This document shows positions 1 to 63,142 of a DNA stretch of 63,142 nt, one piece after another. Numbering within the stretch: the first letter of the stretch is position 1; each line of letters opens with the position of its first letter. Under the pieces are notes generated by a model. The model was not told where the DNA came from and did no database searches. It saw only the letters and a list, made by a program, of their open reading frames with translations. The stretch comes from Rhodopirellula sp. SM50 (GTDB lineage: Bacteria > Planctomycetota > Planctomycetia > Pirellulales > Pirellulaceae), in assembly GCF_002289565.1 (NCBI RefSeq), contig NZ_NTFY01000042.1, positions 1 through 63,142 on the forward strand, given 5' to 3'. The translations under genes were made by a program, and so were the position numbers.

Positions 1-51
1 CCTCACGAACAACCACAGTCCATTCTAATGGAACTGTATTTTCGTTATACG

Positions 52-165
52 AGCGGCCGGGCATCCATGCGCCCGCCCGAGGCCTTACGGCCGGCGGCTC
101 ACCATTGCTTCGACAAATCCCATTCAATCGACGGCCCGCTCGCGCCGTTCCGCTAAGACCAGTCA
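52..165 (-). repeat. dispersed intergenic repeat, copy 1
   Basis: A spacer element read on the minus strand: a TTAGCGGAACGGCGCGAGC block, then a stretch containing CAATGGTGAGCCG, then GGCCGTAAGGCCTCGGGCG and a CCCGGCCGCT end. The same ordered blocks occur in plus orientation near 54975-55090, so this is a dispersed non-coding repeat and not a gene. The remainder of the first 214 bases shows nothing else I can support. Confidence 0.6.
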
Positions 166-214
166 GAGCCGAAGGACGTGGCATTGACCGCCAGCCCTCC
201 GGTCATGCGGGCAC

Positions 215-2131
215 CTACTTGTCAAACACGCCGGCTCCGAAACCGATGTCATCGTCATCGTCGTCGTCACCGACGGGAAAATGCAGCTCCCCGGTCATCG
301 GATCGGGTTTGAGTTTCATCGTGTCGCTGTCGGGCTTGAATTCACCGTCACCGGCCAGCATGTGAATGCTGGAACCGGGACTGTCGGGTCCGGCCGGATT
401 GTCGTCGTTCTCGCCCAACAGGTCACCGACGTCCAGTGGCTCAGGATCGGTGTCCCCGTTCAGTGCAGTTGCATCAAAGCCGCGTGACGCATCCTCGATC
501 ACCACGTCGGGCACCTCCGATGCATCCACCTCTTCGGCGGTCGGAATCGGGTCCAAGAACCCCAGCTCGTCGGAGGAATCGATCGTTTCGGCCAACTGCC
601 CGACCGAGCCAAAGGAATCCGAACCGACGGTGCGATCAGAATCATCGGTGACCGTCGCGAACCCATCTTGCTCGTCGCCTTCGTCTGAGTCGCCGGCCAG
701 GAACGCGGACAGTTCAGAATCCTCTTCCGCCAACCCGCTATCACCATGATCGCCGGACGAGCCGACCACGATCGGCGACTCGCTTGTCCCGCTGGCGATA
801 TCAAGGGATTCGGCGTCGATCAGCGGAGACCGAAAGACTTCATCCACATTGCCACGCAACACCTGACGCCCCAGTTGAATCGCCTTCTCTTCACTCCAAC
901 CGTTCTCGCCGACAAACTCTTCGGCCAGCACGCGCGCCAGGATGCGACGGTACATGTCAAACTTGGGCAACACGAATTCCAACTTGTACGCGTCGCTGTA
1001 GTAGGCGATCTGCTTGTTGCGCGGCACCGCTTCCAAGCGAGCCGCCGCGTCGCGATGGATGAACGAGGGTGTGTTGCTGTACCACCAGTGCCCGTTGGTC
1101 AACACGTTGGGAAAGATCCAACTGTAACTGACCAATTCCTGGTTGGTCACGCTGGCCAACACCGAGATCGGAAACTTGACCTTGGGGAACGCATTGAACA
1201 ACTCGCGATACTGGATCAACGAAACCCGGCTGTCGTACAGGTCTTGTCCCTGGTAGACCCCCGACGGATAGACGCCGCGGTTCACACCGATCATCAAATC
1301 AAATGGCAATCCGTACTGATCACACAATTCCGCGAGCGTCCAAAAGACGCGCCGCGAGAGCGAGTCGCGTTGCGACGCTTCGGACTGACTGTCGTGACGG
1401 AGGACATGGTCGAGTGCGTTTTGGGCTTCACCGTCGCCGACCATCGAGGGTTGGAAACTCGGCGGGATGGAGATCGCACAGGCACGTGCGCCGTGCGCGA
1501 CGAAGTGTTCGAAACGTTGCTCCAGGGCCGCCCGCAGCGAGGACAAGGTTCCATCGAGCGGCACGCCGCTGCAACGCTCCAGACGTTGGCGGACTTCGGG
1601 CTTGGCCAGATGAAACACCAAGTCGTCGGTGCGCAGACAGGGGATGTAGGTGCTCGAATCAAAGCCTTCCAATTCATCGTCGAAGTCGTTGGTCAGGAAC
1701 ACCGCTTCGACGTTGCTTTTGTCCAACACGGTTTGCGCCCAACCGGCGCCGTTCATCTTTTCTTCCGCGGTGTCGAACAACGACTCCCAATTGTCCGGTG
1801 TGATCGCGTCGTCGGTGAAATCAAAAAACTCGCGACAGATCTGGATCAACCAGTGGTAGTTGGCGGTGTTGGTGATGTTGCCCAGACCGTGAACCATGCG
1901 GCCGACCAGCTCGCGGGGCGAAATCCCCGGCTCCTCGATCTCCTGGCGCGGCATCCCCGCCGAGTGGACCAACTCGGTGTAGTAGTGGTACCCCAAGATG
2001 TCCGCCAGCGTGCTCGAGGCGGGCGAATGAGGGTTGATGTGGGTATGGGGATCGATCAGACGAATGGCGGAGATTGCCTGGTAAATCGTCTCGCGAGCCG
2101 ACGATCGATCACGTGCCGCTGAAGAAGCCAT
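215..2131 (-). CDS. glucuronate (uronate) isomerase-like amidohydrolase-fold protein with acidic C-terminal tail
   Basis: A 638-residue protein whose first ~460 residues resemble the uronate isomerase family (COG1904), amidohydrolase-superfamily enzymes that interconvert uronates and keto-uronates. The metal-binding HxH of the first strand is seen as DPHTHINP near residue 30, and the C-terminal part of the domain carries YYSDAYKLE. The ATG at 2131 is chosen because the residues upstream are Arg-rich and unlike the family. The last ~170 residues are low-complexity and rich in Asp, Glu, Ser and Gly, ending in a run of seven Asp followed by IGFGAGVFDK, which bacterial uronate isomerases of about 470 residues lack. 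It stands alone, divergent from the HtrA-like gene. No uronate-pathway gene is adjacent, so the true substrate is uncertain. Confidence 0.72.
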   Translation of the reverse strand: MASSAARDRSSARETIYQAISAIRLIDPHTHINPHSPASSTLADILGYHYYTELVHSAGMPRQEIEEPGISPRELVGRMVHGLGNITNTANYHWLIQICREFFDFTDDAITPDNWESLFDTAEEKMNGAGWAQTVLDKSNVEAVFLTNDFDDELEGFDSSTYIPCLRTDDLVFHLAKPEVRQRLERCSGVPLDGTLSSLRAALEQRFEHFVAHGARACAISIPPSFQPSMVGDGEAQNALDHVLRHDSQSEASQRDSLSRRVFWTLAELCDQYGLPFDLMIGVNRGVYPSGVYQGQDLYDSRVSLIQYRELFNAFPKVKFPISVLASVTNQELVSYSWIFPNVLTNGHWWYSNTPSFIHRDAAARLEAVPRNKQIAYYSDAYKLEFVLPKFDMYRRILARVLAEEFVGENGWSEEKAIQLGRQVLRGNVDEVFRSPLIDAESLDIASGTSESPIVVGSSGDHGDSGLAEEDSELSAFLAGDSDEGDEQDGFATVTDDSDRTVGSDSFGSVGQLAETIDSSDELGFLDPIPTAEEVDASEVPDVVIEDASRGFDATALNGDTDPEPLDVGDLLGENDDNPAGPDSPGSSIHMLAGDGEFKPDSDTMKLKPDPMTGELHFPVGDDDDDDDIGFGAGVFDK

Positions 2132-2423
2132 AAGGGATTCGAATCCGAGAAAGACAGAGAGGCGGTCAGTTTTGATTGCGTCGCACCCCCGCGGCCACGG
2201 GCCGCAGTTGGACGGCCCCGGTGCGGTCGTACGTCGCCGGGAAACACTCGCCAATTGTCTCGCAAACCCGGGCCGAAGGCGAGCCACCCGGACCGGTTTT
2301 TCCGCCCGCCGAGACGGATTTGCTCGCGTTTTCGTCAAAAAAACTTGCCGATTGGTAATCCTGTCGCGCTAGAATAGGGCCATTCCAACTTCCGTCCGTT
2401 TGCGTGTGGGACCGAGCTCCATT

Positions 2424-4151
2424 ATGGATCGACCGCCAGAAGGCCCGCAGGCTGAAAAGCCATCCGACGAAATCCCGATTGCCGAAATCCAGATTTCAAC
2501 GACGCAAACCCCCGACTGCGACCTGCCGCCGCAGGACCAGCCCGAACCAGGGCATCTGCCGTCGGCCCAGGACACGCACGCGGCCCCGCCAATTGCTTCC
2601 AGCCCAATTGATTCCAACGCTGATCGCTGCACCGCAGACACCGGCTGCGCCGACGAACCCGCCGCCACGCCGATGACGCATCGGTTCGAGAGCGAAGCCG
2701 CCGAACCGCCCCGGACCGTGATCTTTCATCGCTTTCACCCCAAAGCGTCAGGCCCCGCCCGGCCACACTTCGAAACCGACGCGGAGCCGACCGCAAACGA
2801 AACGCCCGCGGACGAAGCGTCAGCAACGGCGTCGGACGATACCCTCTCCGACCGATTCGTTTTCGGCACATCGCCCCAGCCCGTTTCATCTCAGCCCGTT
2901 TCACTCGGCAGCGCCCCCCAGGAATCGTGCACCGACATCGACGTGTCGGACATCGTGGTCAGCCCCGAACCGGACCTTCATTCGACCGCGACAAAACACC
3001 GTCAGCACGCACGGCGGAGCGACCCGGTGCGACACGGCCTGGTGATGCTGGTGACCGTGCTGGTGATGTTGGCTGCGGCCCGATACGTCCTGCCGGGGAT
3101 TGTCGAAGAGATCCGCTACGCACAACATCGCGGACAGCTGCGTGCCGAATTCGAAGTCGCCGGCGAGGGCTTGAAAAACGTCTCCCTGGACACGCTCAGC
3201 CAGGCCTACCAGATGGTCAATGCGGCGGCCGGCCCCAGCGTCGTCCACATCGACATCCATCGCACCGCACACGAAGCGATCGCCCACCACGATGTCCCCG
3301 GTGCTCCGGCGATCCTGATCTCCGACCAGGGTAGCGGGGTGGTGGTCGATGCCGACGGCTACATCCTGACCAATCGCCATGTGGTCGCCGGCAGCGACCA
3401 GATCTCGGTCACGCTCAGCGATGGCCGAACCGTCGATGCGATGATCATCGGCACCGACGAACTGACCGATCTGGCGGTGCTGAAAGTCAACGCCGATCGT
3501 TTGATGCCGATCCCGTGGGGCGACAGCGAGCGGATTCGCGTCGGCTCTCCCGTCTGGGCCATCGGCAGCCCCTTCGGCCTGGACCGCACCGTCACCTTCG
3601 GCATCCTCAGCGGCAAACACCGCGTGGTCCGCGCCAAAGACCGCTACCAAGACTTCATGCAAAGCGACGTGGCGGTCAATCCCGGCAACAGCGGCGGCCC
3701 ACTGGTCGATTCGCGGGGCACATTGATCGGCATCAACACCGCCATCGTGGGCGACACCTACCAAGGCGTCAGTTTTGCGATCCCCAGCGGCATCGCCAAA
3801 AAAATCTACCTGCAGCTGCGTGAAAAAGGATCGATCGAGCGGGGCTGGCTGGGCGTTTCACTGGTCGAAGTCCCCGACGACCGGCTGCAAAGCCGGAACC
3901 ACCGCATTCGCGGCGCGATGATCGCTGCACTGGCCGACCAAAGTTCCGGTGCCGCACGGGCGGGGTTGAAATCGGGCGACCTGGTGATTTCACTGGACGA
4001 CCAGAAAGTGCGTGACGTCGATCATCTGATGCAATTGATCGGAAACGCGATGGCCGGCACGGCGATTCATTTGAGCGTCATCCGCGACGGCCAGCCGTTG
4101 GAATTTGACGTCCTGCTCGGCCGACGCCCCCCGCCGTTGGATCTTCGCTAG
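2424..4151 (+). CDS. HtrA/DegP-like membrane-anchored serine protease with PDZ domain
   Basis: A 575-residue trypsin-like protease of the HtrA family, which degrades or refolds damaged envelope proteins. A Pro/Asp/Ser-rich, probably disordered and cytoplasmic segment fills the first ~195 residues. One hydrophobic helix follows (around residues 203-220, HGLVMLVTVLVMLAAARYVL), placing the protease outside the membrane. The catalytic triad is visible: His in TNRHVVAG (about 319), Asp in DELTDLAVL (about 349) and Ser in NPGNSGGPL (about 423). A single C-terminal PDZ domain contains RGWLGVSL and GAARAGLKSGDLVISLDDQ. The ATG at 2424 is taken; a TTG eight codons upstream is also open. The very long N-terminal extension is unusual for HtrA. 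The gene is divergent from the uronate isomerase-like gene. Confidence 0.9.
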   Translation: MDRPPEGPQAEKPSDEIPIAEIQISTTQTPDCDLPPQDQPEPGHLPSAQDTHAAPPIASSPIDSNADRCTADTGCADEPAATPMTHRFESEAAEPPRTVIFHRFHPKASGPARPHFETDAEPTANETPADEASATASDDTLSDRFVFGTSPQPVSSQPVSLGSAPQESCTDIDVSDIVVSPEPDLHSTATKHRQHARRSDPVRHGLVMLVTVLVMLAAARYVLPGIVEEIRYAQHRGQLRAEFEVAGEGLKNVSLDTLSQAYQMVNAAAGPSVVHIDIHRTAHEAIAHHDVPGAPAILISDQGSGVVVDADGYILTNRHVVAGSDQISVTLSDGRTVDAMIIGTDELTDLAVLKVNADRLMPIPWGDSERIRVGSPVWAIGSPFGLDRTVTFGILSGKHRVVRAKDRYQDFMQSDVAVNPGNSGGPLVDSRGTLIGINTAIVGDTYQGVSFAIPSGIAKKIYLQLREKGSIERGWLGVSLVEVPDDRLQSRNHRIRGAMIAALADQSSGAARAGLKSGDLVISLDDQKVRDVDHLMQLIGNAMAGTAIHLSVIRDGQPLEFDVLLGRRPPPLDLR

Positions 4152-4608
4152 GCTCGGTCAAGGTTTTGATTGAGGCTGCCTGACCCGAATGGCGCGGGCA
4201 AGAGTGTTGGTGTGCAGGCTTTCGCCCAATACCGCTAAGTTAAGCTCGACGGGGAGGCCCGGACGCTGGCGCGAACCGGCTGATGTCAAACGAATATCAG
4301 CCGTTTGGCGCGAGCCTACGGGCCCCGAGCTGAGGAAACCACGCTCAACTTAGCGGGATTGGGCTTTCGCCGCCCACTGTCGCTGCGTCGCAGCGACCGA
4401 GAATCGCCTCAAGGCGAAACACCAACGGTTGCTGAATCCCTTTTTACGTTTACCCGTGCCATCCAGGGTGCACATCCCGCCTCAGAAGCCCTCTTTCCGG
4501 TCCGTTATCCCACCTACAGGCGATCGAAAATCCTCGATCTCTGCGCTATACTATCGTTGTCCGTTCCCCCGATCTCTTTTTCACCCGCGAGACCCCAGCA
4601 CCGTGAAT
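4152..4608. repeat. repeat-bearing spacer
   Basis: A 457-base non-coding gap. It contains a short hairpin (CGGCTGAT, 11-nt loop, ATCAGCCG at about 4278-4304) followed by GTTTGGCGCGAGCCTACGGG. The same element appears in inverted pairs near 21536-21616. The last ~100 bases presumably hold the promoter of the next gene, but I cannot point to convincing -35/-10 boxes. Confidence 0.5.
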
Positions 4609-5793
4609 ATGCCCAAAGCCTTCGTTGCGATCGGCTTTTCCCTTTCCGCAGCACTCGTGTCCTTCGCACTACCGGCGTCCGCTGAAGACGCAACCCCCGG
4701 GATCGCGACGGAAAAACCCGCCGAAGGCCCCTCGGTCAAGGTCGACGAAGGCTACATGGTTCCCTACACCTTTCGTGTGCCCGGCACCGACGAAGAAGTC
4801 GAAATGATCCCGGTCCCCGGTGGCGAATTCATGTTCGGCAGCCCCGAAGACGAAGCGGATCGCAGCGACGATGAAGGCCCGCAAATCAAGGTCAGCGTCG
4901 ACCCGATGTGGGTCGCCAAGACCGAAGTCACCTGGGGCCTGTACCAGGAGTACATGGACCTGTACGGCATCTTCAAAGAGTTCGAATCCAGCGGAATCCG
5001 AGTCGTCAACGACGACAACAAAGTCGATGCGATCACCGCCCCGACGGAACTTTATGACCCGACGTTTACCTACGAATACGGCGATGACGAGGATCAACCG
5101 GCGGTCACGATGACCCAGTATTCGGCGCAACAGTTCACCAAATGGCTCAGCTTGGTGTCGGGCCAACAATTCCGACTGCCGACCGAAGCCGAATGGGAAT
5201 ACGCCGCCCGGGCCGGAACGACGACGGCGTACTCGTGGGGCGATAGCGCCGACGAGATCGATGACTACGCGTGGTACTTCGACAACGCCGACGACGGACA
5301 AGTCGCCGTCGCATCGAAGAAACCCAACCCCTTCGGCCTCTACGACATGCACGGCAACGTCGGCGAATGGACCGTCAACCAATACACCGAAGACGGCTAC
5401 GTCGACTTCGCCGACAAGCAGGGCATCAACGCAACCGAGCTGGTCAAATGGCCTGAAGTCCCGTCTCCCTGTGTGGTTCGTGGCGGAACCTGGGAATCGG
5501 ACGCCGAAGACTTGCGCAGCGCCGCACGCATGGCTTCGGACGATGAAGAATGGAAGTCGGAAGACCCGAACTTCCCGCGCAGCCCCTGGTGGCACACCAG
5601 TGATCCCTCGCGCGGCGTCGGATTCCGCATCTTTCGATCCTACAAACCGCTCCCCAAAGAAACGATCACCAAGTTCTGGGAAGCCCAAGCCGAAGACACC
5701 GTGCTGGACGTCGAGTCTCGAATGGACGGCGGACGCGGCGGCATGGGCGTGATCGACAAGGACCTGCCCAAAGCGATCGAAGAGATCAAGTAG
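4609..5793 (+). CDS. secreted formylglycine-generating-enzyme / sulfatase-modifying-factor-like protein
   Basis: A 394-residue secreted protein of the SUMF1/FGE-sulfatase fold. The ATG at 4609 opens a clear signal peptide (MPKAFVAIGFSLSAALVSFALPASA); a GTG two codons earlier is possible. Family signatures in order are VPGGEFMFGSP, RLPTEAEWEYAARAGT, GLYDMHGNVGEWT and VVRGGTW, followed by a GVGFRIFR ending. The paired active-site cysteines of true formylglycine-generating oxygenases are not present; the only Cys seen near the core is in SPCVVRGG. A structural or binding role of this fold is therefore as likely as sulfatase maturation. No sulfatase gene is adjacent. Confidence 0.82.
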   Translation: MPKAFVAIGFSLSAALVSFALPASAEDATPGIATEKPAEGPSVKVDEGYMVPYTFRVPGTDEEVEMIPVPGGEFMFGSPEDEADRSDDEGPQIKVSVDPMWVAKTEVTWGLYQEYMDLYGIFKEFESSGIRVVNDDNKVDAITAPTELYDPTFTYEYGDDEDQPAVTMTQYSAQQFTKWLSLVSGQQFRLPTEAEWEYAARAGTTTAYSWGDSADEIDDYAWYFDNADDGQVAVASKKPNPFGLYDMHGNVGEWTVNQYTEDGYVDFADKQGINATELVKWPEVPSPCVVRGGTWESDAEDLRSAARMASDDEEWKSEDPNFPRSPWWHTSDPSRGVGFRIFRSYKPLPKETITKFWEAQAEDTVLDVESRMDGGRGGMGVIDKDLPKAIEEIK

Positions 5794-5809
5794 TAGCCGA
5801 TCGCGACAC

Positions 5810-5878
5810 GTGGGGCAAGCTTCCAGCTTGCCCGCTCTAAACCCAACTGCCCGGACGCAAGCTGGAAGCTTACGCCAC
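5810..5878. terminator. long inverted repeat downstream of the FGE-like gene
   Basis: Arms of 22 nt at 5810-5831 and 5857-5878 (left arm GTGGGGCAAGCTTCCAGCTT and following) pair with two mismatches across a 25-nt loop. It lies 17 nt after the stop codon at 5793 and just before asd. It may act as a terminator or be a dispersed REP-like hairpin; no U-tract follows directly. Confidence 0.45.
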
Positions 5879-5895
5879 TTCACTCCAACCTTTTT

Positions 5896-6924
5896 TTGAA
5901 TCCTGTGTACGAAACCTTAGCTGTCGTCGGGGCCACCGGTGCGGTCGGACGAATCGTTCTTGAGCAACTTGCCAATCGCAACTTTCCCTACAAGCGGCTG
6001 AAACTGCTGGCCTCGCAGCGCTCGGCCGGTCAACAGGTTCGCTTCAAAGACGAAACGATCACCGTTGAACTGTTGGCCCCCGGTGCGTTCGAAGACGTCG
6101 ACATCGTGATCGCCAGCACACCCGACGAGGTGTCCGCCGAGTTCGCCCCCTACGCCGTCAAAGAAGGCGCGATCGTCGTCGACGAAAGCGGTTACTGGCG
6201 GATGGACCCCAAGGTCCCGCTGATCATCCCCGAAGTCAATCCGGATGCGATCGCCGATCACCAAGGCATCATCGCCAGCCCGAATTGCAGCACCACGCAA
6301 ATGGTCGTCGCGCTCGCGCCGCTTCACAAAGCGGCCAAGGTCAAACGAGTCGTCGTCAGTACTTATCAAGCCACCAGCGGCGCTGGCCTGGCCGGCAACG
6401 CCGAACTGGAATCCAGCGTGCGACAAATCCTGGACGGGCAAACCCCTGGTCACGAAACGTTTCAACACCCGATCGGATTCAACCTGATCCCGCAGATCGG
6501 CAGCGAGAAGTTCGAGGGCTACACCAGCGAAGAAATGAAGATGGTGTACGAAACCCGAAAGATCATGGGCGATGACGACATCCAAGTCTGTCCCACCGCC
6601 GTTCGCGTTCCGGTCACGATCGGGCACAGCGAATCGATCCTGGTGGAAACGGAGAAACCGCTCACGGTCGCCGAAGCAACCGAATTGTTCCGCGCCGCCC
6701 CGGGCATCACCGTCGTCGACGACCTGGCCAACCACCAGTATCCGATGCCACGCGACTGCGACGGCAAAGACGACGTCTTCGTCGGCCGGATTCGACGCGA
6801 CATCAGCGGCGATGGTCACGGGATCGCTTTCTGGTGTGTCAGCGACAACCTGAGAAAAGGTGCGGCGACCAACGCCGTCCAGATCGCCGAATTGCTACAG
6901 CAGTCCGTCGCCTCGGCTGGCTGA
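5896..6924 (+). CDS. asd: aspartate-semialdehyde dehydrogenase
   Basis: 342 residues. It catalyses NADPH-dependent reduction of aspartyl phosphate to aspartate semialdehyde, the branch point to lysine/diaminopimelate, threonine and methionine. Seen in the sequence: the nucleotide-binding VVGATGAVG at the N-terminus, active-site Cys in SPNCSTTQM (about residue 134) and a C-terminal VGRIRRD segment. Length matches the family. The frame starts at a TTG (5896); the GTG at 5905, giving VYETLAVVG, is an equally plausible start. truA follows after only 3 bases, so the two are probably co-transcribed. Confidence 0.95.
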   Translation: MNPVYETLAVVGATGAVGRIVLEQLANRNFPYKRLKLLASQRSAGQQVRFKDETITVELLAPGAFEDVDIVIASTPDEVSAEFAPYAVKEGAIVVDESGYWRMDPKVPLIIPEVNPDAIADHQGIIASPNCSTTQMVVALAPLHKAAKVKRVVVSTYQATSGAGLAGNAELESSVRQILDGQTPGHETFQHPIGFNLIPQIGSEKFEGYTSEEMKMVYETRKIMGDDDIQVCPTAVRVPVTIGHSESILVETEKPLTVAEATELFRAAPGITVVDDLANHQYPMPRDCDGKDDVFVGRIRRDISGDGHGIAFWCVSDNLRKGAATNAVQIAELLQQSVASAG

Positions 6925-6927
6925 TCG

Positions 6928-7704
6928 GTGACGCGAACCTTTGCGCTCAAAATCGCCTATGACGGTACGGACTTCGCCGGCTGGCAGGTCCAACCGGGCC
7001 AGGCAACGATTCAAGGAACGCTCCAGCACGCCATCAAGCGATCGACCAAACTGGACGTCAACGTCACCGGCAGCGGACGCACCGATGCCGGTGTCCACGC
7101 GTTCGGCCAAGTCGCCAGTTGCCGCTTTCCGACTTGGACCGCCTCGGCCGACGCGTTGTCCAAGGCGATCAATTCGCGATTGCCCGAAACGATCGTGGTG
7201 ACCGATGTCCACGAGGCGCCGTCGGATTTTCACGCCATCCGTGACGCGATCGGAAAACGCTATCGATATCAAATCCAAGTCCGCCATCAGCGCGACCCGT
7301 TCGAACATCGATACCGCTGGCGACTCCGCCGCAACGTCGACGTCACGGCGATGCAGAGTGCCGCGGCCAAGATCATCGGGCATCGTGATTTTTCCAGCTT
7401 CGAATCGGCCGGCGCCCAACGCAAGTCGTCGGTCCGCAACGTGCGAGATTGCCAAGTCCTGCCGGCGGCGGATTACGAAACCAGCGGGCACCTGGCCATC
7501 GAGGTCGAAGCGAACGGCTTCCTCTACAACATGGTCCGTAACATCGTCGGCACCCTGGTCGAAGTCGGCTACGGCAAACAGCCTCCGGAATGGATCGACG
7601 AGGTGCTGGGACAGAAAAATCGCATCTACGCCGGTCAAGCGGCGCCGCCCCAGGGTCTGTTTCTCAAAGAAGTTTATTACCGGCCCGGATTTGAGCCCGC
7701 TTAA
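6928..7704 (+). CDS. truA: tRNA pseudouridine(38-40) synthase TruA
   Basis: 258 residues, start GTG at 6928. It isomerises uridines 38-40 in the tRNA anticodon stem-loop. The catalytic Asp lies in GSGRTDAGVHA (about residues 48-58). Other family motifs are AYDGTDFAGWQ at the N-terminus, KRYRYQI in the middle and FLYNMVRNIVGTLVEVG near the C-terminus. It is three bases downstream of asd and the last gene of that pair. Confidence 0.95.
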   Translation: MTRTFALKIAYDGTDFAGWQVQPGQATIQGTLQHAIKRSTKLDVNVTGSGRTDAGVHAFGQVASCRFPTWTASADALSKAINSRLPETIVVTDVHEAPSDFHAIRDAIGKRYRYQIQVRHQRDPFEHRYRWRLRRNVDVTAMQSAAAKIIGHRDFSSFESAGAQRKSSVRNVRDCQVLPAADYETSGHLAIEVEANGFLYNMVRNIVGTLVEVGYGKQPPEWIDEVLGQKNRIYAGQAAPPQGLFLKEVYYRPGFEPA

Positions 7705-7899
7705 CGTCGCCGCAAGTCCCATAAGCGGCGGTCTTCGTCGATCACAACCACCGCCGCCAACCCTCACCGGATCGACACGATCCCTTAACACATCCTTAAC
7801 CGGCTGATCGGCCCGATGCTCAATAATGATGCCTCTCTCAGGTGACGCGACCGTGCGGTTGTGACTGGGGAAGTTCTCGGAGTACAGACGCATCGCTCA

Positions 7900-9408
7900 A
7901 TGTCGGTTGAAACCACCGCCGCCGAACCGGTCCTGGACCAGGCAACCCGCGACTTCGTTCGCCGGTCCATGCAAGCCGGACTGGTCGAACTGGCCGACGT
8001 CAAAAAGGTCGTCGTTTCGCTGATGACCGAAGACGCCGTGTTCACGCCCGACCGTCTGGCCCAAGGCCTGGTCGGCGCGGACCTGCTGACGCCCTGGCAA
8101 GCTCGCAAGCTGTTGGCCGGAAAAGCACGCGGATTCCATCTGGGCAACTACCGTCTGCTACGCCCTTTGGGACGCGGCGGAATGGGCGTCGTCTTTCTGG
8201 CCCGACATGCGGTCATGAATCGATTGATGGCGCTCAAGATCCTGCCCGCGGAAGCTTCGAAAGATTCTCGCCGGATCGAACGATTCAAAGAGGAGGCGCG
8301 GGCCTCGGCAAAACTGGAACACCCCAACATCGTTCAAGCGTTCGATTTCTCCGAATCCGATGGCAAACTGTTCATCGTGATGGAATACATCGAAGGCGTC
8401 GACCTGCACCGTGCGGTCGCCCGCGACGGGGTGATGTCGCCTACCGAAGCGCTCGACGCGATGATCCAGACGACCGACGCGCTGGCCCACGCGCACCAAC
8501 GTGGCATCGTCCACCGCGACATCAAGCCGTCGAATTTATTGTTGCGAAATGACGGAGTGATCAAGGTCAGCGACATGGGACTGGCTCGGATCGGATACAC
8601 CGCCGGAACCGACACGCCCAATCGATTGACCGGTACGGCCGATTTCATCGCCCCCGAACAGGCCATCGATTCCCAGTCCGTCGACGCCCGCGCGGACATC
8701 TATTCCCTGGGATGCACGTGGTACTTTCTGCTGGTGGGAAAACCGCCGTTCCCGGGAACCAGCGTGGCACAGCGATTGGCCAAACACCAAACCGCCAAAG
8801 TGCCATTGGTTAGCGACACCCGTTCGGACTGCCCGCCGGCGATCAGCTTGCTGATCCAACGGATGATGTCCAAACGCCCGGTTGATCGCCCCGCCTCGGC
8901 GGCCGAATTGTTGACCCAACTGCGGCGGATCGCGGGATCCAAATTGGCCGGCCGGGAACTGGCCAATCGGCCCCGATCGGAACAACTGACGGTCCCCCAA
9001 GACGACTCCTCCAGTTTTGCATCGCTCGACGACAGCGGGCCACTCGGCGAAGCGTCACAGGGAGCGATGGCGGAGATCGCCGAGATCGATTTTGGCAGCC
9101 TGCCGCCGATCGACCTGTCAGCCCTCTCCCCCGTCGCCCTCTCTCCCGCTGCCGTTCCCGTTTCGCCTTTGGCGACGCCCCAAACTGCCGCCGGGGCACC
9201 ACGCAAGTCGACGAAGAAACACAGCCCGGCAAACGAAACGGATGCCGGTCAAAGCGTCTTACTGGGCGCCGGGCTGGCACTGTCCATCGTCGCCTTGCTG
9301 GCTGTCGTCGGCATCACGTTTTATCAAATGACGAAAGACGAAAAGCCCCTCACACGGCTGAAAACCACCGAAGGCGGCAAAGGAAATGTCATTGTCATCG
9401 AAGAGTAG
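7900..9408 (+). CDS. membrane-anchored serine/threonine protein kinase (PknB-type)
   Basis: 502 residues. An N-terminal helical segment of ~75 residues, common on planctomycete kinases, precedes a complete Hanks-type kinase domain. Visible elements are the glycine loop GRGGMGVVF, the ATP Lys in ALKIL, HRDIKPSNLLL, DMGLAR in the DFG position, and APEQ. A Pro/Ala/Ser linker leads to one transmembrane helix (about residues 450-475, LLGAGLALSIVALLAVVGI) and a short outside tail. The ATG at 7900 is preferred over the GTG at 7861. The DFG motif reads DMG, a change common in this kinase group. The FHA-domain gene starts one base after the stop, which suggests a kinase/phospho-reader pair. Confidence 0.92.
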   Translation: MSVETTAAEPVLDQATRDFVRRSMQAGLVELADVKKVVVSLMTEDAVFTPDRLAQGLVGADLLTPWQARKLLAGKARGFHLGNYRLLRPLGRGGMGVVFLARHAVMNRLMALKILPAEASKDSRRIERFKEEARASAKLEHPNIVQAFDFSESDGKLFIVMEYIEGVDLHRAVARDGVMSPTEALDAMIQTTDALAHAHQRGIVHRDIKPSNLLLRNDGVIKVSDMGLARIGYTAGTDTPNRLTGTADFIAPEQAIDSQSVDARADIYSLGCTWYFLLVGKPPFPGTSVAQRLAKHQTAKVPLVSDTRSDCPPAISLLIQRMMSKRPVDRPASAAELLTQLRRIAGSKLAGRELANRPRSEQLTVPQDDSSSFASLDDSGPLGEASQGAMAEIAEIDFGSLPPIDLSALSPVALSPAAVPVSPLATPQTAAGAPRKSTKKHSPANETDAGQSVLLGAGLALSIVALLAVVGITFYQMTKDEKPLTRLKTTEGGKGNVIVIEE

Positions 9409-9409
9409 C

Positions 9410-10279
9410 ATGTCCGTTGAATTGATCATCACACAGGGAAGCAACGCCGGCACGGCCGCACCGATCCACCCTGGCTATTACCTGGTCGGCCGGCTGAAAG
9501 AATGCCAAATCCGGCCGAAAAGCCGATCGGTCAGCCGGCGGCACTGCTTGCTGCTGCACAACGATGACGGATTCGGAGCGCTCGATCTGAAAAGCACACG
9601 CGGCACCTACGTCAACGGAACGCGCCTTCAGCCGCACCAATGGCGAGTGCTTGCCGACGGCGACGAATTGCGTTTCGGCAAAGTCGTCTTCAAGGTCTCG
9701 GTCAAGCAACCCGTCCTCGCCGCGGCCGGCCATGCCGCCGATGGGGCAGGGCACACCGACGCGACCTGCAGCGAGCCTCCCACTTCGTGGAACAACCTGG
9801 ACGTCGCGGAATTCCTGGAAGAGGAAGACCAAGCGGAATTTGAGGGGGACGACGACCTGCCATTGGCGCCCCGTCGGTCGGCCCGATTTGATCTCGACTC
9901 CGACGCCATCGCGGCCGCCGAGGCCGGCCATGCCGACGTGCTCTCCGATAGCGCGATTCGCTCCGGCAAACCGAATGACACGTTCATCGGAGACGTCTCA
10001 GAGGACTTCGAAGACGAAGAAGAAGTCGCCAAGGACATCGAACTGGATTCGGTACCGAAGAAGCGACCGCCACGACAGAAGATCGACCACAAGCAATACA
10101 AACGGGCCGCCAAACGATCGCTCCGGCTGCCCAGCTTCTCCATCCGCTCGGCCGACGGTGTCGACTGGAAACTGCTCGGCACCATCGCCCTGGTCGCCCT
10201 GACCCTCGGCGTGTTGGGTTACCAGCTCTATCATTTCGGCGGACCGGCGGACGTCGAAGTCCGACAAAACCTCGATTGA
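9410..10279 (+). CDS. FHA-domain protein with C-terminal transmembrane helix
   Basis: 289 residues. A forkhead-associated phosphothreonine-binding domain occupies about residues 10-95, shown by GYYLVGRLKECQIRP, SVSRRHCLL, STRGTYVNGTRL and LADGDELRFGKVVFKV. A long acidic linker follows, then a basic patch and a transmembrane helix at about 253-276 (LLGTIALVALTLGVLGYQLYHF). The ATG at 9410 sits one base after the kinase stop; the ATG at 9386 inside the kinase gene is less likely. The natural reading is that it binds phosphorylated threonines made by the neighbouring kinase, which is an inference from gene order. Confidence 0.88.
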   Translation: MSVELIITQGSNAGTAAPIHPGYYLVGRLKECQIRPKSRSVSRRHCLLLHNDDGFGALDLKSTRGTYVNGTRLQPHQWRVLADGDELRFGKVVFKVSVKQPVLAAAGHAADGAGHTDATCSEPPTSWNNLDVAEFLEEEDQAEFEGDDDLPLAPRRSARFDLDSDAIAAAEAGHADVLSDSAIRSGKPNDTFIGDVSEDFEDEEEVAKDIELDSVPKKRPPRQKIDHKQYKRAAKRSLRLPSFSIRSADGVDWKLLGTIALVALTLGVLGYQLYHFGGPADVEVRQNLD

Positions 10280-10317
10280 TGCATGGTACGATTGACGCAT
10301 GGTACGCTAGATGGACC

Positions 10318-10884
10318 ATGTCCCTTCTGTTGCTCCTGGACGGCTACAACATCACCCAGCCGATCGCGCCGACTCGCAATCCCGACCCGCGTTGGTTGCA
10401 GCGCGATCGGAATGTTCTGCTGCGCGAGCTGACGAATCAACTCAGCGAGCCGGTTCGCCGTAAAACCTGTGTCGTCTTCGATGCCGCCAACCCGCCACGT
10501 GATCGTCCCAGCGAGTTCGTTCACCACGGGATGAGCGTCCGTTTTGCGGTCGATTACCTGTCGGCGGACGATTTATTGGAAGAAATCATCCGGGCGCATC
10601 ACACGCCCAAACGGCTGATGGTCGTCTCCTCGGACCATCGAATTCAGATTGCGGCCCGGCGACGAGGTGCCGCTCATTTCGATAGCGAGCCCTGGATGGA
10701 CGACCTGACGGACGGAAAAATCCACCTGGCGATCGACGTGGGGCCGAAATCGGGCGGGGCAGGGCAGGGCGGTCGGCCGCCGGCTGACCCCGGAAAACGC
10801 TCGGCGGCTGCTAAAAAACCCCGCATCCAAGACCCATCGGAGGTGGACCAGTGGATGCGAGAATTCGGTTTCGATCCGGATTAA
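10318..10884 (+). CDS. NYN (YacP-like) PIN-fold RNase domain protein
   Basis: 188 residues. The start MSLLLLLDGYNI carries the first acidic residue of the NYN/PIN-like nuclease fold. Further acidic positions lie in VVFDAANPP and VSSDHRIQIAARRRGA, the usual layout of YacP-type proteins thought to process RNA. The C-terminal 50 residues are Gly/Pro/Lys-rich. The upstream spacer repeats GCATGGTACG twice, 18 bases apart (about 10280 and 10298). It follows the FHA gene by 38 bases. Confidence 0.82.
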   Translation: MSLLLLLDGYNITQPIAPTRNPDPRWLQRDRNVLLRELTNQLSEPVRRKTCVVFDAANPPRDRPSEFVHHGMSVRFAVDYLSADDLLEEIIRAHHTPKRLMVVSSDHRIQIAARRRGAAHFDSEPWMDDLTDGKIHLAIDVGPKSGGAGQGGRPPADPGKRSAAAKKPRIQDPSEVDQWMREFGFDPD

Positions 10885-11031
10885 TCGGCATCGCCAGCCG
10901 CGGTCAACCACCCTGCGACGCGATGCTCCTTCCGCACTCGACCGGCTCGACATAGAATCCCGACTCAGATTGCCGACGCAGGCGTGCCGTCGGCGGCCCC
11001 ATCCCCCCCCAACGTGACACCGATTCGTTCG

Positions 11032-12144
11032 ATGACAGCCACCGCGACCGCCCAACGAGCTTATAACTTTTCCGCCGGCCCCGCCGTCTTGCCGGTTTCG
11101 GTACTTGAGGAAGTACGCGACGAACTGGTTTGCCTGCCCGGTGCACGCAGTTCCTTGCTCGAAATGAGTCACCGGGACAAGACATTTGTCGACATCCTGC
11201 ACGACGCCGAAAACAGCCTGCGATCACTGCTGAACATCAGCGACGACTACGCCGTGCTGTTCCTGCAAGGCGGTGCGGCGCTGCAGTTTTCGATGATCCC
11301 CGCCAACCTGCTTCGCGATTCGGGCAAATCGGCGGCCTACATCCAAACGGGCACCTGGGGCAAGAAAGCGATCGCGGAAGCCAAGAAGGAAGGGCCGGTC
11401 GAGGTCGTCTACGATGCCTCGGCGTCGAATTTTAATCATGTCCCCGGCCCGCAGGACTACAGCGTCGCCGACGACGCGGCCTACCTGTATTACTGCAACA
11501 ACGAAACGATCCAGGGTGTTCAATTCCCCACCGAACCCGAATGCCCCGGCGGCGTGCCGCTGATCTGTGACGCGTCGAGCGATTTCCTGTATCGCCCGGT
11601 CGACATCAACAAATACGGCTTGCTGTATGCTTGTGCCCAAAAGAATGCCGGCCCGGCCGGTGTGACCGTGGTGATCATTCGCCGCGACCTGATCGACCGC
11701 GGCAGTGCTTCGCTTCCGGGTTACTTGAATTACAAGAACCACGCCGACGCGGACTCCGAATGGAACACCCCGCCGACGTTCGCCATCTGGGTGCTGGGCA
11801 AAGTCGCCAAGTGGCTGCAAAACGACATCGGCGGGCTGGCGGCGATGGAAACGCTGAACCGCAAAAAAGCGGCGTTGCTCTACGACGCGATCGACCAGTC
11901 GGGCGGCTTTTACACCGGACACGCCAAACCGGATTGCCGCTCGCTGATGAATGCAACCTTCACGTTGCCCAACGATGATCTGCAGTCGGCGTTTCTTACC
12001 CAAGCGGCCGAACGCGACCTGGTCAGCTTGAAGGGGCACCGCAGCGTCGGCGGCATCCGCGCCAGCATCTACAACGCGATGCCGATCGAAGGCGTGCAAT
12101 CGCTGGCAAGCTTCATGACCGATTTCGCATCCAAGAACGCGTGA
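11032..12144 (+). CDS. serC: phosphoserine aminotransferase
   Basis: 370 residues, class V PLP aminotransferase converting 3-phosphohydroxypyruvate to phosphoserine. Family marks are YNFSAGPAVLP at the N-terminus, LLEMSHRDK, FLQGGAALQFSMIP, and the PLP Lys in YACAQKNAGPAGVTVVIIR (about residue 203). The C-terminus has LKGHRSVGGIRASIYNAMP. The ATG at 11032 matches the usual family N-terminus; the longer frame from 10984 adds a Pro-rich stretch. serA follows 52 bases later, forming a serine-biosynthesis pair. Confidence 0.96.
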   Translation: MTATATAQRAYNFSAGPAVLPVSVLEEVRDELVCLPGARSSLLEMSHRDKTFVDILHDAENSLRSLLNISDDYAVLFLQGGAALQFSMIPANLLRDSGKSAAYIQTGTWGKKAIAEAKKEGPVEVVYDASASNFNHVPGPQDYSVADDAAYLYYCNNETIQGVQFPTEPECPGGVPLICDASSDFLYRPVDINKYGLLYACAQKNAGPAGVTVVIIRRDLIDRGSASLPGYLNYKNHADADSEWNTPPTFAIWVLGKVAKWLQNDIGGLAAMETLNRKKAALLYDAIDQSGGFYTGHAKPDCRSLMNATFTLPNDDLQSAFLTQAAERDLVSLKGHRSVGGIRASIYNAMPIEGVQSLASFMTDFASKNA

Positions 12145-12196
12145 TCTTCGCCTTCTCCCCGAACTTTCCATTCCTCCAACCACAGCAACGCCAGAG

Positions 12197-13372
12197 ATGT
12201 ACAAAATCCTGACGCTCAATAACATCTCCGTCAAAGGACTTTCACGCCTGCCCCGCGACGAATACGAAATCTCGTCCGAGTCGAGTCACCCGGATGCGAT
12301 TCTGCTTCGTTCGTTCAAGATGCACGACATGGAAATCCCCGAATCGGTCGCCGCCATCGGCCGTGCCGGTGCCGGTGTGAACAACATTCCGATCGACAAG
12401 ATGACCAAGCGCGGTGTGCCGGTGTTCAACGCCCCGGGCGCCAACGCCAACGCCGTCAAGGAACTGGTGCTTGCCGGGTTGCTGATGGCATCGCGTAACA
12501 TCTATCCGGCGATGCAATTCGCGTCGTCCTTGGAAGGCACCGATGCGGAGATTTCCACTGCCGTCGAAGCCGGTAAGAAAAACTTCGTCGGCTGCGAATT
12601 GCACTCCAAGACCTTTGGCGTGATCGGGCTGGGCGCGATCGGACGTCGCGTCGCCAACGCCGCCAGCGCGTTGGGCATGAAAGTCGTCGGATACGACCCG
12701 CAAATCTCCGTCGAAAACGCCTGGCGACTTTCCCGCAACGTCGAACAGGCCATCAACCTGGATCACCTGTTCTCGCAATGCGACGCCGTCAGCGTCCACG
12801 TCCCGCTGCTGGACGTGACCAGGGGATTGGTCAACAAAGCGCGCATCGAATCGATGAACGACGGCGGCATCATCGTCAACCTCGCCCGCGGCGGTATCTG
12901 TGACGACGATGCCGTAATCGCCGCTTTGGACTCGGGCAAACTGAATGCCTATGTGATCGATTTCCCCACCGGCCAACTGCTCAAGCACCCCAAAGTCATT
13001 TCGTTCCCGCACCTCGGCGCGTCGACCGAAGAGGCCGAGGAAAACTGCGCGATCATGGTCGCCGACCAGGTCCGCGACTTCTTGGAAGAAGGCACCGTGA
13101 CCAATTCGGTCAACTTTCCCGACGCCTCCATGCCGCGTGGCGGCAGGGGATGTCGAATCACCATTGCCAACGCCAACGTGCCCAACATGGTCGGCCAGAT
13201 TTCCACGATTCTCGCCAATGCGGGATTGAACATCGCCGACCTGCTGAACAAGTCACGTGGCGATCTGGCCTACACCATCATCGACCTGGACGGCAACATC
13301 GAAGAGGCGTCACTGCAAGCGCTCCGCGAGATCGACGGCGTCCTCGCCGTGCGCCATTTGCCGAATAAATAG
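12197..13372 (+). CDS. serA: D-3-phosphoglycerate dehydrogenase
   Basis: 391 residues. It oxidises 3-phosphoglycerate, the first step of serine synthesis, and supplies the substrate of the SerC encoded just upstream. The NAD-binding motif is GVIGLGAIGRRVANAA (about residues 140-155). The catalytic region includes VNLARGGICDDDAVIAAL, and the histidine sits in SFPHLGASTEEAEENCA. A C-terminal ACT domain (about 318-391) suggests serine feedback inhibition, as known for related enzymes. This is the short form lacking the extra intervening domain. Confidence 0.95.
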   Translation: MYKILTLNNISVKGLSRLPRDEYEISSESSHPDAILLRSFKMHDMEIPESVAAIGRAGAGVNNIPIDKMTKRGVPVFNAPGANANAVKELVLAGLLMASRNIYPAMQFASSLEGTDAEISTAVEAGKKNFVGCELHSKTFGVIGLGAIGRRVANAASALGMKVVGYDPQISVENAWRLSRNVEQAINLDHLFSQCDAVSVHVPLLDVTRGLVNKARIESMNDGGIIVNLARGGICDDDAVIAALDSGKLNAYVIDFPTGQLLKHPKVISFPHLGASTEEAEENCAIMVADQVRDFLEEGTVTNSVNFPDASMPRGGRGCRITIANANVPNMVGQISTILANAGLNIADLLNKSRGDLAYTIIDLDGNIEEASLQALREIDGVLAVRHLPNK

Positions 13373-13413
13373 GAACCATGCGTCGCGTTCCCGTGCAATG
13401 CAGTGCGTCAGCA

Positions 13414-13452
13414 GAGGGATGGCAGAATGATACGGGGCAGAATGATGAGGTG
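13414..13452 (+). repeat. partial copy of a GGCAGAATGAT-type repeat
   Basis: GGGATGGCAGAATGATAC then GGGGCAGAATGATGAGG. The block order matches the 33-bp inverted-repeat arm at 15356-15388 (GGGATGGCAGAAAAATGGTG, then GGGCAGGAAAATG), so this is probably a diverged relative in the 160-base spacer after serA. Confidence 0.4.
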
Positions 13453-13532
13453 CGCGCAGGAGAGTGATTTCGAATACTCTTGCCGCGGTAAACTGATACC
13501 GACGCTTTTTCATTCTAGTCGAGCAATCAGGC

Positions 13533-14708
13533 ATGCACCAAACCATCATCGTCTCGTTCAGCGTACTGCTGATCGTCGTGCTCTCACCAACGACCTCGCT
13601 GCCCGTCGCATCGGCAAAACCTCCCTGGAAACGACACACGATCGACAACACTCATCGCGGCGCCGATGGCGTTCGACTGGGTGACTTCAACGGCGATGCT
13701 TTGCCGGACGTCGTCACGGGCTGGGAAGAATCGGGACTGGTGCGGCTGTATTTGAATCCCGGCAGCGCCAAAGCCACTGAACCATGGCCGGCGGCGACGA
13801 TTGCCAAGGCAAGGTCGCCCGAGGACGCTGTGCCGATCGACATGGATGGCGACGGGCGACTGGACATCGTCAGTTGCCACGAAGGCAAACAACGCCAACT
13901 GTTGGTTCATTGGAACAACACGCCCGCGCCGCACTCGAATTCATCACAGCTGCTCCGACACCAGAACTGGACCACCGATCGGTTCAAACAGCTCGACGGC
14001 GTGATGTGGATGTTCGCCTTGCCGCTGGGCACGATCGACTCGCGGATCGCATTGGTTGCCGGGGCCAAGGGTCCCAAGGCCACGATCACGCTGCTACTCA
14101 GCCCACCGAAACCCTCGCGTGATCTGTCGACATGGACCGCGATTCGGCTGCGCGATGCGGGCTGGATCATGTCGCTGCGGGCCGTCGACATGGATCACGA
14201 TGGTGACCAAGACATCGTGTTCAGCGACCGTAAGGGCAACCGCCGCGTCGCCGCCTGGCTGGAACACCCCGACGATCCTGATCAGACGTGGACCGAACAT
14301 GAGATCGCGGGGCAGGGCAGGGAAGTAATGTTCCTGACCGCCACCGCCGAGCGGTGTTTGATCAGCACGCGAGAGGGCGTTTCGCTGGATTGTCGACGGA
14401 GCGATAACGGCTGGAACGTGACGCCGCTGCCCAACCCGCCCCAAATCAGCTTGGGCAAAGCGATCGAGAGCTTTCCCGATGGACAACTCGTGCTGACGGC
14501 CAACACCCATAGCAGCAATCATCCCAACCGACCGGGCATCTGGTTTCGCAACCGGTCCGGGAGCTGGTCCGCGATCGATCCGACGACGCGAGTGAAATTC
14601 GATCGCATGGAATTGATCGACCTCGACGGCGACAACGACCTGGATGTGATGACCTGTGAAGAACGCCGAAACCTGGGAATCATCTGGTACGAGAATCCCG
14701 CGAATTGA
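13533..14708 (+). CDS. secreted FG-GAP/VCBS-repeat protein
   Basis: 391 residues with a signal peptide (MHQTIIVSFSVLLIVVLSPTTSLPVASA). FG-GAP/VCBS-type calcium-binding loops recur: DFNGDALPDVV, DMDGDGRLDIV, DMDHDGDQDIV and DLDGDNDLDVM, spaced as blades of a beta-propeller. Such proteins are extracellular and are often fused to or encoded with hydrolases in planctomycetes; ligand unknown. It stands alone between serA and a minus-strand membrane gene. GGGCAGGG motifs lie inside at 14310-14322. Confidence 0.8.
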   Translation: MHQTIIVSFSVLLIVVLSPTTSLPVASAKPPWKRHTIDNTHRGADGVRLGDFNGDALPDVVTGWEESGLVRLYLNPGSAKATEPWPAATIAKARSPEDAVPIDMDGDGRLDIVSCHEGKQRQLLVHWNNTPAPHSNSSQLLRHQNWTTDRFKQLDGVMWMFALPLGTIDSRIALVAGAKGPKATITLLLSPPKPSRDLSTWTAIRLRDAGWIMSLRAVDMDHDGDQDIVFSDRKGNRRVAAWLEHPDDPDQTWTEHEIAGQGREVMFLTATAERCLISTREGVSLDCRRSDNGWNVTPLPNPPQISLGKAIESFPDGQLVLTANTHSSNHPNRPGIWFRNRSGSWSAIDPTTRVKFDRMELIDLDGDNDLDVMTCEERRNLGIIWYENPAN

Positions 14709-14771
14709 AATCCAAGCGGAGCAGGGCAGGGGAGTGGGCAGGCAAATCCTGCGCAGCAAAATACCGAACGC

Positions 14772-15308
14772 TCATGATTCAGCGACCGGCTGCGGCGGTG
14801 ACTTTTTCTCAATTCCCGGTATCAAGAAGATCAGTGTGCCGATCGTCATCGAGGCGGCCGCCATGATACAACCGGTGACCACCGTCACGATCCAACCACC
14901 GAGTTCGGTCTTGATCTGAAACGGATTTTGATCGAAATCTGCTCCGGACGCTTGCCCCATCGCCTCGGCAACCCCCAATGCCACCAGTCCCGCTACGATC
15001 TGAAGCAGCGGCACGAATTGGCTGAGCGCGACAATGCTTGCGCCGGTGACCAATCGCTTGGCCACCCTGGGCCAAGTGGCACAGAGCCACCAACCGACCA
15101 ATAAGAACATCGTGATGGCGATGACCACGCCGCTCCAGCCACTTTTCCCCAACATTTCAGCACCAAACAGCATCGGTACGATCAGGTTCACGCCCAACGC
15201 GACCGGCCAGGCGACCATCAAGCTGCTGTTCCGCGACCGCCGATTCGCAACCGGCTCCACCGCGTCGGCCGGTTGCTGGGGCGGAGAATAAGGGTTCGGT
15301 TCGCTCAT
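14772..15308 (-). CDS. small integral membrane protein of unknown function
   Basis: 178 residues, not recognised as a named family. A Pro/Asn-rich cytoplasmic start (MSEPNPYSPPQQPADAVEP, a frequent N-terminus of planctomycete membrane proteins) is followed by four hydrophobic segments, at about 32-50, 60-80, 92-112 and 140-165. The gene is convergent with the VCBS gene and divergent from flhA across a repeat-rich spacer. Confidence 0.7.
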   Translation of the reverse strand: MSEPNPYSPPQQPADAVEPVANRRSRNSSLMVAWPVALGVNLIVPMLFGAEMLGKSGWSGVVIAITMFLLVGWWLCATWPRVAKRLVTGASIVALSQFVPLLQIVAGLVALGVAEAMGQASGADFDQNPFQIKTELGGWIVTVVTGCIMAAASMTIGTLIFLIPGIEKKSPPQPVAES

Positions 15309-15355
15309 GGATCGGATGAGGGGAAGGGCAGTGCAGGGGAATCATAACGTGAAAT

Positions 15356-15388
15356 GGGGATGGCAGAAAAATGGTGGGCAGGAAAATG
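15356..15388 (+). repeat. 33-bp inverted repeat, left arm
   Basis: This arm matches the reverse complement of 15498-15530 at 32 of 33 positions. Together the arms enclose the heptamer array. Confidence 0.8.
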
Positions 15389-15392
15389 ATTT

Positions 15393-15494
15393 GAGTACTG
15401 AGTACTGAGTACTGAGTACTGAGTACTGAGTACTGAGTACTGAGTACTGAGTACTGAGTACTGAGTACTGAGTACTGAGTACTGGGTACTGGGT
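15393..15494 (+). repeat. heptamer tandem array (GAGTACT)n
   Basis: About 14.5 uninterrupted copies of the 7-bp unit GAGTACT, degrading to GGGTACT at the right end. The unit itself contains AGTACT, a palindrome, so the array can fold on either strand. It lies in the divergent spacer between the membrane gene and flhA. The same unit in opposite orientation forms the array at 36657-36814. Confidence 0.95.
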
Positions 15495-15497
15495 ACC

Positions 15498-15530
15498 CAT
15501 TTTCCTGCCCACTATTTTTCTGCCATCCCC
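15498..15530 (-). repeat. 33-bp inverted repeat, right arm
   Basis: Partner of 15356-15388 with one mismatch. It begins CATTTTCCTGCCCACTATTT and ends in GCCATCCCC. Confidence 0.8.
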
Positions 15531-15603
15531 CGCACTCTGTTTCGCACTCTGTTTCGCACTCTGTTTCGCACTCTGTTTCGCACTCTGTTTCACACCCTGT
15601 TTC
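15531..15603 (+). repeat. 12-bp tandem repeat (GCACTCTGTTTC)n
   Basis: About six copies of GCACTCTGTTTC, the last diverging to ACACCCTGTTTC. They directly follow the right inverted-repeat arm and end ~100 bases before the flhA start. Confidence 0.9.
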
Positions 15604-15704
15604 ACGCCTTCCCTCCCAGAATCGCCTAGACCCCGTGGTTGTCGATTCACTACTGTCGGCCGTCAACGTGTCGATTGCCTCCCCTGCGTGCTACAGGTCC
15701 TGCA

Positions 15705-17825
15705 GTGTCCCCGATCCAACGATTCCGCCCTTGGTTGCTGCCGATCGGAGTGATGGCCTGCATGGTCGTGATTCTGATGCCGTTGCCGACGGTGATCATG
15801 GACTTTTTGTTGGCCGGCAACATCGCGCTTGCGGTGGTGATTCTGTTGACGACGATTCACGTGGCGACGCCGTTGGAATTCAGCGTGTTTCCGACGCTGC
15901 TGCTGGCGACCACGCTGTCCCGGTTGGTGCTGAACATTGCGACGACGCGGCTGATTCTGGCCGATGCCCCCACGCTCGGCGACGACGCCGCCGGCGGCGT
16001 GATCCGCACCTTCGGTCAATTCGTCGCCGGCAATCAGATCGAAGTCGGTTTGGTGCTGTTTTTGATTTTGGTGGTGGTCCAGTTTGTGGTGATCACCAAG
16101 GGAGCGACACGGATCAGTGAAGTCGCCGCGCGATTTGCGCTCGACGGGATGCCGGGCCGCCAATCGGCGATCGATGCGGACCTGAATGCGGGCAACATCG
16201 ACGCGGCCACGGCGGCTGGCAAACGCGACGACTTGATCGCCGAAGCCGACTTTTACGCGGCGATGGACGGTGCGGGAAAATTCGTCCGTGGCGATGCGGT
16301 CGCCGGGCTGGTGATCACCGCGATCAACATCATCGGCGGTCTGTATCTGGGTGTCGTCGTCTCGGGCATGGGTCTGGGCGATGCCGCCTCCGTCTTCACC
16401 AAGCTGACCATCGGCGACGGGTTGGTCAGCCAGATCCCGTCGCTGTTGATCTCGCTGTCGGCGGGCGTGCTGGTCACGCGCGGCACGCGGCGATCGAATT
16501 TGTCCGACAACTTCGTGACCCAATTGCTGGGAAACTCGAAAGCCCTGTTGATCGCAGGCGGTTTCTTGTTGCTGTTGGTCATCACCGGCCTGCCCCCGAT
16601 CCCCTTGATTTTGTTGGGCAGCGGATGTGTGCTGATCGCCACCACGCTCGACCGCAACGAGAAACAACGGGCGGCCGAGGCAGAACGTGAGCGTGAAACC
16701 GAGGCCCAAGCGGCCACGCCGACGCAAAAGCGTGTTGAAGATTTCTTGACGGTGGACCCGTTGGAAGTGGCGATCGGTTTGGGGCTGCTACCGCTGGCCG
16801 ATCCGATTCGCGGCGGTGATCTGATGCAACGCATCGCCAGTCTGCGAAATCAGATGGCGGCGGAAATCGGCATCGTGTTGCCCAAGGTGCGGGTACGCGA
16901 CGACGCGACACTCGGCCAGCAGGAATACGAAATCCGCCTGTTCGGTGACTTCGTCGCCCGCGGCGACTTGCGTGTCGACAAACTGCTCGCCAGCGGCGAC
17001 GGCAGAACGACCGGAAAACCGGACGGAGAAGCGGTCCACGAATTCGGCGGCACGACGTCGATCTGGATCGATCCGGCGGGCCGCGAGCAAGCGATGATCT
17101 ACGGGTACAAGACGCGGACGGCACCCGGCGTGCTGGCCGATCACTTGGAACAAGTCGCCCGCGCCCACGCCGACGAGCTGCTCTCACACGACGCCACCAA
17201 ACACCTGTTGGATGAATTGCGGCAGGTGGCTCCGGCGCTGGTGGACGATTTGGTCCCGACCCGGCTGTCGATCAACGACGTTCAAAAAGTCTTGCAGGGA
17301 CTGTTGCGTGAAGCGATCCCGATTCGGCAACTGGGCATCATCCTGGAAGCCCTCGGTGACGCCGCGGCGCGGTCCAACGACGCGTCGCAACAGATCGAAA
17401 GCGTCCGCCGACGTCTGGCCAGGACGTTGTGCTCCCAGCTCCGCGACGAACAACGCACGCTGCGGGTCGTCACGCTCGAATCGTCCGCCGCGGCACAGCT
17501 GCAACCGCTCAACGGCCCGGTGGGGCAGGGGGATCACTGGACAGATCGCCAAGCCGGCTCGGGTGCGACGTCGCAATTGGGAATCCGACACAACAAAACA
17601 CAAGACGTCACTTGCGACGCGATTCGTCAAGCCGTTAAGAACCTATCCAGCGAAGGATACCCGCCGGTCCTGTTGGTCGGCCCGCAGCTTCGCCGCCGCG
17701 TGAAACAGGTGACCGAAGAAGCGGGAATCTGGAGCCACGTTCTGTCCACCAACGAAATCACCACCGACACTCAGCTGGAAATTCACTCGACGGTCGGCCG
17801 CCCCACATCCACCGCCGCCGCTTAG
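15705..17825 (+). CDS. flhA: flagellar biosynthesis protein FlhA
   Basis: 706 residues from the GTG at 15705 (the frame is open from a TTG at 15639). FlhA is the large membrane component of the flagellar type III export gate that receives export substrates. Eight or so membrane helices fill the first ~330 residues; the conserved loop PLEFSVFPTLLLATTLSRLVLNIATTRLIL and the FHIPEP-region GMPGRQSAIDADLNAG are visible. The C-terminal half is the cytoplasmic substrate-docking domain (PIRGGDLMQRI, QVLQGLLREAIPIRQL-type segment, YPPVLLVGPQLRR). flhF follows after 40 bases, so the two are co-oriented in one cluster with fliA. Confidence 0.95.
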   Translation: MSPIQRFRPWLLPIGVMACMVVILMPLPTVIMDFLLAGNIALAVVILLTTIHVATPLEFSVFPTLLLATTLSRLVLNIATTRLILADAPTLGDDAAGGVIRTFGQFVAGNQIEVGLVLFLILVVVQFVVITKGATRISEVAARFALDGMPGRQSAIDADLNAGNIDAATAAGKRDDLIAEADFYAAMDGAGKFVRGDAVAGLVITAINIIGGLYLGVVVSGMGLGDAASVFTKLTIGDGLVSQIPSLLISLSAGVLVTRGTRRSNLSDNFVTQLLGNSKALLIAGGFLLLLVITGLPPIPLILLGSGCVLIATTLDRNEKQRAAEAERERETEAQAATPTQKRVEDFLTVDPLEVAIGLGLLPLADPIRGGDLMQRIASLRNQMAAEIGIVLPKVRVRDDATLGQQEYEIRLFGDFVARGDLRVDKLLASGDGRTTGKPDGEAVHEFGGTTSIWIDPAGREQAMIYGYKTRTAPGVLADHLEQVARAHADELLSHDATKHLLDELRQVAPALVDDLVPTRLSINDVQKVLQGLLREAIPIRQLGIILEALGDAAARSNDASQQIESVRRRLARTLCSQLRDEQRTLRVVTLESSAAAQLQPLNGPVGQGDHWTDRQAGSGATSQLGIRHNKTQDVTCDAIRQAVKNLSSEGYPPVLLVGPQLRRRVKQVTEEAGIWSHVLSTNEITTDTQLEIHSTVGRPTSTAAA

Positions 17826-17865
17826 TCCTGGCGATTCTCCGCCCCGCCTTTTTACAGCCCACTTG

Positions 17866-19041
17866 ATGCAAGTCAAAATTTTCCGAGCCGCGAATTTGCA
17901 AGCTGCCCTGGAGGAGATCCGGGAACAGCTCGGACCGAATGCATCCGTTCTGCGAACGCGACAGTGCCGTGACGGATGGATGGGTTGGCTGGGCCGCAGC
18001 TACGTCGAAGTGACCGCCAGCAGCGGCGATCAGCAACGCGACGCGGCCAGTCTGACGGCTGAAGACACGCACCGCTCGCTGGGACGCTTGCCGGGCAATC
18101 CACACACTCCCAATACCATTCCGATCGACGCGCGACAAACACTGTCGGTCGTCGGACGCATGCCGATGAGCCCCAGCAGGCCGACCGGCAAGCCCCACCT
18201 GAACCATTCGCGATACTCCGACCCCACCGCGGATTACCGCACCGGTCTGATCTCGCTGGGCGTTTCCGAAGCGGTGGCCGACCGCTGGATCCGTTCGACC
18301 AGCGGTTTTGTGGCCAACCTGGGCGACCCGGTGGAACCATCTTGGCTGGAACAGTTGCAACGCAGCGTGGCCCGAGAGATCCGGCTCAGCGGTGCGATCC
18401 GGCTCAATCCCGGCGAACGCCGAATCGTGGCGTTGATCGGTCCGACCGGCGTCGGAAAAACCACGACGGTGGCAAAGCTCGCCGCCGGGTTCCGCATTCA
18501 ATCTAAACGACGCGTCGGCCTGTTGACGATCGACACGTTTCGAATCGCCGCCGTCCAGCAACTGCAAGCCTACGCGCAAATCATGGACTTGCCGATGAGC
18601 GTGGTCGAATCGACCGACCAGATGCGTGGTGCGATTGACCAACTGGGCGATGTTGATTTGATCTTGATCGACACCGCCGGACGGAGTCCCAAGGGCGACA
18701 TGAGCATCGCCGGCTTGGCCGAACTGCTCCGCACCGCCCAACCGGACGAAACCCACCTGGTCATCAGCGCGACCAGCACCGCCGCGGTAGTGCAATCCGC
18801 CTTGGACGGATTCGCCGCCGCCAGACCGACCGCGGCGATCCTCTCGAAACTCGACGAAACCCCCTACACCGCGGGCGTGCTCTCGGCGCTGACGTCGTCC
18901 CGAGACCGACTCGGGCTGCCGATCAGCTACGTGACCAACGGACAGCATGTCCCCGATGACATCGCCGTCGCGACCGCCCAACGGCTGACCGAGCGTTTGA
19001 TCCCTGCGCCCGCCGGCGTGCGGCAATACGAAGCCGCCTAA
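17866..19041 (+). CDS. flhF: flagellar biosynthesis GTPase FlhF
   Basis: 391 residues; the ATG at 17866 gives the typical start MQVKIFRAANLQAALEEIREQLGPNASVL. It is an SRP-type GTPase that sets number and position of flagella in polar flagellates. The G domain occupies the C-terminal half: P-loop GPTGVGKTTTVAKLAA (about 191-206), DTFRIAA, DTAGRSPKG and SKLDETP. A ~100-residue linker joins the N-terminal part to the NG domain. It lies between flhA and fliA. Confidence 0.93.
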   Translation: MQVKIFRAANLQAALEEIREQLGPNASVLRTRQCRDGWMGWLGRSYVEVTASSGDQQRDAASLTAEDTHRSLGRLPGNPHTPNTIPIDARQTLSVVGRMPMSPSRPTGKPHLNHSRYSDPTADYRTGLISLGVSEAVADRWIRSTSGFVANLGDPVEPSWLEQLQRSVAREIRLSGAIRLNPGERRIVALIGPTGVGKTTTVAKLAAGFRIQSKRRVGLLTIDTFRIAAVQQLQAYAQIMDLPMSVVESTDQMRGAIDQLGDVDLILIDTAGRSPKGDMSIAGLAELLRTAQPDETHLVISATSTAAVVQSALDGFAAARPTAAILSKLDETPYTAGVLSALTSSRDRLGLPISYVTNGQHVPDDIAVATAQRLTERLIPAPAGVRQYEAA

Positions 19042-19377
19042 AAGAAACGAACAATAAAACTCAACTCACCATGAGAAACAACCGATAGAGAAAAAGCCGA
19101 GGGCTGGAAACTCAAAAGACGACTTGAGATTTTTTTTGAGAGACCACTTTCGGCGACTGGGTTGACCCCGGCACACGCGAACAAGAAAGCTGGACAAGGA
19201 TTGTTTGGTCCATTGATCGTGCCCGTGCAGAGATTCGACCCGGTGTGGCGCTGACGATTCTCGTTCGCAGCAATGTGACACGGATCGTCGGCAAGAGAGA
19301 AAGCGAAAGCGAACCCCAAACATGACCTCGGCGACATGATGTCGTCGGCAGTCAAATTGAAGATCACGGAGGATTGG
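19042..19377 (+). promoter_or_regulatory. fliA upstream leader region
   Basis: A 336-base gap without a convincing gene. It contains a T8 tract near 19130 and, at its 3' end, a Shine-Dalgarno GGAGG (19368-19372) five bases before the ATG at 19378. This supports 19378 over the upstream ATG at 19336 as the fliA start. No clear promoter boxes could be assigned. Confidence 0.45.
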
Positions 19378-20178
19378 ATGCCAGCCGCAGTTTCAACAGA
19401 CGATGAAATCCTAGAGGTTTGGAAACGATTCAAACAGACCGAGAAGGATGCGGACGAATACGAACCTCTACGCAATCGCCTCGTCGAGCGTTACATGCCC
19501 TTGGTTCGATACAACGGTGAACGCATTTGGCAGCGTTTGCCCGATGGCGTCGAACTGGATGACCTGATCAGCGCCGGAATCTTCGGCCTGATGGACGCGA
19601 TCGATGCCTATGACATGGACCGCGGTGTCAAGTTCGAAACCTATTGCGTGCCCCGAATCCGAGGCGCCATGCTGGACGAACTACGCACCATGGACTGGGT
19701 TCCCCGGTTGGTTCGCAGCAAGGCCAGCAAGCTGGCCGTCGCCAAGAAACAATTGGAAACCAGGTACGGACGTCCCGCGACGGTGCAGGAATTGTCCGAA
19801 CACATGGAGCTTTCGATCGCCGAAGTCGAAAAGATGGAATCGGACGCCAATGCCGTCGGCGTCGTCTCACTGAACAAAAAGTGGTACGAGACCGACAGCT
19901 ACAAGGACGTTCGCGAAATCGACATCCTGGAAGACAAGAAAGGCGAAGACCCGACCCGACGTGTCCAGAAAAACGATCTGATGCGTTTGGTCACCAAGGG
20001 ACTCAATCGCAACGAACGCTTGATCATCATTCTTTATTACTACGAAGAATTGACGATGAAAGAGATCGGTGCGACACTGGATTTGTCCGAGTCGCGGGTC
20101 AGCCAGATGCACACCTCCATCGTCAACCGTTTGCAAACCCAACTGGGAATGCGACGAGTCGAGTTTGGCACGGCGTGA
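19378..20178 (+). CDS. fliA: RNA polymerase sigma factor FliA (sigma-28 / WhiG family)
   Basis: 266 residues from the ATG with GGAGG upstream; an in-frame ATG at 19336 would add 14. It directs RNA polymerase to flagellar and motility promoters. Region 2 is complete (LVERYMPLVRYNGERIW, DLISAGIFGLMDAIDAYD, VKFETYCVPRIRGAMLDELR). Region 3 follows (WVPRLVRSKASKL), and region 4 has the helix-turn-helix LTMKEIGATLDLSESRVSQMH. The placement after flhA-flhF fits a flagellar regulator. Confidence 0.93.
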   Translation: MPAAVSTDDEILEVWKRFKQTEKDADEYEPLRNRLVERYMPLVRYNGERIWQRLPDGVELDDLISAGIFGLMDAIDAYDMDRGVKFETYCVPRIRGAMLDELRTMDWVPRLVRSKASKLAVAKKQLETRYGRPATVQELSEHMELSIAEVEKMESDANAVGVVSLNKKWYETDSYKDVREIDILEDKKGEDPTRRVQKNDLMRLVTKGLNRNERLIIILYYYEELTMKEIGATLDLSESRVSQMHTSIVNRLQTQLGMRRVEFGTA

Positions 20179-20250
20179 CGCTGCTCCAGTCTGTGCGAAG
20201 TCCCGCTGACTTCGCCGACGTGTCCTCCGTTTTGTAATTGAGTCAACCGC

Positions 20251-21450
20251 GTGCGCGTCGCCCACATCATCACTCGCATGATCATCGGCGGCGCCCAGGA
20301 AAACACGCTTTTCAATTGCCTGGACTTGATCGAGCATCATGACGATGAAGTGATGCTGATCACCGGGCCGTCGCTGGGGCCCGAAGGCGACCTGCTGCAC
20401 CGCGCCGGTTTCTTCGCAGATCGAAGCAAACTGCGGGGCAGGGCAGGGGAGTTGCAGATCGAACTGTTGCCGATGTTTCGTCGCAACATCCATCCGCAAC
20501 GCGATTGGGCCGCCTCGCGGGCGATCCGAAAAACCATTCAATCCTTTCGCCCCGACGTCGTGCACACGCACAGCGCCAAAGGCGGCTTGCTGGGACGAAA
20601 CGCCGCCTGGTCGCTCGGCGTGCCGGCCGTGATCCATACCGTTCACGGCGCGCCGTTTCACGATTTCCAGCCTCGAGTGGCGCGCGAATTCTTCCGACGG
20701 TGCGAACGCTTCGCCGCAACCCGCTGCCACCACCTGATCTCCGTGGCCGACGCGATGACCGATTTGATGGTCCAAGCCGGCGTCGCTCCGCGAGAAAAAT
20801 TCACCACCATCTACAGCGGGATGGACGTCGATCCGTTCCTCCGCGCCAACGAGCAGCGACAATCGGTCCGCGAAAAATACGACATCGCGCCCGATCGCAT
20901 CGTGATCGGCAAACTCGCGCGTTTGTTTCACCTCAAAGGCCACGACGACCTGATCACCGCCGCGGTCGAGGTGATCGCCCGATGCCCCCAGGCCCTGTTC
21001 CTGTTGGTCGGCGACGGTATCTTACGCGAACCCCTGACCCGACGGATCGAATCACTCGGCCTGGCCAACCACTTCGTGTTCACCGGACTGGTTTCCCCCA
21101 CCGATGTCCCACCGCTGATCGGTGCGATGGACGTGCTGGTGCACACCTCGCTGCGCGAAGGCCTGGCCCGGGCGCTGCCCCAAGCGTTGATCGCCGGGAA
21201 GCCGGCGGTCAGCTTCGACGTCGATGGGGCGCGTGAGGTTGTGATCAGCGGGGAAACCGGCTTCCTGATTCCGGCACGTGACACCACCAGATTGGCGGAC
21301 TCGCTGATCCGTCTGGTCGAGAACGAACCATTGCGGCAAAGCTTGGGCGGGGAAGGGCAGAGGCGTTTCACCGAGCAGTTCCGCCACCAGACGATGACGC
21401 AGCAGGTTCGCGCCATCTATCAACGCATTTTGGACCGCCGGTCGCCCTGA
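20251..21450 (+). CDS. GT4-family glycosyltransferase
   Basis: 399 residues, start GTG at 20251. A two-domain GT-B glycosyltransferase; the N-terminus MRVAHIITRMIIGGAQENT and the C-terminal donor-binding region (KLARLFHLKGHDDLI, LLVGDGILREPL, FTGLVSPTDVPPLI) are typical of group 1 transferases using nucleotide sugars. In the EX7E motif the second Glu is Gln (EGLARALPQA). Acceptor and sugar are unknown. It lies 72 bases after fliA in the same direction; a role in flagellar or envelope glycosylation is only a guess. Confidence 0.88.
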   Translation: MRVAHIITRMIIGGAQENTLFNCLDLIEHHDDEVMLITGPSLGPEGDLLHRAGFFADRSKLRGRAGELQIELLPMFRRNIHPQRDWAASRAIRKTIQSFRPDVVHTHSAKGGLLGRNAAWSLGVPAVIHTVHGAPFHDFQPRVAREFFRRCERFAATRCHHLISVADAMTDLMVQAGVAPREKFTTIYSGMDVDPFLRANEQRQSVREKYDIAPDRIVIGKLARLFHLKGHDDLITAAVEVIARCPQALFLLVGDGILREPLTRRIESLGLANHFVFTGLVSPTDVPPLIGAMDVLVHTSLREGLARALPQALIAGKPAVSFDVDGAREVVISGETGFLIPARDTTRLADSLIRLVENEPLRQSLGGEGQRRFTEQFRHQTMTQQVRAIYQRILDRRSP

Positions 21451-21957
21451 ATCGGTCGCCCGATGACGCTTTGGCTCTAACGGTGTTAGCGGAACGGCGC
21501 GAGCGGGCTGCCGTTTTGGTCCGATCACACATGGGATCAGCCGTTTCGCGCGAGCGTACGGGCCTGTAGCAGAAAGAAAACAAACCAGAGCCCGTAGGCT
21601 CGCGCCAAACGGCTGATTAAATCGACAGCCCGCGAGCCGCCCGGTCACGCTTCAAAAACACCGTGAAAGACCGGAGAGGCTCACGCCCTACCGCTAACAA
21701 AAAACACCTCGCTTGGTGTCAAAACAGATGGCAGGGGACGCAAGCCGTCCGGTGGCATGCGTCACCGCGTTACCTGAATCGGTCGTTCACGGGCAGGCCA
21801 CCGGCAAATCCCCGGCTTTCGCCACAGGCGGGGCGTCAACTATGATGCCGACACGCCAAGTCTGGTAAACTCTGCCGGCTCTGACAGCCCCCCCGACGAG
21901 ATGGTCGCGGGGCCGGCTAGAACTCCGACACGCTGCCATTTCGTCCATCGGTTACTA
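21451..21957. repeat. spacer with 27-bp inverted repeat
   Basis: A 507-base gap. Arms at 21536-21562 and 21590-21616 (left ATCAGCCGTTTCGCGCGAGC, right ending in CCAAACGGCTGAT) pair with few mismatches across 27 nt. A preceding TTAGCGGAACGGCGCGAGC block belongs to the commonest spacer repeat of the window. The 3' part, from ~21720, shows nothing I can name. Confidence 0.6.
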
Positions 21958-22908
21958 ATGACCAAGACCCGAGATTACTACGGCCCGTACCGATTGACTC
22001 GTCTGATTCGCTCCGGCTCGACCGCCGAAGTCTGGGAAGCGATCCACGAACATGACCAGGAACGCTTCGCGCTGAAGATCCTGAAAGGGCAGATGGCCAA
22101 GGACAAGAACGAAGTCAATCTGCTCAAGCACGAATTCAACGTCGGCAAGGACCTGCAAAACAGCCCCCGGATCATCAAAATCCTGGATTATTCGATCGCC
22201 AACGATCGGCCGTTCCTGGTCCTGGAACTGTTCAGCGAACTGAACATCAAACAGGCGCTTCGACGCGGCCCCGATTCGCTCGCCTTCATGCTCGACAAGA
22301 TCATCGAACAGGCCGGCGAGGGCATCTACTACATGCATACCCGCAACTGGATCCACCTGGACCTGAAACCAGACAATTTCCTGGTCAGCCGCGACGGCGA
22401 AACCAAACTGATTGACTTCACGATCACCGAAAAGAAAAAGACCGGGCTGAGCAAGATCTTTCATCGCAAAAACCTGGCCAAGGGAACGCGGAGCTACATG
22501 GCGCCCGAGCAGATCCGCCGCAAGGTCTGTGACGAACGGACCGACATCTATTCCTTCGGCTGCGTGCTGTTCGAAATGGCCACCGGAAAGCCCCCCTTTA
22601 CCGGCGACACCCCGAACGACTTGCTCAACAAACACCTGACCGCCTCGATCCCCAGTGCCATCGCCTACAACAACAACGTCACCAAAGAATTTGCCGATCT
22701 GATCAAACGCATGATGGCTAAATCGGCATCCGCCCGGCCGGATTCGATGTGGGACTTTTTGAAAGAGATCCGGTCGATTCAACTTTGGACGAAACGCCCA
22801 CGCAAACCGGAAATCAGCGTCTTCGACAGCATGCCCGGCATCCGTGGCGCCGATGACATGCTTCGCAAACCATCGGCCGCAGACCTAAACGACGAAGAAG
22901 AGGATTGA
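21958..22908 (+). CDS. protein-kinase-fold protein with degenerate motifs (putative pseudokinase)
   Basis: 316 residues, ATG at 21958. Overall a Hanks-type kinase domain with essentially nothing beyond it and no membrane helix. The ATP Lys (FALKILKG), the catalytic-loop Asp and Asn (HLDLKPDNFLV, about 133-143) and APEQIRRK are kept. The glycine loop is degraded to IRSGSTAEVWEA, HRD is HLD, and the magnesium-binding DFG reads DFT (LIDFTITEKKK). It may be a non-RD kinase with weakened activity or a phosphorylation-independent scaffold. accA starts 6 bases downstream, so the two are probably co-transcribed. Confidence 0.85.
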   Translation: MTKTRDYYGPYRLTRLIRSGSTAEVWEAIHEHDQERFALKILKGQMAKDKNEVNLLKHEFNVGKDLQNSPRIIKILDYSIANDRPFLVLELFSELNIKQALRRGPDSLAFMLDKIIEQAGEGIYYMHTRNWIHLDLKPDNFLVSRDGETKLIDFTITEKKKTGLSKIFHRKNLAKGTRSYMAPEQIRRKVCDERTDIYSFGCVLFEMATGKPPFTGDTPNDLLNKHLTASIPSAIAYNNNVTKEFADLIKRMMAKSASARPDSMWDFLKEIRSIQLWTKRPRKPEISVFDSMPGIRGADDMLRKPSAADLNDEEED

Positions 22909-22914
22909 ACATCG

Positions 22915-23877
22915 ATGGCCGGACCCGGACTCGATTTTGAAATCGAAATCGCGGAACTCGAAACCCGCATCAGCGCCCTCCAACGACAGACCGAACGCAG
23001 TGAAGCCGCCGAAGGCGAATTGCGATCGTTGCGTACGGACCTTGCCAAACAATTGCGCGACGTCTATTCCTCGCTCGATCCATGGCAAACCGTTCAAGTC
23101 GCCCGACACAAGAACCGCCCCTACACCAAGGACTACTTGAACTTGGCGTTCGACGATTTCGTGGAACTGCACGGCGACAAACACTTCGGCGATGACCGCG
23201 CGATGCTGGCAGGATTCGCCAAATTGGATCGCTTCAAAGTGATGGTGCTCGGTCACCAAAAAGGACGCACCTTCAAAGAGCGCGCCGCCTGCCACTTCGG
23301 CTGTGCCCATCCCGAAGGCTATCGCAAAGCGATGGTCAAAATGCGATTGGCCGAAAAATACAAACTGCCCCTGATCTGCTTCATCGATACACCCGGTGCC
23401 TATCCCGGCATCGGTGCCGAAGAACGGGGCCAGGCGCAAGTGATCGCCGAAAGCATGTTCAAAATGAGCCAGCTGAAAACGCCGATCATCTGCATCGTGA
23501 TCGGCGAAGGCGGATCGGGAGGGGCGTTGGGAATCGGTGTCGGTGACCGGATTGCCGTGATGCAACACGCCTATTACAGCGTGATCAGTCCCGAAGGTTG
23601 CGCCGGCATCCTCTGGAAAAGCCACGAACACGCCCCCAAAGCCGCCGCCGCACTCCGCTTCACCAGCGATCACCTCAAACGCCTCGGCGTCGTCGATGAT
23701 GTGCTCGACGAACCACTCGGTGGAGCCCACCGGGATCATCACCAAATGGCCACCCGACTCAAAACGTACCTCTCCAAAACGCTCGGCGAGCTCGAAACCC
23801 AGTCGGTCGATCAGTTGCTCGACTCGCGTTACGAAAAATTCCGACGCATCGGAGTTTTCCTCGAAGAGGCCTCCTGA
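22915..23877 (+). CDS. accA: acetyl-CoA carboxylase carboxyltransferase subunit alpha
   Basis: 320 residues. It forms, with AccD, the carboxyltransferase that moves CO2 from biotin to acetyl-CoA in the first step of fatty-acid synthesis. Conserved elements are FEIEIAELETRI at the N-terminus, RPYTKDYL, DRAMLAGFAKLD, FIDTPGAYPGIGAEERGQ, IGEGGSGGALGIGVGD and SVISPEGCAGILWK. Full length for the family. It follows the kinase-fold gene by 6 bases. Confidence 0.97.
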   Translation: MAGPGLDFEIEIAELETRISALQRQTERSEAAEGELRSLRTDLAKQLRDVYSSLDPWQTVQVARHKNRPYTKDYLNLAFDDFVELHGDKHFGDDRAMLAGFAKLDRFKVMVLGHQKGRTFKERAACHFGCAHPEGYRKAMVKMRLAEKYKLPLICFIDTPGAYPGIGAEERGQAQVIAESMFKMSQLKTPIICIVIGEGGSGGALGIGVGDRIAVMQHAYYSVISPEGCAGILWKSHEHAPKAAAALRFTSDHLKRLGVVDDVLDEPLGGAHRDHHQMATRLKTYLSKTLGELETQSVDQLLDSRYEKFRRIGVFLEEAS

Positions 23878-23942
23878 TTGCCGGTCGCGGAATCGACGCA
23901 CAGATTCGACACCTAGAGCCCGAGCGCCCCGCCAAAGTAGTC

Positions 23943-24446
23943 ACCCTCCTTGGCAGGGAGGGTCGAGCGCAGCGAGGGGCATAGGCACTAAGTTAAGCCG
24001 TCGGTTCGCCATTGAGGTAAAGCCCCCTCCCTTGGGATATCAATTGGATTACTGACGCACTTCTCGTTCCACCGCGGCAGCGGTATCACGCCAGCGGCGT
24101 GCCACATCAAAGCTTGGGGTCGCGATAGCGCACCCCAAGTTCCGGCCACCATTAGGCCGCCAACCCCAGCGGGGTTGAACAAGGCGTTTTACCGGACTCG
24201 CGCAGTTTGCGCCCCCGGATCACATCGCGTCATTTGTTGAACCCCGCTGGGGTTCCGGCTCCCATTTCGACACGACCTGGGGTGCGCTCCGCGACCCCGG
24301 GCTGTGTTGTGTCACCGCTCTGCGGTGTGGCGTTTTGCTAGAAACGCAAACGCTCAGTCATACAATTGATGTCCCTTGGGAGGGTGGCAGCGGGGCCGCG
24401 GAAACCCTCCCCTCGCTACGCTCGACCCTCCCGCACACGGGAGGGT
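23943..24446. repeat. nested ~505-bp quasi-palindrome
   Basis: The spacer between convergent genes folds outward from a centre at about 24183-24232 in five successive arm pairs: 24140-24182 with 24233-24271 (AACCCCAGCGGGGTTGAAC core); 24113-24139 with 24278-24301; about 24066-24090 with 24310-24332; 24018-24058 with 24350-24387 (TATCAATTG / CAATTGATG core); 23943-23980 with 24405-24446 (CCCTCCC...GAGCGCAGCGAGG). No gene is apparent in it. Confidence 0.75.
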
Positions 24447-24546
24447 TGCTTCTCAACTTCGTGCCTATCGGGCCGAGCGAATCGAGGCCAGCGTAACGTC
24501 ATTCAACGACCATCCGATTCGCTCCAACCGACCGGCAACACGACGT

Positions 24547-25446
24547 TTATTCCGCGGTGGTTTCGTCCTGCCCGCCGGCCGCCGGCTCGACTCCCCAAGC
24601 CCGCAAAATCTCGCCCGCCGAAACTCCGAAACCGAAGACACCAGCCTTCGGCTGTTCATCGGTGTTGTCTTCGTTGCCAGGCTCCGCCAGGTGTACGCCG
24701 ACGACATGCCCCTCGTCGTCCAACAGTGGAGCTCCGGCCGACGCCTGCAGCGAGAGACGGGAATTGGCGAACCGGTACTCCATCCGGCCATCGTCGGCGA
24801 TCCGGAGCACGGTCGCTTGATGAGCCACGCGGCTGGGCGAGGCCCCCGCGTAGACCGCCGTCGCCATCCAGACGGTGTCGCCGACATCGGCAGTCTCAGT
24901 TGCGAACTGCAGTGATCGAAGCCCACGAGCCAACGCCCCCGTCGAGACGGCGACCAGATCACGTGTCCATCGATCGACATCCGGCTCACCGGCTTCATTG
25001 AACTCGACGATCTGCCTCAACTGTCGCATCGCATCGCTGGCACCGAACGCTTCGCTGACCATGATCTTCGTGACGCCACTTCGAGCGGCCTGCGCCGCGT
25101 CTCGGTTGACGATGGGATCGGGTTGTTGAAGCGCCGGATGCAGCGGCATGATCATCACGGGATCATCCCCGGGCACCAATTCGGCCGCAAACGCAGTCGC
25201 AAGGATCTCATCGGGATCAATTGGAAACTCGTTGATCGCCACGTAGGGACGCCAGATCGTGAAATCATGAACCGTCGGCCCGCGATAACGATCGACAACG
25301 GCGGGAGAGTTGGCGGCCCGGTCCGTCGAGGCATCGGAATCGGATTCGACTGAGCAGCCGACCAGACCAAGGGCGAGGGCAGGGGCAAGCAACAGTCCGG
25401 CACCCGACAGTCGTGCTGTCGGGTGCATCCTATTGATGATCTTCAA
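24547..25446 (-). CDS. lipoprotein with degenerate trypsin-like C-terminal region
   Basis: 299 residues. A lipoprotein signal peptide is clear (LLLAPALALGLVGC lipobox; Cys at about 31). The C-terminal ~120 residues look like the second barrel of a trypsin-like fold, with LQASAGAPLLDDEGHVVGVH in the place of the usual GNSGGPL...G.VVGI stretch. The catalytic Ser position reads Ala in that alignment, and no convincing His/Asp pair is seen, so it is probably inactive. Start could be Met1 (25446) or Met7. Function unknown. Confidence 0.65.
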   Translation of the reverse strand: MKIINRMHPTARLSGAGLLLAPALALGLVGCSVESDSDASTDRAANSPAVVDRYRGPTVHDFTIWRPYVAINEFPIDPDEILATAFAAELVPGDDPVMIMPLHPALQQPDPIVNRDAAQAARSGVTKIMVSEAFGASDAMRQLRQIVEFNEAGEPDVDRWTRDLVAVSTGALARGLRSLQFATETADVGDTVWMATAVYAGASPSRVAHQATVLRIADDGRMEYRFANSRLSLQASAGAPLLDDEGHVVGVHLAEPGNEDNTDEQPKAGVFGFGVSAGEILRAWGVEPAAGGQDETTAE

Positions 25447-25485
25447 GATGCAATTCCAAGTAGCAGAACGAAACGTTCAAGCAGT

Positions 25486-25668
25486 CTAAAGTTCACTTTC
25501 GGCGTCGATGATGGCTTCATCTTCCGCCTGAATCTCCGCGGCGATATCGGTGTCGATCTCGGGCGGGGCAGGGCCGCCGCACCCAACGATCGGCATCAAT
25601 AAAAACGTGGCCAACAATATCAACGCGAGACGGTAACGCCGTGGTTGTAAAGAGACAGTAAAGAACAT
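25486..25668 (-). CDS. small lipoprotein downstream of DUF1559 gene
   Basis: 60 residues: MFFTVSLQPRRYRLALILLA, then TFLLMPIVGC as lipobox, then a short acidic tail (EIDTDIAAEIQAEDEAIIDA). Small lipoproteins with a GCGGP start directly behind DUF1559 genes are frequent in planctomycetes; their function is not known. The gene lies 31 bases after the DUF1559 stop. Confidence 0.65.
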   Translation of the reverse strand: MFFTVSLQPRRYRLALILLATFLLMPIVGCGGPAPPEIDTDIAAEIQAEDEAIIDAESEL

Positions 25669-25699
25669 GCACTCAATCCTTTCAGATGGTTCGATAGTA

Positions 25700-26767
25700 T
25701 TAATTGACTTGGTTTTCTTCATGGGACTCTCCATCATCGACGACGCACAGATTCTTCCAAACCGTTGCGTCGATGTTGAAGTTATAAAACTGCACCGACC
25801 CGTCGCAGAGTGCAGCGTGAACACCGACGTGAGCTGCACCGAAGTAGTGATTCCAGTTGGTCGATCCGCCGGCGTCGCGATCGGGAGCATACGCATCGTT
25901 GTCAGATTTGGGAGGGAAATGCCAACGGATCGTATCGGTATCCCAGCCTGCGTTGTTCCAGCGTTCGTTGTCTCCCCCATCAAGCCCATGCTCGGTATAC
26001 GGCAATGACTTTTCTGCGAACACGATGCTGTGCGTCAGGCCGTCACGGATATCAGCCAGACGGCGTTTGTCACCGTCTTTGGCCCAGATGATCGCACCGG
26101 CACGCTTCTTGATCAGACCTCCGTTGGAACGACTGCGCGTCGACACCGCAGGAGCACCGAGCGGGGCTTCGGGGATAAAGTTGACGGCTGTATCGGGTCG
26201 TCCGTGGTAGAACCCGCCGTTTCCGGCGTAATCCACCCGACCAAATTTCGCACTGCCATACCCGGTCGGCGCTCGACGCGTGGGACAGTAATAGACGGGG
26301 ATCAGCACTTGGGCGACGTCGTCTTCACGTGAATTGTTCGGACGATTCGGCCACCACGGCGGATCATTGGTCGCCAAGTCGTACACGGCGGCCTGTTCCA
26401 GGAAGGGCAAAATCCTCCACTGCGCCGACCATCCGGCGCGGTTCGCCGCCCGGCAACACGCGCCGGACGTTCGGCCGGACGGGTTGCTCGTCCCGGGATC
26501 TCCGTCCCAAGGTCCGGGCGGCAATTGTTTGTAAGTGCTTTCGTAGTTCAGAGTCGCGAGTGCAATTTGCTTCATGTTGTTGCTGCACTGCATTCTGCGA
26601 GCCGCTTCGCGAGCAGCTTGCACTGCCGGCAACAGCAGCCCGACCAAGATTCCGATGATCGCGATCACGACCAGCAACTCAACCAGCGTAAAACCGCTGG
26701 ACACCATCCGATTCGAACCGCGCGTTCGCGCTGGGTTGTCCGATCGAATGTTTCTACCTGACCACAT
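25700..26767 (-). CDS. DUF1559 pilin-like protein (type IV prepilin N-terminus)
   Basis: 355 residues. The N-terminal prepilin motif GFTLVELLVVIAIIGILVGLLLPAVQAAREAARR includes the G|F cleavage site and Glu5. The DUF1559 body follows, with SCNNMKQIAL-type and LNYES segments and the C-terminal AALCDGSVQFYNF signature. Such proteins are exported by type II/IV pilus-type systems and are highly multiplied in planctomycetes. The ATG at 26767 is preceded by AGGAG on the minus strand, which settles the start; the longer frame to 26857 has no such site. Confidence 0.92.
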   Translation of the reverse strand: MWSGRNIRSDNPARTRGSNRMVSSGFTLVELLVVIAIIGILVGLLLPAVQAAREAARRMQCSNNMKQIALATLNYESTYKQLPPGPWDGDPGTSNPSGRTSGACCRAANRAGWSAQWRILPFLEQAAVYDLATNDPPWWPNRPNNSREDDVAQVLIPVYYCPTRRAPTGYGSAKFGRVDYAGNGGFYHGRPDTAVNFIPEAPLGAPAVSTRSRSNGGLIKKRAGAIIWAKDGDKRRLADIRDGLTHSIVFAEKSLPYTEHGLDGGDNERWNNAGWDTDTIRWHFPPKSDNDAYAPDRDAGGSTNWNHYFGAAHVGVHAALCDGSVQFYNFNIDATVWKNLCVVDDGESHEENQVN

Positions 26768-27370
26768 TGTTATCTCCTGTAAGTGATGACTGTGGTGATT
26801 CAAATTTTGTTTCAATGCTAAATCAGTTTTCGTGCCGTTGATGGCAACGCGGTTCACTTCAGCCGACGATTCGTCGTGATGAACATGATGAAGAGGAGAA
26901 GGCTCATCGAAGGAGCTTTCGTGCTTCGGCCGATACCGTAGCGACCTGATCTCGATACAAAAGACGAGTTCAAAAGTCTTGTGGCTTATTCATCTAATCC
27001 ACGCCAAAGTCTTCGCCAGTTTCTAACATTCGTGACAGTGCATAACGGGGGGGCAAAACCGCCCGCCTGCCGACACATGTGATGGCCATCAAATGCGCGA
27101 CGCTAGAGACAACAGCGAGCGCGATGAAACGGTCGCGATGGCAACATCGACTGAACCTCCAACCGATATGCCCACCGCTGCATGAAGCTCTTGTGAATGT
27201 TCCATCGAGTAATGGTGTGAACTGTGTGAATAACAACAACGTCGCATTGATCAGGTTTTTGCGATCGCTATTCTCCGCCGCATCGGTCCAAACCGATCGA
27301 TGAGACGCACCACTACAAACAAGTTGCGCGTCGCTCCGCTACCCAACCATTCAGCACCGAAACATTCACC
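26768..27370. promoter_or_regulatory. divergent spacer between DUF1559 gene and giant surface-protein gene
   Basis: 603 bases with lower GC than its neighbours and no credible gene. It must carry both divergent promoters, but no motif could be assigned with confidence. Confidence 0.35.
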
Positions 27371-30300
27371 GTGAAATCAAGAATGAACAAGCGTCGTCGC
27401 CTCACCAAGAAGCACCTCAAACTGGAGTCCCTTGAAGCGCGTCAGTTGCTTGCCGCGAACGTTGTCAACGACTCGTTAACGTTGGCAGCCGACAGCGCGA
27501 TCAACGTCCTGACCAATGACACGTCCGGAAGCGAAGTGCAATCGGTCTCGGCGTTTCAGGTCGACTTTGATCGCGAAACGTATGACCCGGCCGTCAACGC
27601 CACCGATTGGTTCATCCCCGATCGCCCGGGACAACCGGGTGTTCCCCAACGCTCGTTGATCCCGGGCGCCGTGACTTCGATCACCGGCAATAAAGGCGAC
27701 CTGGACCTGCATCGCGACAACGATGCTGACCCGTCCAACGACACCGACCTGGCGCCTCTGACGGCAGGTGAAGGCATCAGTCTGCCCGTGCTTCGCGACA
27801 ACCAACCGGTTGATAGTACACAAACAAACTTGGGCGTTCTCCAATACGTGGTCGACGCCGCGAACACCTGGATCGCGATGGCCGCCGCCCCGGAGAACAA
27901 CGGGGAGAATTCCGTTCCGATCTCCAATACGTTCTTTCCCTATGATGCGGGATGGACCGGGGCAACGATTGATCAAGGTGGGGTAAGGGTCTTCGGTAGC
28001 ACCGACATCAGTGCCACCGGAGACGGTCGCAACTTTGTGGTCGAAGTCGCCGGGGTGACCAATTCGTTCGAGGACGGATTCCTTTTCTCGATCGCCGGCG
28101 ACAACTCCGACAACTACTCCCGGGCTCGGCCGATTGGGGGAAACCAATGGGCAATCCAGGTCCGCGACAATAGCCAGGAGATCGGGTCAACGGACACCGA
28201 TCCGATCAGCGTGCTCTATATCCCCAGGAGTGCTCAAGGTCTGATCGGCGGTGTCGTCGACGGCGGCTTCGACGGCGTCAGCCCGATGCTGCAGTCGTTC
28301 GGAGACTTCAGCGTCTCGCATCAGTCCGACGGATTCTACCGAGTCAGCATTCCCGGGCACGACATCACCTCGGGCGCCCTGATCATCGAAAACTATGACC
28401 TGTCGGTTAGTCAGCCGCGAAACACATATTTCAGCTATGACGATGCCGGTGACGGCAGTGGCGACATCCTCATTCGCCAGTTCGCCTGGAACGGTAACAC
28501 CGAAACGCCGCTGAACTCGGACTTTGTGTTCTTCTTCGTCCCCTTCGAAAACACGCTTAGCCCGACCACCGACCTGACGGTTTCTTCACTCGGCGAGAAC
28601 AACAACGGTTTGTCCGCCAAGGGACTGCCACTGACGCTAAACGCTGACGGCACGGTCAACTACGCCACCTCGGGCGCGATCACTGCACTCGGTGCCGGAG
28701 AAACCGATACCGACACCTTCGTCTATCGGGCGACCGACGGAACGACCGAGAGCGACGACGCCACGGTCACGATCCAGTGGGTCGGGGTCAACGATGCCCC
28801 GGAGGTCCTTTCCACGCCCGCGGACTTGGTGCTCAACGAAGACGCCGCGGCAACCGTCCTGGACCTGACGGCAATCTTCACCGATCCGGATTCGAACGAC
28901 GTTCTAACGTACGGTGTCGATACCGGAGTCAGTGGACTGATCAATGCTGAAATCATCGGCACCAATGTCTCGATTACACCCGCGCTGAACCAGTTCGGCT
29001 ACGTGCAAATCTCGCTGTCGGCGACCGACACCAGCGGCGAAACCGCTTCGGTCACGCTGGACATTTCCGTTATCCCCCAAGACGACGACGTGCAGGCGGT
29101 CGATGACCACGGCACGGTGACGGATAAGTTCACCCCCGCCAGCATCGACGTGCTCGGCAACGACTTCCATCCCGACACCACCGAGTTCTCCGTCTCGGCT
29201 GCCGAAATCTATGGCGATTCGGCGGCGACCACCAATGACGGTTCGGTGTTTACCGTCATCAACACCACCGCGGCCCCCAACGACCTGACGATCCAAAGCG
29301 TCGGCAACTTGGGTGACGTCGCGGTCGGTCGTGGCGGATTCGATCTGTCGCTCGCTGACGGCGTGTTCTTGGGCACCGGCCGTGACAACACCAGCCCGTT
29401 CCCAACGGTCAATACCTATAACGCCTTCGGCAGCTACGGATTTGCGACCGATCGAGGCATCGGCGGCGGCGAACGGAACACCCCATTCAGCGCCGCGTTC
29501 TTTCCCTTCGGCGATCAATGGACCTCCGGACACATCGCCGCCGACGGAACCCTACTCGGGGGCGTCGGCATTTCACAAGCCAATGTGACGCTGCTTCAAC
29601 CGGGACTGTTCGAAATCACCATCCCCGAAGCCAACTTCACCGACGACGGCTTGCTGTTCGCCGTCAGCGGTAGCAACGACGACAACATCGTGTCGGTCTA
29701 TCCGCAAGGCTTCAACAACAAATGGTTGGTCCGTCAGATGGACAGCGATTCGGACGCGACCGGATTCGAAAGTGACGCGATCAGCTTTGTTTACCTCCCC
29801 GGTTCGACGACCGGATTGATCGGCGGACGTGCGGCCTCAGAAGAGGGCCAGTATGCCTTGCGACAGCGATATGGCAACGTCTCGCTCAGCTCCGACACCG
29901 ACCTGGCACCACTGGTCTCGATCGATGGGTACACACCGGCCGATGGCGCACTGATCGCCGTCGCGACGTCCTATGACTTTGCCGACGTCAACGGAGTGTC
30001 GACCCTGATCCCAGCCAATCAAGCCGTGATGGCGACACCCCAAGGCAATGCGTTCCGGATTGACATCCTGCAGTCCCAAACCTTTACCCCGACCGGGAAC
30101 TTCCCCGAGTTCCAATTCATCTTCCTGCCCTATGACAGCCCGCTGGAAAAGATCGATGGGTTGGATTTCAGCATCGACGGGTTTGACAGCGTCAGTGCAC
30201 TGGGAGCCTCCGTCACGCTTGAGGCCGATGGCACGTTCACCTATGACCCATCGGGTGCGGGTGCACCGATCGCCGACCTGGGCAACGGTGAATCGACCAC

Positions 30301-33300
30301 CGATACGTTCACTTACACGATCCGCGACGGCCGCGGCGGAACTTCGACCGCAACCGTTTCATTGACCGTGCAAGGAGAAAACCAAGTTCCGACGGCCAGC
30401 GACGATGTCGTCAACTTGAATGAGTTGAGCGCCCAAGGCGCCTTGATCACCGTGCTGGGTAATGACGTTGACCCCGATGTAGAGTCGCTGCTGGGGACGC
30501 CGACGGGAATCCCATCGGCCAACCTCTCGGTCGATGCATCAAGCGTGTGGTCGGTCTCTCAAACCGGAACGGCGCCGGTTCGCTTGACAGTCGGTGCCGG
30601 AGCAACGGGGACTGTCGAAATCCTGCAAGACGGAAACGCCATCCACCAAGCCGACGGCGTTGTGCTGGCGACGATCCGCGAGAACTTCGATGGCCCCAAC
30701 ACCAACTATCGCTTGGTCCAATCGTTTGACAACGGCAGCGGCACTTCGCTCGCCTTGCAACAGTTCGGCACCGATGCGGCAGCCGATGCGAATGTCTCGG
30801 TCGCGTTCTTCCCGTTTGCCGACAACTGGGTCGGCGGACACGTCAGCAGCGGAGGAACGTTGATCCACGGCAACGGACTGACCGATGCCGAAGTGGTTCG
30901 AACCGATGTCGGCCGCTACGAAGTCACCCTCCCCGGCGTCACCGACGCGGCACTGGACGGTTTCTTGTTCGTCATCGGCAATGAAAACGCCGACAACGTG
31001 ATTCAGACGCGAGCCATTGCGGGATCGGCAATGTACGAGGTTGCCGTCCGCGACAATCAACAGGACTTCGGCGGCGGTGAAGACGGCGGATTCTCGTTCG
31101 TCTTCGTCCCACGCAACGCACAAAACCTGGTCGCCGGAACGATCGATCCGTTTCAATCCGGCCCCAACGCCGTCAGCATGGCGATCGGCGAGTTCAACGT
31201 CGAACGTCTGGACGTCACCGACGGCGGGCATGAGTGGAAAGTCACCATCCCCGGACAGTCTCCGGACACCGGCATGCTGGTACTGACCAACCAAGACAAC
31301 GGCGAAGTCGAAGACAACTTCCTGAGCTACCAGGATGACGGCGCGGGAAGTTTCGTGATCCGCTCGCATGACATGCCGGGATTGGGCCTTCAAGACCAAC
31401 CGTTCACGTTCACCTTCATTCCGTTCGATTCGATCGGCCAACCCGCGGCACGTCCTGTTCCCGGGCTGCTGTCGATCGACAGCGTCGCCCCGACGTCCAG
31501 CCTAGGCGCAACGCTGACGGCCAACGCCGACGGAACGATCCGCTACGATCCCGGCACGGTCCTGGATTCACTCTACGATGGTGACACGGCAACCGACACC
31601 TTCACTTACACCATGACCGATGGTTTCGGTGGAACGTCGACAGCAACCGTCACCGTGAACATCGACGGATTCGGTGCCGCACCTGTCCTGCAATCCTCGT
31701 CCGGTGCGACCTACTACGGCGTGGGCGATGAACCGGTCAGCATCGCCGGGCAGTTCAGCCTGGCTCCCGTCGGCGTACCATTCTTTGACGGCGCCGTCGC
31801 GACGGTGGAACTGACCAGCGGCCAAATCGCATCGGATGTGTTGTCCATTCGCGACGAAGGCAACGGGGCAGGGCAGGTCGGTGTTTCGGGAACCGACGTC
31901 AGCTATGACGGTGCCGTGGTGGCAACGTTCACCGCCGGCTCCGGAACATCCCCGCTGACGCTGACGTTCAACGCGGCAGCGACCGAGCTTGCCGTTGAAC
32001 GAATCCTGCAATCGGTGACCTACTTCACTTCGGATCCCGTCGTGATCGGTGGCGGCCGCGTGGCAACGTTCTCGTTTGTCGACGGCAACGGCCACGCAAG
32101 TGACTCCGCCACCAAACCACTGCAGCTCGGATTGGTCTATCGACGGGAACTGCAACAGGGCGTCAACAATGGCTATGGCACCTATCAGGGAACCTCGGAC
32201 GCCCAGATCCGTGAAAGTGATCCAGATTCCGTGATCGCGCCGCCTGCCGACTTGCTGGTCGATTTCGACAGCGCCGGAAACGCGTCGCAAGTGCTGCTGC
32301 GTTACGCCGACCTGTTCGGTGACGGGCCGGGCCAAATCCCGCTGGGTGCTGTCATCACGTCGGCAAACCTGGTCGTTGAAACCAATCCCAACACCTCCAA
32401 CGCGCCGGGCGATGGCGGAACGCTGCACCGCATGTCGATCGACTGGGACGATGCCACCGCCACCTGGAATGCATACGGCAACGGGATCCAACCGGGTACG
32501 GGAGAGGCCGCCAGCGTCTTTGAATCTGCAATCGGGACAGCCAGTGGAGCCGGCAGCACGGGAACGGGCGTGCTGAGCTTCAGCGTGCTGCCGGACATCC
32601 AAGCCTGGGCCGATGGCGAAACGAACAACGGTTGGCTGATTCAGGGTTGGGAAAACCGCACCGACGGCTGGTTCTTCAGCAGTGCCGAAGACGAAACGCC
32701 GACGGCCCGCCCGAAGCTGGAAATCGAATGGGTTCCCGCCGGTGCGAATGTCGTCAGCTTCCGTGAAGGCGTCAACGGCTATTCGTCGACCGTGGACACC
32801 GAAATCGATAGCGCCACCGCGGATGACGATTTGTCGGCCGCCGAAACGCTGTTTATCGATTCACCGACCAGCCGAGCTCTCGTCCGATTCGATGACATCA
32901 TCGGAGACCTGGCCGGACAAATCCCCGCGGGTTCGAAGATCGTCACCGCACGGCTTCGCACCGCTTCGACCACCAGCAATGCTCAAGGCGACGGGGCACG
33001 GTTCTTCCCCATGCTGACGGCTTGGAACGAGACCGACACGTTCAACAGCCTGATCGACGGCGTCAGTGTCGACGGCGTGGAAGCGGCCAGTGACTACACC
33101 GCGTCCGCCGGAAACCCGAGCCGCAACCCGAACGTTCAAGGCGGGTTCCACGATTGGGATGTGACCAGCGACGTCCAAGCCTGGGTCAACGGGAACCTGA
33201 CCAACTACGGATGGCTGCTCGAGCCTTGGGAAAGCGGCACCGACGGCTGGGGTTTCCAAAGCTCCGAAGCGGCCAATGAACTCGAACGACCGCGATTGGA

Positions 33301-35719
33301 AGTCGTGTTCACAACCGCCATCGATCCGGAAATCAACATCACCGGTGACAACGGCCAAGCGGTCGCTGCCGGAACGACCAACGTCTCGCCCTTGGCCGGA
33401 ACGGACTTTGGTAGCGCCGACGTAACCGGAGGAACGCTCACCAAGACCTTCACCATCGAAAACACCGGCGCCGCGGCGCTGAATATCTCGGCTGCCGAAA
33501 TCATCGGAGCCGAAGCCGGTGCGTTCACCTTTACCAACCAACCGGTCGCGACCGTCATCCCCGGCGGATCGTTCTCCTTCGATGTGGTCTTCGATCCGTC
33601 CAAGCTAGGACTGCACGACGCCACCGTGGTGATCACCAGTGACGACGCGGACGAAGCAGTGTATCGATTCGCCATCCAGGGCAACGGCGTCGGATTCCCG
33701 GCGCTGTCGGCGACGCCGGACGGGTCGACATCCTTCACACCGATCGGTGGTATTTCGAGCGGTCTTTCAGGCGCTGAAATCTCCGCCTTCGATTCCGGCA
33801 GCGATCGCCTGTTCGTGACTTCCGATGCCGGGCTGCAAGTCATCGACCTGGCTGACCCTGCCAACCCGGTCTTGTTGTCTACGATCCAGCCGACCGCGGA
33901 GGGTGCCAGCGACAATGCGATCACCAGCGTTGCGGTCAACCAGGCAGGCGTCGTCGCGGTAGCCGTCCCCGGATCCGATCCCCAAGCTCCCGGAAGCGTG
34001 TTCTTCTACAACGCGGCCGACGCCTCGTTCTTGGGCAGCGTGATTGTCGGCGCCTTGCCGGACCAACTGACGTTCACCCCCGACGGTATCCGACTGTTGG
34101 TCGCCAATGAAGGCGAACCTTCATCGGATGGAACGACTGATCCGGTCGGCTCGGTCAGCATCGTTGACCTCTCCACCGGAGTTGCCACCGCGACCGTGCA
34201 AACCGCCGGCTTCGAGTCCTTTGACGGCAGCGAGCAAGCACTCCGCGATGCGGGTGTCAAACTGAGCCCCGGCAAGAGTGTCTCCGAAGATGTCGAACCG
34301 GAATACATCGCCGTTTCGCCTGACGGCACCACCGCGTTTGTGACCCTCCAGGAGAACAACGCGTTGGCCGAAGTCAATCTCGCCACCGCGACGGTGATCG
34401 CGATTCATCCGCTGGGTTACAAAGACCACAACGTGGCAAATGCGGCCATCGATCCGACCAACGATTCTCCCGATGCGTTAACGCTGCAAAGCATCCCGGT
34501 ACGCGGCTTGTTCCAACCCGATGCGATCGCCAGTTACGAAGTCGGCGGCGTGACCTACTACGTCACCGCCAACGAAGGCGATGCACGCGACGCGGAAGAA
34601 ACGGACGTCCAAAGCGTCACGCTGGACCCGACGATGTTCCCCAACGCCGCGGCATTGCAAGCCGCAACGTCGGCCGGTGAACTGGAACTCAGTGGCATCG
34701 TCGGTGATCCCGACGGCGACGGCGACTTCGACGCGCTCTATTCCTTCGGCGCCCGATCGTTCTCAATCTGGAGCAGGGCAGGGGAGTTGGTTTTTGACAG
34801 CGGCGATGTGCTCGCACGAGCCAGCGATCTGCTCGGGCTGTACCCCGATGGACGAAGCGACAACAAGGGAACCGAACCCGAAGGCATCACGATCGGGCAG
34901 ATCGACGGACGCACTTACGCATTTGTCGGTCTCGAACGCGCCAACGCCATCATGGTGTTTGACGTTACCGACCCGACCAACGTTTCGCTCTCACAAGTGC
35001 TCAACGACAGCGCAGACGTCAGCCCCGAAGGACTGACCTTCATCGCTTCCGGCGACAGCCCCAACGGCTCGCCGTTGTTGGTCGTCAGCAATGAAGTCAG
35101 CAACACGTTGCGTGTCTACTCGATCGGGTCAACGTCGGCGACTCCCCAAGTCGAGTCGGTCGTGATCAATGATGGATCGGCGTCGCGATCGCAAGTCACA
35201 TCCGTGACCGTGACGTTCGACACCGAAGTGGACCATGTGGCGCTGCAATCAGCGTTCACGCTGACCAACATCGACAGCTCGACCCAAGTCACGGGCCTGG
35301 ACATCGCCGCAAGTAACAGCGGAGGGAAAACGATTGCCGTTGTCTCCTTCGCTGCCGGTGCAAGTGTGGTGACGCGGAACGGTTCCGGCCTACAGGGCAA
35401 CTCGCTCGCCGACGGCAACTACCGACTCGACATTGCGGCAAGCCACGTGCAAGCGATCGTCGGCACAACCACGATGGCTGTCGACTATGCGTTCGGCGGA
35501 CAAAACGCAGCGGGTACACCCAACGACGATTTCTTCCGCCTGCTCGGTGACGCCAACGGTGACGGGTTCCGCAACGGCATCGATTTGAACTCGATCATTC
35601 CGTCGCTGTTCAATCCCAACGAATACCGATTCGACCTCGACACCAACGGCGATGGATCGATCAACGGGATCGACTTGAACGACCTGATCCCGACCATCTT
35701 CGGCGCGGCACGCCAGTAG
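27371..35719 (+). CDS. giant multi-domain extracellular protein (2782 aa) with dockerin
   Basis: The N-terminus (KKHLKLESLEARQLLAAN) is the planctomycete extracellular motif. Then come three copies (about 187-400, 712-920, 1150-1370) of an unrecognised ~210-residue module whose halves end in VLYIPRS/FVFVPRN-type and FFFVPFE/FTFIPFD-type strands, each followed by VCBS/cadherin-like repeats (LTLNADGTVNYATSG, DTFTYTIRDGRGGTSTATV). Next are two DNRLRE-type domains (about 1590-1790, 1793-1980; QAWADGETNNGWLI), an ASPM/SPD-2/Hydin-like domain (about 1983-2115), a propeller-like choice-of-anchor I region (about 2122-2587; GAEISAFDSGSDRLFVTSD), an Ig-like segment, and a C-terminal dockerin pair with two calcium loops (DANGDGFRNGIDLN, DTNGDGSINGIDLN). 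Start GTG 27371; ATG 27383 possible. Probably a cell-surface or matrix protein; ligand unknown. Confidence 0.9.
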   Translation: MKSRMNKRRRLTKKHLKLESLEARQLLAANVVNDSLTLAADSAINVLTNDTSGSEVQSVSAFQVDFDRETYDPAVNATDWFIPDRPGQPGVPQRSLIPGAVTSITGNKGDLDLHRDNDADPSNDTDLAPLTAGEGISLPVLRDNQPVDSTQTNLGVLQYVVDAANTWIAMAAAPENNGENSVPISNTFFPYDAGWTGATIDQGGVRVFGSTDISATGDGRNFVVEVAGVTNSFEDGFLFSIAGDNSDNYSRARPIGGNQWAIQVRDNSQEIGSTDTDPISVLYIPRSAQGLIGGVVDGGFDGVSPMLQSFGDFSVSHQSDGFYRVSIPGHDITSGALIIENYDLSVSQPRNTYFSYDDAGDGSGDILIRQFAWNGNTETPLNSDFVFFFVPFENTLSPTTDLTVSSLGENNNGLSAKGLPLTLNADGTVNYATSGAITALGAGETDTDTFVYRATDGTTESDDATVTIQWVGVNDAPEVLSTPADLVLNEDAAATVLDLTAIFTDPDSNDVLTYGVDTGVSGLINAEIIGTNVSITPALNQFGYVQISLSATDTSGETASVTLDISVIPQDDDVQAVDDHGTVTDKFTPASIDVLGNDFHPDTTEFSVSAAEIYGDSAATTNDGSVFTVINTTAAPNDLTIQSVGNLGDVAVGRGGFDLSLADGVFLGTGRDNTSPFPTVNTYNAFGSYGFATDRGIGGGERNTPFSAAFFPFGDQWTSGHIAADGTLLGGVGISQANVTLLQPGLFEITIPEANFTDDGLLFAVSGSNDDNIVSVYPQGFNNKWLVRQMDSDSDATGFESDAISFVYLPGSTTGLIGGRAASEEGQYALRQRYGNVSLSSDTDLAPLVSIDGYTPADGALIAVATSYDFADVNGVSTLIPANQAVMATPQGNAFRIDILQSQTFTPTGNFPEFQFIFLPYDSPLEKIDGLDFSIDGFDSVSALGASVTLEADGTFTYDPSGAGAPIADLGNGESTTDTFTYTIRDGRGGTSTATVSLTVQGENQVPTASDDVVNLNELSAQGALITVLGNDVDPDVESLLGTPTGIPSANLSVDASSVWSVSQTGTAPVRLTVGAGATGTVEILQDGNAIHQADGVVLATIRENFDGPNTNYRLVQSFDNGSGTSLALQQFGTDAAADANVSVAFFPFADNWVGGHVSSGGTLIHGNGLTDAEVVRTDVGRYEVTLPGVTDAALDGFLFVIGNENADNVIQTRAIAGSAMYEVAVRDNQQDFGGGEDGGFSFVFVPRNAQNLVAGTIDPFQSGPNAVSMAIGEFNVERLDVTDGGHEWKVTIPGQSPDTGMLVLTNQDNGEVEDNFLSYQDDGAGSFVIRSHDMPGLGLQDQPFTFTFIPFDSIGQPAARPVPGLLSIDSVAPTSSLGATLTANADGTIRYDPGTVLDSLYDGDTATDTFTYTMTDGFGGTSTATVTVNIDGFGAAPVLQSSSGATYYGVGDEPVSIAGQFSLAPVGVPFFDGAVATVELTSGQIASDVLSIRDEGNGAGQVGVSGTDVSYDGAVVATFTAGSGTSPLTLTFNAAATELAVERILQSVTYFTSDPVVIGGGRVATFSFVDGNGHASDSATKPLQLGLVYRRELQQGVNNGYGTYQGTSDAQIRESDPDSVIAPPADLLVDFDSAGNASQVLLRYADLFGDGPGQIPLGAVITSANLVVETNPNTSNAPGDGGTLHRMSIDWDDATATWNAYGNGIQPGTGEAASVFESAIGTASGAGSTGTGVLSFSVLPDIQAWADGETNNGWLIQGWENRTDGWFFSSAEDETPTARPKLEIEWVPAGANVVSFREGVNGYSSTVDTEIDSATADDDLSAAETLFIDSPTSRALVRFDDIIGDLAGQIPAGSKIVTARLRTASTTSNAQGDGARFFPMLTAWNETDTFNSLIDGVSVDGVEAASDYTASAGNPSRNPNVQGGFHDWDVTSDVQAWVNGNLTNYGWLLEPWESGTDGWGFQSSEAANELERPRLEVVFTTAIDPEINITGDNGQAVAAGTTNVSPLAGTDFGSADVTGGTLTKTFTIENTGAAALNISAAEIIGAEAGAFTFTNQPVATVIPGGSFSFDVVFDPSKLGLHDATVVITSDDADEAVYRFAIQGNGVGFPALSATPDGSTSFTPIGGISSGLSGAEISAFDSGSDRLFVTSDAGLQVIDLADPANPVLLSTIQPTAEGASDNAITSVAVNQAGVVAVAVPGSDPQAPGSVFFYNAADASFLGSVIVGALPDQLTFTPDGIRLLVANEGEPSSDGTTDPVGSVSIVDLSTGVATATVQTAGFESFDGSEQALRDAGVKLSPGKSVSEDVEPEYIAVSPDGTTAFVTLQENNALAEVNLATATVIAIHPLGYKDHNVANAAIDPTNDSPDALTLQSIPVRGLFQPDAIASYEVGGVTYYVTANEGDARDAEETDVQSVTLDPTMFPNAAALQAATSAGELELSGIVGDPDGDGDFDALYSFGARSFSIWSRAGELVFDSGDVLARASDLLGLYPDGRSDNKGTEPEGITIGQIDGRTYAFVGLERANAIMVFDVTDPTNVSLSQVLNDSADVSPEGLTFIASGDSPNGSPLLVVSNEVSNTLRVYSIGSTSATPQVESVVINDGSASRSQVTSVTVTFDTEVDHVALQSAFTLTNIDSSTQVTGLDIAASNSGGKTIAVVSFAAGASVVTRNGSGLQGNSLADGNYRLDIAASHVQAIVGTTTMAVDYAFGGQNAAGTPNDDFFRLLGDANGDGFRNGIDLNSIIPSLFNPNEYRFDLDTNGDGSINGIDLNDLIPTIFGAARQ

Positions 35720-35829
35720 CCGCGTCGCCCAACGGTTCTTTGACGTTCGCGTCCCACGGGGCGCGAATTCACTCTCTCACTCGACTCAACCTTTCCATCT
35801 ACTTACGACTCCCAACACGAGATCACGAA

Positions 35830-36501
35830 ATGAATTTGCGAATAGCCACCTTTGCGTTTGCCACCTTGTCGATGCTTGCCTCGGCACACGCCGAACTCAC
35901 CTACGACCTGTTGCTACGGACCAATCGCGGTGACGGCATGGACAGTGCCATCGCGACCACCGCCGGCGAACAGATCAACGCGGAAGTCGTTCTGCGGGAA
36001 ACCGTCACGGGAACCGACAGCACTTTGATCGGATCGGCCAATCTGAACGCCTTCAATCTCTCGCTGCAAAGCATTGGCAGCGATGGCTTGTTCGAATCAC
36101 TGACGCTCAACGGCGAAGGCGGCTTCGACGCCGGATCCGGTTCTTCCACGCTGACCTTTGCCGCCTTCGGTCCTGCGTTCGGCCAACCCGGTCGCACTTC
36201 GATCGATCGCGGCAACGGCATCTTCGAAGCTTCACTGGGAACGGTCACGCTGCGTGCACCGACGCTCGGAGAAACCCAATTTGTCCTTTCCGACGGATCC
36301 GCCGTCGACGGCGATTTCACGACGTTCCAAACCGTCGGCTTCGGACTCGAGTCGGCCGCCGCCAACTCCGGGGGAGGGTTCTTCGGACGGGCGCTCACGC
36401 TGAGCAGCCAAGTGACCGCGATCCCGGAACCGTCCAGCGCGCTGGCGTTGTCGCTGGCTTGCACGCTCGGTTTGCTGCGATCGCGTCGCCGACGGCGATA
36501 A
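35830..36501 (+). CDS. PEP-CTERM sorting-domain protein
   Basis: 223 residues from the ATG at 35830, which opens a signal peptide (MNLRIATFAFATLSMLASAHA). The C-terminus IPEPSSALALSLACTLGLLRSRRRRR is a PEP-CTERM tripartite signal, cut by an exosortase in known systems. The body is beta-rich, Gly/Ser/Thr-rich, and has no recognised domain. It directly follows the giant gene (110 bases) and may be expressed with it. Confidence 0.82.
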   Translation: MNLRIATFAFATLSMLASAHAELTYDLLLRTNRGDGMDSAIATTAGEQINAEVVLRETVTGTDSTLIGSANLNAFNLSLQSIGSDGLFESLTLNGEGGFDAGSGSSTLTFAAFGPAFGQPGRTSIDRGNGIFEASLGTVTLRAPTLGETQFVLSDGSAVDGDFTTFQTVGFGLESAAANSGGGFFGRALTLSSQVTAIPEPSSALALSLACTLGLLRSRRRRR

Positions 36502-36570
36502 AGACGCGACAAGCGATTTGGCTCTCGGCGGCACAGCCGCCGACAGCCGTCGCGACTCCCGCTACCGCTC

Positions 36571-36660
36571 GGTTGTCGACAACCGAGCGCAGTGAAATCG
36601 ATTGGTTGTCGACAACCGAACGCGGTGAAATCGCTTGGTTGTCGACAACCGAATGCGGTA
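36571..36660 (+). repeat. 33-bp tandem repeat carrying a perfect 14-bp palindrome
   Basis: Three units with period 33. Each begins with the palindrome GGTTGTCGACAACC (36571-36584, 36604-36617, 36637-36650), followed by GARCGCRGTGAAATCG. It sits 210-290 bases from the dif-like site, and the spacing of about three helical turns would suit a DNA-binding protein. Confidence 0.85.
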
Positions 36661-36814
36661 CTCAGTACTCAGTACTCGGTACTCGGTACTCAGTACTCGG
36701 TACTCGGTACTCAGTACTCGGTACTCGGTACTCAGTACTCGGTACTCAGTACCCAGTACTCAGTACTCAGTACTCAGTACTCAGTACTCGGTACTCGGTA
36801 CGCAGTACGCAGTA
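36657..36814 (+). repeat. heptamer tandem array (ACTCRGT)n
   Basis: About 22 copies of a 7-bp unit alternating ACTCAGT and ACTCGGT, the reverse complement of the GAGTACT/GAGTACC unit at 15393-15494. It runs from the 33-bp repeats to 46 bases before the dif-like site. Confidence 0.95.
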
Positions 36815-36859
36815 GCGAGGCTGAAAGCACAAACCAGGGCACAAAACACCGCTTCTGCA

Positions 36860-36887
36860 ACGTCCGATAATCACTCTTATGTTGTAT
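36860..36887 (+). other. dif: dif-like chromosome-dimer resolution site
   Basis: A 28-bp site with 11-6-11 layout: XerC-type arm ACGTCCGATAA, centre TCACTC, XerD-type arm TTATGTTGTAT. The inner ATAA...TTAT is palindromic. The XerD arm agrees with the E. coli arm TTATGTTAAAT at 9 of 11 positions, and CCGATAA matches the XerC-side consensus known from actinobacterial dif sites. It lies in a spacer between convergent genes and in the zone where GGGCAGGG octamers reverse strand. A Xer recombinase gene is not in the window. The assignment rests on sequence likeness plus motif polarity. Confidence 0.75.
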
Positions 36888-36926
36888 TGAGACTGCGAAA
36901 AACGCCATGTTTGAGCGATTTCGACG

Positions 36927-36981
36927 ATTGTGGGATAGGCTTCCAGCCTGTCATCTTCGACAGGCTTCCAGCCTATCCCAC
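36927..36981. repeat. imperfect hairpin with GGATAGGCTTCCAGCCT arms
   Basis: TGGGATAGGCTTCCAGCCTG and GACAGGCTTCCAGCCTATCC flank a 6-nt spacer. They pair except for the central TTCC/TTCC of each arm. The same words (ACAGGCTGGAAGCCTATCCC) occur in the tandem repeats at 47405-47580. It may terminate the convergent cvpA-like gene, whose stop is 9 bases away. Confidence 0.5.
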
Positions 36982-36989
36982 TTCGCTTC

Positions 36990-37661
36990 TCACGGCCGCC
37001 AGCCGGCGGGGCGTGCGATCGGGCTGCTCTGCTCGGGTGCAAACACCGGCTGCAACCGGTCCCTCATCTCATCGACCAAGACGCCTTCGATGCCTTCAGG
37101 AGCGTCGATCAGCCGGCCGGCCAACCCGGCATCGGGCTGCATTTGGGAACCCTCGAACTCTGCGTCGAATCGCTCCAAGTACGGACGCAAAAACTGATGG
37201 ATCTCCGGCGGGATCACCGACTCGCTGCGGTCGAGATGCCGGGCGATGAATCGGCCGCTTTTGCTAGCAACGATCGCTTGACGAATCCCATCCCCCATCA
37301 GCGTGACGGCGAACAGCGTGATCAGCGTGCAATACAGCCCCCCCTTGAGCAGCCCGAACAGCGCTCCGATCTGACGATCAAATTCCTTCAGCTTCATTCG
37401 GTCGATCGTCCGGCGGACCATGTTGAAAGCAACCCAAACGACCAGCGACGTCCCCACGAACAGAATCAACATCGCCAAAAAGCGATTCCAGGGAGGTTCT
37501 GCGATGATCGAATGGCTGAGCGGCTCGCGGAATCGATACGCCACGAAATAACTGACCACGATCGAAGCGATGGAAGCCAACTGCCATGCAAAGCCCTTGA
37601 CCGCGCCAAAAATGGCGGCAGCAGCGAGCACGATCAGCATCAAGATGTCGTAGGTCTCCAC
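36990..37661 (-). CDS. CvpA-family membrane protein
   Basis: 223 residues from the GTG at 37661 (a TTG at 37679 is also open; no ATG is suitable). Four hydrophobic segments in the first ~140 residues (YDILMLIVLAAAAIFGAVKG, LASIASIVVSYFVAYRF, FLAMLILFVGTSLVVWVAF, GLLKGGLYCTLITLFAVTLM) and the motif FDRQIGALFGLLKG fit the CvpA/colicin V production family, inner-membrane proteins of poorly defined role. It is convergent with the PEP-CTERM gene across the dif-like spacer. Confidence 0.82.
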   Translation of the reverse strand: METYDILMLIVLAAAAIFGAVKGFAWQLASIASIVVSYFVAYRFREPLSHSIIAEPPWNRFLAMLILFVGTSLVVWVAFNMVRRTIDRMKLKEFDRQIGALFGLLKGGLYCTLITLFAVTLMGDGIRQAIVASKSGRFIARHLDRSESVIPPEIHQFLRPYLERFDAEFEGSQMQPDAGLAGRLIDAPEGIEGVLVDEMRDRLQPVFAPEQSSPIARPAGWRP

Positions 37662-37730
37662 AAGCCGTTGTCCTCGCAACCCAGTCCCTGAACTTCAATC
37701 TCTCCAAACACCTGCACTACAGCAACCCGA

Positions 37731-38018
37731 CGCCCCTACCTTGACGCCACGCGGAATGTCTTTTGTTAGCGGCAGGGCGCGAGCCCTCCGGTCTTTCACG
37801 CTGAAACCGGACGGCTCGCGCCGTTCCGCTAACACTTTCTGCGCTAACGTCGTTGAAATTGCACGCAGCCCAACGCCTCCTACCTTGACGCCACGCGGAA
37901 TGTCTTTTGCTAGCGGCAGGGCGCGAGCCCTCCGGTCTTTCACGCTGAAACCGGACGGCTCGCGCCGTTCCGCTAACACTTTCTGCGCTAACGTCGTTGG
38001 CATTGCACGCGGCCCACG
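37731..38018 (+). repeat. 144-bp direct duplication
   Basis: Two nearly identical 144-bp units (37731-37874 and 37875-38018) differ at only a few bases. Each contains TTGACGCCACGCGGAATGTC, the GCGGCAGGGCGCGAGCCCTC block, its partner GGACGGCTCGCGCCGTTCCG, and TTTCTGCGCTAACGTCGTTG. The paired inner blocks form a hairpin in each unit. The duplication fills most of the 536-base gap between the divergent cvpA-like and hydrolase genes. Confidence 0.85.
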
Positions 38019-38197
38019 ATTGCGGCGATCCGGCAGGACCGAGGGCAGGGCGTCGCCGCGGTGACTTATACGCGATCGACGCGCCGCAAGCGAAGACCAA
38101 TCGCAATCCAGTCTTGGCAGCGGACCATCGAAAGCGGTATGTACCGAGTTTCCAATTTGCTCGACCGCCCTCCCCTGCCCCTCACCCATTTGCTAGC

Positions 38198-38980
38198 GTG
38201 GCAGATTTCAAAACCCACATCAGCGCCAGCACGCTTGTCGGGATCGCCTACGGATACTGGGGCGTGACCTCGCAATCGATGACGCTGGAAAACGGGATCT
38301 TGGCCGGCGGTCTCTGTTCGGTCAGCGGCATGCTGCCGGATCTCGATAGCGACGGCGGCATTCCGCTGCGTGAGATCAGCATGTTCACTGCGGCGGTCGC
38401 CCCGATGATGATGCTCAATCGCTTTCGCGACTACGACCTGTCCCACGAGTCGATGGCTTTGGCGGCGATGCTGATCTATGTCGTGATCCGTTTCGGCGCC
38501 TTTGAGTTCTTTAAACGCTTCACCGTCCACCGTGGCATGTGGCACAGTTTGCCTGCCGCGGGGGTTTCGGGATTGATCGCCTACCTGGCGATGCCGACCA
38601 CCAGCGACGCCGAGCGGGCCTACAAAGCGGTGGCGGTCGTCGTCGGCTTTTTGGTCCACTTGATCTTGGACGAAATCTGGGCCGTCGAAGTCGGCGTGGC
38701 TCGGCTGCGCACGAAGAAGTCCTTTGGTACCGCACTCAAGTTCCTTGGCAACGACGCGATCGCCAACGTGTTTGTGTACGCGCTGCTGTTCGGACTGTGC
38801 TACACCGCGTGGAGTGACAACAAGATCGCGGCGCGGCTGCGTGAACGCGCCAAGTACGATCTCACGCAACCCGGCTGGCAATACACTCCGACGTCTCCGC
38901 CGTCCGACTGGACCGTGCCACAGTGGCAAGCCCCCGACTTCGGCTTCAACGCCTCGCTTCCTTCCGCGGAGCGGAAGTAG
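38198..38980 (+). CDS. membrane-bound metal-dependent hydrolase (YdjM/DUF457-like)
   Basis: 260 residues from the GTG at 38198; the frame is open further upstream through repeat DNA. The family's putative metal ligands are present: FKTHISAST near the N-terminus, GMLPDLDSD, FTVHRGMWHSL and HLILDEIWAVEV. Five or so hydrophobic segments lie between them. Related E. coli YdjM is an inner-membrane protein of the LexA regulon; no LexA box could be confirmed here. The substrate is unknown. Confidence 0.78.
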   Translation: MADFKTHISASTLVGIAYGYWGVTSQSMTLENGILAGGLCSVSGMLPDLDSDGGIPLREISMFTAAVAPMMMLNRFRDYDLSHESMALAAMLIYVVIRFGAFEFFKRFTVHRGMWHSLPAAGVSGLIAYLAMPTTSDAERAYKAVAVVVGFLVHLILDEIWAVEVGVARLRTKKSFGTALKFLGNDAIANVFVYALLFGLCYTAWSDNKIAARLRERAKYDLTQPGWQYTPTSPPSDWTVPQWQAPDFGFNASLPSAERK

Positions 38981-39026
38981 AGGGGGAGACAAGGAGAGAA
39001 GGGGAGTCGAGAGTACCCAGTTCCTC

Positions 39027-39152
39027 GAAAACTTGAAACTTGAAACTTGAAACTTGAAACTTGAAACTTGAAACTTGAAACTTGAAACTTGAAACTTGAA
39101 ACTTGAAACTTGAAACTTGAAACTTGAAACTTGAAACTTGAAACTTGAAACT
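39027..39152 (+). repeat. heptamer tandem array (GAAACTT)n
   Basis: About 17.5 near-perfect copies of GAAACTT between two convergent genes; the first unit has one extra A. It ends six bases before the dtd stop codon. This is the third 7-bp array in the window. Confidence 0.95.
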
Positions 39153-39157
39153 CCCCT

Positions 39158-39595
39158 TCACCGTTCCAACAACATCGTGACCGGACCATCGTTGACCAGC
39201 GAGACTTTCATGTCTGCGGCGAAGACTCCGGTTTCGACACCAATCCCCTGCCCTTTTAGTCTCTCGACATACAGCTCGTACAACCGCTTGGCGATCGCCG
39301 GATCGGCGGCGTCGGTAAACGCGGGACGACGGCCCTTGCGACAATCGCCGTAAAGCGTGAATTGGCTGACGGCTAAGACACTACCACCGATATCGATCAC
39401 CGACCGATTCATTTTCCCGGCGTCGTCTTCGAAGACGCGCAACACGGCCGTCTTCTCTGCCATCCAGCTGACGACCGACTCATCATCCGCGTGGCCGATT
39501 CCGACCAAGGCCAAAAAGCCCGCTCCGATTTGGCCGACCACCTCTCCTTCGACCGAAACACTCGCTTGACTGACCCGCTGCAACACCACTTTCAA
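39158..39595 (-). CDS. dtd: D-aminoacyl-tRNA deacylase
   Basis: 145 residues. It hydrolyses D-amino acids (and glycine from mischarged tRNA-Ala) off tRNA. Family motifs are [15 protein letters not shown] at the start, [14 protein letters not shown] (the SQFTL motif) and [13 protein letters not shown] (the GPVT motif) at the C-terminus. Full length. Its stop codon nearly touches the GAAACTT array. Confidence 0.96.
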
Positions 39596-39687
39596 CTTAT
39601 TGTCCTCTAGAATGAATCGCTCGCGCTCTCGGGCGCGCTGTCAATCATCATCACGTACTCTACGTCTCGCAAGTCGTTTGACCATTC

Positions 39688-40593
39688 ATGTCATACCTGT
39701 TTACCTGCCCGCACTGCCACGCGCAAACTCAGGTCGAGGATCAGTACAGCGGAAAGTCCGGCGAATGTTTTTCGTGCGGCGCGCCGATCCAGCTGCCCGA
39801 CTTCGCCGCTTCGACGACTGCCCCGTCCCGCCCCGCGAACAAACGCCCTCTCGGCGTGCTGATTTCCGCGGGCGTTGTCCTGACGATGCTGGTTTGCATC
39901 GCGTTTGCCGCCATCCGCTTTGGCGGCGACAGCGTTTCGCGACTTGCCGAGATCCGCATCCAAAACTCGTCGATCAAGAATTTGGAAAGCATCGCCGCGG
40001 CACTCAATGCTTACGCGGCCGACTACGGAACGTATCCACCGGCAACCCTACGCGACAGCGCTGGAATCCCGATGCATTCGTGGCGGGTGCTGATCCTGCC
40101 TTACCTCGGGGAACAGGGAACCTACGACCAGTTTGATCTCAGCAAACCATGGGACCACGAGCTGAACCTGCAAGCGAGCTACTCGATGCCCTCGGTGTAT
40201 GTGCACCCCAACGACACCAACCGAGCCGGGACGCAGTCGGGATACTATTTGATCACAGGCCCGGGAACGCTTTTCCCTCCCTCGGGTCCCTTGTCTCCCG
40301 ACAAGATCCAAGACGATGCGTCGCAGACCATCCTGGTGATCGCCGGCGCCCCACCGGTCAACCGCGCGATCGGGGGCTGGGCCGAACCGGTGGACCTTGA
40401 TTACACGGCGATGAAAGGCGTGATCAACGGAACGGTCGGGATCGAACCGGGCGGCAGAATGGCCAGCGGCGTGACGATGGCGACGGTCGATGGCCGCGGC
40501 CACTTTCTCCGCAATGATTTGTCGTCGCGAACCTTTGCCGCACTGGTCACCCCCAACGGCAACGAACCGCTGCCCGATGACACCCTTGATTGA
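39688..40593 (+). CDS. zinc-ribbon membrane protein with DUF1559-like C-terminal domain
   Basis: 301 residues. An N-terminal zinc ribbon (CPHCHAQ ... CFSCGAPI, residues 7-30) is followed by a Pro/Ala linker, one transmembrane helix (about 55-75, LGVLISAGVVLTMLVCIAFAAI) and a body like that of DUF1559 proteins (IKNLESIAAALNAYAADYGTYPPA, SWRVLILPYLGEQ, and a late GVTMATVDGRGHFL). The prepilin motif is absent, so it should stay in the inner membrane instead of being assembled as a pilin. No operon partner. Confidence 0.75.
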   Translation: MSYLFTCPHCHAQTQVEDQYSGKSGECFSCGAPIQLPDFAASTTAPSRPANKRPLGVLISAGVVLTMLVCIAFAAIRFGGDSVSRLAEIRIQNSSIKNLESIAAALNAYAADYGTYPPATLRDSAGIPMHSWRVLILPYLGEQGTYDQFDLSKPWDHELNLQASYSMPSVYVHPNDTNRAGTQSGYYLITGPGTLFPPSGPLSPDKIQDDASQTILVIAGAPPVNRAIGGWAEPVDLDYTAMKGVINGTVGIEPGGRMASGVTMATVDGRGHFLRNDLSSRTFAALVTPNGNEPLPDDTLD

Positions 40594-40615
40594 ATCGACC
40601 GTTTGCGCGAAAGGA

Positions 40616-40791
40616 GTTAGCGGAACGGCGCGAGCCGTCGGGTTGCAGCTCAAAAGCACGTCGCAAGACCGGAGGGCTCGCGCCCTGCCGCTAACAATCA
40701 ACCGACAGTGTTAGCGGAACGGCGCGAGCCGTCCGGTGGCAGCTCAAAAGCACGTCGAAAGACCGGAGGGCTCGCGCCCTGCCGCTAACAA
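40616..40791. repeat. two tandem copies of a 94-bp palindromic spacer element
   Basis: Units start at 40616 and 40710. Each pairs GTTAGCGGAACGGCGCGAGC on the left with ACCGGAGGGCTCGCGCCCTG on the right across CAGCTCAAAAGCACGTCG. It lies between the 3' ends of two convergent genes, where it could act as a bidirectional terminator. Confidence 0.75.
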
Positions 40792-40805
40792 ACGACACCC
40801 CATTG

Positions 40806-42245
40806 CTACGCCAAGAATCCGAGCGGATAGGTCGCCTGTCCTTTGTTGACGAAGTTGCGGATGTTGGGCAGGATGCTTTCCATTTGATGGTCATTGTCCA
40901 GCCCGTACCACATCGCCAATTCGCACCACATTTCATCGACCGACGTCGTCGGCAACAGACGGCCGCGGCCGAGATCCAGCGCGTTGCCGGGCGCCAACGA
41001 ATCCGGATACGTGCCGCACAATTGGTTGCCTTTCACCGGCCCGCCCATGATGATCTGGTTGCCGCCCCAGGCGTGATCGCTGCCGCGTCCGTTGCTGTTG
41101 AGCGTCCGGGCGAAGTCGCTGGCGGTGAAGGTGACGACATCGTTCTGGACGCCCAACTCCGTCATCGCATCATAAAAATCCTTCAGCGCTTCGCTGACAC
41201 GGGTCAAGTTAGTTTGCTGGTTATTGATCAGCTCGTCGTGGTTGTCCCAACCGCCGATGTTGACGAAGAAGATTTGTCGCGAGTGCCCGATCGCATCACG
41301 TGCGCCGATCGTTTTGGCGACCATCTGCAACTGGCTGGACAGACTGTTGTTGGTGGTACGAAAGGTCGTATTCAAGTTGACCGCATTGGCGGCCTCGTTG
41401 AACGCGATCGCCGAGTCGAGCGCGTTGCGATTGGCATTGGCGAACGTCTGCTCCACCAAGTTCCCGTAGGATCGCGACAGAACGTCATCGGTCAACTGCG
41501 TGTAGATCTTGGCCTGCGTCCACGTTTGGCCATACCATCCCACTTCGCTTGCGCCGGAGTTGGTCACGATGTACGGAATCACCGATCCACCGGTCTGCAT
41601 CATGTTGACCGAGTTGAGTGCGATGTTCATCGAGATGTTGTCGTTCGAATTGACTTGACTGGTGATCAGGTCAGCCATTCGTCCGGCCCAACCGGTCACC
41701 TGCGAACGGGTTTGCGGGACCGAGGTCATCCAGTGACGTTGCAGGTCGGCGTGGGAAAACAACCCCAGCGGCAGATTGGATCGTGCCTGGTACTGCGCCA
41801 TCGTCGTCGGCTCGACCAAGCTGCCGATGTTGCACAGAAACGTCAGATCACCGGCCTGGTAAATCTGCTGCACGTCGCCCATGCCCGGATGGATGCCGAA
41901 GGTTCGCCCGGTGGTATTATCGGTGATCGGATGCAATTCATTTTCGGGCAACCCCAGCGCGCCGTTGCCCGGCTGATAAACGCCTCCACGTGCGGCCAAA
42001 TAATCAGCCCGCTCGGCGGCATCCAGCGGCGTCAGCATGTTGAACGAATCGTTGCCGCCGTACATGAACACACAGACGAGTGCCTTGTAGCCGCTCAAGT
42101 CATTCGCGGCGACGGCAGCGTTGGTTGCCGACAAACTGAACAACGTCGACAGCAACGACGTGTTCGTCAGCGCCGCACAACCGCCGGCCAGTTTCAGTAC
42201 ATCTCGACGAAGCGGCTCGCGGTGGATGCGTTGCGTGGGTCTCAT
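40806..42245 (-). CDS. DUF1501 family protein, Tat-exported
   Basis: 479 residues. A twin-arginine signal (EPLRRDVLKLAGGCAAL) leads a DUF1501 body with KALVCVFMYGGNDSFNMLTP, FGIHPGMGDVQQIYQAG, SHADLQRHWMTS, GGWDNHDELI and GSDHAWGGNQIIMGG. These are alkaline-phosphatase-superfamily-like secreted proteins very common in planctomycetes; substrate not established. It starts 64 bases behind the DUF1800 gene, the usual order for this pair. Confidence 0.92.
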   Translation of the reverse strand: MRPTQRIHREPLRRDVLKLAGGCAALTNTSLLSTLFSLSATNAAVAANDLSGYKALVCVFMYGGNDSFNMLTPLDAAERADYLAARGGVYQPGNGALGLPENELHPITDNTTGRTFGIHPGMGDVQQIYQAGDLTFLCNIGSLVEPTTMAQYQARSNLPLGLFSHADLQRHWMTSVPQTRSQVTGWAGRMADLITSQVNSNDNISMNIALNSVNMMQTGGSVIPYIVTNSGASEVGWYGQTWTQAKIYTQLTDDVLSRSYGNLVEQTFANANRNALDSAIAFNEAANAVNLNTTFRTTNNSLSSQLQMVAKTIGARDAIGHSRQIFFVNIGGWDNHDELINNQQTNLTRVSEALKDFYDAMTELGVQNDVVTFTASDFARTLNSNGRGSDHAWGGNQIIMGGPVKGNQLCGTYPDSLAPGNALDLGRGRLLPTTSVDEMWCELAMWYGLDNDHQMESILPNIRNFVNKGQATYPLGFLA

Positions 42246-42309
42246 GACAATCGGTCCGGTACGGGAAAAGGGAGAAAGCAGAACGTGCGGCGTCGGATTC
42301 AGTGACGCG

Positions 42310-44184
42310 CTACTGCGTGATGGCGGCGAACGGCGACAACACGGTCGCCATCAGTGCCGCGTTGACCCGAAACTCCTCCATCCTTGGACGCCAGGTCGGG
42401 TTGGTCTTCATCCACGCCGTCTCCGCCGTCGTGACCTCGACCACCCTCTCCTTATAGTCCTGGGGCATCGAACCATAACAAAACACTAAATCAAACCGAT
42501 CCATCAGTTCGTGCATGTCTGTATCCTCGGTACACAGCAGCTCTTCCTCCTCCAAATGGAAAACCATGTCGCTGTTGTGAGAGACCCCGCTGGTGTTGTT
42601 GGACCAGCGCTGCTGTGACATCTGATTAGAGATGTCCCAGATGTATCGCCCGGCCAATCGATTCGAGGTCACCGGGGTTTTGACTTGAAACTCCGGGGCG
42701 GCCAAGAATCCGTTGGGGATTCGACGCGACGGTTTGTAACCGAGCAAGCTGCCGGGCGGCTGGTAATCGGGCAGATAAAAATTAAACACCGTCGGCGACA
42801 AGTACGGCTCTTGAGTCCAGTTGTAATTCTGTGACATCAACATCGCGCGGCCGCTGTGATGGTTGCTGGTCGCGTTGACGCCGCGTAGCAATCGCGTGTA
42901 TCGAATCACAGGTTCGGCAAGTGTCGAGTAATCCGTCCCCCGGGCAATGACTTCCACGCGGTAGGGCCGACTGCGACCGAGCAACCGCTGACCTCTCCAC
43001 GCTTCCGGATCCAGCAGCACCGCCTTGACGACCGCGGCCAAGTCACCTTTGACGCCCTGCCCGTTGTCGTTGAACTTCCGAGCGACACGTCGAATGTAAC
43101 CTCGGGAAGGATTGCTCTTGACCAACCGCTGGATCAATCGTCGCGAAAGGAACGGAGCCACGTTGTCATGGGCGAGCAGGTTGTCCAGCGCCGCGGCGAT
43201 ATCGGCGTCTCCGTCCACACTCGTTTCACTACCGATCACTTCCCCGCCGAGCAGCGTTTTCAAGCCGGGCTCATGCTCAAAATCGAACATCTCCATCGGC
43301 TCTTCAAATTCATTCCCCCACCAAAACCGCCCCGTCCCCGTCGCATTGGGATGCGGCTTGAACGCCAACCCCGTAAAGACCTTGGCGAACTCCTTGATGG
43401 TTTCGTTGTCGTAGGTCGGGATCAGATTGCCGGATGCGTCCGTCTTCAGCCGGCCGTCTAAATGCAGTTCGTACAGTCCGATCGTGAACAACTGCATGAT
43501 CTCTCGGGCATAGTTCTCGTCCGGAAATCGATTGGTAGCCTCATCCGTCTTTCGGTTTCGCATGTGACTCAAGTAGACACCCATGACCGGGTGATAGGTC
43601 ACGTCCTCTAATAATTCGCGATAGTTGCCAAAGGCATGCTTGACCATCAAATCGTAGTAGTGTGTCGGACCAAGCCACCGCCCTTCCCCGCTGTAATGCC
43701 CCGGGTTTTGATCGTTGAACCCGGCGCCGTCCTGGCTGGTCACCAGAATCTGGATCAGCGCCCACGCCACACGTTGACGAAGCTGATCTTCACCGGCCAA
43801 CGCACAATGCCACCAAGCGTGGTAGCGGTAACGCTGGATGTAGGCGTTGCCTTGAGTTGAATTCAGCCCATCGCGGGCGATCATGTCGACCGCCAAAGGA
43901 CGGTGGTAACCCGCCGGCACGGCCATCTGCTGATCGATCCACTCTTCGCACGCACGCCGCGTCCCGATCTGGGCCATCCGCTCGGCCAACGCTTCGATCT
44001 GCTGAAGGTTGGGACCAAAGGTCGCGCGAGAGAGAAACTGAGCGGCGCGAATCTGCCGCTTCGCCACCGCAACATCACGACGCGAATCGACCTCAAACGT
44101 TCCCGCATCGACGGCGGGTACATTCACGCCGACTGCAAACACGCAAATCAGCAACCGGATCCAAGCCCCTGTCCGCAACGGCAT
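42310..44184 (-). CDS. DUF1800 family secreted protein
   Basis: 624 residues from the ATG at 44184, which gives a signal peptide (MPLRTGAWIRLLICVFAVGVNVPAVDA). The longer frame to 44385 only adds basic, non-conserved residues. DUF1800 marks are AAQFLSRATFGPN, RRACEEWIDQQMAVP, RQRVAWALIQILV, NYRELLEDVTYHPVMGVYLS, FPDENYAREIMQLFTIGLYEL, and VAPFLSRRLIQRLVKSNPSRGYI. Function unknown; it nearly always pairs with DUF1501, which follows in the same direction. Confidence 0.92.
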   Translation of the reverse strand: MPLRTGAWIRLLICVFAVGVNVPAVDAGTFEVDSRRDVAVAKRQIRAAQFLSRATFGPNLQQIEALAERMAQIGTRRACEEWIDQQMAVPAGYHRPLAVDMIARDGLNSTQGNAYIQRYRYHAWWHCALAGEDQLRQRVAWALIQILVTSQDGAGFNDQNPGHYSGEGRWLGPTHYYDLMVKHAFGNYRELLEDVTYHPVMGVYLSHMRNRKTDEATNRFPDENYAREIMQLFTIGLYELHLDGRLKTDASGNLIPTYDNETIKEFAKVFTGLAFKPHPNATGTGRFWWGNEFEEPMEMFDFEHEPGLKTLLGGEVIGSETSVDGDADIAAALDNLLAHDNVAPFLSRRLIQRLVKSNPSRGYIRRVARKFNDNGQGVKGDLAAVVKAVLLDPEAWRGQRLLGRSRPYRVEVIARGTDYSTLAEPVIRYTRLLRGVNATSNHHSGRAMLMSQNYNWTQEPYLSPTVFNFYLPDYQPPGSLLGYKPSRRIPNGFLAAPEFQVKTPVTSNRLAGRYIWDISNQMSQQRWSNNTSGVSHNSDMVFHLEEEELLCTEDTDMHELMDRFDLVFCYGSMPQDYKERVVEVTTAETAWMKTNPTWRPRMEEFRVNAALMATVLSPFAAITQ

Positions 44185-44848
44185 CGCTCTCACCTTGAAA
44201 AGAACCCGGCTCAGCGATCCGGCCAACCCGTATCGGGTGAGCCATCTCTCGCGAACCAATTGGAATAGACCCCTTCGCGTTCTTGAACGCTTGGGCGGCG
44301 CGAACGGCGACAATCCCTGTCGAATTTTCCCAACAATCGCAACATTCGCGAGAAGCAAGCTATGCCACACAACCGCGCAGGTCAATTAGAAGACTCGGAT
44401 TGGGGGGGCGAAGAAAGGGGCGACCAGACCCCCACCCCGACAAAGAAGAAGACACCTTTCCTTTGAAGCGATCCGTTCCTCAACGAAGTTGCAGTCACCC
44501 TCCCTCAGAGCGTCGATTCTTTTGCCGCAGGACAGGGCAACCGATTTAGATTCTCTCCCTCTGGGAGAGACGGCGTTTGCGCAGCAAGCAAACGCCAGAG
44601 AGGGCCGGCGCTGCGAAAGTCATGGCGACGTCCGCTACGATCAACTCCACCACTTTTACAATCGCCGTCCCCTGGGAGAGTCGAGCACAGCGAGGAGAGG
44701 GCTTGCGCTGTTGCCTGGGGTCGCCCATCAAGAGGGAAGTGAACGCCGCGCTTCACCGTTGGACCTCCCCTCGCTTCGCTCGACCCTCCTACCAGGAGGG
44801 TGGCTTCAATAACTGCGCGACGTCAAAAAGGTAGAGCAACCGCGGCGA
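44185..44848. repeat. spacer with a dispersed ~155-bp repeat, copy 1
   Basis: A 664-base gap between two minus-strand genes. From about 44536 to 44695 it holds TTTAGATTCTCTCCCTCTGG, GGCGTTTGCGCAGCAAGCAA and ACGCCAGAGAGGGCC, repeated near-identically at 59047-59185. At 44766-44807 an arm pair CCCCTCGCTTCGCTCGACCC / CAGGAGGGTGG of the family seen at 23943 and 24405 follows. Confidence 0.7.
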
Positions 44849-46069
44849 CTAATACTTCCGTGGCGTCACGGTGCCTTGGACTCGGCTGGGCAAGCCCTGA
44901 ATCCTCAAGAAGCCTTCGGCGTCATCCTGGTTGTACGACCCGCCGCCTTCCATCGTCGCGATCTCGGCGTCGTACAAACTGTTCGGACTGCTGCGCGAGT
45001 CCACCGAGATGTTGCCCTTGTACAGCTTCAGCGTGACTTCACCAGTCACGATCGTTTGGGCTTGCTTGATGAACGACATCAGGGCGTCCATCTTGGGCGT
45101 GTACCAGAACCCGTAATACACCATCTCGGCGACTTCCGGTGCGAGTCGATCACGAAGGTGCATCAGGTCGCGGTCCATCGTCAACTGTTCGACATACATC
45201 AACGCGTCGTACAGGATCGTCATGCCGGGCGACTCGTAGACACCGCGGCTTTTCATTCCGACGAAACGGTTCTCGATCATGTCGATTCGCCCGATGCCGT
45301 TTCGACCGCCGATGTCATTGAGCCGTTCGACCATTTCCAACGCATTGACGGCCTGGCCGTTGAGCGTCGTGGGGACGCCCGATTCGAACCCGATCGTCAC
45401 CGACTCGCTTTCGTCGGGAGCTTCCTGGGGACTGACCCCCATCCCGAAATCGACCAGTTCGACGCCGTTGACGTCCAACTCTTCCAGCTCGCCCGCCTCG
45501 TAGCTGATGTGCAACACGTTTTCGTCGCTGCTGTACGGCTTGGCGGTCGACGCTTTGACCGGAATGTTTTTCTCGGCGCAGTAGGCGATCAATTCGGTTC
45601 GGCCGGGGAACGCGTCACGGAACTCCTTGATGCGCCACGGCGCGATGATCTCGACGGTGGGATCGAGTGCTTCGGCGGCCAGCTGAAAACGACACTGATC
45701 GTTGCCCTTGCCGGTCGCACCGTGGGCGTACGCGACCGCCCCCACTTCGCGAGCCACTTGCAGACAAACCTTGCTGATCAACGGCCGCGCGATCGAGGTT
45801 CCCAGCAGATAGATCTGTTCGTACTTGGCCTGCCAGGCGAGCACGGGAAAGGCAAAGTCGCGGCACAATTCTTCGCGGACGTCGATCAATTTCGCCGACG
45901 CCGCACCGCAATCCCGCGCCTTTTGCATGATCGCGTCGCGGTCCTCACAGGGTTGCCCCAAATCGACATACACCGCATGGACTTCGTAACCTTGGTCCTG
46001 CAACCATCCCAGGATGACGGAGGTATCCAGACCGCCGGAGTACGCCAATACGCATTTTTTGGTCGACAT
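44849..46069 (-). CDS. argG: argininosuccinate synthase
   Basis: 406 residues from the ATG at 46069, giving MSTKKCVLAYSGGLDTSVIL with the ATP-pyrophosphatase P-loop. It ligates citrulline and aspartate with ATP in arginine synthesis. Other motifs are VYVDLGQP, GTSIARPLISK, AYAHGATGKGNDQCRF and KASTAKPYSSDENV. The reading frame stays open another 1.1 kb upstream, but that stretch is antisense to larB and is not part of the protein. Single gene. Confidence 0.96.
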   Translation of the reverse strand: MSTKKCVLAYSGGLDTSVILGWLQDQGYEVHAVYVDLGQPCEDRDAIMQKARDCGAASAKLIDVREELCRDFAFPVLAWQAKYEQIYLLGTSIARPLISKVCLQVAREVGAVAYAHGATGKGNDQCRFQLAAEALDPTVEIIAPWRIKEFRDAFPGRTELIAYCAEKNIPVKASTAKPYSSDENVLHISYEAGELEELDVNGVELVDFGMGVSPQEAPDESESVTIGFESGVPTTLNGQAVNALEMVERLNDIGGRNGIGRIDMIENRFVGMKSRGVYESPGMTILYDALMYVEQLTMDRDLMHLRDRLAPEVAEMVYYGFWYTPKMDALMSFIKQAQTIVTGEVTLKLYKGNISVDSRSSPNSLYDAEIATMEGGGSYNQDDAEGFLRIQGLPSRVQGTVTPRKY

Positions 46070-46207
46070 GAACAAATGCCTTTGTTGATGCTGTCTAGTG
46101 AAAGGTTGGGGGTGCCACCGAACGCGTCGGAGCTGGCCCGCCGGAATTGGGGGACACATTCTACGCTCGCGACGTCGCCTTCGCCTGGGCGACCCTGATT
46201 GGATAAC

Positions 46208-47197
46208 ATGGAACTGCAGCCCATTGGACCAGCGCATCGTCGAGTTGCGAACCCCGCTTTGGTCAAGACTCCCCTGCCCTGCCCCGACCCAGCCCACTCC
46301 CCGACTTTTCACGGCCGTTCCTTGCCTCTCCATCCGCCGCATCAACCCGATCCCAAAGACTTGGCCCGCTTGCTGACCGATGTCGCGACCGGCCGAATCA
46401 GCGCGTCGGACGCCTTGGCCACCCTGACCACAGGCCCCCTCTCGACGCCACACGCTGCCGACTCCAACGCTGCCGGCGGCACGGCGACCGATCGCGTCAC
46501 CCTGGACCTGGATCGCCAGCGCCGCTGCGGGTTCCCCGAAGTGATCTATGGCGACGGCAAACCGGCCGACATGATCGCCGGCATCATCCGGGCCCAACAG
46601 GACGCCGGGCAACGGTCCTTCGCCACACGCGTCGCCGCGGCGGTCGCCGAACAAGTCCAAGCTCAAATCCCCGATGTGCGTTTCAACCCGATCGCCAGGA
46701 CACTGACCGCGGGGATCTCCGAGCCGCCACTGCCGACACCGCTGCCGCGTTCGCAGGATGCAGCCGCCGTTGCAGCCCCGGCCGAAATCGCGCACGCCGC
46801 CGTGGTCACCGCCGGCAGCACCGATGCCCCGGTGGCCGAAGAAGCGATCGAGACCCTGCACTGGATGGGAATCCCGTTTCGACAATTCGACGACATCGGC
46901 GTGGCCGGCCCGGCACGGCTGCTGGCCGCCGTGCCCCACTTGCGCGAAGCCTCCGCCGTGGTCGTGATCGCCGGCATGGAAGGTGCCCTGCCGGCCGCCG
47001 TCGGCGGTCACTTGAGTGCCCCCGTGTTTGCCGTCCCGACCAGCGTCGGCTACGGCGCCACCCTCGGCGGGCTGACCGCGATGCTGGGGATGCTCAGTTC
47101 CTGTGCGTCCAACGTCGCCGTCGTCAATATCGACGCCGGGTTCAAAGCGGCCTACTTGGCGGGACTGGTCGTCCGACAACTTCAACGTTCCTCGTAG
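46208..47197 (+). CDS. larB: nickel pincer cofactor biosynthesis protein LarB
   Basis: 329 residues. LarB carboxylates nicotinate adenine dinucleotide in the first step of the nickel-pincer nucleotide cofactor pathway of lactate racemase-type enzymes. The C-terminal half is an AIR-carboxylase-like domain (VVTAGSTDAPVAEEAIETL, IAGMEGALPAAVGGHLSAPVFAVPTSVGYG). Before it lie RRCGFPEVIYGDGK and RAQQDAG. The N-terminal ~50 residues are a Pro-rich extension. larC/larE are not nearby. It is divergent from argG. Confidence 0.9.
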   Translation: MELQPIGPAHRRVANPALVKTPLPCPDPAHSPTFHGRSLPLHPPHQPDPKDLARLLTDVATGRISASDALATLTTGPLSTPHAADSNAAGGTATDRVTLDLDRQRRCGFPEVIYGDGKPADMIAGIIRAQQDAGQRSFATRVAAAVAEQVQAQIPDVRFNPIARTLTAGISEPPLPTPLPRSQDAAAVAAPAEIAHAAVVTAGSTDAPVAEEAIETLHWMGIPFRQFDDIGVAGPARLLAAVPHLREASAVVVIAGMEGALPAAVGGHLSAPVFAVPTSVGYGATLGGLTAMLGMLSSCASNVAVVNIDAGFKAAYLAGLVVRQLQRSS

Positions 47198-47285
47198 CGG
47201 AACGCTGTGAAGCATTGATTGCCTGTGTTTGACGAGGTGTTAGCGGCAGGGCGCGAGCCCTCCGGTCTCCACTCCTCGACTCCTC

Positions 47286-47672
47286 GTTCCAAGGCTCCGC
47301 CTTGGAACGCAATGTCTCGGTGGCTCCGCCACACGTCGTTCACCGCCAGGAGGCGGAGCCTCCATGACAGCGTGTCCCCAGGCAGAGCCCGGGAACAAGG
47401 GGATGACAGGCTGGAAGCCTATCCCACTCTTAACTCGTTCCAAGGCTCCGCCTTGGAACGCAATGTCTCGGTGGCTCCGCCACACACCGTTCACGGCCAG
47501 AAGGCGGAGCCTCCATGACAGCGTGTCCCCAGGCAGAGCCCGGGAACAAGGGGATGACAGGCTGGAAGCCTATCCCACTCTTAACTCGTTCCAAGGCTCC
47601 GCCTTGGAACGCAATGTCTCGGTGGCTCCGCCACACACCGTTCACGGCCAGAAGGCGGAGCCTCCAAGACAG
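47286..47672 (+). repeat. 151-bp tandem repeat, 2.6 copies
   Basis: Units start at 47286, 47437 and 47588 (the last partial). Each contains GTTCCAAGGCTCCGCCTTGG (itself a hairpin), GTCTCGGTGGCTCCGCCACA, GAGGCGGAGCCTCCATGACA and ACAGGCTGGAAGCCTATCCC. Copies differ at a handful of positions, so the amplification is recent. It fills the 561-base gap between larB and nnrD. Confidence 0.9.
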
Positions 47673-47758
47673 TGCGTGGCCTTGTATGATGGTCTAAATC
47701 CCGATCGGTTCACCGACCCGGCAATTCTTCACCCTTCCCTTGGCCGCCCTCTCCCCAC

Positions 47759-48634
47759 ATGTCGCACCCCGCGCCTCCCCTGCCCTTCCCCGCCCGTGCC
47801 TCCGATGCCCACAAGGGCGACTTCGGACGCGTGTTGCTGATCGGCGGTTCGCGTGGCATGGCAGGATCCATCGCCCTGTCATCCATGGCGGCATTGAAAA
47901 CCGGTTCGGGACTGGTTTCAACGGCCATCCCGGATCGCTGCCTGGAAACCGTCGCGGGCTTTCATCCCGGCATCATGACGATCCCGCTGGCCGATACCGG
48001 TGACGGTCAATTCAGCTTGTCAGCAACTCTGCCATCGATCGATTCATTTGATGCCGTCGGCGTTGGCCCGGGCATGCGCACCGGTCCGGGTTCGCTGCGG
48101 ATCGTCGAATCGCTGTTGGAAAAAAACGATCGCCTGCGCGTGATGGACGCCGACGCGATCAACCTGGTGTCCGAGCACCGACTGCTGGAGTCCCCTGCCC
48201 TGCCCCGCGATCAATCTAAACTCGTCCTAACGCCCCATCCCGGCGAACTGGCGCGACTGACGGGAGTCTCCGCCGGCGATCGCGCCGGCCAACTTGCCGC
48301 GGCGGAAGCGCTGGTGGAAAATTACGGCGTGACGATCGTTGTCAAAGGCGGACCGACCGTCGTGGTCGGCCGCGATACAGACGACGGCAACGCCGTTCGG
48401 TCTGTCAACAACACCGGAAATCCCGGCATGGCCAGCGCCGGCAGCGGTGACGTCTTGACCGGGATCGTCACGTCCTTGCTGGGCCAACGACTCTCGCCTT
48501 GGGACGCCGCTCGGTTGGGCGTGTTCGTTCACGGTCTGGCCGGTGACACCGCCGCGGCAGAGCACTCCATACCGGGAATGACCTGTGTGGAATTGCTGCA
48601 AGCCCTACCCGCTGCGATCGGATCACTCAAGTGA
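47759..48634 (+). CDS. nnrD: ADP/ATP-dependent NAD(P)H-hydrate dehydratase
   Basis: 291 residues. It dehydrates damaged NAD(P)H hydrate back to NAD(P)H using ADP or ATP (C-terminal YjeF/CARKD domain alone, without the epimerase domain). Signatures are GRVLLIGGSRGMAGSIALS near the N-terminus, KGGPTVVVG, and NTGNPGMASAGSGDVLTGIV (about 219-238), which holds the catalytic Asp. It is followed by the tandem repeats of the ABC operon leader. Confidence 0.93.
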   Translation: MSHPAPPLPFPARASDAHKGDFGRVLLIGGSRGMAGSIALSSMAALKTGSGLVSTAIPDRCLETVAGFHPGIMTIPLADTGDGQFSLSATLPSIDSFDAVGVGPGMRTGPGSLRIVESLLEKNDRLRVMDADAINLVSEHRLLESPALPRDQSKLVLTPHPGELARLTGVSAGDRAGQLAAAEALVENYGVTIVVKGGPTVVVGRDTDDGNAVRSVNNTGNPGMASAGSGDVLTGIVTSLLGQRLSPWDAARLGVFVHGLAGDTAAAEHSIPGMTCVELLQALPAAIGSLK

Positions 48635-48640
48635 GGAGCA

Positions 48641-48752
48641 CCCCAGCGGGACGCGTCAGCGAGCGGCATCCCAGCGGGACGCGTCAGCGAGCGGCACCCC
48701 AGCGGGACGCGTCAGCGAGCGGCACCCCAGCGGGACGCGTCAGCGAGCGGCA
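48641..48752 (+). repeat. 28-bp tandem repeat, four copies
   Basis: Four almost identical units with AGCGGGACGCGTCAGCGAGC beginning at 48645, 48673, 48701 and 48729. It lies between nnrD and the sugar ABC operon, 170 bases ahead of its first gene. Confidence 0.9.
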
Positions 48753-48923
48753 CGTGTCGACCTCGCCAACGCGCCACTGGCTCACGCCACGTGGTCAGGT
48801 GCGACATCCCGGCGGGAAATACGATCCACCGCATTGCCCCATGCGATGCTCCAAAATCAGCTATCATTGGTGCTTCCCTCGTGGCCTCCCTCCTATCTCT
48901 TCCCGATCGTTACGAAGTCTTCC

Positions 48924-49931
48924 ATGAAACGTTTTCTTGTGTCCCTTGCCTCGCTGCTGGTCATCGCGTTGATCGTGGCCGGTTGCAAATCTTCGTCCGA
49001 CAACTCGTCCACTTCCAACTCAGACGCGGCCTCCGACGGCAAACAACTTCGCATCGCCGTGATCCCCAAGGGCACCAGTCACGAGTTTTGGCGATCGGTA
49101 CATTTCGGCGCTGAGAAGGCGGCCAAAGAAATCGGCAACATCGAAATCCTCTGGCGTGGCCCGGTGGTCGAGAGCGACACCGGCAGCCAGATCGAAGTCG
49201 TCAAGGACATGATCACGATGGGTGTCGACGGCATCGTGCTGGCGCCCAACCAAAAAGGCGGCCTGGTCGATGCGGTCGAAGAAACGATCGGCGAAGGCAT
49301 CCCGGTCGTGATCTTCGACAGCGGACTGGACGAGGGACCGGAGATCGTCAGCTACGTTGCGACCGACAACTTCAAGGGCGGCCAGATGGCCGGCGACGCG
49401 ATGGCCAAGGCGATCGGTGAAAAAGGCAACGTCATCTTGTTGCGTTACATCGCCGGCAGCGAAAGCACCGAGCAGCGTGAAAACGGCTACCTGGACGCAC
49501 TCAAGAAATACCCCGACATCACCGTCGTCTCCTCCGACCAATACGCCGGTGACAACGCCACCAGCGCCAAAGAAAAGGCAGACCAACTGCTGCAGCTGCA
49601 CGGCGAATCGCTGGCGGGGATCTTCGCCGTCTGCGAACCCAACGCCAACGGAACCTTGGAAGCGATCAAGAACGCGGGCATGGCGGGCAAGGTGAAATTC
49701 ATCGCCTTTGACCCCAGCGACGCCCTGATCCAAGCGATGAAAGACGGCCATTGCCACGGCATCGTGCTGCAAGATCCCGTGCAGATGGGATACCAATCCG
49801 TGATCACGCTCGTCGATTCGCTCAACGGCAAATCCGCCGAAGCGTTTCAAAGCACCGGTGAATACCTGGCGACGCCGGAGAACATGGACGAAGAGAAGTA
49901 TCAAAAACTGCTCCAACCCGAAACGCTGTAG
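48924..49931 (+). CDS. sugar ABC transporter substrate-binding lipoprotein (ribose/RbsB type)
   Basis: 335 residues from the ATG at 48924: MKRFLVSLASLLVIALIVAG then C as lipobox. A periplasmic-binding-protein type 1 fold is shown by RIAVIPKGTSHEFWRSVHFGAEKAAKE, MGVDGIVLAPNQ, PVVIFDSGLD, SYVATDNFKGGQMAG and GIFAVCEPNANGTLEAI. It delivers a sugar to the permease encoded downstream; the sugar cannot be told from the sequence. Its stop overlaps the ATPase start by one base. Confidence 0.93.
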   Translation: MKRFLVSLASLLVIALIVAGCKSSSDNSSTSNSDAASDGKQLRIAVIPKGTSHEFWRSVHFGAEKAAKEIGNIEILWRGPVVESDTGSQIEVVKDMITMGVDGIVLAPNQKGGLVDAVEETIGEGIPVVIFDSGLDEGPEIVSYVATDNFKGGQMAGDAMAKAIGEKGNVILLRYIAGSESTEQRENGYLDALKKYPDITVVSSDQYAGDNATSAKEKADQLLQLHGESLAGIFAVCEPNANGTLEAIKNAGMAGKVKFIAFDPSDALIQAMKDGHCHGIVLQDPVQMGYQSVITLVDSLNGKSAEAFQSTGEYLATPENMDEEKYQKLLQPETL

Positions 49932-51424
49932 TGAACCCGTTGCTCGAAGTCACCGGAATCAGCAAACGGTTCGGCCCCACGATCGCCCTGGAAAACGTCT
50001 CGTTGTCGGCCCACGCCGGTCGCGTGTTGGCGTTGATCGGCGAAAACGGCGCTGGCAAGAGCACCCTGTTGAAAACACTCAGCGGCGCGCATCGTGCCGA
50101 CGCCGGAACGATGTCGCTCGAAGGCCGGCCCTACCGTCCATCCAGTCCCATCGACGCGCGTGACAGCGGTGTCGCGATCGTGTACCAGGAACTGACCCTG
50201 GCACCCGACTTGAGCGTCGAAGACAACGTGATGCTCGGACGCACCGGCACCGGCGCGGGAACACTGCTTCGATCCAACCAACGCGCTGCGGTCACCGAAG
50301 CACTGCATCGCGTCGGACTCCATCACGTCTCCCCCAAAGCCCGCACCGGCGACCAATCCGTCGCCACGCAACAGCTGATCGAAGTCGCACGGGCCCTGAT
50401 CAGTGACGCCAAGATCATCCTGTTTGACGAACCAACCAGTTCGCTGCCGGCGGCCGACGTGGACCGGTTGTTTCAAATCATCGACAACCTTCGCAGCCGC
50501 GGATTGGCGATCATTTACATCAGCCACTTTTTGGAAGAAGTCCGCCGCGTCGCTGATGATTACGCGGTCCTTCGTGACGGCAATTCCGTCGGCAGCGGCG
50601 AACTGGCGTCGATCACCGACGATCAAATCATCTCGCTGATGGTGGGCCGCGACGTCGACGACCTGTTCCCCTCGGTGCCCCACGAAATCGGCGAGGTGCG
50701 CCTGGAAGTCGAAGACTTGGGTGCGGCGCCGATGCCCAAAGACGTTTCGCTGTCACTGCGTCGGGGAGAAATCTTTGGCGTCGCCGGACTGGTCGGCGCC
50801 GGACGCACCGAATTGCTACGCTGCCTGTTCGCCTTAGAACCGACCTATGCCGGCCATGTGCGACTGGACGGTCGGCGACTGCCACACAACGTTCGCGGGC
50901 GCCGCAAAGCTGGGTTCGGACTGCTCAGTGAAGACCGCAAGAGCGAAGGCTTGGCGCAAAACCTGTCGATCGTTGAAAACCTGGCGATGGGCAATCACGA
51001 TCGTTACACCACCGCCGGTTGGATCAACTTGAATGCACGTCTTCGCGACGCCAGAGAGTGGATCAAGAAAGTCGAAATCAAAGCCCAAGATCCCGGCCAG
51101 TCGGTGTCCGAACTGTCCGGCGGCAATCAACAAAAAGTCGCGATCGCCAGGTTGCTTGCTCAGGACGCGGAGATCTATCTGCTGGACGAACCGACCAAGG
51201 GCATCGACGTCGGCACCAAAGCGGAAATCTATCGCATGATGGGCGAGTTGGCGGCCGACGGTAAAACGGTCATTTTCGTCAGCTCGTATCTGCCGGAATT
51301 GTTGGCGGTTTGCGATCGAGTCGGCGTGATGACGCGCGGCCGGCTTGCCGAAACGCGTGATGCAGACCAATGGGACGAAGAGGAATTGATGGTGGCGGCA
51401 CTGGCTGCTGTGGAAGAACGATGA
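49931..51424 (+). CDS. sugar ABC transporter ATP-binding protein (RbsA type, two ATPase domains)
   Basis: 497 residues, start GTG at 49931 overlapping the previous stop codon. Two fused ABC domains: the first with Walker A GENGAGKSTLLK and Walker B ILFDEPTSSL; the second with the degenerate Walker A LVGAGRTELLR and the signature LSGGNQQKVAIARLL, IYLLDEPTKGIDVG. This asymmetry is normal for CUT2 sugar importers. It overlaps the permease start by 4 bases (ATGA). Confidence 0.94.
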   Translation: MNPLLEVTGISKRFGPTIALENVSLSAHAGRVLALIGENGAGKSTLLKTLSGAHRADAGTMSLEGRPYRPSSPIDARDSGVAIVYQELTLAPDLSVEDNVMLGRTGTGAGTLLRSNQRAAVTEALHRVGLHHVSPKARTGDQSVATQQLIEVARALISDAKIILFDEPTSSLPAADVDRLFQIIDNLRSRGLAIIYISHFLEEVRRVADDYAVLRDGNSVGSGELASITDDQIISLMVGRDVDDLFPSVPHEIGEVRLEVEDLGAAPMPKDVSLSLRRGEIFGVAGLVGAGRTELLRCLFALEPTYAGHVRLDGRRLPHNVRGRRKAGFGLLSEDRKSEGLAQNLSIVENLAMGNHDRYTTAGWINLNARLRDAREWIKKVEIKAQDPGQSVSELSGGNQQKVAIARLLAQDAEIYLLDEPTKGIDVGTKAEIYRMMGELAADGKTVIFVSSYLPELLAVCDRVGVMTRGRLAETRDADQWDEEELMVAALAAVEER

Positions 51425-52488
51425 CCGAAAACCAAACACGACCGAATAAACTTCATTGGCTGACTTCGTTTCGGCATGGGCCGACGTTGGCTTTACTAGC
51501 GATCATCGCACTGTTCGCGCTGCTGGACTGGCAATTCGGCAGCGGCCGGTTCTTTTCGCCACGCAACGCCCGCGTGATCGTCAATTCCGCCGCCCTGATC
51601 GCCGTCCCCGCACTCGGCATGACGATGATCATCATCGCCGGTGGCATCGACCTGTCCGCCGGGACCGCGCTGACGCTCAGCGGGACCGCGCTGGCGATCG
51701 CGTTTCGCGACTACACGATTCCCGCCGACCAGGCCGGCGCGGCGACGTGGATCGCGGCCGCCCTCGCCCTCGGACTGGGCGTCGGCATCCTGTGCGGATT
51801 GGTCAACGGACTGATCATCAGTTTGACCGAGATGGTGCCGTTCATCGTCACGCTCGGCACGATGACAATCTTTCTGGGACTGGGCCAAGTCATTGCGGAC
51901 GAATCGACCGTGTACCCCGAGTCGGGACACCTGCCGGATTGGTTGCGTTACCTGTGTTACACCGGCAGCAATTCGGATCACTACTGGCTGGGTTTCCTGC
52001 ACATCCCCTCCAGCGCGTTGATCGCGATCGTGTTGGGTTTGTTGGTCGCCGCGGTGATGCATTTCACCGTGTTCGGCCGCAACGTGGTCGCGATCGGATC
52101 GAACGCCTCGACGGCGCGGCTGTGCGGAATCCGGGTCGGCTGGACGACCGCCCTGGTGTACGCCCTGGCCGGTATCTTTGTCGCCGTCGGTGCCCTGCTC
52201 TATTTTGCCAACGTCAAAAACGGGAATCCGTCCGACGGCACGGGCAAGGAACTGGAAATCATCGCCGCGGTGGTGCTGGGCGGAGGCAGCTTGAGCGGCG
52301 GACGCGGATCGGTGCTCGGAACGATCATCGGCGCGCTGATTATCAAAACGATCAGCAGCGGCTGCACCATGCTGTCGATCCCCAACACCTACACCCACAT
52401 CATCATCGGCGTGATCATCATCATCGCGGTGCTGATCGACGGGCTACGCAATGGAGCCCCCAAGTGGCTGTTCGACCGACTGCGGTGA
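51421..52488 (+). CDS. sugar ABC transporter permease (RbsC type)
   Basis: 355 residues, ATG at 51421 overlapping the ATPase stop. About ten hydrophobic segments; the CUT2 permease motif is visible as LIAVPALGMTMIIIAGGIDLSAG near the start and GGGSLSGGRGSVLGTIIGALI near the end. Translational coupling of all three genes indicates one operon. No kinase, isomerase or regulator of a sugar pathway accompanies it. Confidence 0.94.
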   Translation: MTENQTRPNKLHWLTSFRHGPTLALLAIIALFALLDWQFGSGRFFSPRNARVIVNSAALIAVPALGMTMIIIAGGIDLSAGTALTLSGTALAIAFRDYTIPADQAGAATWIAAALALGLGVGILCGLVNGLIISLTEMVPFIVTLGTMTIFLGLGQVIADESTVYPESGHLPDWLRYLCYTGSNSDHYWLGFLHIPSSALIAIVLGLLVAAVMHFTVFGRNVVAIGSNASTARLCGIRVGWTTALVYALAGIFVAVGALLYFANVKNGNPSDGTGKELEIIAAVVLGGGSLSGGRGSVLGTIIGALIIKTISSGCTMLSIPNTYTHIIIGVIIIIAVLIDGLRNGAPKWLFDRLR

Positions 52489-52873
52489 GGCCATCCTCTT
52501 GTTCCCGGGCTCCGCCCTACGCCGTGAACGATTTATTTCCTGTGTTTGACGAGGTTTTAGCGGCAGGGCGCAAGCCCTCCGGCTTGCGCATCTTTGCCAA
52601 CACACCGGAGGGCTCGCGCCCTACCGCTAAAAAGTCGTTCACGGCGGAGGGCTCCGCCTGGGAACACATTGTCTTGCAGGCTCCCGCCTCCTGCCCGTGT
52701 ACCGCGTGTGGCGAGCGGCCCCATCGGCGGCGCGATCCAAGCCAGAGCCTTGGAACGACGCAATATCACTCCGTCACAACCAATCGACCCTCCCCTCGCT
52801 CCGCACGACCCTCCCTGCCAGGGAGGGTGACGCAACATGTGTAGATACCAATGCTCAGGGGGAGCATCCACCG
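52489..52873. repeat. spacer with palindromic GCGGCAGGGCGC element
   Basis: A 385-base gap. Arms at 52555-52582 (TTTAGCGGCAGGGCGCAAGC) and 52606-52633 (ACCGGAGGGCTCGCGCCCTA) form a large hairpin 66 bases after the permease stop and may terminate the operon. Further on are TTCCCGGGCTCCGCC-type and CCCTCCC...GGGAGGGT blocks shared with other spacers. Confidence 0.65.
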
Positions 52874-53962
52874 ATGTCAACGACGACGCCACAGCGACCC
52901 CTTCCTGCTTCGTCGCCCGCCCCCACTCCCCCGATCCCTGCCGATCGGCCAAACTACGCGTTTTGGCCCCTTCACGGCTTCGCCGGCCCGGCCGCCCCCC
53001 CTGCCCTTTCGCAGCTCGTGACCGAAATCGTTTCGATTCCCGATATCACCCTCCCCGCGGTCGATGCTGCGCTGCAAGGTGGTGTCGTAAGCATCGGGAA
53101 TTTCGACGGCGTGCACCTCGGCCACGCCAGCTTGCTGGGGCAGACGCGGCAACTGGCCGACCGACTCGGCGGCCCCGCGATCGCCTGTCTGTTTGATCCC
53201 CATCCGATCGCGATTCTGCGTCCCGAGTTGGCGCCCAAGCGGTTGACGTCGGTCGAGGAACGGGCGCGTCGGATGACGAAGCTCGGCATCGACTTTCTGG
53301 TCGTTTGCCAGACCTCACCGGACCTGTTGAACCTCTCGCCCGAACGGTTCTTTGACGCCCTGGTCCGGGACAATTTAAAATGCCGCGGCGTGGTCGAAGG
53401 CGAAAACTTTTGTTTCGGTAAAGACCGCCGCGGCGATGTCGAGGTGCTGCGAACGCTGTGTCGCGATCAGGGCATCGAATTTTGCGTCGCCGAAATGGAA
53501 TCGGCCGACGGCGCGATGATCAGCAGCACACGGATCCGCGACCTGTTGGCCGAAGGGAACGTCCGCGAGGCGGCTGCGATGATGGCCACGCCACATCGGA
53601 TCTGCGGTGTGGTCGCCCATGGGGACCGGCGGGGCCGCACCCTCGGTTTCCCGACCGCCAACCTGGAACAGATCGACGTGGTCATTCCCGCCGCCGGCGT
53701 CTATGCCGGATTCGCCTCGGTCGGCACCAGCCGCCACCCCGCCGCAATCCACATCGGCGAAAGCCCGACGTTTCAATCGGGCGATGCGACGAAGGTGGAA
53801 GTCCACTTGATCGGTTTCAGCGGCGACCTCTACGAGCAAACCGTCTCCGTCGAATTGATCGATCGTGTCCGCGGCGTCGTTCGTTTTGAATCCGTCGAAG
53901 CGATCGCCGCCCAACTTCGAAAAGACATTCAATCCGCCCAGCAACTGCTGGCACTCCCCTAA
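52874..53962 (+). CDS. ribF: bifunctional riboflavin kinase / FAD synthetase
   Basis: 362 residues from the ATG at 52874; the frame is open further up but through repeat DNA. It phosphorylates riboflavin to FMN and adenylates it to FAD. The N-terminal adenylyltransferase has SIGNFDGVHLGHASLL (about 74-89), CLFDPHP, and ISSTRIRDLLAEGNV. The riboflavin kinase domain has GVVAHGDRRGRTLGFPTANL (about 246-265). A Pro/Ala-rich extension of ~60 residues precedes the first domain. nrnA follows after 15 bases. Confidence 0.95.
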   Translation: MSTTTPQRPLPASSPAPTPPIPADRPNYAFWPLHGFAGPAAPPALSQLVTEIVSIPDITLPAVDAALQGGVVSIGNFDGVHLGHASLLGQTRQLADRLGGPAIACLFDPHPIAILRPELAPKRLTSVEERARRMTKLGIDFLVVCQTSPDLLNLSPERFFDALVRDNLKCRGVVEGENFCFGKDRRGDVEVLRTLCRDQGIEFCVAEMESADGAMISSTRIRDLLAEGNVREAAAMMATPHRICGVVAHGDRRGRTLGFPTANLEQIDVVIPAAGVYAGFASVGTSRHPAAIHIGESPTFQSGDATKVEVHLIGFSGDLYEQTVSVELIDRVRGVVRFESVEAIAAQLRKDIQSAQQLLALP

Positions 53963-53977
53963 CGCGACCGATCCCCG

Positions 53978-54967
53978 ATGAGCGTCAACTGGAAACGATT
54001 TGTCGACCAAATCAGCCACTACCAATCCTTTGTCCTGGTCAGCCACGTGCGGCCGGACTGCGACGCCCTGGGCAGCGAACTGGGCATGGCGCATGTCCTT
54101 CGCCAGATCGGCAAAGACGTCCGCATCATCAACGCCCACCGCGTCCCGCCGTCGCTGCAATTCCTCGACCCCGCCGGCAACATCGAAATCCTCGGTGACG
54201 ATGTCGAGCCCGAAGACATCTCGGCCGATTGCATCATGATCCTGGACACCAGCGCGTGGGTTCAGCTGGGCGACATGGCCGATGTCGTGCGGGCCGCCTC
54301 GTGCGACAAGATGGTGCTCGATCATCACGTCGGTGAAGACGACTTGGGCGCGACGATGTACAAGGATTACCAAGCCGAGGCTTGCGGAACCCTGGTCGTG
54401 CAAGCGGCCGATGCGTTGGGCGTTCCGATCACCCGTCAAATGGCCCAGCCGTTGTTTGCCGCGATCGCCACCGACACCGGCTGGTTCCGATTCGGCAGCG
54501 TGACCGCGGAAACCTACCGCGTCATCGCGCGGCTGGTGGACGCCGGCGTGGTCCCGGCCGAAGTCTACAGCGACCTGTACGAACGCGACACGCTGGCGCG
54601 ACTGAAATTACGCGGCCTGATCCTCTCGCGGACCCAAAGCGAACTCGACGGCGCGCTGATGCACACACACGTCGAAACCCGGGACTTTGAAGCGGTGGGG
54701 GCGTTACCGAGTGACACCGAAGATTCGATCAACCTGACTCTGGCGGTCGCAAACACCAAGGCGGCGGTAATCTTTGTCGGCCAACGACGCGGCGGTTTCA
54801 AAATTTCGTTCCGCAGCCGCTGCGATCTTGCCGTCAACGAGATCGCCGAACAGTTCGGCGGCGGTGGGCACAAAGCGGCCGCCGGTGCCTTCCAAGAAGG
54901 CACGCTCAGCGACGTCCAGGCCCGAGTCCTGCCGGTGATGATCGAGGCGTTGAAGAAGGTGCTGTAG
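53978..54967 (+). CDS. nrnA: DHH-family phosphoesterase (NrnA-like oligoribonuclease / pAp phosphatase)
   Basis: 329 residues. A DHH/DHHA1 protein that removes nucleotides from short RNAs and may dephosphorylate pAp. Metal-binding motifs are SHVRPDCDALGSE (about 22-34), ILDTSAW, and VLDHHVGEDDLG (DHH). The DHHA1 substrate motif FGGGGHKAAAGAF ends the protein. In the first motif Cys stands where Gly is usual (PDCDA for PDGDA). It is 15 bases after ribF and so probably in one operon. Confidence 0.88.
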   Translation: MSVNWKRFVDQISHYQSFVLVSHVRPDCDALGSELGMAHVLRQIGKDVRIINAHRVPPSLQFLDPAGNIEILGDDVEPEDISADCIMILDTSAWVQLGDMADVVRAASCDKMVLDHHVGEDDLGATMYKDYQAEACGTLVVQAADALGVPITRQMAQPLFAAIATDTGWFRFGSVTAETYRVIARLVDAGVVPAEVYSDLYERDTLARLKLRGLILSRTQSELDGALMHTHVETRDFEAVGALPSDTEDSINLTLAVANTKAAVIFVGQRRGGFKISFRSRCDLAVNEIAEQFGGGGHKAAAGAFQEGTLSDVQARVLPVMIEALKKVL

Positions 54968-54974
54968 CCGTGAA

Positions 54975-55090
54975 CGGTCGTCTAGCGGCAGGGCGCGAGC
55001 GGGCTGTCGTTTTCGTCGGGAACTTCTGAGTCAATGGTGAGCCGACGGCCGTAAGGCCTCGGGCGGGCGCCGCAATGCCCGGCCGCTTAC
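54975..55090 (+). repeat. dispersed intergenic repeat, copy 2
   Basis: Same ordered blocks as at 52-165 but in the opposite orientation: TAGCGGCAGGGCGCGAGCGG, CAATGGTGAGCCG, GGCCGTAAGGCCTCGGGCGG, ATGCCCGGCCGCT. The rest of the gap to 55221 carries a short GTTCCC...CTCCGCC block of the kind seen at 47286. Confidence 0.6.
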
Positions 55091-55221
55091 GCGTCACGGC
55101 TCAAAAAACGAAATTCGCTTGTTCCCCGGCTCCGCCTGGGAACACACTGTCTTGGAGGCTCCGCCTCCACGGTCCGCCGACAGAGTCGGCGATCATGGCA
55201 AGCAGGATGCTTACCCCACTG

Positions 55222-57234
55222 TTACTCAGCCATCAAGAACCCGGTCATGGTCCAACCGCTGTCGGTCTTTTCCCAGAACGCTCCGGCACTGGTGAAGAAC
55301 GCTTTGATCGTCTCGAACGGCGGCAGCTTGCCGGCTTGAATCGGATCCGGCTCCCCGTCTTCGTCGTTTTCGACGATCCGCCGGAGCAGATTGGCGATCA
55401 GCGAGTCACTGTCTTTGAGTTCTCCTTTTCGCAGCAGTTCATAGCGTGCCCGCAGTGCGATGCTGGGGTGAACGACGCTGTCGTAGGTGACCTCGTTGCC
55501 CTGATTCAAATCGTCGATCGCTGCGACGATCGTCTTGGTACGCTCGGTCGCCGCCAAACGATCTCCCGTCTCGCCTGCTCGAACGCGTTTGCCGAGCTTG
55601 ACCAACAATTCCGAGTGGCTGGAAAACATCAGGTAGTCGGCATCGTCGCCCTGCTGGCCTTCGACGACCGCGATCGCCCAGTGGTTGAGCAACGGCGAGG
55701 TGTCTTCTTCGTCGATGTTTTCGTCGAAGCCGAGCGCCGCCAATTGGGCGTCGATATCGTCACTGTCGTTCTTGCCGCGTTCGACACGCCAGACGTCAAA
55801 CTCGGGCACCTCCAACTTGATCGCGTCCGGTTCGACTTCCATCGCTTTCTGAACCACCTTGGCGACGACGTCCGCGTTCTTGATCCGCAGGGCGACCAAC
55901 ATCCGATCCGACTCCGGACCGGCCGGCATCGTGTTGTCGGTGATCAGAATCACCTCGTTTTCCAAGTTGGGCAAAAAGTCTCTCGCGATATCGATCTGCG
56001 GGCCTTCGGGGTCATCGCGGATCCCTTCAATCATCGGCCGAAAGAGATCTTCGCCCAACGCATCGTTGACCAACGATTCGGCCGCCCAAAATGCGGATTC
56101 CAATTCCCAATTGAATCGAAAGAACGCGCCGGTGTCTTCGGTCGGCCAGGCTGGAATGGGCAGACGGACGGAATTCTTGGACTGCAACATCCGAGCGGCT
56201 TTGGTCAATTTGCCGGGAGCCAACACGACACCGCAGTGAAGCACGTCGAATCGCTCGCCGGCAACGACACCGACGCCACCGACCGCCTCGATCACGCCGA
56301 AGCCCTGTCGCTCGAGCAGCTCGATCACGTCCAGATCATCGCGGCGGTCATACTCGACGACCTCCCGCAAGATCCGTCCCATGGCAAACGGCTCGGCATA
56401 CCACTGCCAACAGACGGTTGCTTGTTCCTCGTTTGCCGAATCGATCTCGGCGGTCGAATCGGCGAGCACTTGTTGGTAGGACGCTCGGCTGGAAAATGCA
56501 TTGGCGGGCGATTTTCCGGCGACGACGTCCAACACACCTTCAACCACGCTCTCGCGATCGGCCGCGATAAAGCGTTCGTCATTCCAGGTCAACGCGATCT
56601 CGACGATTTTCAGCTGCCCGGGCTTCGGTTTGGTGCGGTAGACCCGAATCGTTTCGTCGCCGTATTGGACGTCGGTGCGAACCGCGCCACCGGCTTTCAA
56701 GTCGGCGTCGATCTTTTCCGCTGCCTGGTCGGCTTCCACTCTCCGATCGCGGATATCCGCGATGACGCACAGTGCATAGGGACGGCGCTTGTCATCGGTG
56801 AACGACAACCACGCCAGGGTGACCTCTCCCGATGCGATCTCGTACAGATCGTCGGGCTTCAACCCGATCTTGCGATTGAGCGAATCAAAGTACGACCGGG
56901 CGCGTTCCCGCTGGTCATCGAGAAACGGCTGCATTTCCTCGGAGGCAAACAGCAGCCCGATCTGGGTCCGTTCCCAGGCGTCGCAAAACGCCGGCAGCTC
57001 GGGAATCCGGATGACGCCCGCGGTGGATTCGGGCAATAGATCAACCGCGGACACATACTCGTCCGCTTGTGCCTGCCCCGGTTCCTGCCCCGGTTGGACT
57101 TCGACCTGGGGCGATTCGGCCTCCTGCTCAAGCTGCAGCGGTTGCGCAGCACAAGCCAAAGGGGCCAGGGACAACAAGGCGACGCCACACAGGACTGCCG
57201 CCGACGATCGGATCAAAGGAAGACCAACTCTCAT
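55222..57234 (-). CDS. large secreted protein of unknown function (DUF3352-like)
   Basis: 670 residues from the ATG at 57234, chosen for its signal peptide (MRVGLPLIRSSAAVLCGVAL then LSLAPLACAAQPL). No catalytic motif is recognised. The body alternates strand-rich segments: VDLLPESTAGVIRIPELPAF near the start, VALRIKNADVVAKVVQKAMEVEP in the middle, and LLRKGELKDSDSLIANLLRR near the end, reminiscent of the DUF3352-type secreted proteins common in planctomycetes. A Gln/Glu-rich linker follows the signal peptide. It is divergent from purB across 272 bases in which I see no further gene. Confidence 0.65.
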   Translation of the reverse strand: MRVGLPLIRSSAAVLCGVALLSLAPLACAAQPLQLEQEAESPQVEVQPGQEPGQAQADEYVSAVDLLPESTAGVIRIPELPAFCDAWERTQIGLLFASEEMQPFLDDQRERARSYFDSLNRKIGLKPDDLYEIASGEVTLAWLSFTDDKRRPYALCVIADIRDRRVEADQAAEKIDADLKAGGAVRTDVQYGDETIRVYRTKPKPGQLKIVEIALTWNDERFIAADRESVVEGVLDVVAGKSPANAFSSRASYQQVLADSTAEIDSANEEQATVCWQWYAEPFAMGRILREVVEYDRRDDLDVIELLERQGFGVIEAVGGVGVVAGERFDVLHCGVVLAPGKLTKAARMLQSKNSVRLPIPAWPTEDTGAFFRFNWELESAFWAAESLVNDALGEDLFRPMIEGIRDDPEGPQIDIARDFLPNLENEVILITDNTMPAGPESDRMLVALRIKNADVVAKVVQKAMEVEPDAIKLEVPEFDVWRVERGKNDSDDIDAQLAALGFDENIDEEDTSPLLNHWAIAVVEGQQGDDADYLMFSSHSELLVKLGKRVRAGETGDRLAATERTKTIVAAIDDLNQGNEVTYDSVVHPSIALRARYELLRKGELKDSDSLIANLLRRIVENDEDGEPDPIQAGKLPPFETIKAFFTSAGAFWEKTDSGWTMTGFLMAE

Positions 57235-57506
57235 AAAATTATCTTTCGGCAAACGCTGACGTTGAGCTGCCACTATGTTGTGAAAAAATCCGCTGATTCG
57301 AAAAAACGCCGGGGCGGAGAACCGCTCAAAATGGCTCAAATGCATGTTGGACTCAGCGGCCTGTGAATCTCGAGGGGGAGCGAGACCTACTCGCAACGAG
57401 TGGCGTTCATCGATCGACGAATTGTCAGACATCGCAAGCCCAGTATGTTATCGCACTCGATTGAACCACGAAACGCCTTCGATTCCGACGTCCCAATACC
57501 ATCGAA

Positions 57507-58955
57507 ATGACTTTATCCTCGTCCAATCCCGCCGAATCAACGTACCAAAACCCTCTGATCGAACGCTATTCGTCTCGAGAAATGGCGACGCTCTGGGGCC
57601 CCGATCGACGTTTCCAGACCTGGCGACGCCTCTGGATTGCCCTGGCAGAAAGCGAAAAAGAGCTCGGAATCGAAATTTCTGACACGCAATTGGACCAACT
57701 CCGCGCGTTTGAGTCCAATCTAAATCTGGATGTGGCCCAAGAATACGAGCGGATTCGACGTCACGACGTGATGGCCCATGTCGAGGCCTACGGGGACCAA
57801 TGCCCCGACGCCAAGAAAATCATTCACCTGGGCGCCACCAGTTGTTTCATCACCGACAACGCTGACGTCATTTTGATCCGCGACGCGCTGCGATTGGTCG
57901 CCAGACGGCTCGCCGCCACCATCGACACGATGGCCACCTTCGCCGCCCAGCACCGTGCCCTGCCCTGCCTCGGCTTCACCCACCTGCAACCCGCCCAACC
58001 GACGACCGTCGGCAAGCGATGCTGCCTGTGGACCTATGACCTGGTCCTGGACCTGCACGAAATCGAACACCGACTCGACACGCTGTGCGCCCGCAGCGCC
58101 AAGGGAACCACCGGGACCCAAGCCAGCTTCCTGCAATTGTTCGGCGGCGATCACGACAAAGTTCGCCAGTTGGAACGCCGCATTGCCGAGAAAATCGGGT
58201 TCGAACGAACCTACGCCGTGACCGGGCAAACCTATCCGCGGAAAGTCGATGCGCAATTGCTGGACGCACTCAGCGGGATCGCGCAAAGCCTGCACAAGAC
58301 CGCGACCGACATCCGGCTGTTGGCCAACCGCAAAGAAATCGAAGAACCGATCGAAAAACAACAAATCGGTTCCTCGGCGATGCCCTACAAACGCAACCCG
58401 ATGCGGAGCGAGCGGATTTGCGCCCTGACGCGGTTCGTGATGAGTCTGCAAAGCAGCCCGGCGATGACGGCCGCCACGCAATGGATGGAACGCACGCTCG
58501 ACGACAGCGCCAACCGCCGCTTGGTGATCCCCCAAGCCTTCCTCGCCATCGACGCGTCCTTGGTGCTGATGCAAAACATCGCCAGCGGGTTCGTCGTCTA
58601 TCCCAAGACGATCGAGCACAACTTGGCCAAGGAACTGCCCTACATGGAAACCGAAAACATCATGATGCGTGCCGTCGAAGCCGGCGGCGATCGCCAAGAC
58701 CTTCACGAGCGGATTCGGATCCACAGCCGTGAAGTCGCCCAACGTGTCAACGCCGAAGGTAAACCGAACGACATGATCGAACGGCTCAAGCATGACGACG
58801 CCTTCTCCGCCGTCTCGTTCGACACCGAGATCAACCCGCTCGATTTCGTCGGACGCGCCCCCGAACAAGTCGACGAGTTCATCGAACAAGAGATCGAACC
58901 GATCCGTCAACGCTACGCCGATCAAGATTCGCTGAGCGTCGAAGTCACGGTTTAA
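57507..58955 (+). CDS. purB: adenylosuccinate lyase
   Basis: 482 residues, ATG at 57507. It cleaves SAICAR and adenylosuccinate, releasing fumarate, in purine synthesis. Fumarase/aspartase-superfamily signature [14 protein letters not shown] (about 290), plus [26 protein letters not shown] and [14 protein letters not shown]. Length fits the larger, animal-like PurB subgroup. Single gene. Confidence 0.96.
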
Positions 58956-59261
58956 CACGGGGCAATGTGTCAGCGACAGCGAGACATCTTTTGTTGTGCG
59001 TCGTGCTTATCCCGGACGAGACCGATTGTTTAACGGCAGCTTTAGGCAACCCATTTAGATTCTCTCCCTCTGGGAGAGACGGCGTTTGCGCAGCAAGCAA
59101 ACGCCAGAGAGGGCCCGCCCTGCAAAAGTCTTGGCGCCTTCCGCGACGATCCAATCCGTCACTTCTACAATCGACGTCCCGAAGGGATCACAGCGAGTAG
59201 CCGGAGGTCAACGCAGCGACACCTCCGGGCCACGCACCCGATCCTCCCACCGACCCCCGAC

Positions 59262-59397
59262 GGCAACGCTGTGAAGCATTTTCCCCATGTGTTTCTTGAG
59301 GTTTTAGCGGCAGGGCGCGAGCCCTCCGGTTCTTCATCTCTGCCACAACACCGGAGGGCTCGCGCCCTACCGCTAGAAAATGCTTCACAGCGTTGCC
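59262..59397. repeat. nested inverted repeat
   Basis: Outer arms 59262-59282 and 59377-59397 (GGCAACGCTGTGAAGCATTT and complement) enclose inner arms 59305-59330 and 59350-59375 (TAGCGGCAGGGCGCGAGCCC and complement). The outer arm sequence also stands alone next to the same inner block near 47206. Confidence 0.85.
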
Positions 59398-59535
59398 CGG
59401 ACGGGGGGCGCAGCGAATCCCCGCACGCCCCCGAACTTCGTCCGCTTCTGAAGTCTCTTGCACGCAGTTCGTCAGCGTCGCGGTGCAAACCGCGTTTTGA
59501 TCTCATGGGTGCACTTCAAACATCCAAAGACGCTC

Positions 59536-59632
59536 GACTCCCAAGGATCAACGCGTCGTGTGTTCCGTCGGATTCGTCTTTGAGTCAAAGAAAAGCACTC
59601 TTGGACCACACGACGCGAGTCACGGGGGAGTC
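59536..59632. repeat. hairpin with 11-bp perfect stem
   Basis: CGCGTCGTGTG (59552-59562) pairs perfectly with CACACGACGCG (59607-59617). The loop holds a second palindrome CTTTGAGTCAAAG, and outside the stem GACTCCC pairs with GGGAGTC. Confidence 0.65.
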
Positions 59633-59963
59633 ATGCGCCGCTGGATCACACGATAGGCCACATGAGATCAAAGCGCTTGTCGCACCGAAACGCTGACAAC
59701 CTCCGGCCAGAGGACTTGAGAAGCTGGCGTCAGCCTTTCGGTTGCAAGTCCCACGCAACCTCAGCCCACCGCGACCGCATATCAACCGTCGAAGCATTAA
59801 ACAATTCGATGAAGCTCAACGGCATGGAATCAACGAGTACGAACAGACAAGCCACCATTGCCGTAAGACGTGTTCGAGTACTTCGATGCATTCGATGGTC
59901 CAATCCTTCCTGGATCGACATTTACCTTCATGCGATTTCGCAGTTGGCCGCATATTGAATCGC

Positions 59964-60554
59964 TCAGTGTCGGAATGCAACCGTACCTTTTCCTTGGTCC
60001 ACAAGTTCGCCGAGAACCTCTTGGTAAGCTTCGATCTCCTCCGTCAATTCTTCTTCGTCCAATTCGTGGTGTGTGTATTCCCGCATGTTGTCAAAAAAGC
60101 CGGGGGCGTCGGGGGACAGTGCGTTCAGCGCAGCGGCGCGTTCGGCTACTACCCCTTCGGCAGTTAGAAACCCGATCTCGGGAAAGTCGCCAAGGTCGTT
60201 CGGAATGGGAATCGGCGGCCCGTTGGACATCAGTTTCGAATCCATTGGAAGAATTTGTGTGCTATAGATGTCGCCACCTGCAAATTCACCGATGTGCTCG
60301 CAAAGAATCTTGAGCACGTACCCGTACATCGCGGCGACGGATGTATCGTGGGTGGGCACGTTGCCGGCGAAGATGTTGCGCATTGCTGTGCGTGAATCAA
60401 TAGCGAGGTCGTAGCCTTCAAAGAAACCGTCGTTGTCGTCGAGATCATCGGCCTTTCCATCCAACACGGCTTGTAACAACGCGTTATCGTTCGATCCGAA
60501 TATCGATTGCAGCTTCGTGATGTCAACGGAATAGAACATTACCGAGTAGCTCAC
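59964..60554 (-). CDS. DUF7691-like hypothetical protein
   Basis: 196 residues, cytoplasmic, acidic, beginning MSYSVMFYSVDITKLQSIFG followed by SNDNALLQAVLDGKADDL. This start resembles a family of uncharacterised bacterial proteins (DUF7691) found among small accessory genes; I am only moderately sure. No catalytic residues are evident. It is the first of four unrelated minus-strand genes in a sparse region. Confidence 0.65.
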   Translation of the reverse strand: MSYSVMFYSVDITKLQSIFGSNDNALLQAVLDGKADDLDDNDGFFEGYDLAIDSRTAMRNIFAGNVPTHDTSVAAMYGYVLKILCEHIGEFAGGDIYSTQILPMDSKLMSNGPPIPIPNDLGDFPEIGFLTAEGVVAERAAALNALSPDAPGFFDNMREYTHHELDEEELTEEIEAYQEVLGELVDQGKGTVAFRH

Positions 60555-60689
60555 GCGAAGACTCCCTGGCTGAGTGAAGAATGACTATTGGATAGAATAA
60601 TACACATCACGCGGCGACGGTTGATGTCGATTTCAAATCCCGCTTTGATCACCGCTCCGGCTCACGCAATGGCTAGCATCCGTTTTTGC

Positions 60690-61142
60690 TCATTTAGACG
60701 CGGGTTTCACATTCGTATCCACTGATTTTGTTTTAGCGAGAACGAAGGCCCCGGACTCCGTACTTCCGTTAGAGAACCTTCCACGGATCGTGTCTTTGTC
60801 GACGATTCGCCCACGGTAGATTTCTCCAGCAGCGGACCCGGAAAACGCCTCAGCACTTTTCGGGGTGAGAAAGAACACCACGCTACCGTCATCTGCAGAA
60901 AACAGCGTCATTTTCACGCGTGCCATCGAAAACAGATCGACGTGGACGGTCAGATCGCCGTCGACATTGACAACTTTTGCAGGATGAATCGAAATGAGGT
61001 CGGGTTCGATCGTGCCATCCTGATTGACGACTTTCACGAGCGTGTAGTCACCGGAAGATACAGTGTCACCAGCAAATAAGGACGTCGCTGGAAAGGCAAG
61101 AAGTGCGATGCCGTACATGAGCGATAGTCGCAGAGTAGTCAT
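60690..61142 (-). CDS. small secreted hypothetical protein
   Basis: 150 residues from the ATG at 61142: MTTLRLSLMYGIALLAFPAT then SLFAGDT as signal peptide. The mature part is short, beta-rich (GDYTLVKVVNQDGTIEPDLI, MTLFSADDGSVVFFLTPKSA) with no recognised domain. The start lies 19 bases from an attC-like repeat. Confidence 0.6.
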   Translation of the reverse strand: MTTLRLSLMYGIALLAFPATSLFAGDTVSSGDYTLVKVVNQDGTIEPDLISIHPAKVVNVDGDLTVHVDLFSMARVKMTLFSADDGSVVFFLTPKSAEAFSGSAAGEIYRGRIVDKDTIRGRFSNGSTESGAFVLAKTKSVDTNVKPASK

Positions 61143-61160
61143 CGTGTGGCTCCTGATGCG

Positions 61161-61258
61161 GACGGCAGCCATTCACCGCGGCACGGCGAACGACATTGTG
61201 TTTTCAATTGACGCCGACTCCGTGCCTGTGTGTGCGGGCGGATCGTTCGCGCGTCGGG
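61161..61258 (-). other. attC-like imperfect hairpin (site 1)
   Basis: GGCACGG (61180-61186) pairs with CCGTGCC (61220-61226) around a ~33-nt loop, with a weaker outer GACGGC...GTTC pairing. Beyond it, 61247-61320 is ~75% alike to 63041-63111, so this boundary repeats at site 3. This is the weakest of the three sites. Confidence 0.4.
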
Positions 61259-61348
61259 CTGCGACGACAGCCCGTGCCTTCGCCGCTGTTCGCCAGTGTA
61301 CTCGATCGGAATCGTCGTGAGGAATCCAGTGTCCCAATGGGTTCAAGC

Positions 61349-61445
61349 TATCCCGGAGGGATCACAGCCAGTAGCCGGAGGTCAGCGCAGCGCCACCTCC
61401 GGGCCACGCACCCCAATCTCCCCCTCGACCCCGGACGGGGTCGCA
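61349..61445 (+). repeat. second copy of the 59178-59272 repeat
   Basis: GGGATCACAGCCAGTAGCCG, GAGGTCAGCGCAGCGCCACC and TCCGGGCCACGCACCC recur in the same order as in the purB-distal spacer. Nothing else is visible in the 61143-61523 gap apart from attC-like site 1. Confidence 0.65.
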
Positions 61446-61523
61446 GCGAGAATGCAGGAAACTCTCGGGTAGAAAAACGCGTGGCTGAGAGACAAGACAC
61501 CGGCCCTGGGTTGCATGCGAAGG

Positions 61524-62090
61524 TTACGTGCCACCCTCCTGAGGAGGCGGTCCGATCAGGACGGCCACATAAGCCATCGGCTTCTCGCCCTGAGCCTGCC
61601 TTTTTTCTCCACTGGGAGAACGGCTTAGCGCCGGCTCAACGGCTCGAGTGCCAGGTTCATCCGCCAGCGTGACTCTCGCCTCAACTCCGCCTGGTGACCA
61701 GCCGATAACGCTCACCAACACGCGTCCGCTGTTGCGTTCAGGAAGGTCTCCACCGACGGGGCAAAACGAGGCCTTGGCAAGACGACCGTCCCATATGTCA
61801 TTATCCACGACATCGTCCGCCAGCAGGCCGTCACAAACAGGCACCCAGTTTGTGACAGCGAAATACTCGGGCTCGCCCAGTTGTTTGAGTTCCTGTGCTA
61901 CCCACTTTTCGACGATGGGGCCATCCTGTTTCGAAGTGTGCGCGGTGACCGGCATGATGACCTTGACGAACACCTGATTGAATTGTCGCCGCGCGATCGA
62001 CTCTGGCGTTGGATCCTGAGCGGGTAGCTCGGCAGCAAAGGCCGTGAGCGTGTGGAGAACCATCAGCAGGGAGAAGCGAAGACATCTCAT
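61524..62090 (-). CDS. secreted hypothetical protein
   Basis: 188 residues from the ATG at 62090 (MRCLRFSLLMVLHTLTAFAA, a signal peptide; Met at 62102 also possible). The mature part includes ARRQFNQVFVKVIMPVTAHT, VEKWVAQELKQL and VLVSVIGWSPGGVEARVTLA; no known family recognised. It lies between attC-like sites 1 and 2. Confidence 0.6.
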   Translation of the reverse strand: MRCLRFSLLMVLHTLTAFAAELPAQDPTPESIARRQFNQVFVKVIMPVTAHTSKQDGPIVEKWVAQELKQLGEPEYFAVTNWVPVCDGLLADDVVDNDIWDGRLAKASFCPVGGDLPERNSGRVLVSVIGWSPGGVEARVTLADEPGTRAVEPALSRSPSGEKRQAQGEKPMAYVAVLIGPPPQEGGT

Positions 62091-62121
62091 TCTGGATCTC
62101 ACAACGTGTCAGTATTTGGAA

Positions 62122-62208
62122 GAACGGCGGAATTCCCGGGGAACGGGCAAAAGACTCGCAAGCAAACCATTAAACACGACTCCCGTTCTCCCGTACAATT
62201 CATGGTTC
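62122..62208 (-). other. attC-like recombination site (site 2)
   Basis: An 87-bp imperfect palindrome with integron attC architecture. Outer GAAC (62122) pairs with GTTC (62205-62208), AATT with AATT, and the inner GAACGGG (62141-62147) with CCCGTTC (62182-62188), leaving a ~34-nt variable loop and unpaired bases in the arms. It separates two unrelated minus-strand genes by less than 100 bases on each side. Confidence 0.55.
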
Positions 62209-62296
62209 GCCGCGGTCTTGAAGTCGAGATTCGTCACGACCACCGACAAACAAACCCATTACCACGATAGTGTCAGCCCCGAAGCGGTTCGAAACA

Positions 62297-62932
62297 TCAA
62301 AATCCACGATGCAGAAACAACGCACGCAATAAGAAGCGATCGAAAAGAAAGTTGTATCGGCATAAGCGTGGATTCAAGAGATCAATGAAGAGCTTTACCG
62401 AATTGTCCGACGAATGTCTGAGATCACTCCGTCGCTCATGTGAATTCGCTGGTTTTCCGTCCGTTTCGTTTCGCCCAGTGGTTCCCAGTTCGTCAACAAA
62501 CCCATCTAGAAACACTCTCGTACTCGATCCGATTCTCCGCCACTGATAATCGTATGATTCCAAAAGCCTTCTGGATGCCCCTCGCGCGTCTTCCGCCCGG
62601 TGGGGCCATGTTCTGACGGCGGCCTGGATAGGATAGGCAACTCGAATTAGGTGGACGCTTCCATACGGCGCGCCGTTCAATGGATTCCCGTTGTACAGGC
62701 ACTGGTCAATCGCGACCGCAGGCCCGAAGGACAATATATAAACTATCGCGGTCAAAATAAGGTACGAACCGAACTGGAGGAACCTTCGCAAGAAATTGCG
62801 GCCATTGATCCAAGAAGGCAATGTCAACGCAGCCAAAGAGGCGAGAAACAACGCAACCGCCCAACTCGCTGTCGCGATTGCCATGATCACGGCTAGAACG
62901 AATGTCGTAGCGAGAAGGTAACGAATGGTCAT
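62297..62932 (-). CDS. small membrane protein of unknown function
   Basis: 211 residues. Two or three hydrophobic helices in the first ~75 residues (LLATTFVLAVIMAIATASWA, LFLASLAALTLPSWI, YLILTAIVYILSFGPAVAI), then a hydrophilic, Arg-rich C-terminal part containing ASRRLLESYDYQWRRIG. No family recognised. It is flanked by attC-like sites 2 and 3. Confidence 0.6.
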   Translation of the reverse strand: MTIRYLLATTFVLAVIMAIATASWAVALFLASLAALTLPSWINGRNFLRRFLQFGSYLILTAIVYILSFGPAVAIDQCLYNGNPLNGAPYGSVHLIRVAYPIQAAVRTWPHRAEDARGASRRLLESYDYQWRRIGSSTRVFLDGFVDELGTTGRNETDGKPANSHERRSDLRHSSDNSVKLFIDLLNPRLCRYNFLFDRFLLRALFLHRGF

Positions 62933-62953
62933 TTCGGTACGCTTTGTTCGCGC

Positions 62954-63038
62954 GAACGGCGGTGGTCACCGCGTCGGCGCGATGGACCTGAACTCAAAAA
63001 CAAACTCGACTCGCCGACTGCGGCGCACCACATGGTAC
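62954..63038 (-). other. attC-like recombination site (site 3)
   Basis: An 85-bp imperfect palindrome with the same ends as site 2: it starts GAACGGCGG and finishes CATGGTAC (site 2 finishes CATGGTTC). Inner TCGGCG (62974-62979) pairs with CGCCGA (63012-63017), and CCGC and GGTG blocks pair further out. It sits 21 bases upstream of the membrane-protein start. The remaining bases to 63142 include the block shared with site 1. Confidence 0.5.
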
Positions 63039-63142
63039 GCGCGTCCGGCATCGACGACAGCCCGAACCATCGCCGCTGACGGCCAATGTACTCGATCGGG
63101 ATCGCTGTGAAAAATTTAACTCCCCTTGCTGCACCAATTTCG

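Follow-up and report, generated by a model that had tools for sequence, protein, structure and literature searches.

The window (the whole stretch of DNA that was analysed, 63,142 nucleotides) carries the 28-mer ACGTCCGATAA-TCACTC-TTATGTTGTAT on the forward strand at exactly positions 36860-36887. Two 11-bp arms flank 6 bp, and the XerD arm is of the TTATGTT type, which confirms the 11-6-11 layout that the initial annotation had described for a candidate dif site. The convergent genes it had reported were found as well: the 28-mer lies in the gap between an open reading frame at 35740-36501 (+) and a CvpA-type gene at 36990-37679 (-). Three neighbors of the 28-mer are annotated in the window, and they are of the CvpA, YdjM and tRNA-deacylase types. 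The features at the site are as follows.

36842..36922, + strand: conserved non-coding block around the putative dif; the extent is that of the longest short match, in genome G007
36860..36870, + strand: XerC-type arm ACGTCCGATAA, identical in all 13 genus members examined, window included
36871..36876, + strand: central region TCACTC, unchanged across the 13 genomes of the genus, varying between families
36877..36887, + strand: XerD-type arm TTATGTTGTAT, of which TTATGTT is the part kept more widely
36990..37679, - strand: CvpA-type gene (PF02674, profile match), neighbor of the putative dif

An array of TACTCAGTAC/TACTCGGTAC units (window 36658-36814) abuts the site on its left, and like arrays occur elsewhere in the genome. 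On its right, the site is adjoined by the inverted repeat GTGGGATAGGCTTCCAGCCTGTC...GACAGGCTTCCAGCCTATCCCAC (window 36930-36983), a REP-like element with numerous copies in the genomes G000, G001 and G003.

Using the dif-type pattern SNNATAAN6TTATGTT, which was taken from general knowledge, 36860-36887 was the only perfect match in the window. At up to two mismatches the same pattern gave 2 matches against 1.14 expected, which is not notable alone and is uninformative, so the weight falls on the perfect match and on conservation. The site is a single copy, as the initial annotation had proposed: a search of the 9.8-Mb genome with its 22 arm positions, allowing up to three mismatches, returned this place alone (reversed-pattern control, 0). 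Its expectation of conservation in relatives also held, because all 28 bases are identical in 12 of the 12 congeners examined and the flanks have diverged (mean column identity over 13 rows is 0.56 at -60 to -1, 1.0 in the site, 0.75 at +1 to +40 and 0.43 at +41 to +80). Some 20 bases past the XerD arm, within window 36888-36927, a CCCCGTRTTTGAGC-like stretch is partly conserved in the genus and is possibly an accessory site. In two genomes of other families (G014 and G015), ACGTCCGATAA-N6-TTATGTTCGTT with three arm mismatches was found beside DNA matching the cvpA-type gene of the window. Loose dif patterns do arise by chance, but the conservation of the site across genera, its uniqueness and the switch of polar motifs described below leave practically no room for a chance resemblance to dif.

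The spread of the site was followed with the query ACGTCCGATAA-N6-TTATGTT at up to two mismatches, with the reversed pattern as control. Of 392 genomes sampled from the phylum, 239 matched (control, about 31 of 392), as did all 47 single-contig genomes of Planctomycetia (control, 7 of 47), 45 of which have a copy at no more than one mismatch. One place per genome was found at up to two mismatches in 39 of the 47, and two places in the other eight (G424, G430, G436, G530, G564, G043, G088 and G318). The pairs in G430 (C1:1332188-1332284) and G424 (C1:3698450-3698533) are inverted, with the two dif-type sites some 60-80 bases from each other, and inverted pairs of this kind were also seen at the loci L172 and L204. 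An exact scan of public genomes returned at least 119 stretches with the site, including several contigs from one assembly. Of the 80 titles listed, 58 were read as planctomycete; the remainder point to other phyla or say only 'bacterium', which is what a site akin to dif in general would give. A CvpA homolog was present within the same stretch (up to 8 kb) at 40 of the 119 loci, among the matches listed.

Multiple dif-type sites per genome were observed in the genus g180 (22 in G305, 6 in G349 and 5 in G279), and perhaps reflect mobile elements that exploit Xer. Such elements use dif-like sites, and with a few multi-copy genomes in the phylum (22 copies in G305) it may be asked whether the 28-mer is an attachment site of this kind rather than dif. 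That is highly improbable, since the 28-mer is a single copy at which polar motifs converge, the cvpA-type neighbor is kept across families, the three annotated neighbors in the window are of the types named above, and the flanks are in part conserved and non-mobile.

The genes for a dif system are present. Two Xer genes scoring above 320 bits were found in each of the 10 genomes searched. In the genome of the window, L091 passes the XerD cut-off of the NCBIfam equivalog models and L099 passes that of XerC, with L099 also above the XerD cut-off, less well. Both align to the solved XerD structure 1a0p and possess the arginine, lysine, HxxR, histidine and tyrosine residues that make up the motif of Xer recombinases. 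FtsK with a gamma domain is encoded in 14 of the 14 genomes searched, and one helix of this domain reads GYGRAAKLID in G011 versus GYNRAARIIE in the solved chain 2ius (which we take to be the E. coli protein), a difference at four positions. Division of planctomycetes is independent of FtsZ, and FtsK and Xer are present in bacteria that divide without FtsZ.

Polar motifs around the site were counted for all octamers, with no prior choice of motif, within 100 kb on each side in four congeners (G011, G001, G002 and G004) and in the window. GGGCAGGG scored highest for polarity toward the site (152 copies toward and 17 away, z = 10.4); when no switch at the site was assumed, the top z among all octamers was 6.0. 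GGGCAGGG is the C form of GGGNAGGG, the KOPS of E. coli. The inversion of polar octamers that the initial annotation had noticed is borne out in the window, where all 13 copies of GGGCAGGG left of the site are on the forward strand and 10 of the 11 to its right are on the reverse strand.

9744..34783, + strand: 13 KOPS-like GGGCAGGG left of the site, pointing to the putative dif (starts at 9744, 10757, 10762, 14310, 14315, 14724, 17523, 20436, 20441, 25377, 25566, 31866 and 34776)
38043..38050, + strand: the single GGGCAGGG exception, right of the putative dif and 1.2 kb away
38173..57965, - strand: 10 KOPS-like GGGCAGGG right of the site, pointing to the putative dif (starts at 38173, 39246, 43055, 46272, 46277, 47778, 48193, 48198, 52999 and 57958)

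One polarity switch about 1.2 kb from the site, between 38043 and 38173, fits all 24 copies. The best switch relative to the site was at +1.2 to +1.3 kb in the window and in G001, at -9.8 to +1.7 kb in G011 and at -3.0 to +3.2 kb in G004; in G002, -5.0 to +1.2 kb and +2.5 to +64.7 kb were equally good. GGGCAGGG is enriched near the site (24 copies in the 63-kb window, 0-2 in most of 80 20-kb samples taken elsewhere in four congeners). The E. coli octamer GGGNAGGG was found 286 times toward the site and 46 times away in 119 loci from many organisms (among the matches listed); of these loci, 83 lean toward the site, 4 away and 32 are tied, 26 of them with no copy at all. In genome-wide 20-kb samples, the ratio of GGGCAGGG copies toward and away from the site was 18:2 in G011, 12:4 in G001, 9:6 in G012 and 6:14 in G002, and that of GGGNAGGG was 29:12 in G011, 37:20 in G001 and 14:29 in G002. 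Seven of the 14 away-pointing GGGCAGGG copies of G002 sit in one sample; convergence in this genome is backed solely by the data within 100 kb on each side, with which its genome-wide samples disagree. Octamers of the GGGNAGGG kind that are polar toward the site and enriched nearby make the GGGCAGGG motifs candidate KOPS, to be read by FtsK.

Based on its uniqueness, its conservation in relatives, the set of Xer and FtsK genes and the convergence of oppositely oriented KOPS (with the reservation for G002), the 28-mer is very probably dif, the site at which fused chromosomes would be resolved at division.

The GC skew does not behave as the initial annotation had expected for a dif site. No switch was detected in the window (-0.054 left of the site and -0.061 right of it), and the mean skew has the same sign on both sides of the site, in the window as well as in the 100-kb flanks of four congeners, with variation in single 20-kb bins. 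The KOPS are not explained by skew either, because the left-hand motifs of the window are G-rich despite a negative local skew. G011 is a complete congener (7,107,266 bp) whose contig begins at dnaA, and its skew was sampled evenly over 400 kb of 7.1 Mb. Ten 20-kb samples at 1.5-46.5% of the chromosome are positive and ten at 51.5-96.5% are negative, so the skew switches at the dnaA gene and again between 46.5 and 51.5%; the site lies 19.0% of the chromosome from dnaA, not opposite the origin as the initial annotation had supposed. All 20 samples fit the dnaA axis, versus 8 of 20 for the dif axis. For all 59 GCAGGGCAGG copies of this genome, 51 fit convergence at dif and divergence opposite (0 of 5000 label shuffles reach 51), versus 25 for the skew axis and 34 for that axis reversed. 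A single chromosome thus carries two polarities, each with its own axis. Genome-wide samples of skew are clean in G011 alone among the four congeners sampled and patchy in G001, G002 and G012; the site lies 11-17% from dnaA in these three genomes and in G004. Placement of dif at the terminus as judged by GC skew was rejected in view of the skew samples of the window and of the congeners.

The initial annotation had held that equally good copies elsewhere, or a skew switch far from the site, would speak against dif. No such copies were found in the site's own genome, and the distant switch was found in G011. We take the separation of dif and skew switch as a finding and not as a refutation of dif, because the second argument presupposed a dif placed at the skew switch. 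This position, opposite oriC, is not the one observed in G011 and G462, and it is customary rather than defining for dif, since a displaced E. coli dif is described as staying active if KOPS still converge (PMC3025954).

The distance between dif and dnaA was obtained for 31 of the 47 single-contig genomes, those in which the place of dnaA was listed and clear (14 of 15 in the family f1, 14 of 21 in f11 and 3 of 5 in f116); most genome sizes were rounded to 0.1 Mb, and the dnaA taken in G326 and G541 is less certain. Six genomes of f6, f7 and f9 stand outside this set, as does G572, where the choice between two dnaA copies is ambiguous. The distance is 8-36% in all 14 usable genomes of the family of the window, 19 to 49.5% in f11 (14 usable of 21, one above 45%) and 48-50% in f116 (3 usable of 5), which indicates that the coincidence of dif and terminus known from most bacteria is kept in part of the class and lost in others. 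In G430, a genome of f116 outside the set, the site is at about 20% of the contig. In G416, the dif/dnaA axis accounts for 12 of 16 motifs, although there the motif is outnumbered by its reversed control (16 versus 103). Local skew at the 47 loci with more than 2 kb on both sides (among the matches listed) showed a terminus-like sign change in 16, the reverse in 5 and none in 26, so the phylum is mixed.

Distances that vary so widely across the class might be attributed to a recent large inversion or a misassembly that displaced dif, as in P. aeruginosa PAO1-UW, and such strains do exist (PMC6199493). We regard this as very unlikely here, since a single inversion would flip skew and KOPS alike, whereas in G011 the skew and the fitted KOPS axis have two switch points each that are differently placed, and dif is displaced in every one of the 14 usable family genomes.

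Two genes with a DnaA C-terminal domain were found in most genomes of Planctomycetia searched, and complete genomes, where listed, usually have one short DnaA gene near the start of the contig and one longer elsewhere. The second, longer DnaA was tried as a mark of KOPS divergence and rejected: it fits in G011 (4.736 Mb, within 4.69-5.11 Mb) and not in G462 (2.268 Mb, near dif).

The part of the argument that concerns parS comes from other genera of the family and not from the genus of the window. In G462 (6,496,182 bp), four parS sites with 0-1 mismatch lie at 5.2696-5.2710 Mb together with genes for ParA and ParB, and the antipode of dif, at 5.2712 Mb, is 0.2 kb away from the parS without a mismatch; parS is thus at 50.00% from dif, and the parABS locus is 1.2 Mb from dnaA. 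The 33 KOPS copies of this genome switch sign only twice, at 2.009-2.227 Mb (dif is at 2.023 Mb) and at 5.409-5.438 Mb. They fit the dif-parS axis in 31 of 33 cases (33 of 33 with a fitted divergence point) and the dnaA axis in 20 of 33, versus skew signs, in ten 6-kb samples, that agree with the dnaA axis in 9 of 10 and with the dif/parS axis in 5 of 10. Similarly, three parS sites lie beside parA-parB in G358 (6,428,985 bp), about 10.5 kb from the antipode of dif, at 49.84% from dif and 19.7% from dnaA. In these two other genera, parABS, with parA-parB adjoining clustered parS, is placed opposite dif. In G534, where dif is 8.2% from dnaA, a cluster of three parS (1, 1 and 2 mismatches) lies 45.6% from dif, 324 kb off the antipode. 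A parS cluster at 0-1 mismatch was not found in the other eight of the 11 family genomes searched, nor in G416. In five complete genomes of the genus of the window, no parS was found at up to one mismatch, and single parS at two mismatches were no commoner than the reversed control; in 80 kb around the dif antipode of G011, neither parAB nor parS (up to four mismatches) was found. At the locus L255 (707-2207), ParA/ParB homologs were seen a few kb from a dif-type site, with 0 polar motifs toward it and 2 away.

These placements bear on whether the 28-mer is an ordinary dif at the true terminus, with the origin near parS and the KOPS divergence, and with the place of dnaA and the skew being misleading. 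parS normally adjoins oriC, parABS is opposite dif in G462 and G358 with the KOPS divergence nearby in G462, and the skew is patchy in three of the four congeners sampled genome-wide. Against this, the skew of G011 switches at dnaA and at 46.5-51.5% in 20 of 20 samples, with only 8 of 20 on the dif axis, and that of G462 prefers the dnaA axis by 9 of 10 to 5 of 10. Published skew switches track dif even with unequal arms, as described in PMC6199493, so the skew should have followed a dif at the terminus. A dif at the true terminus is therefore unlikely. With good confidence, we favor that the 28-mer is a dif at the convergence of KOPS, on a parS-dif axis of segregation, and is not anchored at the terminus of replication. 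dnaA together with the skew would then mark the origin, and the segregation axis (parS-KOPS-dif) appears offset from the axis of replication, by about 17-34% of the chromosome in G011 and G462, the two genomes in which both axes are readable.

A mechanism can be proposed for this arrangement. By analogy with E. coli, from whose established system the steps of FtsK and XerD are taken over and here put together from the parts found, FtsK at the division site would load on GGGCAGGG, read the motifs via its gamma domain, pump trapped DNA toward dif from both sides and switch on XerD, and XerCD would act on the 28-mer. ParB would gather at parS, and the chromosome arms would be drawn from there, with dif as the opposite end of the axis. 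If parS is away from the origin, separation of the DNA would finish at the point opposite parS, and dif and the KOPS polarity may settle there; arm pairing driven by ParB and SMC is the presumed reason that dif stays opposite parS. More generally, it appears reasonably likely that planctomycetes of the Pirellulaceae type, and variably Planctomycetia, have independent axes of replication and segregation, with selection keeping dif opposite parS instead of where replication ends.

Well-studied bacteria have parS, oriC and the skew minimum at one place and dif, the terminus and the KOPS switch at another, which makes it impossible to tell which process positions which. Here the axes are seemingly pulled apart, and it becomes testable whether dif follows the arm pairing of parS and SMC or the termination of replication, and whether KOPS polarity results from selection or only follows from strand bias. 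If the chromosomes do have two axes, KOPS polarity would be the product of FtsK selection alone, without leading-strand bias. Furthermore, the site supplies a dif consensus for Planctomycetota. The statement of the initial annotation that dif is little documented in Planctomycetes agrees with the 2011 survey of Kono, whose results as given in PMC3025954 hold no dif prediction in its single Planctomycetes genome. The open-access literature searched yielded nothing on dif in Planctomycetes or Planctomycetota, on parS in Planctomycetes or Rhodopirellula, or on GC skew and dnaA of Rhodopirellula.

Compared with the published picture, the planctomycete pattern departs from the close pairing of dif and skew switch in the survey of PMC6199493, in which the switch is described as 13 kb from dif on average, with chromosomes of alternating skew domains excluded. 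The outliers between dif and the skew shift-point that Kono describes, in Proteobacteria and Firmicutes, amount to no more than 3% of the genome (PMC3025954). A displaced parS is not expected a priori either: in P. aeruginosa the segregation force is reported to act at parS, and good segregation to need parS close to oriC (PMC5098823). In Caulobacter, SMC loaded at parS is reported to align the flanking arms, less so from an ectopic parS (PMC5583512).

The likeness to the XerCD/dif-FtsK/KOPS system of E. coli includes the 11-6-11 site, the TTATGTT arm, XerC and XerD, FtsK-gamma and GGGNAGGG converging at dif; the planctomycete site differs in lying off the GC-skew switch, in its XerC arm ACGTCCGATAA and in the four positions of the gamma helix. 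The unequal-arm strain PAO1-UW of P. aeruginosa, produced by inversion, is similar in that segregation can end at dif, away from the end of replication, but its skew switch is reported to lie no more than 15 kb from dif and its KOPS to mirror the skew (PMC6199493), whereas in G011 and G462 the skew and the KOPS/dif system follow separate axes, and all 14 usable genomes of the family have their dif far from the dnaA antipode. The archaeal XerA/dif system (Cortez 2010) is described as also having a single dif, not exactly 180 degrees from oriC, with short polar motifs toward it, but it works without FtsK and with one recombinase, and its dif is still in the termination region (PMC2958812). Finally, the ParA, ParB and TGTTTCACGTGAAACA clusters of G462 and G358 resemble parABS partition elsewhere, except that the locus lies about 19-20% of the chromosome from dnaA, opposite dif.
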